Positions 1 through 64,000 of a stretch of DNA of 64,000 nucleotides are shown piece after piece. The notes below the pieces were generated by a model. It saw only the letters and a program-made list of their open reading frames with translations, ran no database searches and was not told where the DNA came from. Position 1 is the first letter of the stretch. Every line of letters starts with the position of its first letter. Location of the stretch: NCBI RefSeq assembly GCF_033115175.1, contig NC_084850.1:1363024-1427023 (forward strand), read 5' to 3'. A program made the translations under genes and the position numbers. The DNA comes from Lepus europaeus. Taxonomy: Eukaryota > Chordata > Mammalia > Lagomorpha > Leporidae.

Positions 1-310
1 CTCTCCTCCCTCTCCTCTCCTCTCCTCCTCCCTCTCCTCTCCTCTCCTCCCTCTCCTCTCCTCTCCTCCTCCCTCTCCTCTCCTCTCCTCTCCTCTCCTC
101 CTCTCCTCTCCTCTCCTCCTCTCTCTCCTCTCCTCCTCTCTCTCCTCTCCTCCTCTCTCTCCTCTCCTCTCCTCTACTCCTCCCTATCCTCTCCTCTCCA
201 CCTCTCCTCTCCTCCTCTCCTCTATCTCCTCCCCTCCCCTCTCCTCTCCTATCTGCCTCTCTCTCCTCTCCTCTCCTCTTCTATCTCCTCTCCTCCTCTC
301 TCTCTCACAC
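1..310. repeat. CT-rich low-complexity tract
   Basis: Nearly pure pyrimidine sequence built from irregular CTCCT, CTCTC and CCTC words, ending in a short CA run at about 305-330. The window begins inside it, so its left edge is not seen. No gene signal is present. Confidence 0.9.
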
Positions 311-439
311 ACAACACACACACAAACACTGCCTTTCAATTATGTAAAGGGAAATGAATGAACTTCTAATAGCAATACCAATCACCACAGCCTCAGAAAT
401 ATGTTATACTTAGGAATGCCTCTGACCAACGATATGATA

Positions 440-833
440 GAGGGGTGGGCATTTGTTAGACAGCATCAGTTAGGTCGCTGTTTGGGGCACCCATGTCCCA
501 CCTTGTAGTGTCTGTGCTCATGTCTGGCTCCCCTGCGCATTCCAGCTTCCTGATGGCGTGCACGCTGGGAGGCAGCAGGTGATGGCTCAACTGGATGGTT
601 CCCTGCCACCCACATGGGTGCCTTGACTGGATTCCTGCCTCTTGGCAGGCCTGATACAGCCCTGGATTTTGTAGGCACTTGGAGTGTGGACCAGAAGCTG
701 GAAGATCTTTCTCCTCCTCCTCCTCCTTCCCCCTCCTCCTCCTCCTCCTCCTCCTCCTACTTCTCCTTCTCTCTCTCCCCCTCCCAATCTCACTCCCTCT
801 CTCTCTGTTTGCCTTGCAAATCATTTTCTTAAA
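440..833 (+). mobile_element. CSINE (older C-repeat subfamily), + strand
   Basis: The body has the C-repeat order: a tRNA-derived head, a block with 'gggaggcagcaggtgatggc' at about 568, then 'ggaagatctttctc', a CTC/CT-rich tail (about 706-800) and an A-rich end. It is diverged, which fits an older subfamily than the other copies here. Confidence 0.75.
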
Positions 834-1195
834 GTAAAAAAAAAGAGGTGAAAGACCTATACCCTGAAAACTACAAAATATTATTGAAAGAAAATTAACA
901 CTGAAATAAACGTGTGTGAGAGAGAGAGGTGTATCATTCGAGGGTGAAAAGTTTCAGTATTGGTAAAATGTCCATTTTCACCAAAATGATCTACAGATTC
1001 AATTTAATTAAACATGGTATTGGAGGGAAAATGTAAAATAGATTGATGGAACTACATAGAGTCCCAAAACAAATACAAACACTTATGGGCAAGTGATTTT
1101 GACACAGTTACAAAGCAATGCAGAGGAGAACGACAGTGTTTTTGACAAATGGTGCCGGAATAACTGGATACTCACTTGCCCCCCAAAAAACGTTG

Positions 1196-1454
1196 AGGGC
1201 TGGCATTGTGGCACAGCAGGTAAAGGCACTGCCTGTGATACCAGCCTCCCATATTGGCACCAGTTCGCAACCTGGTTGTTCCACTTCCCATCCAGCTCCA
1301 TGCCGATGTGCCTAGTAAGGCTGTGGAGGAAGGCCCAAGAGTTTGGGCCCCTGCACCCACATGGGAGTCCCAGAAGATGCTCCTGGCTCCTGGCTTAGGC
1401 TTAGCCAAGCCCTGGCAGTTGAAGCCATTTGGGGAGTGAACTATCAGATGGAAG

Positions 1455-1507
<53 letters not shown>

Positions 1508-1577
1508 TTCTCTCTCTTTCTCCCTCTCTCTTTGCTACTGTACCCTTCCAATAAATAAATAAATAAATCTTTTAAAA
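1196..1577 (+). mobile_element. CSINE, + strand
   Basis: Head 'gggctggcattgtggcacag', body with 'cacatgggagtcccagaag' type block, a long (CT)n at 1458-1530, and an AATAAATAAATAAATCTTT tail. It is inserted into the old L1 remnant. Confidence 0.9.
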
Positions 1578-2219
1578 AGTGCACTTTGACACATTCCTTA
1601 CACTCTGTAGAAAAATTGACTCAGGATCAAGCAGAAACCTTACTGCTCAACCCAAAACATCGAAACTTCAAGAAGCTTAGACAAAGACTTCTTAGATGAC
1701 GCCAAAAGCACAATCTAGGAAAGAGAAAATTGATAAATGTAGCTTCATCAAATGTAAGATTTCATCCTTCAAACGACACTTCTAAAGAAAATTAAAGAAA
1801 CGTACAGAAAAAAAAAAAGAAAAACGAACAGGCAAGCTACTGCCATGAGAAAGTAATTGCAAAGCGACCCTTAGCAAAGGACTTGTTTCTGGAGTATACA
1901 GAGACTGCTCTTACAACCTACCTGTAAGAAAACAAACAACCCAATAATAATAAAATGGGAGCGGTTTGGAGACTCCTCACCACAGAAGATGTACCAGTGG
2001 TTAATGAGGACGTGACAATATAGTCGACACTGCTGGTCAGGGAAGTCCGGATTCAGATTGCACTAGCACTGCACTACCACCCCATTAGAATGGGTGAAGG
2101 TAGGAGATTGGCCAACGTAAGTGTTGACTCAACTGCAGGACAATTCGAGCTTCCTTAGACTGCTGCGGGGAATGCAAAACAGCACAGTCACTTTGGCTAA
2201 CAGTTTGGTGCTTGTGTTT

Positions 2220-2545
2220 TTTTAAGATTTATTTATTTATTTGAGAGAATTAGATAGGTACACACACACACATACACACACACAGAGGGAGAAAGCGAGA
2301 TAGAGATAGAGAGATCCTCCATCTTTAGGTGCACTCCCCAGATGGCTGCAATGGCCAAGGCTGGGCCAGGCTGAAGCCAGGATCCAAGAGTTTCATGTGG
2401 GTCTCCCACGTGGGTTCAAGGGCTTTCTCAGGTGCATGAGCAGGGAGTTGATCAGAAATGGACCAGCTGATACAGGAACCAACACCTATATGGGATGCTG
2501 GCATTCCAGGTGGTAGCTTTACCCACTGTGCCACAACACCGGCCC
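2220..2545 (-). mobile_element. CSINE, - strand
   Basis: Reverse-complement order: 'aagatttatttatttatttg' tail first, CA/GA microsatellite, body, and head ending 'gtgccacaacaccggcccc'. It splits the same old L1. Confidence 0.9.
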
Positions 2546-2660
2546 CAGAGGGAGGGGGGAGGGGGAGAGTGGGGAGAAGGGGCAAGGGGGAGGGGGGGAG
2601 GGAGGAGGAGGGAGACGGAGGGAGAAGGGGAGAGGGAGAGGGAGGGTTGAGGGAGAGGGA
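2546..2660. repeat. Purine-rich (GGGAGA)n tract
   Basis: Almost uninterrupted G/A sequence made of GGGAG and GGGGGAG words, directly following the CSINE head. Possibly slippage-expanded. Confidence 0.85.
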
Positions 2661-2879
2661 CCTCTACTATATTTTCCCGTCATACCACTCCCCCATATTT
2701 ACGCAGGATACACGTATGTAAAGACTTGGACATGAATTTGCATAGAAGACTTATTGTTGCAGCCTCAGACTGGGATAGCCCAAATGCCCATCAGTGGATG
2801 AGTGGAGAAATGCACTTTAGCACATGCATCATGGGGTGTTATCCAGTGGTAAAAAGGAATGAACTTCATAGGCACATCA

Positions 2880-3245
2880 CTGTGGATGGATCTCTGCCGC
2901 GGTTTCCATGTGTGCACCTCTCCAGAACTCCTATGTGGGAACTTAAACCTGAAGGTGATGATGTGAAGAGGCAGGGCTTTGGGAAGTGATCGATTCATAA
3001 GAGATTAACGACCTAGTAAAAGATGCCTCGGAGGGCTTCCTGGCCCCTTTTTGCCCTTTGTCTCTTCTGCCACTTGAGGACAAGGAAGGAGGCACCATCT
3101 TGGAAGTGGAGAGCCACCCTCACCACACCCGGCATCTGCTGGCACCTTGAAATTGGACTTCCTGGTGTCCTGGTTATGTGAGCAATACATTTCTGTTCTG
3201 TTCTTTGTAAATCACCCAGTGCTTTAGTGTGTGCTGTTGCAACAA
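2880..3245 (+). mobile_element. MaLR-type (MLT1/MST-like) LTR fragment, + strand
   Basis: The stretch 'ctcttctgccacttgagga', then 'ggcaccatcttggaag', then 'ctgctggcaccttga' and a terminal 'atttctgttctgttc...cacccagt' recall the order of old mammalian MaLR LTRs. Assigned from memory of the family; subfamily not determined. Confidence 0.5.
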
Positions 3246-3264
3246 TCCAAGATTGGGAAATTCA

Positions 3265-3615
3265 CTTCCTCTGACTTCTAAAGGTTGGGAAGTCCAAGAT
3301 CAAGGGGCTGGCATTTGGTGTCTGATAAGAGCCTTCTTCCTGTGTCCTCTACAGAGGGGGAGCACTGTGTCCTCACAATTAGGGGCTTTAGGGGGGTTTG
3401 CTAGAGTTGTTGTCAGATCCACGATTGTGGGTGCAGAGGGGGAGAGCAGGGTCCTCATATTTCCCCTCTTGGCCAAGCTACTTCTGCATTCCTCTCTGTA
3501 GGCCTCCCCTACGTTCCCGCAATTGGAGAAGGTAGGCATGTGGCTTTATAGGGGTGGGACCCTCACTCTGGCAGTCTCCTTGTGAGTCAGACCCAGGCAT
3601 GCAGTGACATGAAGG
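3265..3615 (-). mobile_element. MaLR-type LTR fragment, - strand
   Basis: 'gaagtccaagatcaagggg' at about 3288 is the inverse of the 'ccttga..ttggacttc' block found in the preceding LTR, followed by 'ctgtgtcctcaca' and 'gggtgggaccctca'. It lies tail to tail with the neighbouring + strand copy. Subfamily uncertain. Confidence 0.45.
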
Positions 3616-3909
3616 AATGCAGATTTGTTCCTACCCGCTGTCATTGAAGCAGGATTGAGACACACATGCCTGCCTTTTCTGCAGTGTGTTAGCAACCCTA
3701 ACGCTTGGTGCCTCATGACAATTCTAGAAATGGGATCAGATCACTGTGACCATGCCTGCAGAATTTCTCAGAATGTTTCCCCACCAATCCCTCCTGAGCC
3801 ATAATGTGGATGGTCTAAAAGAAAAAAGCAGGGCACTGAATTGATTGAGGAAGCTCTTGCAGGAATTAATCTCCAAAATCTGTCTTGCTTCTTGGTCTTC
3901 CCAAAGAAC

Positions 3910-4180
3910 AGTTTTTTTTAAAGATAGCTTTTTAAAATTTATTTGAGAGAGAGAAATGGAGAGAGATACTTCCATTCACTCATTAATCCCCCAAATGGTC
4001 ACAATGGCTGCAGCTGGGCCAAGCCAAAGTTAAGAGCTCTATCACCAGGGACTTGGGTCATCCTCTGCTGCTTTCCCAGGCACAGTAGCAGGGAACTGGA
4101 TGGAAGCAGAGCAGCCAGGACATGAACTGCCAGCATCACAGGTGGTTGCTTAACCACTTATGTCACAACTCTGCCCCCTT
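3910..4180 (-). mobile_element. CSINE, - strand (diverged)
   Basis: Starts with an A/T-rich 'aaaatttatttgagagagag' tail and ends 'cttatgtcacaactctgcccc', the inverse of a CSINE head. The 4181-4647 stretch that follows shows nothing recognisable. Confidence 0.8.
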
Positions 4181-4647
4181 AACAAGTACTTTTTAGTCTG
4201 CCCAGGCAAGTCTGTAGTAGTCATTCCTCCAATGTGTGGTACTGCATATCTCTTCAATTCAATGACCTGCAGATACCAGATTCTAATCACTGCAGATGGT
4301 TGCATCCCTGACCCAAGATGTAACACTCCAGCTCTGGTCCAAGTAAATTCCTGTTTTTGTTGCCTACGCTTGTCATTGCACAGATGCAGAAAGTGTTCTC
4401 ACTGTAGTGTGGACTTCTGACTATTGGCTCATGGAGATGTCATCAAGTCCCCAAGGTCAGTGTTTGATAGCCCTTGCTAACCTACAATTCTTTCATACTA
4501 TATTTGTATTTTTTAAATTTCAAGTGTAGGGCTTACATTTATTCATTGTAGATTTTATCTTATCACTCTAAGCTGTTAGGACTTGGCAAGGATTCTGAAT
4601 TTTTGGTTCAGTGTGTGAATTTTTATCCATTCCTTCATTAAACAGCT

Positions 4648-5278
4648 TTTTTAAAAATTTTATTTCATGAATATAAATTTCCAAAGTACAGCTTATGGAT
4701 TACAATAGCTTCCCCCCTCATAACTTCCCTCCCACCCGCAACCGTCCCCTCTCCCGCTCCCTCTCCCCTTCCATTCACATCAAGATTCATTTTCAATTCT
4801 CTTTATATACAGAAGATCAGTTTAGCATATGTTAAGTAAAGCTTTCAACAGTTTGCAACCACACAGAAACACAAAGTGAAAAATACTGTTAGAGTACTAG
4901 TTATAGCATTAAATCACATTGTACAGCACATTAAGGACAGAGATCCTACATGAGGAGTAAGTGCACAGTGACTTCTCTTGTTGACTTAACAAATTGACAC
5001 TCTTGTTTATGGTGTCAGTAATCACCCTAGGCTCTTGTCATGAGTTGCCAAGGCTATGGAGGCCTTTTGAGTTCGCCGACTCTGACCATATTTGGACAAG
5101 GTCATAGTCAAAGTGGAAGTTCTCTCCTCCCTTCAGAGAAAGGTACCTCCTTCTTTGATGAGCTGTTCTTTCCACTGGGATCTCACTTGCAGAGATCTTT
5201 CATTTAGGTCATTTTTATTTTTTGCCAGAGTGTCTTGGCTTTCCATGCCTGAAATACTCTCATGGGCTTTTCAGCCAC
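4648..5278 (-). mobile_element. 5'-truncated rabbit-type L1 3' end, - strand
   Basis: Reads 'tttcatgaatataaatttcc', the pyrimidine-rich 'cttcccccctcataacttcc' block, and then 3' UTR up to 'ctttccatgcctgaaatact'. The same series occurs in inverse order at the 3' end of the full-length L1 at 43.7-50.8 kb. Homology stops near 5278. The next ~870 bases (5279-6150) contain no recognisable element or gene. Confidence 0.85.
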
Positions 5279-6149
5279 AACTATGCCCTGAGATAAGCTT
5301 AACTTTCCAAGGAAGTTGGGGCAAACTCTCAAGCCTTTCTGGGTATTCCCTGGTGCCTTACCTGTCTCTTCCTGTTCCACTTCCACTTTCTTTGCACTTG
5401 GGAGCCCCTTGGAGATCTGCTAATATCAGGAGCCATCACTTCACTTGCTAATCCTATCCCTTGGTGGCTGTTTTCCCACTGGAACAGGTAGCCCTATTTT
5501 GTTCTCTTAATTATCTGTAACTCCTTGTTTGACATGCTTTTGACCACTGTTTTGTTACAACCCAGTGGTCGTGACACCTTTGTTACACCTGCTCCTTCCC
5601 ACATCATAGGGATGAGGAGATACAGATGCACAGAACTAAAAGCAGGGCCAAGTATCTAGCTAGAAGCCTCTCAGATGATGGTTCTCCTTACTTGTGATAT
5701 ATCCTTTAGAGTTTATAAAAAAGAACAATAGACATCACTCATAAAGAACATAATATCTAGCCATGATAATGTACCTGTCAGATTTCTGACTGCAGGGAAC
5801 ACCTTTGATCAAGGGCTCTGGTTGCCATGCTCTCAAGTCTATTATCACATTTGTTTTGAGGAAACTGCTCCCCATCAATGACTGAGTGCTACCAGGATAC
5901 TAAGGCTGCTTCCTAGGAGGCAAGGGACTCCTCTGACAGCTATCTCTGGCTTGAAGACTCCCTCACAACCTGAACTCATCTTATGATTGGTCCTCTATTG
6001 AAGATGGTTCCACTGAATGTTTTTTTTCCATTTGTCCCTCTTTTCCACTTGGAGTATGATCTGCAGAACTGACACCGTTGACAGCTTCTTCTGTATCTCT
6101 CTCTACTTTCTCTTCCAGGTGTTTTCTCTAACAAATGTCTTGCATATAT

Positions 6150-6270
6150 TATGTGCCTTCTCCTTGGAGGACACTGGCTTAGCATCATGCTAAGAGATTT
6201 ATGTTCATTTACTTCATTAGTCGTTATAGCCAACTATAAGGTAGAGTGTGGCATAATTTCCATTTAAAGT
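6150..6270 (-). mobile_element. MIR-like SINE fragment
   Basis: A short diverged block with the MIR 3' pattern: 'catgctaagagatttatg', then 'ttcatttacttcattag', then a count-like 'aactataaggtag'. Too diverged for certainty. Confidence 0.35.
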
Positions 6271-6275
6271 GGAAG

Positions 6276-6537
6276 GAGGGAGGCATTTAGCCTAGCAATT
6301 AAGGACACCTGAGTGCTGTATAAAAGTATCTGAGTTCAATACTTGGCTCTGGCTCTTGATTCAGTTTCCTACTAATGCAGTGGTGATGGTTCAACTAATT
6401 GGGCTTCTGCTACCTATATGGAAAACTTGAACTGAGTTCCTGGCTCCTGGCTTTGGCTGTTGCATGTATTTGAGGAATTGAACCAGAAGATAAGAGATCT
6501 GCCTGTCTGTTTCTTTGCCTGTCAAATAGAAAAAAAA
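6276..6537 (+). mobile_element. CSINE, + strand (old, diverged)
   Basis: Head 'gaggcatttagcctagcaat', body 'gttcctggctcctggctttg', and the end 'tgcctgtcaaatagaaaa'. The simple-repeat tail is short. Confidence 0.7.
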
Positions 6538-6594
6538 GTGTTAAAAGCAGAGGAAATGATGAATTATTGTCAACAATATCTTTTCAGATGACAG

Positions 6595-6597
<3 letters not shown>

Positions 6598-6636
<39 letters not shown>
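6598..6636. repeat. (AG)n microsatellite
   Basis: About 19 uninterrupted AG dinucleotides. The following 6640-7290 is unique-looking sequence with no supported feature. Confidence 0.95.
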
Positions 6637-6638
<2 letters not shown>

Positions 6639-7292
6639 CTAAAGAGGTTGGATCATCTAGCATCTAGTTCCTTTTCCTTGTCAAAAGGGTTTCCCAGGGG
6701 GCATGCCATAGGGACTGTGTTGTAGAAAATCAGCAGAACTTTGTTGGAAAGAGGGCGACAGAACTGGATGAAGGATGACTGTTGCCTGGGAAACAAGAGC
6801 ATCAGGGCATATAAGAATGTGCCCACCATGTGGAATCACCATGAGTGAGATGAATGCAAGGAAGGCTCCAACCTGCCATAGTGATGAGGAAAACCCAGGT
6901 TTCTGATTCATCTTCCCTTAGGCAAGTAATGGTTTGGATTTCCTATGACAATGGAGATGCAAGCTCTGTGTGTGTAACTTATGCATTGTATCAGGCAGTA
7001 TTTACAGACTGAGTACCTTATGCTTGCCCAGCATGGAGATCTGGGTGTAAAGGCCCCTGTTTGTTCTGTGATGAAGAACAAACCACAAGCAAGTAAGATA
7101 ATTTATTCTAATTTCAGATAGTGATAGATATTTCTACAAGAACAGAACAGGGTGATGTGTTAAGATGTTGAAGGAATAGTGGGGAGGGGTACTTTAGGCT
7201 GGGTAGTCAAGGAAGCTTTCTTGTTGGGATTGCTGTTGCTGGCAGCCAAGTACGATCCCAAGTGAAAAGATGGTATTTAAAGTCATGGGATT

Positions 7293-7628
7293 GGGGCTAG
7301 CTTTGTGTCATAGTGGGCTAAGCCTCTGCCTTCAGTGCTGGAATCCCACATGTGCACCAGTTCAAATCCCAGCTGCTCCTCTTCCAATCCATCTTTCTGC
7401 TATGGCCTGAGAAAACAGTGGAAAGATGGCCCTCAAGTGCTTGGGCTCCTGTACCTGCATGGGAGACCCAGAAGCAGCTCCTATCTCCTGGCGTTGTATC
7501 AGCTCAGCTCCAGCTGATGCAGCCATCTGGGGAGTGAAGCAGCAGATGGAAGACCTTTCTCTCTGTCTCTTACCTCTCTCTGTCTGTAACTCTACCTCTC
7601 AAATAAATAGAATAAAATAAAAATCTTT
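7293..7628 (+). mobile_element. CSINE, + strand
   Basis: Head 'ggggctagctttgtgtcata' and tail 'aaataaatagaataaaataa'. A near-perfect TSD flanks it: 'aaagtcatgggattg' before and 'aaagttatggggttg' after. Confidence 0.9.
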
Positions 7629-7654
7629 AAAGTTATGGGGTTGACTGAGATAAC

Positions 7655-7850
7655 ATAGTTCAGTAGTTCTCAATTGTAAAGGTGCATCAGAATGACCAGA
7701 AGGGCTTGTTAATACTCAGGCTGTGGGATTCTACCCCCAGGTTTTCTGATTCAGTATGTCTGTTGTAGGGCCCACAAATTTGCTTTGCCATTCAGCTCCC
7801 GGAGTATTTTAATGCTCTTGGTGCCACTGTTGGAGAACTACTGCCCTTGG
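7655..7850 (+). mobile_element. MER5-type hAT (Charlie) DNA transposon remnant
   Basis: 'agtagttctcaattgtaaag' and the closing 'ggagaactactgcc' are consistent with decayed terminal inverted repeats. Between them 'catcagaatgaccagaaggg' and 'gattcagtatgtctg' match the order remembered for MER5A/B. The next stretch to 8839 has no recognisable element. Confidence 0.65.
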
Positions 7851-8839
7851 GCATGAGCATAGTTGGGAATAGGTGATTGAAAACTAAGCCTGGATTTAGA
7901 GGTTAGGAGTATGAGCTAGAGGTTAGGAGTATGAGCAGGTACAGATGAGGTTGAAAGAAAAACAGGAGGCTGTGATGATACTGAAGTCAGGGGAAGGTGA
8001 CAGTTTGAAAGAAGCAAGAGGGATCAACTACACTGAATGCTACCAGTTTGAGAACTGAGAAATGATATTGGATTTAGTAAGAGAAAACTCATTGGTTATT
8101 TTGGTAATAACATTACAGTGATAGATATAGACTGAAGTCTTAATACACTGCCTTAATGGAATATCAGGAGGGGAGGAGGGGAACACAGGGAGGGGCAGAA
8201 GCCCTTCCAAGGAGCTTTGTTCTGCAAAGGGAGAAAATACAAGTTTGAGTGGGATCTGGAATAAAGTGAGGCTCCTGCTTTTGGAAGCAGGCAAAATTCA
8301 TTTATTAATATGTGTACTGATATAATCAACTGAGATGCGAAGGGGGCGGGGAATGGTAAGTTTGAAGAGAAGAGATCATGAGAAATAGCCAAGTGGGAGA
8401 GTGAATTGACCAGAAAAATGGAGGATTTCTGGGTGGCCCTAAGGAGCTACTTGATGTGAGTGGTAACACATTTAAAGAGAAAGCAGTTGGCAGGTTGCAT
8501 TGGAGTATGCCCAGATGAATATGATCTGAGGAGAGCAGACTGGGGAATAATTATAATGCTGTCAGGATTGGGAACAATGAGAAGGTGGGAGATTAAGTAG
8601 TGGAGCTGAGTAATTGTTGGGAAACTGAGTGTGTAGGAAAGCTAAGAAGGGCAGCCAGAAAGTAGAAACTTAGGCATCAATTGTTGGTAGTTAGAATCAA
8701 GGGATGTGACCATGGCAATGGATGACCAAATTTACATGACCGAAAAAACATCTTAGGAGTTGAGAGAGGCAAGAAGCTAAGGTTTAGATATGGCTTCAGT
8801 TTTTTTCCCCAAGGGTGAGCTGTTAAAAAAGTGACCTCT

Positions 8840-9172
8840 GGCCGGTGCCTCGGCTCAATAGGCTAATCCTCCACCTGCGGCGCTGGCACACCGGGTTCTA
8901 GTCCTGGTTGGGGCGCCGGATTCTGTCCTGGTCGCTCCTCTTCCTGTCCAGCTCTCTGCTGTGGCCCGGGAGTGCAGTGGAGGATGGCCCAGGTCCTTGG
9001 GCACTGCACCCACATGGGAGACCAGGAGAAGCAGCTGGCTCCTGGCTTCGGATCAGCGCGGTGTGCCGGCCACAGCATGCTGGCCGCAGCAGCCATTGGG
9101 GGGTGAACCAACGGCAAAGGAAGACCTTTATCTCTGTCTCTCTCTCTCTCACTGTCCACTCTGCCTGTCAAA
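8840..9172 (+). mobile_element. CSINE (younger subfamily), + strand
   Basis: Head 'ggccggtgcctcggctcaat', 'acaccgggttctagtcctgg', body with 'tcggatcagcgcggtg', tail 'ctgtccactctgcctgtcaa'. Copies with this pattern carry more CpG and look younger. It interrupts an LTR-like sequence. Confidence 0.92.
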
Positions 9173-9177
9173 AAAAA

Positions 9178-9372
9178 GGTGAGCTCTACCCTTGAATCAC
9201 TCTCTGGCTTTCTGTTTCGAGATGTGGTCTCTTTCTTCCACATGTGCTCCTGTCATTATGATGACATCTGCCATTAGGCACTTGTCAGAGACTGAAACAA
9301 TCGGACCATCTGATCTTGCATTTTTGGCCTTCATAACTGTGAGCTAAATAAAACTATTTTCTTTAAAGGATA
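9178..9372 (+). mobile_element. MaLR-type LTR 3' end, + strand
   Basis: 'gatgacatctgccattaggc', 'gatcttgcatttttggcc' and 'gtgagctaaataaaact' follow the 3'-terminal order of MaLR LTRs including the polyadenylation block. It continues sequence before the CSINE. The stretch 9373-9860 has no supported feature. Confidence 0.45.
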
Positions 9373-9864
9373 GAAAATAATGGGGAGGTGAGCCAATAAC
9401 TGCAATGTGGTAGGGGCTCTAATCCTATGGCAGGTGCTCAAGGGGGATGGGGTTTGGAAGCAGGGAAGGCATCAACTCCACCTTCAGGGTATAAGTTGTG
9501 TGAGAGGGGAACCAGCCTCTGCCTGAGAAGACTGCAGAGGAAACAAAGCTACCAGGGTATAGAGGCAGATGAAGAGCATGGTAGAGGGTAAAGATAGAGA
9601 GTTTTGTTACTGACAGGCTCCCAAATTCCCCAGCACATAGCTGCAGCCAGATTGGGGGCTATATATGCAGAGCCTTGTGCAAGAGGATATTCTGGGTGAT
9701 TGGGAATAGACTAGGTGTATCAGGCTTCTGTGGTGCCTGGACATGTAAAACACAATGACTTTACTTTGATTTCCTGGAAGAAATGAACAACCAAATGGAA
9801 TTAGCACATCATTCTCTCAATAGATTCAAGGGCAGGGAGAAGGGGTTCTCTATGATTTATGTGG

Positions 9865-10110
9865 CTTTATATAATTTTGTGTATTTGTACTCATTTGAGA
9901 GAGACAGAGGGGGAATCTTCCAGATCAGGCTGAGTTTCCACCATGGGAGTATGGACCCAAGTACTTGAGCCATCACTGCTACCTTTTAAGATGTGCATTA
10001 GCAGGAAGATGGATCAGAGGCAGAGAAGCCAGGTCTTGAAGCAGCACTCCAATATGGGATGCTGGTATCCCAAGCAGTAACTTATACCACTGCGCTGAAT
10101 GCCCATCCCT
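9865..10110 (-). mobile_element. CSINE, - strand (old)
   Basis: Inverse C-repeat order from 'gtactcatttgagagagaca' to 'ctgcgctgaatgcccatcc'. The following 10111-10955 is unique-looking; short open frames there have no family resemblance. Confidence 0.7.
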
Positions 10111-10955
10111 ATATGGCTATAAAAAGCAAGAATGATTGAGTTGTACTGACTTGGTAGCAGTTTGAAGAGAGAATCCAGATAGATAGCTCATAATAAAGGG
10201 CAAAACAGATTGGCTCCAATTCTAAACTCTAATGCATTTCTTGAATGTTCCATTGTATCTGCAAGGTTGAGGTTGAGCTAAGCGAGTACATTGTAAGGGG
10301 GGGGGCAAGAGCCACTTATGCTCTGGGCCAAAGAACCTTGTCTCAGTGAGGAGGGAGCAGTCATGCATAGGTTATCAGATGAAAACAGAATGTCCAATTA
10401 AATTTGGATATGAATATGATGTATTATACAAAAATAGTTGTGATTATAGGAAATTAAAGTTTGACTAGGCTTCCAACATTTTTATTTGCAAAATCTTGTA
10501 ATCTTAGTCACATAGTCTGATGGCATGCACTTTAAAGAAATTGTGTATTTTTTTCTATGGAAGATGAAGAATGATCTGGAAGCAGCAATTAAGAACAAGG
10601 AGGGCACTTATGCCACCTGCAGGCCCTGTAGTACAAGAAGGGTGGATAGGAATACCCCTGCAATGGAGGGATCAGAGGATGCATTATCAAGAGGTTCTTA
10701 CCAGCAGGATGCCAGCTTCTGTAGAACTTTCTCAAAAAAATTACTGGGAGGTTTGTCTCATTTGGGGAGAGATGGGCTTGGCCACAGCTCACAGAGAACT
10801 ATTCTTCTTCTGTAGCCTAGCAGGGTGTCTACCCAAAGCAGTGGATACCAAACATAAGCAGAATCCTGCCAAGTGGCATTGCCTTTCCTAGGCACCTGCA
10901 ATGAAACCTTACTGATGATAAAATCTAAACATTCTTTCAGATCTCTATTCTTGTT

Positions 10956-10972
10956 GAAAATAAATGACCATA
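10956..10972. repeat. 5' target-site duplication of composite element A
   Basis: 'gaaaataaatgaccata' occurs here and again, identically, at 18645-18661. This brackets the whole composite element as one L1-type insertion. Confidence 0.93.
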
Positions 10973-11299
10973 GAGGGGGTAAGATGGCAGAATAGGAAGG
11001 GAACACACTGATAGTCCAGGAAGAGACAGTTTAATAAAAGTGGAGATACTGCAGGTTCAAGGAAGAGTAGGGGAAGAAACAGCAGAGGAAACTCTTCCAG
11101 AACTAGTGATTCACAGTGGACCTGCGTGGAGAGCGTGGGAGCCCAAGTTCGGGACACCAGCGGCAGACTCAACACACCAGCGCTGGAACGCGAGGTGAGC
11201 CGAACCTCAATAGCCCGAGACACCAGCAGGAAAGTGGAAAGAGGAGACTAGAGGGAACGAGGCTTGAAACTCCGTGGGGAAAAGTTCACTAGGCTAACT

Positions 11300-11306
<7 letters not shown>

Positions 11307-11340
<34 letters not shown>
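11307..11340. repeat. (AG)n microsatellite in L1 5' UTR
   Basis: About 17 AG units inside the 5' UTR of composite copy A. The equivalent place in the 43.7-kb L1 has a non-repeated 'gaggagagagggg'. Confidence 0.9.
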
Positions 11341-11345
<5 letters not shown>

Positions 11346-11910
11346 TGACCGATATGGACACGAGTTTCTCTCTCTCCGCTCACCTCTCAAAGGCAAGCAA
11401 GACAAAGAGCAGGCGCCATTTTGGACATACGTCATAAGCAGGGCGACCTCAGGTCTGCACCGGCCCTGAGCCTAGCAGAAAAACCTGACTCTGGGGGGGG
11501 GGTGAAAAAACAGGAGATTAGCATCTAACTTGGCAACCCAGTGGGAGATTGCAGGAGAACTGGAGCCCATGCTGAGGGCAGCACAGATTCCCTGTATGGT
11601 CCTTGGGAAAGAGCTTCCGATCTCTGGCTCCTGTGGGTATATCATTCGCCTGCTAACTACCTCCAATTCCGTTCAGCTGTGTGGAATTACTTCCCTTTTG
11701 AATAAAAAAAAAAAGGAAAGAGAGATTTACCACGCCTAACCTGGGAGTGTCAACTTTGGCACACCCTCAACCCTGAGGAACCAAACACAGCTCTCAGGCC
11801 ACACCCATCTCAAGCCTCTAAGGCTCCACTGAAAGCAGACAGTCCACTTAATCTAGACTCATAGTATAACAAGAAAAAACACCACAGTGAAGAAACCAAA
11901 TATCTCCAAC

Positions 11911-12945
11911 ATGCCAAACAACAAACGCAAAAACCAAGCTAACAAGAACAAGGAAGACACTATGATGCCCCCAAATGAAAAAGACACCCCAATTCAAGAT
12001 TATGAAGAGGAAGAGATAGAAGAAATGCAAGAAGCGGATCTCAAAAAATTGATAAGAACATTAAGAATTTCTCAAAAACAAATTCTTGAACTACAGAATT
12101 CCTTAATGGACAAGATAGAAAATCTCTCTCGTGAAAATGAAATCTTAAGGAGGAACCAAAATGAAATGAAACAACTAGTAGAACAAGAAACTGTGATAGT
12201 GAAGAGAAATCTTAATGAAATGAAGAATTCAATAGATCAAATGACAAACACATTAGAGAGCCTTAAAAACAGAATGGGCGAAGCAGAAGAGAGAGAATAT
12301 CGGACTTAGAAGACAGAGCACAGGAAAGTATACAGTCAAACCAAAGAAAAGAAGAGGAAATTAGAAATCTAAAATATATTGTCGGGAATCTACAGGATAC
12401 TATTAAAAAACCCAACATTCGGGTTCTAGGAGTTCCTGAAGGCATGGAGAGAGAGAAAGGATTAGAAGGCCTTTTTAGTGAGATACTAGCAGAGAACTTC
12501 CCAGGTTTGGAGAAGGACAGAGACATCCTAGTACAGGAAGCTTATAGAACCCCTAATAAACATGACCAAAAGAGGTCCTCACCACCACACATTGTAATCA
12601 AACTCACCACAGTGAAACATAAAGAAAAGATCCTAAAATGTGCAAGAGAGAAACGTCAGATTACTCTCAGAGGATCTCCAATTAGACTCACACACACTTC
12701 TCATCAGAAACCCTACAAGCTAGAAGGGAATGGCGAGATATAGCCCAGGTACTGAGAAAAACTGCCAGCCCAGAATATTATATCCTGCAAAGCTCTCATT
12801 TGTGAATGAAGGTGAAATTAAGACTTTTCATAGCAAACAGAAACTGAAAGAATTTGTTGCCACTCGTCCAGCCCTGCAAAAGATGCTTAAAGATGTGTTA
12901 CACACAGAAACACAGAAACATGGTCACCAATATGAAAGAAGGTAA
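11911..12945 (+). pseudogene. L1 ORF1 (RNA-binding chaperone), broken, in composite A
   Basis: The frame starts MPNNKRKNQANKNK and continues with a heptad-rich coiled coil (about 12000-12290), an RRM-like part with 'IRVLGVPEGMEREKGLEG' at about 12418-12471, and a C-terminal part ending QYERR-stop. Intact ORF1p is a trimeric single-strand RNA-binding protein needed for L1 RNP formation. Two lesions are visible: a 2-nt gain near 12290 relative to the 43.7-kb L1, which closes the coiled-coil frame at 12309, and a 1-nt loss in 'gactcacacacacttct' near 12690. The second is shared with copy B, so it predates their split. Confidence 0.9.
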
Positions 12946-13661
12946 AGGAAGGAAACCTCACAGCAAAAGATCACAAGAAGCTCAATTTCTCTTTGACATA
13001 GAATTAAAATCTGATGCTCTGTTAAAGCAATGGGTTAAAGTAATCTATTATGTTCTCTTGATGTCTGTTAAATTCTAATTGTTCAAAAACAGCAGAATTT
13101 TTATTAAGAGCTATTGGTTATTTAAATATGTGCTTATTTTCAAAAATTTGAATAATCACCTTGTAACAATGATCAAATTTGGTCTATATTATGTCATGAT
13201 TTTAAGGAATCTTATTTCAACCAGATATTTTGGATTTTGAGCCTTTTTGGCATTCTTGACAGGCATTCAAAAAATCAAAGTTTCAAACAATCTGAACTCT
13301 AAAATTTCCAGTAAATCTTGGACTTTGGTTTTTCCAGTTTGGGCCCAACTGAAAAAATCGAAAGACCTGTCTCTCATCTTATAGAGACACCAACTAATCA
13401 GGCTATTTGGATTATATTAGAAGGACTGTCAAGATGTGATGTGGTACCAAACTTTAAGTTTCTATAATGGAAAATGCTATTAATACAAATGTTTGAGAAT
13501 TAAAAAGTCTAATGATCTTGTGTTACTAGACATGATAGTTATCTTAATGAGAAAGCCCCAGAGGCCTAAAGGGTTAAATACTTGTGAAATCCTACAGGTG
13601 CTTTCAAAAATACTGTGAAGTAAGCAAGTTCCTCTTGTTGGCTGATGAGTTTATAATTTTA

Positions 13662-15855
13662 TTTTATTTTATTTTTTTAAACTTTTATTTAATGAATATA
13701 AATTTCCAAAGTACAGCTTATGGGTTACAATGGCTTCCCCCCTCCCATAACTTCCCTCCCACCTGCAACCCTCCCCTTTCCCGCTCCCTTTCCCCTTCCA
13801 TTCACATAAAGATTCATTTTCAATTCTCTTTAAATACAGAAGATCAGTTTAGTACATATTAGGTAAAGATTTCAACAGTTTGCCCATATAGCAACATAAA
13901 GTGAAAAAACTACCATTGGAGTACTAATTATAGCATTAAATAACAGTGTACAGCACATTAAAGACAGAGATCCTACATAATAGTTTTTTAAAAAATTAAT
14001 TAATTTTCTATGCCATTTCCAATTTAACACCAGGTTGTTTTTTTTTTCATTTCCAAATCTCTTTATATACAGTAGATCGATTCAGTATATAATTAGTGAA
14101 GACCTCATCAGTTTGTACCCACAAAGAAACCCAAAGTATAAAAAATACTGTTTCAGTACTAGTTATAGCATCACTTCACATTAGACAACACATTAAGGAC
14201 AGATCCCACATGGGGTGTAAGTACACAGTGACTCCTGTTGCTGACTTAACAATTTGACACTCCTGTTCATGGCGTCAGTAATCTCCCTAGGCTCTAGTCA
14301 TGAGTTGCCAGGGCTATGGAAGCCTTTCGAGTTCGCTGACTTTGATCTTATTCCGATAGGGTCATAGTCAAAGTGGAAGTTCTCTCCTCCCTTCAGAGAA
14401 AGGTACCTCCTTCTTTGATGGCCCCGTTCTTTCAACTGGGATCTCACTCACAGAGATCATTCGTTTAGGTCTTTTTTTTTCCATGATATCTTGGCTTTCC
14501 ATGCCTACTATACTCTCATGGGCTCTTCAGCCAGATCCGAAACAGTCAGGAAAGTGAAGAGGCAACCAACAGAATGGGAAAAAATATTTGCAAACTATAC
14601 TACAGATAAAGGGTTGATAACCAGAATCTACAAAGAAATCAAGAAAGTCCACAACAACAAAACAAACAACCCACTTAAGAGATGGGCCAAGGACCTCAAG
14701 AGACATTTTTCGAAAGAGGAAATCCAAATGGCCAACAGACACATGAAAAAATGTTCAAGATCACTAGCAATCAGAGAAATGCAAATCAAAACCACAATGA
14801 GGTTCCACCTCACCCCGGTGAGAATGGCTCACATTCAGAAATCTACCAACAACAGATGCTGGAGAGGATGTGGGGAAAAAGGGACACTAACCCACTGTTG
14901 GAGGGAATGCAAACTGGTTAAGCCACTATGGAAGTCTGTCTGGAGATTCCTCAGAAACCTGAACATAACCCTACCATACAACCCAGCTATCCCACTCCTT
15001 GGAATTTACCCAAAGGAAATTAATTTGGCTAATAAAAAAGCCATCTGCACATTAATGTTTATTGCAGCTCAATTCACAATAGTTAAGACCTGGAACCAAC
15101 CCAAATGCCCATCAACAGTAGACTGGATAAAGAAATTATGGGACATGTACTCCATAGAATACTATACAGCAGTAAGAAACAACGAAACCCGGTCATTTGC
15201 AACAAGATGGAGCAATCTGGAAAACATCATGCTGAGTGAATTAAGCCAGTCCCAAAGAGACAAATATCATTTGTTTTCCCTGATCGGTGACAACTGAGCA
15301 CCAAAGGGGAAACCTGTTGAAGTGAAATGGACACTATAAGAAACAATGAGCTGATCAGCTCTTGTCCTGACTCTAGATGTACAATGTAATACTTTATCCT
15401 TTTTAGTATTTGTTGTTGTTGTTCTAGTACTAGTGGTTGAACTCTGTAATTATCACACAATTATTCTTAGGTGTTTAAATTTTAACTGAAAAGTGATCCC
15501 TGTTAAATTTAAGAGTGGAAAAATAGAGGGAGGAGATGTACAATTTGGAACATGCTCAATTGGACTTGCCTCAAATGGTGGAGTTAGAAATGTGCCAGGG
15601 GATTCCAACACAATCCCCCAAGGTGGCATCTACCAATGCCATCGCACTAGTCCAAGTGATCAATTTCAGCTCACAACTGATGGCTCTGATAGGTCTAAGA
15701 GTCAAAGGGATCACACAAACAAGACAAGTGTCTGCTAATACTAACTGATAGAATCAAAAAGGGAGAGAAAGATCCAACATGGGAAGCGGGATACACAGCA
15801 GACTCATAGAATGGCAGATGTCCTAAACAACACTCTGGCCTCAGAATCAGCCCTC
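13662..15855 (-). mobile_element. L1 insertion with 5' inversion (twin-priming type), inside composite A
   Basis: TSD 'gagtttataatttta' lies at 13647-13661 and 15856-15870. From 13662 to about 14532 the sequence is L1 3' UTR on the minus strand. From about 14533 to 15855 it switches to the plus strand and carries the C-terminal third of ORF2 plus the proximal 3' UTR. The two halves meet at nearly the same L1 position, as twin priming produces. The minus part itself contains two L1 3' ends (13662-13979 and 13980-14532), so a second truncated L1 tail probably landed in the poly(A) region. The longest frame (14533-15297 on +, ending at the natural ORF2 stop) is only a fragment. Confidence 0.85.
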
Positions 15856-15870
15856 GAGTTTATAATTTTA

Positions 15871-17300
15871 AACATGGCAACTTAAAGTCTTTTGTCATTC
15901 ACAGTTAGATATGATTTGCTGCTCATAAAAATAAAGCGTTGTTGGTTCTGTGTTTAGCTGTCCTCCTATAGGTTCCTATGGACTTTTTCCAGCCACTTCT
16001 ATTGTATTCAGTACTTTGGGATGGCTCTGTAAACAGATGAAGCCAATAATGTATTAACAGTACCAACTGAGAGAAAGTATGGTTAACTGAGGTTACTAAA
16101 AACAAAAAGCAGTTCAAATCAATTGGCAATCTACAAAAAGAGTTAAAGATTTTAAAAGCAATTATTAAAATTGCTATATTGGTCTATTATGTTATGTTAT
16201 ATGTGTGTACATATTGTATGTCCACATGGGAAAATTTTATTAAGAATTTTATTTTAATCGGCTTATAGATAAGATTGTCCATAAATATAAGCTGCTAAAA
16301 TTAATCAAAGATACATTTTAATTTGTGTGACCTGAATCTGTGTATCATATGTTTTAAATGTGTTGGTAGAAAGAAACTAAAAACATTTTATATGGTTGTG
16401 CTTAAGTTTACTGGTTAAACAAACTACACCATGTTAGATATTTAAGAGGTGTTTCCAAATACATGATTCTTAAAATTTATAGAAGGAATTGGACCTTCTG
16501 GTGTTTTCTTAAGTTGTCATCTAATGGTTGAAACTGTTTGCTAAGTATTCATGTAATATTGCTATTGTCAGCAAGCGATCTAGGACTTGCTCCCTCATTT
16601 CTCTATTCTTTTTTTTCCTTTTTTTGACAGGCAGAGTGGACAGAGAGAGAGACAGAGAGAAAGGTCTTCCTTTTGCCGTTGGTTCACCCTCCAATGGCCG
16701 CCGCGGTAGGCGCGCTGCAGCCGGCGCACCGCGCTGATCCGATGGCAGGAGACAGGTGCTTCTCCTGGTCTCCCATGGGGTGCAGGGCCCAAGCACTTGG
16801 GCCATCCTCCACTGCACTCCCTGGCCACAGCAGAGAGCTGGCCTGGAAGAGGGGCAACCGGGAGAGGATCGGTGCCCCGACCGGGACTAGAACCCGGTGT
16901 GCCGGTGCCGCAAGGTGGAGGATTAGCCTAGTGAGCTGCGGCTCCGGCTCATTTCTTTATTCTAAGCCCAACTTGTTCTTTCATTTCTCTATTCTCTTCA
17001 AGGTAGGAAACTAATTCTATCATGAAGGAATCTGTAGGACGCACAATTTAATCTTTAGACCTTATAAAAGAGATGGCTAACATTTTTCTATAACAGCATA
17101 GCCAAAATAAGAGCTTAAATTATAATTTCATAGCTAGATTTACTTCGCCATCAGCAAAGTAAACAGTAAGTAGAAAAAACCTCCCTTTCAGACCAAAGGG
17201 AAAGAAAGTTTTAAAGTGAGAATATAATTTTGCTCATGGGCATTGTCTACCTTAGAAAAACTACTACAGAACATGCCTGTGACTATAGACTTGTAGTTCA
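15871..17300 (+). other. Unassigned middle block of composite element A
   Basis: AT-rich sequence with no L1 similarity I can see, present also in copy B (about 27170-28030) at high identity. Together with 12988-13646 it forms the piece joining ORF1 to the retroviral fragment. Copy B lacks the part corresponding to about 13047-13646 and 15871-16100. No frame or motif was recognised; it may be further retroviral non-coding or gag sequence. Confidence 0.5.
16610..16948 (-). mobile_element. CSINE (younger subfamily), - strand
   Basis: Runs from a T-rich 'tttttgacaggcagagtgga' start to 'gagctgcggctccgg'. TSDs 'ctcatttctctattct' (16594-16609) and 'ctcatttctttattct' (16949-16964) flank it. Copy B has the uninterrupted target at about 27669. 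Confidence 0.93.
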
Positions 17301-17309
17301 GGCCACCGA

Positions 17310-17850
17310 AGATTAGAGATGGGACTTGGGCACTCCCTTGACTTGCATCCTCTGGTCTGCTTTAACACAAACCAGGAGGAAAAGAAAGCTAGGCATCAGA
17401 AGCAATGGGTGGCAGGCCTATGAATGGCTGATCTGTACAGTGATATGCCCTCAAGGAGACCCAACAGGCCAGTCCACTGCAGTGGCTTTCAATGTGGTAA
17501 GCCTGGGCTTCAGCAGAAGTCAGCTTGTGAAGAGCCCTGGCAGCTCTGCCAAGAGTTGGATCACTGGAAATGGACCTGCCCTGGAGTCGAAGGATGCCCA
17601 GGTCAGAGCCACAGATCTTATTGGCTCTAAGCTGAAAAGCCCTTCACTCAGCCCAACTTCCAAAGTGACCACTGCAGCTGAGGGGACGGCCACGTAAGGT
17701 CAGGAACATTGAAGGCAGAACTGTAAATTTCTTGTTAGAGATGCCACCTGCCTTTACCTGGCCAGCTCTCCTCCCAGGACAGCCAAGTAATGAAAGTCAA
17801 CAGAGTGACTTCCCCTAGGAGGTTCACACCTCCCTTAGGATATACCCCAT
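17310..17850 (+). pseudogene. Endogenous-retrovirus gag nucleocapsid-protease fragment (captured)
   Basis: One frame reads FQCGKPGL...C then CQELDHWKWTCPG (about 17485-17600), which looks like two CCHC zinc knuckles of a class I-type retroviral nucleocapsid with lost residues: the usual His of knuckle 1 reads Leu, and the first Cys of knuckle 2 reads Trp. About 110 nt later, after stops and frame changes, comes EGRTVNFLLEMPPAF (about 17711-17756), resembling a retroviral protease active-site region whose Asp-Thr-Gly triad is gone. The nucleocapsid-then-protease order and spacing support the call. Copies B and D carry the same block, so it belongs to the composite family. No intact viral protein is encoded. 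Confidence 0.6.
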
Positions 17851-18196
17851 GTGAAGAGATAGATAGGTCTGGGCCTCTTAACTTAAAGCCCAACAGATTA
17901 TTATCAAGCCCCTTCTGTCAGGTTCTATTTGCCTCTCAATCAGAAAACTTAATTGTAGCTTAGACAGCACCTTTCTTAGCTCCTCTAATAATGACTCTGT
18001 CCTTTGTTCTAGACCCTGTCTAGCACACTTGGGCCTCATTCCTTTGTAATCATAACCTCTACTCTACCACCAATGGCTCTACTCCCAACCTGTGTGTACT
18101 GATGGTCCTCTTCCCCACTTAATGCTGTATAATTGTTCAAACCTGGTAAATGCCACTCTTAGGATCATTGGTTACTATCCTCACCCAGTCCTTTAT

Positions 18197-18644
18197 GACC
18201 TTGTCTAAATATGATCAGAGTCGGCGAACTTGGAAGGCTTCCTTAGCCTCGGTACCTCATGATGAGAGCCTAGGGTGGTTACTGGCGCCATAAACTAGAG
18301 TGTCAATTTTTTTGGGTCAACAACAGGAGTCACTGTGCACTTGCTCCTCATGTGGGATCTCTGTCCTTAATGTGCTGTACATTGTGACTTAATGCTATAA
18401 CTAGTACTCAAACAGTATGTTTCACTTTGTGTCTCTATGTGGGTGCAAACTATTGAAATCTTTATACTAAATTGATCTTCTGTATATAAAGAGAATTGAA
18501 AATGTATCTTGATGTGAATCGAAGGGGAGAGGGAGTGGGAGAGGGGAGGGTTGCGGGTGGGAGGGAAGTTATGGGAGGGGGAATCCATTGTAATCCATAA
18601 GCCATACACTGGAAATTTATATTCATTAAATAAAAGTTAAAAAA
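18197..18644 (+). other. L1-type 3' UTR of composite A
   Basis: Aligns by eye with the end of the 43.7-kb L1 (50345-50816): 'gatctctgtccttaatgtgc', the G-rich 'gagggaagttatgggagggg' run, and the terminal 'tatattcattaaataaaagt'. L1 reverse transcriptase primes from the 3' end of such RNAs, which explains mobility without ORF2. Confidence 0.88.
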
Positions 18645-18661
18645 GAAAATAAATGACCATA
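18645..18661. repeat. 3' target-site duplication of composite element A
   Basis: Identical 17-bp partner of 10956-10972. Confidence 0.93.
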
Positions 18662-18737
18662 GTCATATGCATTTACTTCTTCACTCTTAATTCTATTCCA
18701 TTTATCTATATGTCTAGATTTATGGCAGTGTCACTCT

Positions 18738-18990
18738 TAAAAGAGATTTATTTCGAAAGGGGGGGAGAGTGTGTGTGCGTGAGAGCACACTATCTTCCAT
18801 CTGCTGCTTCACTCCTCAAATACCCACAAATCAAGGCTGGACCAGGCTGAATCCAGAAGCCAGGAACTACATCTTGGTTTCCCACATGGGTGGCAAGGGC
18901 CAAAACATCCAGGAATTGAATAGGCATTCTGACACAGGATGCCCATCAATAGTGAAAGCTTAATCCACTGCACCACACCAGCCCTTGCTT
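18738..18990 (-). mobile_element. CSINE, - strand
   Basis: Inverse order from 'aaaagagatttatttcgaaa' to 'ctgcaccacaccagccct'. The next 1.9 kb (to 20918) has no recognisable transposon. Confidence 0.85.
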
Positions 18991-19523
18991 GGTGTTTCTG
19001 ATGTCCACTTCAATAAATGTTCTTGACTTAGATCTAGACACTGGATGGGGGCTACAGTTTTATACTGTAACTGCTAACATCAATCTTGATTACCAGCTCT
19101 TATTTGTGTTTTTATAAAAAAAAAACACAAGTAATTGCTCCATGTAGACCCTGGAATACTACTATCTATAACATTGTCACAGATCCCTGTTGGTCAAAGA
19201 GCCTGATTTCACCCTGATCTTGCTGACTAATATGGGAATGATGCCCAACTTGGACCCTGCCATCAAGAATTCTGTCATCTCCCATGACTGCCAGTTCCAT
19301 GGTAGTGACACTTGTTTCCAACCACTGTTTTCAAGGGAGAGTCAACAGAGCTTTTCAAAGATGCCAGTGTTGCTTCATCAGCACATTTCTTATTGTAGCA
19401 GTGTGTTCTCCGCCCTCCAAAGGAACAGAATTAAGAGGTATGACCTATATTTTATGCAATAAATCGTATGTAAAACAATACCCCATGCCCTTGCACATAC
19501 TTACCAATTTGTCCATATTCTGT

Positions 19524-19799
19524 TGAGGCAGTTTCCATATTTTTGTCATTCACTACAGAATGTTGTTCAAATATAAAGGCACCATTCAAGCAGGATATTA
19601 GGCCATCCTCAAGATATGGAACCTCAAGTCCCAGCTCTGCTTCCAGGTAAGTAAGTTCTCCCTGAGGTATATATTGTGTCCATTTTGCTGGTTCAACATC
19701 CTCACAAATCCATTCCCACATATGTTGTCCCAGTTCATATAATGATATATCAAAGTAAATATTAGCCAGGTCCTGCAGTTCATCTGAATACAAGGCATC
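19524..19799 (-). other. Possible coding exon or exon relic
   Basis: A minus-strand frame reads YSDELQDLANIYFDISLYEL... to ...ASTEYGQI, mixed and globular in composition, and runs straight into 'attg|gtaagtatg', a near-perfect splice donor (GT at about 19522). It lies outside any recognised repeat. Upstream, the same frame meets a stop just beyond 19799, where 'gttggggtgag' could be a weak acceptor. I do not recognise the protein. It could be an internal exon of an unidentified gene, a decayed exon, or chance. Confidence 0.3.
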
Positions 19800-20934
19800 T
19801 CACCCCAACAGAAACTGTATTTTCCTCCAGTGTTTTGATGTACTGTGACTTTACCTACTCATACTTTACCCTAGTCAGTTCCATAGCAATGAAAGTTAGC
19901 AGGCTGGATGCCACAACAATAAACATCTTCTGAGGTGGCTTCTGTAGATGAGGTCTTTGCAGGTCTCCAGGAACAAGGAGATTGCTAGTTAATTACCAAA
20001 GGTTAGGGTATTGCTAATGCCCAGATGAGAGCTCAGGGGATTCTAGATATTTAATATTCCAATGCTCACCACTCATTCCTTGTCAGGTCTATGCATTGAT
20101 GTAAACACCTGTGAATACTGTGCATGTCATCACTGTGCAGACATGTGAACCAATAAGATCAGAGTCTGATATTCAGCACTCTTCCCTACAACCAGAGGAC
20201 AATTGAGACTTTCCCATCAGGCACATTCACCTGCGATAGAGACCCGGCTTAGGGCAATGGTAGAGTGGCTCTAACAACTGCTCAGGCTGGAATGAATCCA
20301 AGAGGCCACAGAGCCACCAATCCATAACAATGGCCCCAAAGCCTTGCAATGACCCAGATTCAAAGAGGAGCAGAAAAGAGGTTTGTCAAGGGCTCATCTG
20401 CTTCTCTTAAAAAAAGGGCTTCAGTATAAATGACATCCAAGGAATATTATGTCCCTTTTCTTCATTCCAACATACACCTATCATACACCTATAACACAGG
20501 GAATTCTAGGATGCTGGGTTCACATAGACAATTAGCACGTGACATTGATAAATATTTCTCACCCACAGGATGAACGAGTGCAACTTAGTCATGTTACAAC
20601 TTAGATTGTTACTTGGGTCATCAAATTCCCATCACTTTCTATGGCACCGGCAGTTTATTTCCATAGAAAAACCTTAACTTACATCTCACTTTCTCTCCTC
20701 ACCAATGAATGATTGCATATGCAGTAACAAAATATGAGAAACATGAGGCACACAGGGCTTCATATTAAAGTTGCTAGGTGGTAATTCTGAACCAGGAGAC
20801 ACAGTGTTAGAGAAAATAAAGTGTGTTTTTCTCAGTGTATGAGGTCCATTCACACATTGGAGGTGGTATCGTCATAAAAACTCATACTTCATGAAGAGGT
20901 AGGATGGTCCAACTCACGTGAGGCAATTTTTTTT

Positions 20935-21281
20935 CTTTTTTCTTTTTTTTTTTGACAGGCAGAGTGGACAGTGAGAGAGAGAGAGACAGAGAGAAAGGTC
21001 TTCCTTTGCCGTTGGTTCACCCTTTAATGGCCACCGCGGTAGCGCGCTGCGGCCGGCGCACCGCGCTGTTCCGATGGCAGGAGCCAGGTGCTTCTCCTGG
21101 TCTCCCATGGGGTGCAGAGCCCAAACACTTGGGCCATCCTCCACTGCACTCCCTGGCCACAGCAGAGAGCTGGCCTGGAAGAGGGGCAACCGGGATAGGA
21201 TCGGTGCCCCGACCGGGACTAGAACCCGGTGTGCCGGCGCCGCAAGGCGGAGGATTAGCCTGTTGAGCCACGGCGCCGGCC
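20935..21281 (-). mobile_element. CSINE (younger subfamily), - strand
   Basis: CpG-rich copy ending 'gccacggcgccggcc', with TSD 'tgaggcaatttttttt' at 20919-20934 and 21282-21297. It sits in the tail of the next, older CSINE. Confidence 0.93.
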
Positions 21282-21295
21282 TGAGGCAATTTTTT

Positions 21296-21606
21296 TTAAA
21301 TTTATTTATTTGACAGAGTTAGTGAGAGAGAGAGTCAGAGAGAAAGGTCTTCCTTCCGTTGGTTCACCCTCCCAAAATGTCTGCTACGGCCAGAGCTATG
21401 CCGATCCGAAGCCAGAAGCCAGGTGCTTCTCCCCAGTCTCCCATGCAGGTGCAGGGGCCCAAGCACTTGGGTCATCCTCCACTGCCTTCCTGGGCCACAG
21501 CAGAGAGCTGGACTGGAAGAGGAGCAACCAGGTCTAGAACCCGGCACCCATATGGGATGCTGGTGCCGCAGGTGGAGGATTAACCAAGTGAGCCACAGCA
21601 TCGGCC
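21296..21606 (-). mobile_element. CSINE, - strand
   Basis: 'aaatttatttatttgacaga' tail to 'gagccacagcatcggcc' head. It is older and less CpG-rich than its left neighbour. Confidence 0.9.
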
Positions 21607-22491
21607 ACAGAGGCAAAATTAATATTTAAAAAGGAGAGAAACTACACACCTAAGATAAAGCCATGGGAAGTCCACAGTGGGAGACCCAGTGAAAAAAATA
21701 GAGTTGGTCCAGGTCCACACTGAAAGAGCAAATAAGGCTTAAAAAAAACATCAGAGACTTGGACCTGGGGAGAATGCTGGCCCCAGCAGACCAGACAGGG
21801 AGCTACCACCCCCACCTCCTGTGCCTGTGCCCAGAAATAGTGGGTGTCACCTCATCCCCCACCCAAACAGTGAGGGCTACAACAATTCAGAAGAATTCCA
21901 TCCCCCTCCATGCAACCTTGTAAGTGGTTCCAAGCCAGTTGCCCAGCTGCCCTGCAACAAGAGGGGAAGCCATGCCTATGGGAATCTCCTATCTGCCCAC
22001 CACCATCGAGAACTGAGCCAGGCTCTAGTGGGCCAGAGCTCTGCACGCCTGCGACCCATAGACCTACCCAGAGAAAAGAGGCCACCCTCAGACCTGAGTC
22101 TGAGAAAAAAGGTGGCTAAGCCCTGAGCAACTACAGAGCACTTCCCCATGGCCCCCACACTCCTCAGTTACCTACAGCAGCTCATAGCAGAGGGAACCAT
22201 GTTCACAGGAAAGACTCCACATATCAAAGGTGCAGGTCATTAAGCAGTACGAAAGAGTGCTGAGCACACTGGGGACTAACTCCAGGGCAACTCACGGATG
22301 TGAGGATAAGGGTGGGTCACACCAACAGAGGTAACCATTCTCTTCCATCCAGATGACCAGAGATCTACCAAGCCAAACAGGGTTCTTACCTTGGATACTT
22401 GCCTCACCTTGGAATACTGAACAGAGCACCCTGGCCACACCCAGCACACACCTCTTGGTACTCACTGAAAGAATAGACGTCTCACTAAGCT

Positions 22492-23478
22492 ATGGAGACA
22501 CAGACCAAAGATAAAAACCACCAGAAAATAAAAAAAACTACACAAATACTGAGAAACAACATTATGAGCACCCCAAAGGAACATTACAATACTTCACTAT
22601 TAGAAGGTGAAGATGAAGATATTGAGGAAATGAAAGAAGTGGAATTCAGAAAACTAATCATCAGATTACTTAGAAGCAATCAGAAGAAAATTCATGAACT
22701 AAATAAAAACTATATATGATATGAATGAAAATTTCTTCCATGAAATCGAGATATTAAAGAGAGATAAGAATGAAATACAAGAAATGAAGAATTCAATACA
22801 ACAAATAAAAATGCAGTGGAAAGTCTCAACAACAGAGTAGGTGAGGCAGAAGAAGGAATTATCTGAACTAGAAGACAAATCTCTGGAAATTTTACAACCA
22901 GACTAAAAACAACAAGAAGAAATTAGAAAACTAAAAAATACTTGGAGATCTACAAGATACTATCAAACGATCCAACATATGAATCCTAGGAGTTCCTAAA
23001 GACATAGAAAGAGACAAATAAGTAGAAGGCCTTTTTAATGAAATAATAGAACACTTTCCCAATTTGAAGAAAGGGTCATCCAAGTACAGGAAGCACAAAG
23101 AACTCCCAATAGACACGACCAGAAAAGACCTTCACCACCACACATTGTAGTAAAATTTTCCACAGTAAAACATAAAGAAAAGATTCTAAAATACACACTA
23201 GGGAAATGCCACATTACATTCAGAGAAATCCCAATTAGACTCACAGCAGACGTCTTATCAGAAACCCTATACACTAGGAGAGAATGGCGAGATATATTTC
23301 AAGTCTTAAGAGAAAAAACTGTCAACCCAGAATACTGTACCCTGCAAAGCTCTCATTTATGAATGAAGGTGAAATAAAGACCTTTCATAGCAAACAGAAA
23401 TTGAAAGAATTTGTCACCACTCGCCTCGCCCTACAAAAAATGCCCAAGGATGTGCTACACACAGAAACAGGAACATAA
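22492..23478 (+). pseudogene. L1 ORF1, decayed (old L1)
   Basis: Begins METQTKDKNHQK and has an acidic N-terminal segment, a broken coiled coil, the 'ILGVPKD' region and the tail 'ALQKMPKDVLHTET'. The order matches ORF1 of the younger L1s in this window. Stops and frameshifts occur from about 22719 on. Confidence 0.85.
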
Positions 23479-23550
23479 TTACGAAAGAAGGTGAAGACAG
23501 AACATCACCCAGTAAAAGTACAAAGGAAACCCAAAGTAAAAAAAAATAGG

Positions 23551-23868
23551 GGGCCGGCGCTGTGGCGTAGCAGGTAAAGCTGCTGCCTGCAGTACCAGCA
23601 TCCCATATGGGTGCCGGTTCAAGTCCCGGCTGCTCCACTTCCGATCCAACTCTCTGCTGTGGCCTGGAAAAGCAGTAGAAGATGGTCCAAGTCCTTTGGC
23701 CCCTGCACCCGTGTGGGAGACCTGGAGGAAGCTTCTGGCTCCTGGCTTTGGATTGGCACAGCTCTATCCATTGTGGCCAATTGGGGAGTGAACCAGTGGA
23801 TGGAAGACCTCTCTCTCTCTGCCTCTCTTCTCTCTGTGTAACTCTGCCTTTCAAATAAATAAATAATA
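23551..23868 (+). mobile_element. CSINE, + strand
   Basis: Head 'gggccggcgctgtggcgtag', tail 'caaataaataaataataaaa'. It sits between ORF1 and ORF2 of the old L1. Confidence 0.93.
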
Positions 23869-24969
23869 AAAATAAGACTATTAAAAGAAATATGGCAGGG
23901 CAAAGTCATTACTTAACAATAGTTACCTTGAATGTAAATGGCCTCAACTCTCCATTTAAAAGACAGAGACTGGCTGAATGGAGCAAAAAAGCAAACCTAT
24001 CTATTTGTTGCCTACAAGAAACACATCTCACCAACAATACTCACAGACTGAAAGTTAAAGGATGGAAAAAGATAATCATGCTAACAGAAACAAAAAAAAG
24101 CTGGTGTAGCCATCCTACTATCAAACAAAAAGACTTTAACCCAAAAACTGTTAAAAGAGACAAAGAAGGGTACTATATAATGATTAAGGGATCGATTCAA
24201 CAGAAAGATGTAACTATAATTAATGTATATGCACCTAACTACAGGACACTTGGCTATTTAAAAGAAATGTTAATGATTTAAAGGGAGACATGAACTCAAA
24301 TACAATAGTAATGGGGGACCTCAATATCCTGCTTTCAGCAATGGACAGATCATCCAGACAGAAAATCAGCAAGGAAGCAACAGAGTTAATCAACACTATA
24401 GATCAAATGAACCTAACAGATATCTACAGAGCTTTCCATCCTACGGCCACAGAATACACATTCTTCTCGCCAGTGCATGGAACTTTCTCTAGGATAGACC
24501 ACAAAGTAGCCCATAAATCAAGTCTCAGCAAATTCAAAAAAATCAAAATCATACCCTGCATCTTCTCTGACCACAATGGAATAAAGTTGGTAATCAGTAA
24601 CTCAGGAACCCCCAGAACATTTGCAAACACATGGAGACTGAACAACATACTCCTGAACAAACAGTGGGTCACTGAATAAATCAAAAGAGAAATCAAAAAA
24701 ATTTCTGGAAACAAATGAATTGACAACACACCATATCAAAACTTGCGGGCTACAGCAAAAGCAGCGTTAAGAAGAAAGTTTATAGCAATTGGAGAATTGG
24801 AGCATACATCAAGAAATTGGAGAGGCACCAAATAAATGAACTATCAGTGCATCTCAAGGGCTTAGAAAAACAACAGTAAACCAAACCCAAAACTAGTAGA
24901 AGAAAAGAAATAATTAAAATTAGAGTAGAAATCAGCAAAATCAAATTGAAAAAAGTAATACAATAGATT

Positions 24970-25296
24970 GGGCCGCACCATGGCTCACTTGGTTAATCCT
25001 CCGCCTGTGGTGCCGGCATCCCATATGGGTGCTGGGTTCTGGTCCCGGTTGCTCCTCTTCCAGTCTGGCTCTCTGCTGTGGCCCTGGAGGGCAGAGGGGG
25101 ATGGCCCAAGTGCTTGGGCCCCTGTACCTCCATGGGAGACCAGGAGGAAGCACCTGACTCCTGGCTTCAGATCTGCATAGTGCCAGCTGTGGTGGCCATT
25201 TGGGGAGTAAACCAATGGAAGGAAGACCTTTCTCTCTGTCTCTCTCACTGCCTATAACTCTACCTGTCAAAAAAAAAACTTGCAGCAAAGTTTTGA
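24970..25296 (+). mobile_element. CSINE, + strand, in ORF2
   Basis: Head 'gggccgcaccatggctcact'. TSDs ending 'gtaatacaatagatt' occur at 24949-24969 and 25297-25317. A 16-base non-SINE tail, 'cttgcagcaaagtttt', precedes the right TSD. Confidence 0.93.
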
Positions 25297-25541
25297 AAAA
25301 AAGTAATACAATAGATTAGCAAAATGAAGAGCTGGTTTTTCGAAAAAATAAACATAATTGACAAACCACTGGCTCAACTAATAAAAAGGGAGGGAGAAGG
25401 CCCAAATTAAAAAAGTCAGAGATGAGAAAGGAAACATAACAGCAGACATCACAGAAATAAAAAGAATTATCAGAAACTATTACAAAGAACTGTACACCAA
25501 CAAAACTGGAAACCTAGAAGAAATGGATAGATTCAAAACTT

Positions 25542-25877
25542 AAGGCCAGCACTGTGGCTCAACAGGCTAATCCTCTACCTAGCGGTGCCGGCACACCGGG
25601 TTATAGTCCTGGTCAGGGTGCCGGATTCTATCCCGGTTGCCCCTCTTCCAGGCCAGCTCTCTGCTGTAGCCCGGGAGTGCAGTGGAGGATGGCCCAAGTG
25701 CTTGGGCCCTGCACCCCATAGGAGACCAGGATAAGCACCTGGCTCCTGCCTCCGGATCAGTGTGGTGCGCTGGCTGCAGTGCGCCAGCCACGGCGGCCAT
25801 TGGAGGGTGAACCAACAGCAAAGGAAGACCTTTCTCTCTCTCTCTCTCACTGTCCACTCTGCATGTCAAAAAAAAGA
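25542..25877 (+). mobile_element. CSINE (younger subfamily), + strand, in ORF2
   Basis: Head 'aggccagcactgtggctcaa', 'acaccgggttatagtcctgg', tail 'ctgtccactctgcatgtcaa'. Confidence 0.92.
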
Positions 25878-26309
25878 AAGAAAATCTTAAACAGACCCAT
25901 AACCAAGACAGAGATTGAATCATAATAAAGACCCTCATAAGAAAGAAAAGGCCAGGGCTGTATGGATGGCTTCACTGCTGAATTCTACCAGACATTTAAA
26001 GAACTAACTCCAATTATTCTAACGCAATTCAAAACAATCAAAAGGGAGGTTATTCTCCCAAATTCTTTCTATGAAGCCAGCATCACCTTAATTCCTAAAC
26101 CTGAAAAAAACATATAAGAGAAAGAGAACTACAGGCAAATCTTCCTGATGATCCCAGATGCAAAAAAACTCAATAAAATACTAGCCAATCAAATCTAACA
26201 ATACATCAGAAAGATCATTCACCTGGACCAAGTCGATCTATTCTGGTATGCAGGGATGGTTCAACATTCAAAAATCAATGTGATACATCATATTAACAAA
26301 CTTCAGAAC

Positions 26310-26324
26310 AAAAACCAAATTATT
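26310..26324. repeat. 5' target-site duplication of U6/composite B insertion
   Basis: 'aaaaaccaaattatt' here and at 29357-29371, on both sides of the insertion in the old L1 ORF2. Confidence 0.92.
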
Positions 26325-26334
26325 GTGCTCGCTA

Positions 26335-26381
<47 letters not shown>

Positions 26382-26431
26382 GGCCCCTGCGCAAGGATGA
26401 CAAGCAAATTCGTGAAGCATTCCATATTTTT
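26325..26431 (+). pseudogene. U6 snRNA pseudogene at the 5' end of an L1-type insertion
   Basis: Covers the full ~107-nt U6 length, from 'gtgctcgctacggcagcaca' through 'aagattagcatggcccctgc' to 'ttccatattttt'. Against the canonical mammalian sequence I see three changes: T to A near base 10, C to A in 'gacaagc', and G to A in 'gaagcatt'. Upstream is L1 ORF2, not a Pol III snRNA promoter (no PSE or TATA context). Together with the direct fusion to L1 sequence at 26432, this marks it as a retrocopy rather than a functional gene. The ACAGAGA box is intact. Confidence 0.95.
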
Positions 26432-27066
26432 CAGAGACAGGAAAGGAAACAGGCAAGCCAAAGAAAAGAAGAAGAAATTAGAAATCTAAAAAATATGTTT
26501 GGGAATCTACAGGATACTATTAAAAAACCCAATATTCGGGTTCTAGGAGTTCCTGAAGGCATGGAGAGGGAGAAAGGATTAGAAGGCCTTTTTAGTGAGA
26601 TACTAGCAGAAAATTTCCCAGGTTTGGAGAAGGACAGAGACATCCTAGTACAGGAAGCTTATAGAACCCCTAATAAACATGACCAAAAGAGATTCTCACC
26701 ACGACACATTGTAATCAAACTCACCACAGTGAAACATAAAGAAAAGATTCTAAAAGGTGCAAGAGAGAAACGTCAGATTAGTCTCAGAGGATCTCCAATT
26801 AGACTCACACACACTTCTCATCAGAAACCCTACAAGCTAGAAGGGAATGGCGAGATATAGCCCAGGTACTAAGAGAGAAAAACTGCCAGCCCATAATATT
26901 ATATCCTGCAAAGCTCTCATTTGTGAATGAAGGTGAAATTAAGACTTTTCATAGCAAACAGAAACTGAAAGAATTTGTTGCCACTCGTCCAGCCCTGCAA
27001 AAGATGCTTAAAGATGTGTTACACACAGAAACATAGAAACATGGTCACCAATATGAAAGAAGGTAA
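26432..27066 (+). pseudogene. L1 ORF1 3' half, broken, in composite B
   Basis: Open from about 26495 through FGNLQDTIKKPNIRVLGVPE (RRM-like region), then frame loss at the shared 1-nt deletion ('ctcacacacacttct') and stop at 26860. The C-terminal part continues in another frame to the natural stop at 27066. Confidence 0.88.
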
Positions 27067-28029
27067 AGGAAGGAAACCTCACAGCAAAAGATCACAGGAA
27101 GCTCAATTTCTCTTTGACATAGAATTAAACTCTGATGCTCTGTTAAAGCAATGTGTTAAAGTAATCTAAAAACAAAAAGCAATTCAAATCAATTGGCAAT
27201 CTACAAAAAGAGTTAAAGATTTTAAAAGCTATTATTAAAATTGCTATATTGGTCTATTATGCTCTGTTATATGTGTGTACATATTGTATGTCCACATAGG
27301 AAATTTTATTAAGAGTTTTATTTTAAATGGCTTATAGATAAGATTGTCCATAAATTTAAGCTGATAAAATTAATCAAAGATACATTTTAATTTGTGTGAC
27401 CTGAATCTGTGAATCATATATTTTAAACGTGTTGGTAGAAAGAAACTAAAAACATTTTAGATGGTTGTGCTTAAGTTTACTGGTTAAACAAACTACACCA
27501 TGTTAGATATTTAAGAGGTGTTTTCAAATACATGATTCTTAAAATTTATAGAAGGCATTGGACCTTCTGGTAAATGTTTTCTTAAGTTGTTATCTAATGG
27601 TTGAAACGGTTTGCTAAGTATTCATGTAATATTGCTATTGTCAGCAAGCGATCTAGGACTTGCTCCCTCATTTCTCTATTCTAATTCCAAATTGTTCTTT
27701 CATTTCTCTATTCTCTTCAAGGTAGGAAACTAATTCTATTATGAAGGAATCTGTAGGACACACAATTTAATCTTTAGACCTTATAAAAGAGATGGCTAAC
27801 ATTTTTCTGTAATAGCATAGCCAAAATAAGAACTTAAATAATAATCTCATAGCTAGATTCACTTCGCCATCAGCGAAGTATACAGTAAGTAAAAAAAAAC
27901 CTCCCTTTCAGACCAAAGGGAAAGAAAGTTTTAAAGTAAGAATATAATTTTGCTCATGGGCATTGCCTACCTTAGAAAAACTACTACAGAACATGCCTGT
28001 GACTATAGACTTGTAGTTCAGGTCACCAA

Positions 28030-28560
28030 AGTTTAGAGATGGGACTTGGGCACTCCCTTGACTTGCATCCTCTGGTCTGCTTTAACACAAACCAGGAGGA
28101 AAAGAAAGCTCGGCATCAGAAGCAATGGGTGGCAGGCCTATTAATGGTTGATCTGTACAGTGATATGCCCTCAAGGAGACCCAACAGGCCAGTCCACTGC
28201 AGTGGCTTTCAATGTGGTAAGCCTGGGCTTCAGCAGAAGTCAGCTTGTGAAGAGCCCTGGCAGCTCTGCCAAGAGTTGGATCACTGGAAATGGACCTGCC
28301 CTGGAGTCGAAGGATGCCCAGGTCAGAGCCACAGATCTTATTGGCTCTAAGCTGAAAAGCCCTTCACTCAGCCCAACTTCCAAAGTGACCACTGCAGCTG
28401 AGGGTGTGGTCAAGTAGGGTCAGCAACATTGAAGGCAGAACTGTAAATTTCTTGTTAGAGATGCCACCTGCCTTTACCTGGCCAGCTCTCCTCCCAGGAC
28501 AGCCAAGTAATGAAAGTCAACAGAGTGACTTCCCCTAGGAGGTTCACACCTCCCTTAGGA
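28030..28560 (+). pseudogene. ERV nucleocapsid-protease fragment in composite B
   Basis: Same knuckle-like FQCGKPGL and CQELDHWKWTCPG motifs as copy A, here in a frame open over 28039-28350. The protease-like segment follows at about 28432-28480. The same residues are missing as in copy A, so the decay was inherited from the family progenitor. Confidence 0.58.
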
Positions 28561-30784
28561 TATACCCCATGTAAAGAGATAGATAGGTCTGGGCCTCTTA
28601 ACTTACAAGGCCTAAAGCCCAACAGATTATTATCAAGTCCCTTCTGTCAGGTTCTATTTGCCTCTCAATCAGAAAACTTAATTGTAGTTTAGACAGCACC
28701 TTTCTTAGCTCCTCTAATAATGACTCTGTCCTTTGTTCTAGACCCTGTCTAGCACACTTGGCCCTCATTCCTTTGTAATCATAACCTCTACTCTACCACC
28801 AATGGCTCTATTCCCAACCTGTGTGTACTGATGGTCCTCTTCCCCACTTAATGCTGTATAATTGTTCAGACCTGGTAAATGCCACTCTTAGGATCATTGG
28901 TTACTATCCTCACTCTGTCTTTTATGACCTTGTCTAAATATGATCAGAGTCGGCAAACTTGGAAGGCTTCCATAGCCTTGGCAACTCATGACAACAGCCT
29001 AGGGTGGTTGCTGGCGCCATAAACTATAGTGTCAATTTGTTGGGTCAACAACAAGAGCCACTGTGCACCTGCTCCTCATGTGGGATCTCTGTCCTTAATG
29101 TGCTGTACATTTTGATTTAATGCTATAACTAGTACTCAAATAGTATGTTTCACTTTGTGTTCCTATGTGGGTGCAAACTGTTGAAATCTTTATACTAAAT
29201 TGATCTTCTGTATATAAAGAGAATTGAAAATGAATCTTGATGTGAATGGAAGGGGAGAGGGGAGGGTTGTGGGTGGGAGGGAAGTTATGGGAGGGGGAAG
29301 CCATTGTAATCCATAAGCTGTACACTGGAAATTTATATTCATTAAATAAAAGTTAAAAAAACCAAATTATTATGTAAATAGATGCAGAGAAAGCATTTAC
29401 TGGGAACAGAAGGAACATTTCTCAACGCAATCAAGAAAATTTATGACAAAACCACAGCCAGTGTCCTATTGAATGGGGGAAAAGCTGGAAGCATTTCAAC
29501 AGAGATCTAGAACCAGACAAGGATGCCCACTCTCACCACTGCTATTCAATATAGTCCTGGAACTTTTAGCCAGAGCCATTAGACAAGAAAAAAGAAATCA
29601 AAGGGATACAAATCGGGAAGGAGGAAGTCAAACTGTCCCTATTTGCAGATGACATGATCCTATATATAGAGGATCCTAAAGACTCCACCAAGAGACTATT
29701 GGAACTCACAGAAGAGTTTGGAAATGTAGGAGGATATAAAATCAACACACAAATATCAACAACCTTTGTATGCCCAGACAATTCCATGGCTGAGCTTCTA
29801 AGATAAATCCCATTCACAATAGGTACCAAATAATCATAACAAAGATCTCTTTGATGAGAATTATAAAACATTAAAGAAAGAAATAGAAGAAGATACAAAA
29901 ACATGGAAAAATCTTCCATGTTCATGAATTGGAAGAATTAACATCATCACAATGTCTATACTATTGGAAGCAATTTACAGATTCAGTGCAATACCAATCA
30001 GAATACCAAAGATATTCTTCTCAGATCTAGAAAACATGATGTTGAAATTCATATGGAAACACAGGAGACCCCAAATAGCAAAAGCAATCTTATACAACAA
30101 AATCAAAGGCGGAAGCATCACAATACCAGATTTCAAGACATACTACAGGACAGTTATAATCAAAACACGTTGATACTGGTACAAAAACAAATAGATAGAC
30201 CAACAGAACAGAATGGAAGCACCACAAGTCAATCCAAGTATCTACAACCAACTTACCTTTGACACTGGAACTAAAATCAATTCCTAGAGCAAAGACAGTC
30301 TCTTCAACAAATGGTGCTGGGAAAACTGGAACTCCACATGCAGAAGCATGAACCAAGACCCTTTCCTTACACCTTACACAAAAACCCACCGAAAATGGAC
30401 TAAAGACCTAATCTATAACCTGACACCATCAAATTATTAGAGTACATTGTGGAAATAATACAAGACATCATCATAGACAAACAATTCTTGGAAAAGACCC
30501 CAGTGGCACAGGCAATCAAAGCAAAAACTGACAAATCAGATTACATCAAATTGAGAAGCTTTTGCACTGCAAAAGGAACAATCAGCAAAGTGAAGAGGCA
30601 ACCAACAGAATGGGAGAAAATATTTGCAAACCATACAACTGATAAAGGATTATAAATTATATATATTATATATATATATGTGTATATATATAAATATTTC
30701 AAGAAACTAAACAACAGCAAAACAATCTGGGTAAGAAATGGGCAAAGGACTTAAACAGACATTTTTCAAAAGAGGAAAACCAGA

Positions 30785-31118
30785 GGGCTGGCACTGTGGT
30801 GTAACGGGTAAGGCTGCCGCCTACAGTGCCGGCATCCCATATGGATGCTGGTTCGAGTCCTGGCTGCTGCACTTCTGATCTAGCTCTCTGCTGTGGCCTG
30901 GGAAAGAAGTAGAAGATGGCCTGAGTCCTTGGGCCCCTGCACCTGCATGGGAGACCCAGAAGAGGCTCCCAGCTCCTGGCTTCAGATCGGCCCAGCTCCA
31001 GCCATTGTGGCCAATTGGGGAATGAACCAGCAGGTAGAAGACCTCTCTCTTTCTCTCTGCCTCTTCTTCTTTCTCTGTGTAACTCTGACTTTCAAATAAA
31101 TAAATAAATAATTTTTAA
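30785..31118 (+). mobile_element. CSINE, + strand, in ORF2 C-terminal part
   Basis: Head 'gggctggcactgtggtgtaa', B-box-like 'ggttcgagtcc' at 30850, tail 'tcaaataaataaataaataa'. L1 resumes with 'gaggaaatccaaatggccaa'. Confidence 0.93.
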
Positions 31119-32829
31119 AAAGAGAGAGAATAGCTTATCCCAAAGGGGGGAAAACATAAAAAAAAGAGAGAGGAAATCCAAATGGCCAATAGACACATGA
31201 AAAAATGCTTAGGATCACTGGCCATCAGAGAAACGCAAATCAAAACCACAGTGAGGTTTCACCTCATCCTGTTTGGAATGCCTTTCATAGAGAAATCAAC
31301 AAACAACAAATGCTGGTGAGTATGTGGGGAAAAATGTACCCTACTCCACTGTTGGTGGGATTGCAAATTGTTAAAGCCACTATGGAAGACAGTATGGAGA
31401 TACCTCAGAAATCTGAATATAGACCTACTGCATGACTCAGCCATACCACTCCTGGGAATCATCCCAAGGGAAATATGGTACAATGAAAGCATATGATAGC
31501 ATATGAAAGAGCTATCTGTACATACAGATAGCACATGAAAGAGCTATCTGTACCTCCATGTTTACTGCAGTCCAATTCACAATAGCAAAGACATGGAATC
31601 AACCCAAATGCCCATCAACTGAAGAATGGATAAAGAAAATATGGGATATGTACACGATGGAATAATACATAGCACTAAAGAAAAAATGAAATCCGGTCAT
31701 TTGCAACAAAATGGATGAAACTGGGACACATCATACTTATTGAAATAAGCCAGTTCCAAAGAGACAAATTTATATGTTCTCCCTGATCTGTGACAACTAA
31801 TAGAACACCTAAAAGGCAACCTGTAGAAATTAAGTTGACACTTAGAGAAGAAATGACTTTGAACAGCCCTTATCTTGACTTAGGAACAGATTTTTATTCT
31901 ATATTTTTGTTTTTCTTTTCCTTTTTTCTTTCATACTAACCACTGAACTCTTAACATAGAGTTAACCATATGTGTATAAAGTTAATTGAACATATATCTT
32001 AGTAAAAAATAAGAGTAATAAAGGTAAGAGGAAGAGGGGTGGGAATGCCAGTGGGAGTGTGTACATGGTGGGAAGAAGTACCAAGGTGCTAATTTGTAAT
32101 TGTGAAATATATGAAGTTCATAACTGCCAAAAAATATAGCTCTGCATACATTCCTATGGACTTACTTATAAGGGTACAGTTTAAAAACTTGCCTTGGGGA
32201 GCCAAATTCCCTTAAGCTGGTTGCTAAAAATAGCAGCTTAAGTGTTAGAAATCAAATAGAGAAGATTATGTGGTAAAGTGACCATACAGATAGGAGCAAG
32301 TGTTAAAATGATCGCATAAATAGAACTAACGGTCTGAAAATAATAATAGAATTAAAAAGGAGTGAAGACTCCAACATGGAATGCAGTCCATACAGTCGAC
32401 TCAGAATGACAATCACTTTCAGTAGCACTCTGGCCTCAGAATCAGCCTTTAAGGCATTGTGATCTAGCTGAAAAGCCCACGAGAACATTTCAGGCATGGA
32501 AAGCCAATACATTCTGGAAAAAAAGTTCTACATAAAGTGCCTCTGTGGGTTAGACCCCAGTGGAAACAAGAAGAAGGATGCACTTTTCTCTGAAGGGAGG
32601 AGAGAATTTCTACTTTGTTTACAGCTTTGTCGAACTAGTGAATCCAAAAGGTTCTTATATCGGAGGCAGCTCATGTCAAGAGACTTAGGCAATCACTGAC
32701 GTCATACATAAGAGTTTTAATTGTTAAATAAACAATCACTGTGCACTAACTTCCCATGTAGGCTCTCTGTCCCCAAAGCATTGTATCATGAGACTCAACA
32801 GTAAAACTTGTTCTCAAGAATCACTTCCT

Positions 32830-33160
32830 GGGGCTGGTGCCATGGTGCAGTGGGTTAATTCTCTGCCTACAGCACCAGCATTGCATATGAGCACTGATTC
32901 TGATCCCGGCTGCTCCTCTTCCAGTCCAGCTCTCTGTTGTGGCTTGGGAAAGCAGTGGAGGATGGCTCAAGACCTTTGACCCCTGCACCCATGTGGGAGA
33001 ACCAGAGGAGGCTCCTGGCTCCTGGCTTCAGATCGGCACAACTCTGGGCGTTTCAGCCATTTGGGGAATGAACCAAGGGAAGGAAGGCATCTCTCTTTCT
33101 CTCCCTTTCACTTTCGTAACTCTACCTCTCAAATAAATAAATAAATAAATCTTTAAAAAA
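32830..33160 (+). mobile_element. CSINE, + strand
   Basis: Head 'gggctggtgccatggtgcag', tail 'caaataaataaataaataaa'. TSD 'aagaatcacttcct' (32816-32829) and 'aagaattacttcct' (33161-33174). Inserted in the old L1 3' UTR. Confidence 0.93.
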
Positions 33161-33265
33161 AAGAATTACTTCCTTTTAGTGTATTAAGTGGAGGTTATTA
33201 CTATGTTTTAGAAGTTATAGGTATGTCTAAGAGCTCACAAATTATGTATCATTCTTGAGTTCTTC

Positions 33266-33470
33266 TTTTTTTTTAACTTTTATTTAATGAATATAAATTT
33301 CCAAAGTACAGCTTATGGGTTACAATGGCTTCCCCCCTCCCATAACTTCCCTCCCACCCGCAACCCTCCCCTTTCCCACTCCCTTTCCCCTTCCATTCAC
33401 ATAAAGATTCCTTTTCAATTCTCTTTATATACAGAAGATCAGTTTAGTACATATTAGGTAAAGATTTAAA
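33266..33470 (-). mobile_element. Truncated rabbit-type L1 3' end, - strand
   Basis: 'acttttatttaatgaatata' through the pyrimidine-rich 'cttcccccctcccataactt' to 'catattaggtaaagatt', the last ~200 bases of a younger L1. It is inserted antisense in the old L1 3' UTR. Confidence 0.88.
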
Positions 33471-33684
33471 GATAATTTTCTAAAAGGAAAGAAGGGGGTG
33501 GAAGGGAGGGATGAGAAGAAGGGGGGAAAAGCAAAATCATATTTGAGAAGCACTAACTAAACAGGAAAGGGAAAGGTAGAGGGGGTGGGAAAGTGGGTGG
33601 GATGGTGAGTATGGTGAGAAGAATTACTATGTTCCAAATGTTGTATTTACAAGATAGACACATACAAGAAAATAAATAGGATCA

Positions 33685-33995
33685 GGGCCCAGTGTTGTGG
33701 AATAGTGGGTAAAGCAGCTGCCTGTGAAATCGGCATCCCATATGGGCCCTGTTCTTGTCCTGCTGCTCCACTTCTGATCCAGCTCCCTGTTTAATGGCCT
33801 GGGGAAAAAAGCAACAGAGGATGGCCCAAATGTTTGGGCACCTTCCATCCATATGAAATACCTGGAAGAAGCTCCTGGATTCTGGCTTAGGCCTGGCTAT
33901 TTCAGTCACTGGAGGAGTAAACCAGCAGATGGAAGATCTTTGTCTCTCTATTTGTCTCTGTAACTCTTTGAAAATAAATAAATAAATCTTAAAAA
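33685..33995 (+). mobile_element. CSINE, + strand
   Basis: Head 'gggcccagtgttgtggaata', tail 'gaaaataaataaataaatct'. Confidence 0.9.
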
Positions 33996-34026
33996 CAGAA
34001 AAAGGGTCATTAGAAACGAAAAAATT

Positions 34027-34311
34027 GGACGGCGTTGCAGCTCAATAATCTAATCCTCTGCCTGCGGCACCAGCACACCGGGTTCTAGTCCTGGTTGGGG
34101 CGCCGGATTCTGACCCGGTTGCTCCTCTTCCTGTCCAGCTCTCTGCTGTGGCCTGGGAGTGCAGTGAAGGATGGCCCAAGTGCTTGGGCCCTGCAACTGC
34201 ATGGGAGACCAGGGGGAAGCACCTGTCTCCTGGCTTCGGATCAGCGTGGTGCACCAGCTACAGCACGCCGGCCGCAGCACCACTAGGGGGTGAACCAACG
34301 GAAAAGGAAGA

Positions 34312-34365
<54 letters not shown>

Positions 34366-34395
34366 CACTCTGCCTATAAAAATAAATAAAAAAAA
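34027..34395 (+). mobile_element. CSINE (younger subfamily), + strand
   Basis: 'acggcgttgcagctcaataa' head, (CT)n at about 34316-34360, tail 'tctgcctataaaaataaata'. It is the last transposon before the island around the PWWP gene. Confidence 0.9.
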
Positions 34396-36130
34396 GAAAG
34401 TAAAAAATTCATAATTCACAATATAATTGGATTTTCTAGGCATCATCTTCCCAGGGTCACTCTCACTAAGGCAGAGTGTGGCAGAGTGTAGGCTGGCTCT
34501 GTCAAGGCTCAAGTTAACACAATTTGAAAGGGTCTTTTCTAAAATGAGTGAAAATCAAGCATGAAAATATGTTTGCTTAAATTGAGGAGAAAATTCCGAA
34601 CAGGCAGTCAAACATGACAACAGCAACAATTATAGTTCCCAAACTATACTTTCTTTGGGTGTGTGTGCCAGTGAATTTTTTCGTAGACACTCCATCTATG
34701 TTGTACAATCTAAAGCACAAGGGAGCATATATTAGGTTAAGACACAAAAGGATTTCATTGTGGTTGCAAACAGACACTCTGCAAATCTGACAATACCACA
34801 CCGTCACGTGAATGGATACCAGTCTTCACGAGAACAGCTGGCTCCCTGTAAGAACTACACACAGCAAACACAGTAAAGTTCAACTTAAGTCCTTCATGTT
34901 GGTTTCCGCACCAAGTTTTCAAAACAAACCAGCTTTTCTGACATTTGCTGTCAAAAACGCCTTGGCTTAAGTGAGTCTAAGAACCCACGGGGCGTGGAAC
35001 GTCCCTTTCAATTGTGCATGCTTCATGACGTCCCGACAAGGGTGGCATTTAGGCGAAAAGCCACAGCCGTCCCCTGCTCGAGCAGCCTGGTATGACTCGG
35101 TGGTCTGCCTTTGTACCGTGGCAAGCTGTCAGGGCTGGCTAAATGAGTCAGCTGGGAGATAAAGCTGGGTTGGTGGCAGGCAGAGGATTCCAGGGTGGGG
35201 ATCCGGGATCCGGATCAAGGTGCTGGGATTCCTGCAGTTTCCAGCAGAGTAGGAGCACGCCTGGGCAGCCAGGCGCTACTGAAAGGTGCGGAGTAGCGGG
35301 CCTGGGACCGGGAGGTTTGGGGCCGGCGTCCTCCGGGGCAGGCAGCTGTAGGAAGAGGGTCTAGCTGCCACCAGTCGCGAGGTCAGCCGAGAACCTGTGT
35401 GGCTCGGGACACGCTTCAGCTGTGGAAGAAGAGTTACCACACGGGCAGGATTTCGGGTAAGCCCAGTGAGCCATCCTGCGTGAGGCGGTGGAGTGCTTCC
35501 TGCCTGCCGAGATTTTACTCCCTCACACGTGGACAGCGTGCCGGTGCCCCATAGGCTTTATGTCTGCCACTCGGCATTGCCTCGGGAGAAGGTAGCAGAG
35601 GGCGGGGCTGAGATGTGGGAAGGCATTTCTGTCATTAGTTTCAACACTTAGGGCTATTTTCTAAAAATCAAAGAAACAGCAAAGCACAAAGAGGCATGGC
35701 AGGGAAACCTCGGGAATTACCTTGGGAAGGAATCCACTCGTTCATTACGGCGTTAGGCCTAACGCCAAGAGAAACACAGGTGATGTTTCTGTGAGAAGGT
35801 GCACGAGGGTTTGAAAGATGGTGGTTGTGTCCCAGACGGTTTCAGTGCTTTGCGGTGTAAATCAGAGTATGTACCCTCTCTGGAAATGCTGCTTGCAGTC
35901 AGAGAGACATGCTGGGAACAATCGTGGCCTTTTCTTTGGAAAATGTCTGGATGAGTCTGCCCATGCGAGCGTGGACGGCAAGGCAAACGCGTGCAGAGGG
36001 GCTTGTGAAGGGCGTGTGGAGGACAAAGATGGATGAGTGTGGCGCCCCACAAGTGCTAGAAGTGGATCCAAAAGCAGCTGCGCATGTTGTCCACCTGCGG
36101 TAGAGCAGGGGCCCACGTGGCGCTCCACCT
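34396..36130. other. Unique sequence 3' of the PWWP gene
   Basis: No transposon recognised. It should contain the 3' UTR of the minus-strand gene. I saw no AATAAA or ATTAAA on that strand here, only a weak CATAAA at 35557-35562. Confidence 0.5.
35090..35456 (+). promoter_or_regulatory. GC- and CpG-rich block, possible first exon/promoter
   Basis: GC-rich with many CpGs ('ggggccggcgtcctccgggg' at 35321; 'cagtcgcgaggtcagccgag' at 35374), in contrast to the flanks. It ends in 'tttcgg|gtaagc', a good plus-strand splice donor at 35457. No open frame of note. It could be a non-coding first exon of a divergent transcript, or simply a small CpG-rich segment. Confidence 0.3.
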
Positions 36131-36132
36131 GA

Positions 36133-41409
<5,277 letters not shown>

Positions 41410-41494
41410 TCACACCACGAGGAAATCAAAAGTGGCCTCGGTGTCTGGCTGCTGTTGCCGCCGCTGTTCTGGGCCCGATTTCCTTTGCCAAAGG

Positions 41495-41520
41495 ACTGCA
41501 AAGGGTACACAGCAGGTGAG
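41495..41520 (-). other. Splice acceptor upstream of the PWWP coding exon
   Basis: On the minus strand 'tgctgtgtaccctttgcag' precedes 'tcctttggcaaagg', a strong polypyrimidine-CAG acceptor. The exon would begin at 41495, with about 100 nt of 5' UTR before the ATG at 41394. The 5' UTR exons and promoter should lie above 41.5 kb or beyond. Confidence 0.5.
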
Positions 41521-43704
41521 GGCTGTGCTCCTCCTCCCGAGTCCTCCCGAGAGGCCTGGACTCGAGCTGTCCAGGATGATCCTGGAGCACACTGCAACAC
41601 GGAGAAAGAAACCAAGCAGTCTATCAGAACGCAATCATAATGTGGAAGTGGGAGTGCCCTGCTCCATGAGGCCGAGGGGAGCTACCGTAGGGAAGGAAGG
41701 GGAGTGCGTCTCAGACAGGGGGCAGAGGGAGGGCAAGTTTCTGGGAAAAGAGAGGGGAGGTGTCAGAGCAGCGACAAAACCCCAGAATGCTCCCCAAACT
41801 CATCTTAGTGGCACACGGAAGAGCACCCGACTGGGTGGGTGGCTGAAGTGTCCGGGTTCCCTTTTCCTAATTGGTCACAGTGTGGCTTCAGGGCTCCTCA
41901 AGCCTCGACCAAGGGGAAGGCTTCCTTCTTCTCCTTCCTGAGGTGCCAATGCGGCCCTGTCTACCACCGGAAGCCAGAGGCCAACCCCTAGGCACAGACG
42001 CTGGGTACCAGCACAGGGCCATGTTCAGGAGCTTGCACACAGAGTGCAGAGTTTCCCCCACAATCACCTGCAACTCGATAATGGCTGCTGCCCACACTGG
42101 GCCTGGGCTGAGACCTGCAGGTCTGTGTGGTGCTTAAAATCCTCTGCCACCCACCCTGAATCTGTGACATCCCATTATCACACAAGTGACTGCAGCATGA
42201 GTAGCAGGGAACAGCACCGCGCACCCCCCAGATGTCACTAGGGAATGGTTGCAGGTGGATCTTTAGCAGAGGGGAGTCTCACCCAGTGTCACGTGGGTCG
42301 CGGTGAGTCTTCTCCTGGGAGCTGGAGCTCTTGGTTGTCACGTCCAGCTGCTGCCTGTCAGTAGGCCTCTGACCTGCTGTGAAACACACCGTCCTTCCAC
42401 AGACCAGACGAGGCCAGCCGTGGAGACCTAGCACTGGTTCCCTTCCAGTGGCTGATCTGTAAGATGCCAAAGAGATCAGAAATTGAACCCATGACCTGGG
42501 GGCACTTTTCTCATCCTGCTCCCATCCCCAGCTCCAGAACGCAAGACCCCTTGAAGGAGGACTATAGCTTAATCCGACCCGGGAAAGTGGATATCACATA
42601 TCTTTTATTCCTTCTCCTGCGTTCTAAAATGTTTCCAGCTTTCACCATTGCCTCTGCTCCAGACTCTCGAATGTGACTTCAGCAGGCTTTCTGGGACTCT
42701 GTCCGCACTGGAAGCAAAAATGTGTCTCTGCCCCTCCCCCGACTCTCAAACAACATTAAACTGGCTTGCAGAGTGTGAGGGTCATGGGAGGACCGACCCA
42801 GGGGATGGCATGTGACACACTCTCACCTTACCCTATTGATGTGGGTGCTTCCAACGCATTCCCTATTCCTCGTGCCCCCCTGTGCACTACATGAAACCAA
42901 AGTTCCTAACGTAAGAGCAGCTTGGACAACTTTCTTGAAAAGGCTCACTTTCTCACACTGCTTTCGGGGAATCTCTTTGCAACCATGGCATCCAGTGTTT
43001 CCCAACTGTTGAATGCAGTGGCCAAAGTGGTGGGAACATGCACTGTGGGAGAGCCAGGCATTCTCTTTGTCTTGCTCTTCCCATCTTCCCACTCCCACTC
43101 ACTTGGAGAACACGCTTGGCTGTTCTCTCTGCACTCCAGCTGCACGCAGTACAACTCATCTGTACACCCAGCCTGTGCACCGCTGACCTCGAAGTTGGTT
43201 TCTTAAAGCAAAGAGGTCATCTCCTTGGCGACCGCTGGCATGTCTGCCTTTGTGGAAGCACACTCCTAGATGGAATTTTTAGTGTACAATGACGATGAGA
43301 TAGACATGCTTTGGGGCTCTCCTACACAAAACCTTTCTTGGACAAGGGTCTACGATCTCATGGGTTTGGCCCCCTCTGTGTCAGAGAGCTCAGGGCCCTG
43401 GTGTCATGACGACAAAGACCACAGGGGACAAGGAATGACAGGTGACTCAGCTGCTTCAGTCTCCCCTCAGCTGCACCTGCCACACGTTTTACAGAATACA
43501 CGTGACGGAGCACCCTCAAGCCCCAGTACAAGCACGAACAGGAACGCATGCACGTATACACAAGCACACACAGGACCACAATGCCTGGGATCCATGCATG
43601 TAATGCACTCTCACTGCCTCTACACATCCCTGTCAACCGTTCTCTTCCAGGACAAATGCCATTTATGGCTCCATTTAGGTCCTCAATTTAAAAATATACA
43701 TGCC
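41521..43704. other. Unique sequence 5' of the PWWP gene
   Basis: Moderately GC-rich, no transposon recognised. Short open frames are present on both strands but none has family motifs. Upstream non-coding exons of the minus-strand gene may lie here. Confidence 0.5.
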
Positions 43705-43716
43705 AAAATATTCCCA
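43705..43716. repeat. 5' target-site duplication of full-length L1
   Basis: 'aaaatattccca' here and identically at 50817-50828. Confidence 0.88.
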
Positions 43717-44720
43717 AGATGGCGGAATAGGAAGGGAGCACATTGACTGTCCGGGAAAAGACAGTTTAATAAAAGTGGAGATACTGCAGTTCCAAGGAAG
43801 AGTTAGGGAAGAAACAGCAGAGGAAACTCTTCCGGAACTGCTGGTTCACAGTGGACCTACGTGGAGGGCACGGCCGCCCATGGCTCGGGACCCCAGCCGC
43901 GGAATCTATGCACCAGCGGTGGAAAGGGAGGTGAGCCGAAACCCCAGTATCCCGAGACACCAGTGGGATTGTGGAAGGAGGAGCCTAGAGGGAATGAGGC
44001 TTGAGGTCCCGTGGGGGAAAGTTCACCAGGCTAACTAGAGGAGAGAGGGGAAAAAATGGACAGGTATGGACACGAGTCTCTCCCTCCACTCACCGTTCAA
44101 GGGCGAGCAAGACAAAGAGCAGGCGCCATTTTGGACATATGTAGGGGCTGCGCCTGGCACTAACCAAGCAGAAAAACCTGACTCTGGGTGGGTGAAACAA
44201 TAGGAGGTTGGGACCTGGTGAATGTGTGGAGCTAATGAACTGAGACTATGAAGAACTGAAGGTGTGGGAGAGAACTCACGGAGACGTGAGTGCTCTCGGG
44301 AGAGTACACAAACTCAGTAACCTTGGCAACCCGGTGGGAGACAGCAGAGACATTTGAGCTTACAGTGAGGACTGCATAAATCCTTGGTGTGGTACTTGGG
44401 ACAGAGCAGATGAATATTATACCCACAGAAGGCAGAGATCAGAAATTAACTGCCTTCAATTCCGCTCAGCTGTGCGGAATTACTTCCCTTCTGAATCAGA
44501 GAGAGAGAGAGAGAGAGAAAGAGAGCGAGAGAGATTGATTTACCACGCCTAACCTGGGTGTGTCAGCTTTGGCACACCCTTAACCCTGAAGAACCAAACA
44601 GAAGCACCCTTCAGAAGCCTCTAAGGATCCATCAAAAGCAGACAGTCCACTTAATACAGTCATAGTATAACGAGACAAAACACCACAGCGAGGGAAGAAG
44701 AAACCAAAGAATATCTCCAC

Positions 44721-45754
44721 AATGCCAAGCAACAAACGCAGAAACCGAGGAAACAAGAACAAGGACATTATGACATCCCCCCAAATGAACAAGGCACCCC
44801 AATCCAAGATTATGAAGATGATGAGATAGAAGAAATGCAAGATACGGATTTCAAAAAATTTTTGATAAGAACATTTAGAAGTTTTCAAAAAACAACTTTT
44901 TGAAGTACAGAAATCCTTACTGGACAGGATAGAAAATCTCTCTCGTGAAAATGAAATCTTAAGGAAGAATCAAAATGAAATGCAGAAACTAGTAGTGTGA
45001 TAGTGAAGAGAAATCAAAATGAAATGAAGAATTCAATAGATCAAATGACAAACACATTAGAGAGCCTTAAAAACAGAGCCAGTGAAGCAGAAGAGAGAAT
45101 ATTGAACTTAGAAGACAGAGCAGAGGAAAGTATACAGTCAAACCAAAAAAAAGAAGAGGAAATCAGAAATCCAAAAAACATTGTTGGGAATCTACAGGAC
45201 ACTATTAAAAGACCAAACATTCGAGTTCTAGGAGTTCCTGAAGGCATGGAGAGAGAGAAAGGATTAGAAGGCCTTTTTTTTGGTGAGATACTAGCAGAGA
45301 ACTTCCCAGGTTTGGAGAAGGACAGACATTCTAGTACAGGAAGCTCATAGAATCCCTAGTAAACACGACCAAAAGAGATCCTCACCACGACACGTGGTAA
45401 TCAAACTCACCACAGTGAAACATAAAGAAAAGATTCTAAAATGTGTAAGAGAGAAACGTCAGATTACTCTCAGAGGATCTCCAATTAGACTCACAGCAGA
45501 CTTCTCGTCAGAAACCCTACAGGCCTTGGAGGGAATGGCAAGACATAGCCCAGGTACTAAGAGAGAAAAACTGCCAGCCCAGAATACTATATCCTGCAAA
45601 GCTCTCATTTGAGACTGAAGGTGAAATAAAGACCTTTCATAGCAAACAGAAATTGAAAGAATTTGTCGCCACTCGTCCAACCCTGCAAAAGATGCTTAAA
45701 GATGTGTTACATACAGAAACACAGAAACACGGTCATCAGTATGAAAGAAGGTAA
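44721..45754 (+). pseudogene. L1 ORF1, frameshifted
   Basis: Starts MPSNKRRNRGNKNK and ends HQYERR-stop. Indels early (about 44765-44870), near 45000 and at 45275 ('ggccttttttttggtg') break it. The coiled coil NEMKNSIDQMTNTLESLKNR and RRM-side 'NIRVLGVPEGMEREKGLEGL' are readable. The site that is 1 nt short in composites A and B is intact here ('gactcacagcagacttct'). Confidence 0.9.
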
Positions 45755-45823
45755 AGGAAGAAAACCTCACAGTAAAAGATCACATGAAGCTCAAAGCACA
45801 TATTAGAAAATATCTTTGGGAAA

Positions 45824-48800
45824 ATGGCAGGGCAAAGTTACTACTTATCAATAGTCACGTTGAACGTTAACGGCCTCAACTCTCCAGTTACAAGACACAG
45901 ACTGGCTGAATGGATTAAGGAACAAAACCCATCTATTTGCTGCTTACAAGAAACACATCTTTCCAACAAAGATGCATGCAGACTAAAAGTGAAAGGCTGG
46001 AAAAAGATATCCCATGCCAACAGAAACCAAAAAAAGCTGGCGTAGCCTTCTTAATATCAGACAACATAAACTTTAATACAAAAACTGTTAAGAGAGACAC
46101 AGAGGGGCACTACATAATGATTAAGGGATCAATTCAACAGGAAGATATAATGATTATCAATTACAGGGCACCGGGACTTAAAGGGAACTTAGGCTCCAAT
46201 ACAATAGTACTGGGGGACTTCAATACTCCACTCTCAGAAATAGATCAACCAGACAGAAGATCAACAAGAAAACAGTAGATTTAAATGACACTATAGCCAA
46301 ATGGATATAACAGATATCTACAGAACTTTTCATCCTACACTTAAAGAATTTACACTTTTCACAGCAGTACATGAAACCTACTCTAGGACAGACCACATAC
46401 TAGGCCATAAAGCAAGTCTCAGCAAATTCAAAAGAATTAGAATCATACGATGCAGCTTCTCAGACCACAGTGGAATGAAGTTGGAAGTTAGCAATAGCGA
46501 CTCATGAATCCCTAGAGCATATGCAAACACATGGAGACTGAACAACATGCTCCTGGATGAACACTGGGTCATTGAAGAAACCAAATCTTTCTGTAAGTAA
46601 ATGAGGATAACAGCACAACACATCAAAACTTATGGGACACAGCAAAAGCAGTGTTAACAGGAAAGTTTATAGCAATAGGTGCCAACATCAAGAAATTAGA
46701 AAGGAACCAAATAAATGAGCTTCCAATGCATCTCAAGGATCTAGAAAAACTGCAGCAAACCAGACCCAAAACTAGTAGGAGAAGAGAAATAATTAAAATC
46801 AGAAGAAATCAACAGGTTTGAATAAAAAAAATTACAAAAAATCAGCCAAAGGAGGAGCTGGTTTTTTGAAAAAATACACAAAATTGCCACATCATTGGCC
46901 CAACTAACTAAAAAAAGTAGAGAAAAGACCCAAATCAATAAAGTCAGGTATGAACAAGGAAATGTAACAACAGACACCACAGAAATAAAAAGAGTCATCA
47001 GAAATTGCTACAAAGAGTTGTATGCCAGCAAACCGGGAAATCTATCAGAAATGAGTAGATTCCAGGACACATGCAACCTACCTAAATTGAACAATGAAGA
47101 CATAGAAAACCTAGACAGACCCATAACTGAGACAGAAATTGAAACAGTAATAAAGGCCCTCCCAACAAACAAAAGCCCTGCACCAGATGGATTCACTGCT
47201 GAATTCTACCAGACATTTAAAGAAGAACTAACTCCAATTCTTCTCAAACTATTCAGAACAATCGAAAAAGAGGGAATTCTGCCAAACTCTTTCTAAGAAG
47301 CCAGCATCACCTTAATCCCTAAGCCGGCAAAAGATGCAGCATTGAAAGAGAATTACAGACCAACATCACTGATGAACATAGATGGAAAAATCCTCACTAA
47401 AATTCTGGCCAATAGAATGCAACAGCACATCAGAAAGATCATCCACCCAGAGCAAGTGTGCTTTATCCCTGGTATGCAGGGATGGTTCAATGTTTTCAAC
47501 ACAATCAATGTGATACACCACCTTAACAGACTGCAGAAGAAAAACCATATGATTCTCTCAATAGATGCAGAGAAAGCATTTAATAAAATACAACACCCTT
47601 TCATGATGAAAACTCTAAGCAAACTGGGCATAGAAGGAACATTCCTCAATACAATCAAAGCAATCTATGAAAAACGCACGACCAGCATCCTATTGAATGG
47701 GGAAAAGTTGGAAGCATTTCCGCTGAGATCTGGTACCAGACACAGATGCCCACTCTCACCACTGCTATTCAATGTAGTACTGGAAGTTTTAGCCAGAGCC
47801 ATTAGGCAAGAAAAAGAAATTAAAAGGATACACATTGGGATGGAAGAAGTCAAACTATCCCTCTTTGCAGATGATATGATTCTTTATTTAGGGGATCCAA
47901 AGAACTCTACTAAGAGACTATTGGAACTCATCCAAGAGTTTGGCAAAGTAGCAGGATATAAAATCAATGCACAAAAATCAACAGCCTTTGTATACACAGG
48001 CAATGCCATGGCTGAGAAAGAAATTCTAAATCAATCCCATTCACAATAGCCACAAAAACAATCAAATACCTTGGAATAAACTTAACCAAGGACGTCAAAG
48101 ATCTCTACGATGAGAACTACAAAATCTTAAAGAAAGAAATAGAAGAGGATACCAAAAAATGGAAAAATATTTCATGCTCATGGATTGGAAGAATCAATAT
48201 CATCAAAAGGTCCATTCTCCCAAAAGCAATTTATAGATTCGATGCAATACCAATCAAAATACCAAAGGCATTCTTCTCAGATCTGGAAAAAAATGATGCT
48301 GAAATTCATATGGAGACCAGGAGACCTCAAATAGCTAAAGCAATCTTGTACAACAGAAACAAAGCCGGAGGCATCACAATACCAGTTTTCAGGACATACT
48401 ACAGGGCAGTTGTATTCAAAAGAGCATGGTACTGGTACAGAATCAGATAGGTAGACCAGTGGAACAGAATAGAAACACCAGAAATCTATCCAAACATCTA
48501 CAGCCATCTTATATTTGATCAAGGATCCCAAACCAATCCCTGGAGTAAGGACAGTCTATTCAATAAATGGTGCTGGGAAAACTGGATTTCCACGTGCAGA
48601 AGCATGAAACAAGACTCCTACCTTACACAAAAATCCACTCAACATGGATTAAAGACCTAAATCTACGACCCGACACCATCAACTTATTAGAGAACATTGG
48701 AGAAACCCTGCAAGACATAAGCACAGGCAAAGACTTCTTGGAAAAGACCCAGGAAGCACAGGCAGTCAAAGCCAAAATTAACATTTGGGATTGCACCCAA

Positions 48801-49585
48801 TTGAGAAGTTTCTGTGCTGCAAAAGAAACAGTCAGGAAAGTGAAGAGGCCAAAAACAGAATGGGAAAAATATTAGCAAATTATGCAACAGATAAAGATTT
48901 AATAATCAGAATCGACAAAGATATCAAGAAACTCCAAAACAACAAGTCAAACAACCCACTCAAGAGATGGGCCAAGGACCTCAATACATATTTTTCAACA
49001 GAGAAAATCCAAATGGCCAACAGACACATGAAAAAATGTTCAGGATCACTAGCAATCCGGGAAATGCAAATCAAAACCACAATGAGGTTTCACCTCACCC
49101 TGGTCAGAATGGCTCACATACAGAAATCGACCAACAATGGATGCTGGAGAGGATGTGGGGGAAAAGGGACACTAACCCACTGTTGGTGGGAATGCAAACT
49201 GGTAAAGCCACTATGGAAGTCAATCTGGAGATTCCTCAGAAACCTGAATATAACCCTACCATACATACAACCCAGCCATCCCACTCCTTGGAATTTACCC
49301 AAAGGAAATTAAATTGGCAAACAAAAAAGCAGTCTGCACCTTAATGTTTATTGCAGCTCAATCCACAATAGCTAAGAACTGGAATCAACCCAAATGCCCA
49401 TCAACAGTAGACTGGATAAAGAAATTATGGGACATGTACTCCATAGAATACTATACAGCAGTAAAAAAAATGAAATCCGGCCATTTGCAACAAAACGGAA
49501 GAATCTTGAGCACATCATGCTGAATGAAATAAGCCAGTCCCAAAGGGACAAACATCATATGTTCTCCCTGATCAGTGACAACTAA
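45824..49585 (+). pseudogene. L1 ORF2 (endonuclease/reverse transcriptase), broken
   Basis: The endonuclease start MAGQSYYLSIVTLNVNGLNS lies 70 nt after the ORF1 stop. The readable reverse-transcriptase part (47342-48049) contains FADDMILYL at about 47861. The C-terminal Cys-rich segment [17 protein letters not shown] lies at about 49147-49200, and the frame ends ISDN-stop at 49585. At least six frameshifts or stops interrupt it. Confidence 0.92.
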
Positions 49586-50828
49586 CCAAGCACCAAAAAG
49601 GAATCCTGTTGAAACGAAATGAACACTATTAGAAAGAGTGACTTGATCGGCCCTTGTCCTGACGGTTGATGTACAACTTAATACTTTATCCCTTTTAGTA
49701 TTTTTTTGTTCTACTTAATACTATTGGTTGAACTATGTAATTAACACACAATTATTCTTAGATGTTTAAATTTAACTGAAAAGTGATCTCTGTTAAATAT
49801 AAGAGTGGGAATAAGAGAGGGAGGAGACGTACAATTTGGGACATGCTCAAGCTGACTTGCCCCAAACGGTAGAGTTAGAAATGTGCCAGGGGATTCTAAT
49901 TCAATCCCATCAAGATAGCATGTACCAATGCCATCTCACTAGTCCAAGTGATCAATTTCAGTTCACTGTTGAACATACTAATAGGTCTAAGAGCCAAAGG
50001 GATCACATAAAAAGACTAGTGTCTGCTAATACTAACTGATAGAATAAAAAAGGGAGAGAACGATCCAACATTGCGGGATACACAGCAGACTCACAGAATG
50101 GCAGATATCCTAAACAGCACTCTGGCCTCAGAATCAGCCCTTAAGGCATTTGGATCTGCCTGAAGCGCCCATGAGAGTATATTAGGCATGGGAAGCCAAG
50201 ACACTCTGGCAAAAAAAAAAAAAAATAAAAATAAAAATAAAAAACCTAAATGAAAGATCTCTGTGAGTGAGATCCCAGTAGAAAGAACGGGCCATCAAAG
50301 AAGGAGGTACCTTTCTCTGAAGGGAAGAGTGAACCTCCACTTTGACTAAGACCTTGTCTAAATATGATCGAAGCTGGCGAACTCAAAAGGCTTCCATAGC
50401 CTTGGCAACTCATGACAAGAGCCTCGGGAGATGACTGACACCATAAACAGGAGTGCCAATTTGTTAAGTCAGCAAGAGGAGTGACTGTGCACTTACTCCC
50501 CATGTAGGATCTCTGTCCTTAATATGTTGTTCAATGTGAATTAATGCTATAACCAGTACTCAAACAGTATTTTACACTTTATGTTCTGTGTGGGTGCAAC
50601 CTGTTGAAATCTTTACTTAATATATACTAAACTGATCTTCTGTATATAAAGATAATTGAAAATGAATCTGGATGTGAATGGAATGGGAGAGGGAGGGAGT
50701 GGCAGTTGGGAGGGTTGCGGGTGGGAGGGAAGTTATGAGGGGGAAGAAGCCATTGTAATCTACAAGCTGTACTTTGGAAATTTATATTTCCTAATACAAG
50801 TTTTATAAAAAAAAGAAAAATATTCCCA

Positions 50829-52050
50829 GAAAGTAGCTATGCCTATATTATCATCGTATGTCTCAAAGCTGGAACTATAGGTAAGAAGATGTTAACATTT
50901 GAAGAACAACAACTACAAAAAAGTTAGACTGGAATTCTGAACTCTGGAACAAACATCTCTCTAATCATCAAGTTCTAACTTTTAGCATAAACGTCTGTTG
51001 TAAGTTTAAAATGGCACAATTACATCATTTTCTTTTATACTTCAAATCTCTTGGAGACAAAACTGATAAGTTTTCTTGAAATATACGGGTGTAGAAATTT
51101 CAAAATAAATTAAAAAACGGCTTTTACTTTAAAAAAAATACACGTCAAACTCTCTGAAATGATGTTTAAAATTACCAAAAAAGAACTACAGGAAGCATCC
51201 GCCATTCCATCACCAGGGAATGCTTCTTGCAAACATGCAAGCCCCCGCAGGCTCCAGAAAGTTCCTCTTGTTTTAGACACATCTACCCATAGTATAGGAT
51301 AGCATGTTCCTACAATATGTTTATACCGCACAGCGATTTGAATATTATTCTGTATCCACGTTTGGGTCCACCTTTTCAAGCGTGAAACACACACTTTGTT
51401 AACGTCGCACTTTCCAACATCAATGATCAAATTATATCTCTGACTAAAACATCAATGCCTCCTTAAGAGAATGATCTGAAGGGAATATGTCAAGTCCCAC
51501 TATCAAATCCTATACCACACGCTGTGCCCCCTGCCCCAATGCCTTCGATCCAGTGCTTCCATATAGGTTTGTGTATGGTTTTCTGATCATATTTTGTACC
51601 AGTGGGAATAGAACTGTCTTCCCTCCCACCAGAGAGAAGGGTAGGTCACTAGATAGGTTGCTTGGTAAGTAGGCAGACGGTTGCGTGGAGAGACAGATGT
51701 AGAGGGAAGTGGAAATATTTACATAGACAGAAATGCAGAGCTAGATTGATGGCCACTGACCGAGGACTGATATAGCCAAGACAGATGCACTTATACACAC
51801 AGATAAATACAGGTCCTATCTAGAAGACCACGTGAATGTACAGAATGATATAAAATGTATATAGACTGAAAGGAAAGGATAACTGCATGCAGGGACTGAG
51901 AAAAACAGATGGATACAGATTAGATAAAGAAGGATGCACACAGAAGCAGAGATATCTGATCATAGTTGCATGCATGATAGTGAGCTGACAGGTATGCAAT
52001 AGAGGTAGGTGGCTAGACACACAGTAGATAGAGAAGTAGGTGGGGCAGAG
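50829..52050. other. Unique AT-rich sequence, no feature supported
   Basis: No transposon or gene recognised. The part from about 51640 has loose GATA/CAGA-rich wording that leads into the GA repeat. Confidence 0.6.
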
Positions 52051-52133
52051 AGAGAATGGGGGGAGAGAGAGACACACTCAGAGAGACAGAGAGAGAGAAT
52101 GAAAGAGACAGAGAGAGAGGCGGGGGGAGAGAG

Positions 52134-52164
<31 letters not shown>

Positions 52165-52172
52165 CTCAGAGG
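52050..52172. repeat. (GAGA/CAGAGA)n purine-rich repeat
   Basis: Interrupted GAGAGA and GACAGAGAGA units on the + strand. The surrounding sequence is unique. Confidence 0.9.
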
Positions 52173-55100
52173 TAGAAAACATGTATGTTTTTGTGCCAAC
52201 CAGGAACCCTGTGAAAGAAACAGAACGGCAACACCACCAAACCAAGATGTTGAAGTAACTCCACATTCCCTGGGGACCGGCGACTGGAAACGCATCCGGT
52301 ATTGCATGCCGCATCCAAACACCACCTGCAGAGTTAAAACAAAAGGGAAATACTATGAGTCTTGAGTGGGGACTGTGTAACATCTCAGTCAACTTCAGGG
52401 CCCTAAGAATAAAATTCCCCAAAACAAGTGTTGATGGTTTGGGGGCACAACTTGTGTTCTAGCCCATTAGCATTTTGCTCGAGGATCAAAGGACCTGACA
52501 GCATATAATCAAATGGGCTTTTCTCTCTCCTATCAACAGCCATGATGTAGGAAAAGTCATTGCGGAAGCTCCTAGCCCAGGTGGGCACTTCAAGCAATCT
52601 GGGGGAAAAGTTTCTGAAAAGCCAAAACCATCTCCCAGGCCTCAGGAAGCTTTCTCCCAGTTGGGGTCCTTGTGGAGGTGGCGCCCCACAGCACTGCTCG
52701 GGGGCAGGCGTCCTCTCACCCTCACCCCAACACTCCTCCCTCTGTGACGAGCTGTTGACCAGAGCTGCTTCTCAGCGGTCAGGGGTGTGACTTTAAACCT
52801 CCCTCAGCACACGCATTTCCCTGTGAGGGCGAGCTGGCCACGTGCCTCTCGGTGATAACGGAGCACTTTGTAGAACCCCTGTGATGAAGAAAATGGATGC
52901 CTGCACCTTTCCATTGGCGGCAGAAAGACGCAGAAGCGTACATATGAGTCTTTCTGTTTTGTCTTCTTTCTTAAGTTTCAAAGGTGCCACTGTGTTCGCG
53001 GTGCTTTTGTAGACTGGGTGAGGATTTACATCTATGCATTGTCCTTGGAGTTTGGTCACTAATCTAATTAGATACATTAATAGAGGTCACACTTTCCCGG
53101 AGAATGCTTTTTCTGTTTTTCTTTTTTGTGCATACAAGTGATCTGTCAATGGTAAAGATCACAAGCATCAGAATCCTGAACTGCCCTCAGTTTTTTCGTA
53201 GCAGGAAAAGAGAATTCGTTTTGACACCTTGCAAACCGTGAGCTACGACATAAACAGACAGGCACCTTCACATTCAAGCGACCAGGGCACTGCCTCTCAA
53301 ATTTGCTTGAACAACAAAGCAGCACCAGCAACCCCTTCGGCAGGCACCTGCGCCCCCCACCCCCATCGTCTACTACTCAGAGAAGGAATCGCAGGAGCGC
53401 CTGAGGCAAGGGCTGTGCAAACGTCCTGGTCTCTAATCCGGGCCTCTACTTGAAGACCAGGGTACAGACTCTCCCTTTCAAAGCACAGCCCCCTTGCACA
53501 GTTCCCACTCAAAGGGGGGCTGTGCTTTGAAAGCTCAGGCCGCCTTTCCTTCAAAGGTGCTGTCACCCCGCAGTCCCTGCTACCTGCCTCAGGGGGGCCG
53601 AGACCTCCAGCCCCCATAGCTCCCAAAAGCACGCACAGAGTACATTAGGCCTACGAAAGTAAGGGTCACCTCCTCGTTGCTGAGGATGAGAGCTCCACAA
53701 TCATTCACACCCTGGCCAGTGAACGAGGCGTGTCTTTTGGTTGGGGATCCTCTGAGGAGCCCTCTGTCCTGCATGAGGACAGAGGGTTGTCGTGCTCACG
53801 AGGTGAGTCGAGTGCTGTGCACCCTGCAAACCACCCGTGCCCTATTGGGCAGATGCCGGGTGCTGTCCACGGGCCAAGGACCATGACTCCGGGCTCTAAG
53901 CCCACGACAGTGCGTTGCGTGTCCGATGGGAGGACTGAGGCAGAGCCTCGTGGGTGGGCACAGAGAAGACTCGGGTGAATTATGCAGCTTAAGGAAAACG
54001 GACACTCACCAGGAGGACAGTGCTACACGTACTTCCCTTAGCACAAGACAGACACAGAAATGCCAAAAAAGCATCCGGAATGGTGAACAGAAACCTCACG
54101 ATGTGGCTACACCACAGAGAGGCGCACGATCGACACGGGACATGAGGGTAGGCGCAACTTGTCAACTCTCGTGAAATATCAGGCAGAGGTCAGGCACGTG
54201 TGTGCATGTGCATGCCCATCTTACTGTATGAAGACTCAGGGGGCAGGGCCTGCAGAATCACACAGAGGTGAGCAAAAGCAAAGCAGGCTTGGCAAAGGCG
54301 TACCACAGAAACCAGGAACGGCGAGACGACACTCGACACTTTCTTGCAGGAATGTTTCATATTCCTGGCAAGACATACTCATTATTAGAACTTGCAACCG
54401 GACGCAGAGCAGCCATAGCCAACTGGAGGCCGAGAAGACAGAGAGCGGAAGCAACATTGGAAAATGATCTACGATATTGAAAAACACCACAAGGCACACT
54501 CCAGTCTGCCAGCACCCCATGGCTGTATGTGGCACTCACTCATGGACACACGCAAGGCACACGGACACACAGAGGCACGACCGCACTACCCATGTGTACA
54601 GCCATCAAGGGGGAAAATCGATGAAATGATCCCGAGGCCAGCACGGGGTGAGGCTGCAAAGAGAGGGCAACAAAGAGGGTCCGGTGTTGTGAGGGGCAGG
54701 CGCAGCCACGTCGGGAGAAAGCCGGGGAGGCACCGCAGCCAGCAAACCCATGGGCATGGAGGAGAAGACCTTAGGAGCGCAGGCCTGGGCTTGAGGAAAG
54801 AGTCAGGCCCAGCTCCGTGAAGGCTCTGCAGGAGGCCACGGAAAGGGCTCATGATCCCCAAGACCCTCCCCCCAGTGATGGCAGGGAGCTGTGAGCTGTT
54901 GAAGGGGTAACGGGATGGGAGAGGAGGGTCTGCTCGAAGCTGGGAGCCTCAACCTCTCTGGAGAGTATACCAGCAATGATTCTGCAGGCACAGGTCTTTC
55001 TGTGGGCCACAGACAGAGCGCTGGGTGCCGAGGGCGGGGGGGGGACGTCCACTACGGACTGCCAGTCTCCAGGGCAATCCCAGGCCGCTCGTCTCTGAAG

Positions 55101-55606
55101 GGTATAAATCGGAAGTAGCCCTTAGAGGACGGGAATCGAGGGTAGGGCACGTCCAGCTCACCTGCCTGCTGGCCTCCTGCCCGCAAGGAAGGCTCTGACT
55201 GGCGGACGCTCTCAGGGAGTCTTAAGGAAGGGGAAGGTAGGGCTGGCAGGGTCACAGTGTCAGAATCAGGGAGCTTCGCGTGGCAGCAGGGCCTGGAGAT
55301 TGGATGCCCTGTGCCTCGAATCTGCTCCATCCTGAAGCGCAGATGGTGACGGAGATGAGACAGCATGTCCTGTCAAGGCGAAACTTCCCTCCTGGGAGCA
55401 CGGAGAACACAGAAAAGACCTGGATCCCCTGCACAGCGTGCACACGTGCAACAGCGCCCTGAGGACATCTGCGACGGAGCGTGCCTGCACTGCTTCTACC
55501 GCCAAGAAGGGGCCCTTACTGACTCGACCTGCACTCACCCAGCTGCAGTGAGAGGCGTGCAGACGGGATATGTGTCTTCTGGAGGACAGATGCTCGGTCC
55601 CCGGGT
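52173..55606. other. Unique sequence, no supported gene
   Basis: Several overlapping short frames occur on both strands, none with recognisable domains. GC content is above that of the L1 regions and no transposon was recognised. Nothing coding can be supported. Confidence 0.5.
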
Positions 55607-55873
55607 GAGCTAGCCAGGGTGGGTAGACTAGGCCCTGGGTGAGCTAGCCAGGGTGAGTAGACTAGGCCCTGGGGGAGCTAGCCAGGGTGTGTAGAGTAGG
55701 CCCTGGGGGAGCTAGCCAGGGTGAGTAGACTAGGCCCTGGGGGAGCTAGCCAGGGTGAGTAGACTAGGCCCCGGGTGAGCTAGCCAGGGTGAGTAGACTA
55801 GGCCCCGGGGGAGCTAGCCAGGGTGAGTAGACTAGGCCCTGGGTGAGCTAGCCAGGGTATGTAGAGTAGGCCC
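55607..55873. repeat. 34-bp minisatellite, eight copies
   Basis: Unit 'gagctagccagggtgagtag' followed by 'actaggccctgggg', at 55607, 55641, 55675, 55709, 55743, 55777, 55811 and 55845. All copies keep 34 bp. Variation is limited to a few sites: gggt or gggg at the end, gagt/gggt/gtgt/tatg, and gact or gagt. Confidence 0.95.
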
Positions 55874-56803
55874 ATCCCCTGGGCCACAGAGTTACACGTC
55901 ACCATTCAGGCTACCCACTGTGTCTGAGCAGTCTCTGGCTTCACAGTTCCCTCTGCTCACCTACTACACCAGACCTCTCATCACCATATGGACTCATACA
56001 AGGAGTGAAGTCCATCATTAAGGGGACGTGCCCCAACCTTGGCTACGCATAGCTGTACGTTCACAGATCCTGGGTGCGGGGGTGATCTGCCCTTTAAAGC
56101 GCTCCGATGGCAAAGCCCTCACACAACGGCTGCCATGGCAGCACCATGAGAGTGCTAGGGAGGGGGGTGGGGAGACACGTTCGTTACTCGATGTCCTCAG
56201 GCCCCCTTCAACAGGAGCTGCTGGCCTCTCTCATCAACAGGTGGGATGAGAGCCCTTCATGGCCCATTAAAAAGGCACCCACTCCCGACACAGGCACACA
56301 CGCTCACACACTCACATTGACGGCAGAAACCTACGGGTTCTGATGTTTCTACAGTTATTCCATGTCTCCAGTCTGTGAATATCCCTGTGAAACGTGTCTG
56401 CTGCCAGGAAGGAATGGCTTGCCCCGGTTGTCATAGAAACCAGAATGTCATCAAAACCTCTGACGCGGGCTTTCTATGGAAACCAGGAAGTGCTAATGCA
56501 TCCTCGGAGCAGAGGTGCCGGTCTCCCTCCCGGCCAGTTCCACCCTGCCCCTCCAGGGACTGAACGCACGAACGAACAAATGATTGCAGACATTACCCAA
56601 AATTCTGCTTGGAGTAGATAGTGGGGGTTGGGGGTGAATTTTCACAAAGTGAGTTGGGGAAGCAGGAACAACAGAAAGCATAAGGGCCGCTGGTCTCTCC
56701 AGAGGCACAGAGTAGGGATCCAGGTTCTGCCGGAACAACGAGGCCAGGCCCATGCCATGCATGAGGGATCCTGGACTCTCTGTCCCTTCAGTGATCTGCA
56801 GAT
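55874..56803. other. Unique sequence, nothing recognised
   Basis: No transposon or coding feature supported between the minisatellite and the next CSINE. Confidence 0.5.
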
Positions 56804-56940
56804 GAGGCCAGTGTTGTGCTGCAGTGGGTAAATCTGCCACCTGCGATGTCGGCATTCCATATGGGAGCAGGCTCAAGTCCCGGCTGCTCCATTCGCAATC
56901 CAGGTCCCTGCTAATGCGCCTGGGCCAGAGTCCAGCCTGC
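56804..56940 (+). mobile_element. CSINE 5' part, + strand (3'-truncated or diverged)
   Basis: 'gaggccagtgttgtgctgca' head and 'caagtcccggctgctccatt' block. The usual tail is missing. Confidence 0.75.
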
Positions 56941-57224
56941 TCCGTGGTGGGGCTCCTGAATGCTGAGGTGGCACGTGATGCCCAGGATCAGCAGTCACGG
57001 GATGCGGTTTGAGACAGTCCTAGCACAGCACTGGTCCCCGGGGGCCACAGAGCAAGACCAAGCCACTCAGCTCCACATGCCACCCACAAAACAAAGCCCA
57101 CATCAGACCCCTTTTGTACCCGTGTGCCAGCTGAATGAAGCGTTAAACTGGCTTCTTTGCCCATCCTACCAACTACTTTCCTGGGGTGCGCAGAGTGGGG
57201 CCAGTTCATGGGACGGCTTCAGAT

Positions 57225-57400
57225 CACAGAGACAGACGTGGGTTTGCCGCACAGCCCCGCCACTCGCTAGCTGTGTGTCTTTCATATCATGCCCTAATGT
57301 CTCTGTTCCCTGGTCTCCCCTTTCAGCACACCCATCACTAAAATCCACACCCTGGAAGGGATGGTTAAAGGCCACAGAAGAAAAGGGGTCTTCAGCCGTG
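57225..57400 (+). mobile_element. MIR SINE, + strand
   Basis: 'cagccccgccactcgctagc', 'tgtgtgtctttcatatcatg' and 'ccctggtctcccctttcagc' follow the MIR core and 3' order (gctgtgtga..., cctcag...). The open frame at 56960-57739 runs through it and into the AT repeat, so it is not a gene. Confidence 0.55.
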
Positions 57401-57685
57401 CCTGAACGGTTACTTGGTGGAGTGGAACCCTGGTTGTGGTCCCCAAGAACCTGTTCTGGGGACCCAAGAGGTCTTCCTTTCCCAGTGCAGCATCTGAGCA
57501 GGCAGAAGGCACCCACCCTTCATTGGAAGCAGCCCACCAGGGCAGGAGGTGGAACGAAGCAGCAGCTATATGTTACTCCATCTGACAGACCCGAAAGAGT
57601 TTTGCAAAAAATGGAAACGGTCTCCCGGACATTTATGTACTTTATTTCATTTATTTCCAAAAATAGGCATTTTTCCCATCAACGC

Positions 57686-57689
<4 letters not shown>

Positions 57690-57732
<43 letters not shown>

Positions 57733-57800
57733 TAGATAGATATGTATATATATGTTTATATATATATGTGTATACACACACACAGACACACACATACACA
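57690..57800. repeat. (AT)n plus GATA/CACA microsatellite
   Basis: About 19 AT units (57690-57728), then 'agatagatagata', imperfect 'tatatatgt' and a CACA run to about 57798. Confidence 0.95.
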
Positions 57801-57900
57801 TAAATAGGCACAACTTTGCTAAACAAGTATTTTAAAAGTTCATTGCCTAAGTGTTTTTTTTCCAAAACCACTTGTTTTTATTTATCATTGTACTTTTTTC

Positions 57901-58220
57901 AAAAAGATTTATTTATTTGAAAGAGTTACAGAGAGAGGGAGAGACAGAGAGAGGTTGATCTTCCATTCACTGGTTCGCTCGCAGATGGCTACAATTCTCA
58001 GGGCTGGGCCAGGATGCAGCCAGGAGCCACCAGCTTCTTCCAGTACTCCCAGCGGCTGGAAGTGGCCCACGCACTTAGGCCGTCTCTTCTGCTGCTTTCC
58101 TCAGGCCATTGACATGGAGCTGGATTTGGAAGTAGAGCAGCTCAGAAGTGAACCAGCACCCGTGTGGGATGCAGGCCTCCCAGGCGGCAGCTTTACCCAC
58201 TGCATCAAAACATCGGCTCC
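57901..58220 (-). mobile_element. CSINE, - strand
   Basis: 'aaaaagatttatttatttga' tail to 'cactgcatcaaaacatcggc' head. Composite D inserted exactly at its head end. Confidence 0.9.
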
Positions 58221-59110
58221 GGCTCTCCCAGGCCAGCCAAGTAATGAAAGTCAACAGAGTGCCTTCCCCTAGGAGGTTCACACCTCCCTTAGGATATACC
58301 CCATGTGAAGAGATAGGTAGGTCTGGGCCTCTTAACTTACAAGGCCTAAAGCCCAACAGATTATTATCAAGCCCCTTCTATCAGGTTCTATTTGCCTCTC
58401 AATCAGAAAACTTAATTGTAGCTTAGACAGCACCTTTCTTAGCTCCTCTAATAATGACTCTGTCCTTTGTTCTAGGCCCTGTCTAGTGCACTTGGGCCTC
58501 ATTCCTTTGTAATCATAACCTCTACTCTACCACCAATGGCTCTGCTCCCAACCTGTGTGTACTGATGGTCCTCTTCCCCACTTAATGCTGTATAATTGTT
58601 CAAACCTGGTAAATGCCACTCTTAGGATCATTGGTTACTATCCTCACTCTGTCTTTTATGACCTTGTCTAAATATGATCAGAGTCGGCAAACTTGGAAGG
58701 CTTCCATAGCCTTGGCAACTCATGATGACAGCCTAGGGTGGTTACTGGCGCCATAAACTAGAATGTCAATTTGTTGGGTCAACAACAAGAGCCACTGTGC
58801 ACTTGCTCCTCATGTGGGATCTCTGTCCTTAATGTACTGTACATTTTGATTTAATGCTATAACTAGTACTCAAACAGTATGTTTCACTTTGTGTTTCTAT
58901 GTGGGTGCAAAGTGTTGAAATCTTTATACTAAATTGATCTTCTGTATATAAAGAGAATTGAAAATGAATCCTGATGTGAATGGAAGGGGAGAGGGAGTGG
59001 GAGAGGGGAGGGTTGTGGGTGGGAGGGAAGTTATGGGAGGGGGATGCCATTGTAATCCATAAGCTGTACACTGGAAATTTATATTCATTAAATAAAAGTT
59101 AAAAAAAAAA
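58221..59110 (+). mobile_element. Composite L1/ERV/L1 retrotransposon, copy D (5'-truncated)
   Basis: Begins in the protease-like part ('cagccaagtaatgaaagtca') and continues through the same 'acctcccttaggatatacccc' middle to the L1 3' UTR and a poly(A). TSD 'aaaacatcggctcc' at 58207-58220 and 59111-59124. It is therefore a third, separate insertion of the composite family. Confidence 0.92.
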
Positions 59111-59148
59111 AAAACATCGGCTCCAAATCTTATCTATTTCCCATATGG

Positions 59149-59466
59149 TTTATTTTACTTATTTGAAAGGTGTAGTGACAGAGAGGGAGGGGCAGAAAAA
59201 GAGATCTTCCACTGGCTGTGGTTCACTCCCCAAATGACCACAAATGCTGGGGCTCAGCCAGGCTGAAGCCATGAGCTGGAACACCATGAGTGACTGTCAC
59301 TCCAGTGGCAGGGTCTTGAGCATCCGGACATCTGCTGCTGCCTTCCCGGGGCAATAGCAAGAAGCTGGATCAGAAGCAGAGCAGCTGGGACCCGAACCAG
59401 TGCTCCCAGATTGGATGATAGCCTCCACAGGGCAGCTTAACCTGCCGTGCCACAAAGCGGGCCCCG
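59149..59466 (-). mobile_element. CSINE, - strand
   Basis: 'ttattttacttatttgaaag' to 'gccacaaagcgggcccc'. The next 59467-60143 has no supported feature. Confidence 0.88.
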
Positions 59467-60143
59467 ACACACAGACTTTATGATGCTGGCCCGAGTTCTC
59501 TGATTGGGCAAAACCTGGCTCTCATTAACCGGCTGCCAGAGGCAGACGTGTGGAGAAATGGGAGAAAGAGACAGAAAGTCCAGGAAGGCACAAAGTGTAC
59601 TTACTGAGGCGACTCAGGGACAGAACCGGCAGCCACGAGACATAAGATCTTTGCTCCGCGAGGCAGGAGAGAAAGGATTTCAAAAGGCAAACGTGGCTTA
59701 CGGTGACCACAGTGCACCTGGACATTCTCAGGAGACAGTCATGCTCCAGGGCATCAGAGCAGAGCAGCAGGTTATCCTAACGGGTAACATCATGACCTCC
59801 AGGCTCACCTAAAGTGTGTGATGGTGGATATGACTGAGATGGCGGCAGCCATGTCAGCCTGGGTTCCCTACAAACTCCTATGTTTGCTACTTAAAAGTTG
59901 CTCACTGAAGACAAATTCACGCAAGCTCAGATTTGCCCTTGGAAGTGCGCCATTCAGTGGCATTCAGTCACTTCAGAATCCTGGGACACCCTGACCTCCA
60001 TCAATTCCCACCAGGTTCCCAGGAGTCCCACAGGAAATCTTGATTCCATCAAGCGGTCCTTTCTCACTCCCACCTCCCCCCAGTCCCTGACGTCCACCAC
60101 CACACTGCTCTGCAACCTGATTGGACTGCAAGAGTCAGGCTTC

Positions 60144-60402
60144 TGGGGCTGGTGCTGTGGCCCAGTAGCCTAATCCTCCCCCTGTGGTGCCGGCATTCCA
60201 TATGGGTGCCAGTTTGTGTTCTGGCTGCTCCCCTTCCAATCCAGCTCTCTGCTAGTGGCCTGGAAAAGCAGTGGAGGATGGCCCAAGTCCTTGGGTCCCT
60301 GCTCACACGTAAGAGACCTTGCGGAAGCTCCTGGTTCATGGCTTCAGATCATCCCAGTTTGGCCACTGCTGGACATTTGCGCAGTGAATGCGCGGATGGA
60401 AG

Positions 60403-60447
<45 letters not shown>

Positions 60448-60500
60448 CCACTCACTGTCTGTAATCCTACCTCTCAAATAAATAAATAAAATATTTTAAA
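60144..60500 (+). mobile_element. CSINE, + strand
   Basis: Head 'tggggctggtgctgtggccc', (CT)n at about 60405-60440, 'aataaataaataaaat' tail. TSD around 'gtcaggcttc' on both sides. Confidence 0.92.
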
Positions 60501-60684
60501 AACAAGTCAGGCTTCCACGATTTTTCAAAAACATACAGACATAGAATCTTTGACCCTCAGTGTCTGCCTCCTATTACTTCAAATGATTTCAAGATGCATC
60601 CAATTGTTGTAACACATGTCTGGACATTCTGTCTCATTTGTGGCTGCATCATATTCCATGGTGCAAACAGGCCCTATTTATTTT

Positions 60685-61327
60685 TTGTTAAGAATTTTAC
60701 TTATTTATTTGAGAGGTAGAGTTACCGGGGGGGGGGGATGGGCTTTCATCTGCTGATTCACTTCCCAAATGACCACCAAAGACCAGAAACGGGCTGATCC
60801 AAAGCCACAACCCAGGAGCTTCCTCTGCTTCTCCCATGAGTGTGCAGGTGTCCAACCACTTGAGCCATCTTCTTTTTTTTTTAAGATTTATTTATTTGAA
60901 ATACAGTTACAGAGAGGGGCAGAGACACAGAGAGGTATTCCATTCGCTGGTTCACTCCCCAGTTGGCTACAATAGCTGGAGCTGCGCTGATCCGAAGCCA
61001 GGAGCTTCCTCCGGGTCTCTCACATGGGTGCGGGGGCCCAAGGACTTGGGTCATCCTCCACTGCCTTCCCAGGCCATAGCAGACAGCTGGATCCGAAGAG
61101 GAGCAGCTGGGGCTAGAACCTGGAGCCCATATGGGTCGCCGGCGCCTCAGGCCAGGGCTTTAACCAGCTGCACTACAGCACCAGCCCCAGGGCCATTTTC
61201 TACTTCTTTCTCAGGCCACTAGCAGAGTGCTGGTTCAGAAGAGGGGCATCCAGGACACGAATTGGCACCCGAATGGAGGCCACAGCCACAGGCAAAGGCT
61301 CAGCGCACTACACCACAGAGCTGGCCT
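60685..61327 (-). mobile_element. CSINE, - strand, split by another CSINE
   Basis: The tail half is 60685-60871 (with a G run at 60727-60735). The head half resumes at about 61190 and ends 'ctacaccacagagctggcc'. 'gccatcttct' and 'gccattttct' at the break are the TSD of the inner SINE. Confidence 0.82.
60872..61189 (-). mobile_element. CSINE, - strand, nested inside another CSINE
   Basis: 'ttttaagatttatttatttg' tail to 'cactacagcaccagccccag' head, in the same orientation as its host SINE. Confidence 0.92.
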
Positions 61328-61428
61328 ACTGTATATGGTTTAATCTCTACACCAAATGGGGAAAAGTTGGCATGCTTCCACTTGGCCCTCGGGAAGTGCT
61401 TCTGTGGACGTGCAGAAAAACTCACGGA

Positions 61429-61741
61429 GGGGGCCAGTGTGGTGGAATGGGGGGATAAACCATCACCTGCACTGGCATCCCACATGAGCAATGGTTTGAG
61501 TTCCAGCAGCTCCCCTCCCAACACAGCTCTCCATGCTAATGTCCTGGGAAAGCAGCAGAGGATGGCCAAGTGCTTGGGCCCTTGCACCCACGTGGGAGAC
61601 CTGGATGGAGTTCTTGGCACTTGGTTTCAGCCTGGTCTAGCCCTGGCTGTTGTGGCCATTTGGGTAGTGAGGCATCAGATGGAAGCGCTCTCTCCCTCCC
61701 TCTCCCGTTCCCCTTCCATTCAAACAAATACACTTTAAAAA
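61429..61741 (+). mobile_element. CSINE, + strand
   Basis: Head 'gggggccagtgtggtggaat'; the tail is short ('caaacaaatacactttaaa'). Confidence 0.85.
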
Positions 61742-62089
61742 ATACCAGAAACACGTATTGGCTCGGACACCCCTTGGTACCTTCTTTTGTACAGGCTTGG
61801 GAGTGGAAAGTGTTATGTTAATTTCATGCTTGATGTTTGGGGGAGCTACCAGACTGTCTTGTGCAGAAGCTGCCTCATTTTGAAGCCCCACCAGCAATGC
61901 GTAAAGCTCACAACTTCCCCACATCGTCATTTTCTTGTTTCCACAGGGAAAGGCATTAAGCGCTGAATTGTGGCTGACTTGCATGTCCCTGATGTATAAA
62001 GATGTGAGCATGTTTTCTGCGCTCCTTACACCCTAGCTGATGCATGGACCAGCCTCTGCTTCTTGCTGGAACCACTCTTTCTTTCTTCT

Positions 62090-62440
62090 TTTTTTTTTAA
62101 GTTGAATTTCTTTTTTTTTTCCACAGGCAGAGTGGATAGTGAGAGAGAGACACAGAGAGAAAGGTCTTCCTTTTTGCCGCTGGTTCACCCTCCAATGGCC
62201 GCTGCGGCCGGCGCATCTCGCTGATCCGAAGCCAGGAGCCAGGTGCTTCTCCTGGTCTCCCATGTGGGTGCAGGGCCCAAGGACTTGGGCCATCCTCTAC
62301 TGCCTTCCCGGGCCATAGCAGAGAGCTGGCCTGGAAGAGGGGCAACCAGGTTTGAATCCAGCGCCCCAACCGGGACTAGAACCCAGTGTGCCGGCGCTGC
62401 AAGGCGGAGGATTAGCCTGTTAAGCCACGGCGCCGGCCTG
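62090..62440 (-). mobile_element. CSINE (younger subfamily), - strand
   Basis: 'ttccacaggcagagtggata' to 'ttaagccacggcgccggcc'. TSD near 'ggaaccactctttc' (62069) and 'ggaaccaccctttc' (62440). The following 62443-63404 has no supported feature. Confidence 0.93.
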
Positions 62441-63404
62441 GAACCACCCTTTCCATCCTCACTCAGCTGTCGAGCTCCTCCTCATACCTCAAGACCCATC
62501 ACCAATACGTCTTCTGGTGAGAAATGCTCTAAAAGCCAGACATTCACCAGCAGTCCATTGAGACTAGGGACAAGGAAATGAAGCATGAACCATGCAGGCT
62601 GTCAAACGGCCCTGGCAAATCTTAGCACCAACGCTCTGGTAAGATCAGTGAGAAAGTGTTTTGTCATTAGCATGGGTCATTAGAGCGAGGAACTGGGCAA
62701 TGGACTGACTGACTGCAAGGCCAGCCATTCACAATGTGCTCTACTAGGCACGAGCATGGAGACAAGTCATGGAATCTCGTCCTTCCACGGGGAGTTTTCT
62801 GTAGATTATCTGTTGGAGCACATGTTACCATCTCCTGATATTCCCAATAATCAGCTCTGTCAGTAGCTGCATGCCAACGTGACAGAGATCAATCTCCAGA
62901 AACGTGTGTCACAAAATAGGGAAATGGGAGGTAATCTTGGGTGAAGGCCACTCTAGGAAACCACATTCAATCATGTAAAGACACAATGAACGGTCTGTAA
63001 TGTAGGAGCAGATCCTGTCCTTGGATAAGAATTGAAAGATGTCGGTTTGACTTTCCTGCCAAACTTCAACATGGATGTGGGGAATGAGCCCACCTGAGAC
63101 CAACCACCCACCAAAGGATTGCTTCAGATACATGAAGGCAGCAGAAAGCAAGGTGTTTATTGAAACCTGGTCTCAAGCGTGGTGGCCAGCAGGTGGAAGC
63201 AGGTGGCACTCTCCACAGGTTACATTCCTTTTATCCCTAGGGCGTGGAGATCCCTTCCCCCAGTTCCTCACTGGTTGAGCAAATTTGGAGGCACAATCGA
63301 AACACAATACAATGCCTAAACAAAGGCAGAGAGGCAATGGAGGTTGGGTATTGCTGAGCACGTAGTACAGAGGAAGGGGAGTTTACACTGCATTGGTAGC
63401 CAAA

Positions 63405-63738
63405 TTTTTTAAAATAAAGATTTATTTATTTGAAAGGCAGAGTTACACACAGAGAGAAGGAAAGGCAGAGGGATAGTTCTTCCATCTGCTGGGTCACTCC
63501 CCAATTGGCGCAACACCCGGAGTTGTGCCTATCCCAAGCCAGGAGCCAGGAGTTTCTTCCAGGTCTCCCACGTGGGTGCAGGGGCCCAAGCACTAGGGCC
63601 ATCTTCTTCTGCTTTCCCAGGCCAAAGAATAGAGCTGGATCACAAGTGGAGCAGCTGGGACTGGAACCGGCGCCTGTATGGAAAGCCAGCATCACAGATG
63701 GCAGCTTTACCCACTATGCCACGGTTCCAGCGCCGACC
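63405..63738 (-). mobile_element. CSINE, - strand
   Basis: 'aaagatttatttatttgaaa' to 'ccacggttccagcgccgacc'. The last ~260 bases of the window contain nothing recognised. Confidence 0.92.
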
Positions 63739-64000
63739 CGGTCATATTTTTCTTCAGAGGCTGTTTTTTTCTTTCTCCACTCTCCGCCCGTCATGAGGAG
63801 AGTGGGTGCCAGTGAGTATGGCAGTCCCACTGAACTTCTGAGTCCTCCATGACCCCCTTTTGCACTGCTGATGTAAAATGACTCCCACTGCCTGAATCGA
63901 GATTTTCTACCAGACTCAGTCTAAGTTTCACTTGTTCTAAGATTACTTTGATAACATTTCACACAGTGGCTGTTATAAGAGGAAAAGCGAGAGAGATTTT

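Follow-up and report, generated by a model that had tools for sequence, protein, structure and literature searches.

What kind of element begins and ends as an L1 yet carries non-L1 sequence where ORF2 would be expected, and is it a one-off rearrangement or a member of a mobile family? This question is raised by an element, copy A, at positions 10974-18644 of the stretch of Lepus europaeus DNA analysed here (64,000 nucleotides in all, the window). Alignment to a long L1 elsewhere in the window (43716-50819) upheld the original prediction that copy A consists of an L1 5' UTR and ORF1, a non-L1 middle and an L1 3' UTR, all on the forward strand. The L1-type 5' UTR (10974-11910), 77% identical to the long L1 (43716 on) across the first ~540 bp, is followed by a frameshifted ORF1 (11911-12945) and an inter-ORF segment (12946-12985). 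The 5' junction lies immediately 3' of GAAGCTCAA (12977-12985), ~30 bp upstream of the position corresponding to the long L1's ORF2 ATG, which we identified by our own reading as the place where L1 ORF2 begins. The non-L1 sequence, ~2.65 kb in all, occupies a left (12986-13646), a central (15871-16605) and a right part (16951-18195), separated by two later insertions foreign to the element. The first (13647-15870), read from the sequence, is a nested L1 at ~13662-15855 with GAGTTTATAATTTTA on both sides, to which the ORF2 end at ~14540-15297 belongs; the second (16606-16950) is a SINE also present elsewhere in the window, named CSINE in the original prediction. The alignment places the 3' junction at ~18194-18200, within the L1 3' UTR, of which the final ~450 bp, with an A-rich tail, close the element (18196-18644). 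At both composite-specific places the long L1 carries unrelated sequence. The two junctions predicted near 12987 and 18197 both exist, with their positions refined, and flank comparison shows that the target-site duplication around copy A, GAAAATAAATGACCATAG (10956-10973 and 18645-18662), is 18 bp long and not 17 bp.

Two further copies in the window, both on the forward strand, proved to have their own target-site duplications, as had been predicted. Copy D (58221-59110) is a 5'-truncated 3' fragment that retains the end of the middle, the L1 3' UTR and an A tail, and flank comparison places it between two instances of AAAACATCGGCTCC (58207-58220 and 59111-59124). Copy B contains the final ~60% of ORF1, the middle with an internal deletion, the L1 3' UTR and an A tail (26432-29358). 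It had been taken to begin at 26432, but its insertion starts earlier: a complete U6 snRNA (26325-26431, forward strand; Rfam, 114.6 bits) is joined directly to ORF1, and a single duplication found by flank comparison, AAACCAAATTATT (26312-26324, repeated at 29359-29371), surrounds both, as in a template-switch chimera. A published study describes U6/L1 chimeras of this kind (PMC4476161); copy B likewise has U6 5' of the element within one target-site duplication, and its fusion represents a single insertion event, not the founding structure of the family.

Across the 2.93-Gb genome, there were 7,961 matches to the 5' junction pattern (at most two mismatches of 25) and 17,282 to the 3' junction pattern (at most two mismatches), whereas the reversed control patterns for both junctions gave 0 matches. 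Because the 20 copies that were fetched had been chosen by their middle, full L1s that carry ORF2 and share only the 3' junction may also exist. Both ends are present in 13 of these 20 copies (length 4.5-5.5 kb, mostly near 5.1 kb), and in 13 of the 20 the alignment begins no more than about 26 bp from the element start of copy A. ORF2 is absent from the 13 two-ended copies: their 5' part, middle and 3' UTR all lie within 4.5-5.5 kb, which leaves too little room for it. When copy A is included, nine of 14 two-ended copies have an exact target-site duplication of at least 10 bp, compared with 0 of 182 mismatched flank pairs; in the other five the exact duplication is shorter than 10 bp, and matches of 8 or more also turn up in 13 of the 182 mismatched pairs. 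Extra bases lie between the duplication and the element start in L018, L022 and L028, and the 5' part is inverted in three of the 20 fetched copies (L017, L020 and L023). The composite is a very numerous mobile L1-nonL1-L1 family without ORF2. The original prediction of a mobile family, not a one-off, is confirmed by the junction counts and the duplications; the search that it had proposed, for many copies with the same junctions, target-site duplications and poly(A), found them in this genome, and thousands of junctions replace the three copies to which the family might have been confined.

We consider it probable (about 0.82) that the composite is a non-autonomous, ORF1-only (HAL1-like) L1 with a probable retroviral core, mobilized by L1 ORF2p in trans. 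L1-type mobilization is supported by the A-rich tails, the target-site duplications, the 5' inversions and the U6 chimera, and the chimera and the inverted 5' parts point to the L1 reverse transcriptase in particular. These features, which agree with the L1 mobilization originally proposed, are hallmarks of insertion; that the ORF2p would act in trans is our inference. The composite RNA would be transcribed from the L1 promoter in the 5' UTR and coated by the composite's own ORF1p, and the ORF2p of full L1s would then cut the target and copy this RNA in trans.

The middle is probably retroviral in origin, judging from its sequence relatives. Older copies that end in LTRs, some of them carrying poly(A), share 79-90% identity with much of it, the donor copies diverging from it by 10-21%. 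Those located in L017+L029 and L035 are 79-85% identical to the right part; within the left part only the final ~105 bp match an older ERV-like donor (82%, jointly with the central part), and sequence searches found no donor match for the leftmost ~550 bp. Relatives of the central and right parts continue into LTR-like sequence with AATAAA, not into L1 3' UTR, and several have A runs. At 17321-17700 there is a frame, read by eye, that resembles a gag zinc knuckle and the start of a protease; the gag zinc-knuckle-like frame is kept in 13 of 19 copies. Six pieces of the middle gave no match in Pfam at E<=1, nor did the 102-aa gag-like frame of copy B in Pfam, PDB or a large protein set. The ERV middle of the original prediction agrees with the LTR-ended relatives and the retained frame and is probable. 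A pattern just inside the 5' junction matched 8,105 times (at most three mismatches of 30), hardly above the 7,961 for the junction itself (at most two of 25); this count gave no sign of an external donor for the left part, although a donor diverged by 15-20% would escape it. L036, considered as a donor reaching upstream of the 5' junction, proved to be 5'-truncated.

The probable ERV segment would have displaced ORF2 together with the initial portion of the 3' UTR. We put at about even odds a founding event in which, within one L1 insertion, the reverse transcriptase switched from L1 RNA to ERV-type RNA and then returned; the two sides have about three bases in common at the 3' junction and may share two at the 5' one. 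A rival reading, which we place somewhat below even odds, is that DNA recombination produced the founder, deletions having joined a copy of L1 to a copy of an ERV with no template switching. Deletions do happen in this family, as its internal length classes show, and the one in copy B has three bases common to its ends; RNA switching driven by L1 is nevertheless visible in copy B, which is not decisive. The middle occurs in classes of ~1.82 kb (copy B), ~1.94 kb and ~2.11 kb (L037, one copy). Splicing was rejected as the source of the internal deletions in the ~1.82-kb and ~2.11-kb classes, where GT-AG ends are absent by eye.

It is plausible, though we rather doubt it, that the composite is an ordinary and already catalogued leporid HAL1 or L1 subfamily, in which the middle is a long spacer or 3' UTR and no retrovirus was captured. 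HAL1 (half-L1) elements, which are ORF1-only derivatives of L1, originated on several occasions in mammals (PMC5753468). With 17,282 3' junctions, the present family is unlikely to have been missed by repeat libraries and may be catalogued already; the failure of the middle to match any protein also suits this explanation; no leporid element of such a design was named among the matches listed in full-text literature searches. Such an origin is harder to reconcile with the LTR-like sequence into which the central and right parts run in older copies, and with the unrelated sequence of the window's long L1 at both places.

We regard as unlikely the suggestion that the middle was captured as a processed copy of a host transcript, from a gene or an lncRNA, that contained pieces of ERV. 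A tails are present on several donor copies and target-site duplications on two or three, which resembles processed transcripts, and the L027 donor has two LTR-like ends that differ from each other. Donor-type sequences are nonetheless many (1,964 and 3,968 first-look candidates) and have LTR-like ends in common, as in a repeat family. That a single founder locus was multiplied by segmental duplication, a concern raised with the original prediction, or by gene conversion is hardly credible: some copies are indeed neighbours (for example, C1:24829666 and 24839124), but the copies examined have separate target-site duplications and differing flanks, together with A tails, 5' truncation, inversion and the U6 fusion.

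HAL1s use ORF2p in trans. Like HAL1, the composite has an L1 5' UTR and ORF1, lacks ORF2 and occurs in many copies with A tails and target-site duplications; unlike HAL1, it has ~2.65 kb of probable retroviral sequence in place of ORF2, and its ORF1 is intact in five of the 12 fetched copies that span it. Published work describes SVA as a composite of repeats with Alu-derived and HERVK10-derived parts (PMC5753468; for SVA/LAVA also PMC7353768 and PMC4432496). The composite shares with SVA and LAVA its composite build, non-autonomy and L1-type insertion, its own ERV-derived part being probable; it differs from SVA in that L1 provides both ends and ORF1, and a VNTR is not apparent, no tandem array being listed at a score of at least 50 between 11342 and 18661. 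SVA is not known to have an L1 ORF1 or a protein-coding gene of its own, whereas the intact composite ORF1 encodes a 345-aa L1 ORF1p. ERV copies processed by L1 are known, for example the HERV-W pseudogenes, and several donor-type copies likewise terminate at a poly(A) site and carry A runs; the composite, in contrast, is a novel chimera whose two ends are both L1. It has no ORF2 with the endonuclease and reverse transcriptase of an autonomous L1, and is bounded by an L1 5' UTR and an L1 3' UTR rather than by the LTRs of an endogenous retrovirus. The composite is best read as uniting two known kinds, HAL1-like and SVA-like.

If undescribed, it would join two ways of parasitizing L1, the retention of ORF1 (HAL1) and retroviral capture (SVA). 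Its copy number would then rank it among the genome's large repeat families, and counts of both L1 and ERV would be wrong wherever repeat masking breaks it into fragments of the two. It is conceivable, though we think it improbable, that the retroviral core aids the RNA in export, stability or ORF1p packaging, and so let an ORF2-less element that makes its own coat protein outnumber the parental native L1 lineage and split into several shortened subfamilies. Because native L1, the composite and shortened composites coexist, any benefit of an ORF1 in cis or of the captured retroviral segment can be tested by comparing these classes.

The three intact ORF1 proteins that were tested (L016, L022 and L025) contain Pfam PF02994 and PF17490, that is, L1 RBD-like and dsRBD-like domains. 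Among the 50 variable ORF1 sites common to at least two copies, 26 fall in third codon positions (p 0.005 compared with one third), and the difference in codon bias between shared and singleton sites is weak (p 0.065). A native L1 (L038) has an ORF1, itself broken, with about 92.5% identity; the differences number 19, 17 and 38 by codon position.

The composite, in which an L1 5' UTR and ORF1 are followed by a non-L1 middle and by the end of an L1 3' UTR, without ORF2, represents a mobile family and not a one-off rearrangement, as both of its junctions recur thousands-fold, bearing out the original prediction. When junction patterns were matched at ≤2 mismatches across the 2.93-Gb genome, which resembles that of a leporid in its L1s and SINEs, the 5' junction gave 7,961 matches (4,150 + 3,811) and the 3' junction 17,282 (8,922 + 8,360), and the reversed patterns of both junctions, used as controls, gave none. 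The surplus of 3' junctions is as expected from 5' truncation, and some copies carrying them may differ upstream. Native L1 patterns gave 6,206 matches at the 3' place and 1,163 at the 5' place; these patterns come from the window L1 and are one base off the commonest listed form, so the native/composite ratio is indicative only.

Copy A (window 10974-18644) comprises, in order, an L1 5' UTR, a broken ORF1, the non-L1 middle and an L1 3' end within exact TSDs of 18 bp each (10956-10973 and 18645-18662); the structure and the perfect duplications had been predicted correctly, and only their length, put at 17 bp, required correction. Two later insertions interrupt the middle: a SINE (~16606-16950) and an L1 (~13662-15855), the latter flanked by a 15-bp duplication that can be read directly in the sequence. 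This nested L1 (13647-15870; duplication GAGTTTATAATTTTA) has a 5' inversion, with part of its 3' UTR inverted beside the end of ORF2, and its ORF2 frame stops at 15297. Alignment to the long native L1 at window 43716-50819 places the 5' junction directly after GAAGCTCAA, ~30 bp upstream of the ORF2 ATG, and the 3' junction inside the 3' UTR, with ~450 bp of L1 left downstream; taking the nested ORF2 end as a rough yardstick, the 3' junction lies ~0.75 kb beyond the ORF2 stop. Comparison of the common native form (CTTTGACTATGACCTTGTC), the composite (TGTCTTTTATGACCTTGTC) and one donor copy (CAGTCTTTATACTACC) indicates that about three bases (TAT) are common to both sides of the 3' junction. 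A two-base overlap at the 5' junction is conceivable but weakly founded, as it requires that a short AATTTCTCTTTGA stretch seen by eye in the donor-type copy L027 represents the donor site.

Structure was compared in the first 20 of the 39 other best-ranking matches to the middle, fetched in rank order from elsewhere in the genome (L numbers); these are the copies most like copy A, and the sample is biased toward similar, probably young copies. The middle directly adjoins the 3' UTR in 17 of the 20 and ORF1 directly adjoins the middle in 14 (with a 2-bp alignment gap in L012), and both element ends are present in 13. The 3' UTR lacks its beginning in L010 and L017, and in L009 neither the right part of the middle nor the 3' end gave a match. 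Inverted 5' parts, a sign of twin priming, occur in three copies (L017, L020 and L023). Exact TSDs of at least 10 bp flank 9 of 14 copies (the 13 two-ended ones and copy A), a length reached by none of 182 mismatched pairs of 5' and 3' flanks (13 reach 8 or 9 bp). The remaining five have exact matches of 5 to 8 bp; by eye, L011 has a longer match with one mismatch and L016 no such longer match. Extra bases separate the TSD from the aligned element start in L018, L022 and L028. Median pairwise divergence was 2.9-4.2% for segments of the middle, 4.2% for ORF1, 6.6% for the 5' UTR and 4.5% for the 3' UTR, and the closest pairs are ~1-2% apart.

Copying of a composite RNA by an L1-type enzyme is strongly indicated by copy B (window 26325-29358), in which a complete U6 snRNA is fused to part of ORF1 and a single TSD encloses both (26312-29371). 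Fusions of U6 with L1 are known to arise when a LINE reverse transcriptase switches templates (PMC4476161). Copy B is indeed a further copy as predicted; its proposed start at 26432 had missed the U6 part upstream. We consider the composite-family interpretation supported, with a probability of about 0.82, slightly reduced since the copies compared had been selected on their middle; a retroviral origin of the middle is probable, and we infer that the composite would be mobilised in trans.

Internal length also varies. When the first 100 exact 5' junctions and the first 100 exact 3' junctions listed were compared, their overlap on one contig held 40 5' junctions, 28 of them paired with a 3' junction, at distances clustering at 1,812-1,822 (3 pairs), 1,922-1,944 (3), 2,106-2,113 (6) and 2,648-2,667 (12), with four single values. 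Composites on this contig thus fall into discrete classes of ~1.82, 1.94, 2.11 and 2.66 kb, and copy B (1,818) belongs to the shortest. The recurrence of these classes suggests deletion-bearing source lineages; alternatively, repeated independent deletions may account for them. Splicing was rejected as the source of the internal deletions in copy B and L037, whose ends are not GT-AG.

The middle is probably derived from an endogenous retrovirus, judging from older relatives that run on into LTR-like sequence. L017:1-1566 is 79% alike to window 16263-18140, and this copy continues into L029 with ~160 bp absent from the composite and then LTR-like sequence with AATAAA, not L1 3' UTR. L035 shows this arrangement too, with 85% identity across the right part of the middle, and the donor-type copy in L027, whose two ends are not alike, matches at 90% over window 17320-17955 and 82% over 13541-16149 and contains the extra ~160 bp. 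This L027 copy has poly(A) and the candidate TSD AAAGTAATTTA, and a composite inserted into it separates its two stretches (151-1764 and 6914-8570). None of the donors gave a match to the left ~550 bp of the middle. A first look for the LTR-like segment gave 3,968 candidates genome-wide; among the 40 scored (one being the query), 29 stop at the poly(A) site, with 2 others continuing past it. Copies in L031, L032, L034 and L035 end at this site with A runs. L027, L032 and L034 have candidate TSDs of 11, 10 and 12 bp, respectively; L031 and L035, which may begin beyond the fetched stretch, yielded none. Because its copies show only 76-88% identity to the L029 copy, the donor family is judged to be old; it is apparently a numerous ERV family, partly L1-processed itself given the A runs and candidate TSDs. 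Its retroviral nature is suggested by the LTR-like ends together with a frame in the middle that we take to resemble gag zinc knuckles, with a protease-like start after them. Both knuckle-like words share one frame in 13 of 19 copies, which are too alike for this to be much of a guide to selection. Counting against a retroviral nature, no protein family matched the middle, the ends of the L027 donor differ, and the left part of the middle has no match among the donors.

A full 345-aa ORF1 protein is encoded by 5 of the 12 fetched copies spanning ORF1 (L016, L019, L022, L025 and L028), and L1 RBD-like (PF02994) and dsRBD-like (PF17490) domains were found in all three intact ORF1s tested. Among 13 aligned ORF1s (the 12 and copy A; the aligned stretch begins at codon position 2), third codon positions hold 26 of the 50 sites at which two or more copies vary (p = 0.005, with one third as the expectation) and 52 of 136 singletons (p = 0.13), with p = 0.065 for the difference. 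This preference of shared variable sites for third positions suggests, short of proof, that source copies were under constraint to encode ORF1. A native L1 ORF1 (L038; 1,121 bp, frame broken), followed by native inter-ORF sequence and an ORF2 start, is 92.4-92.9% identical to the ORF1s of L016, L022 and L025, and differs from that of L016 at 19, 17 and 38 sites in codon positions 1, 2 and 3.

The composite shares features with HAL1, the ORF1-only L1s that reportedly arose several times in mammals, and with SVA, described as holding HERVK10-derived sequence and depending on L1 (PMC5753468). Unlike SVA, it has a gene of its own and no VNTR; the proposed combination of HAL1 and SVA features stands as a likeness to both. 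No such leporid element was described in the titles and abstract beginnings covered (for some lists, the top part), and passages of a rabbit TE paper make no mention of HAL1 (PMC12748216). Because the family is so large, it may well be already in Repbase or Dfam, and we do not claim its first description.

Among other repeats, four tandem arrays in window 37211-39781 have 105- or 114-bp units, lengths divisible by three, and may represent a coding region rich in repeats; a 34-bp tandem repeat lies at 55599-55873 (8.1 copies, 93% matches).
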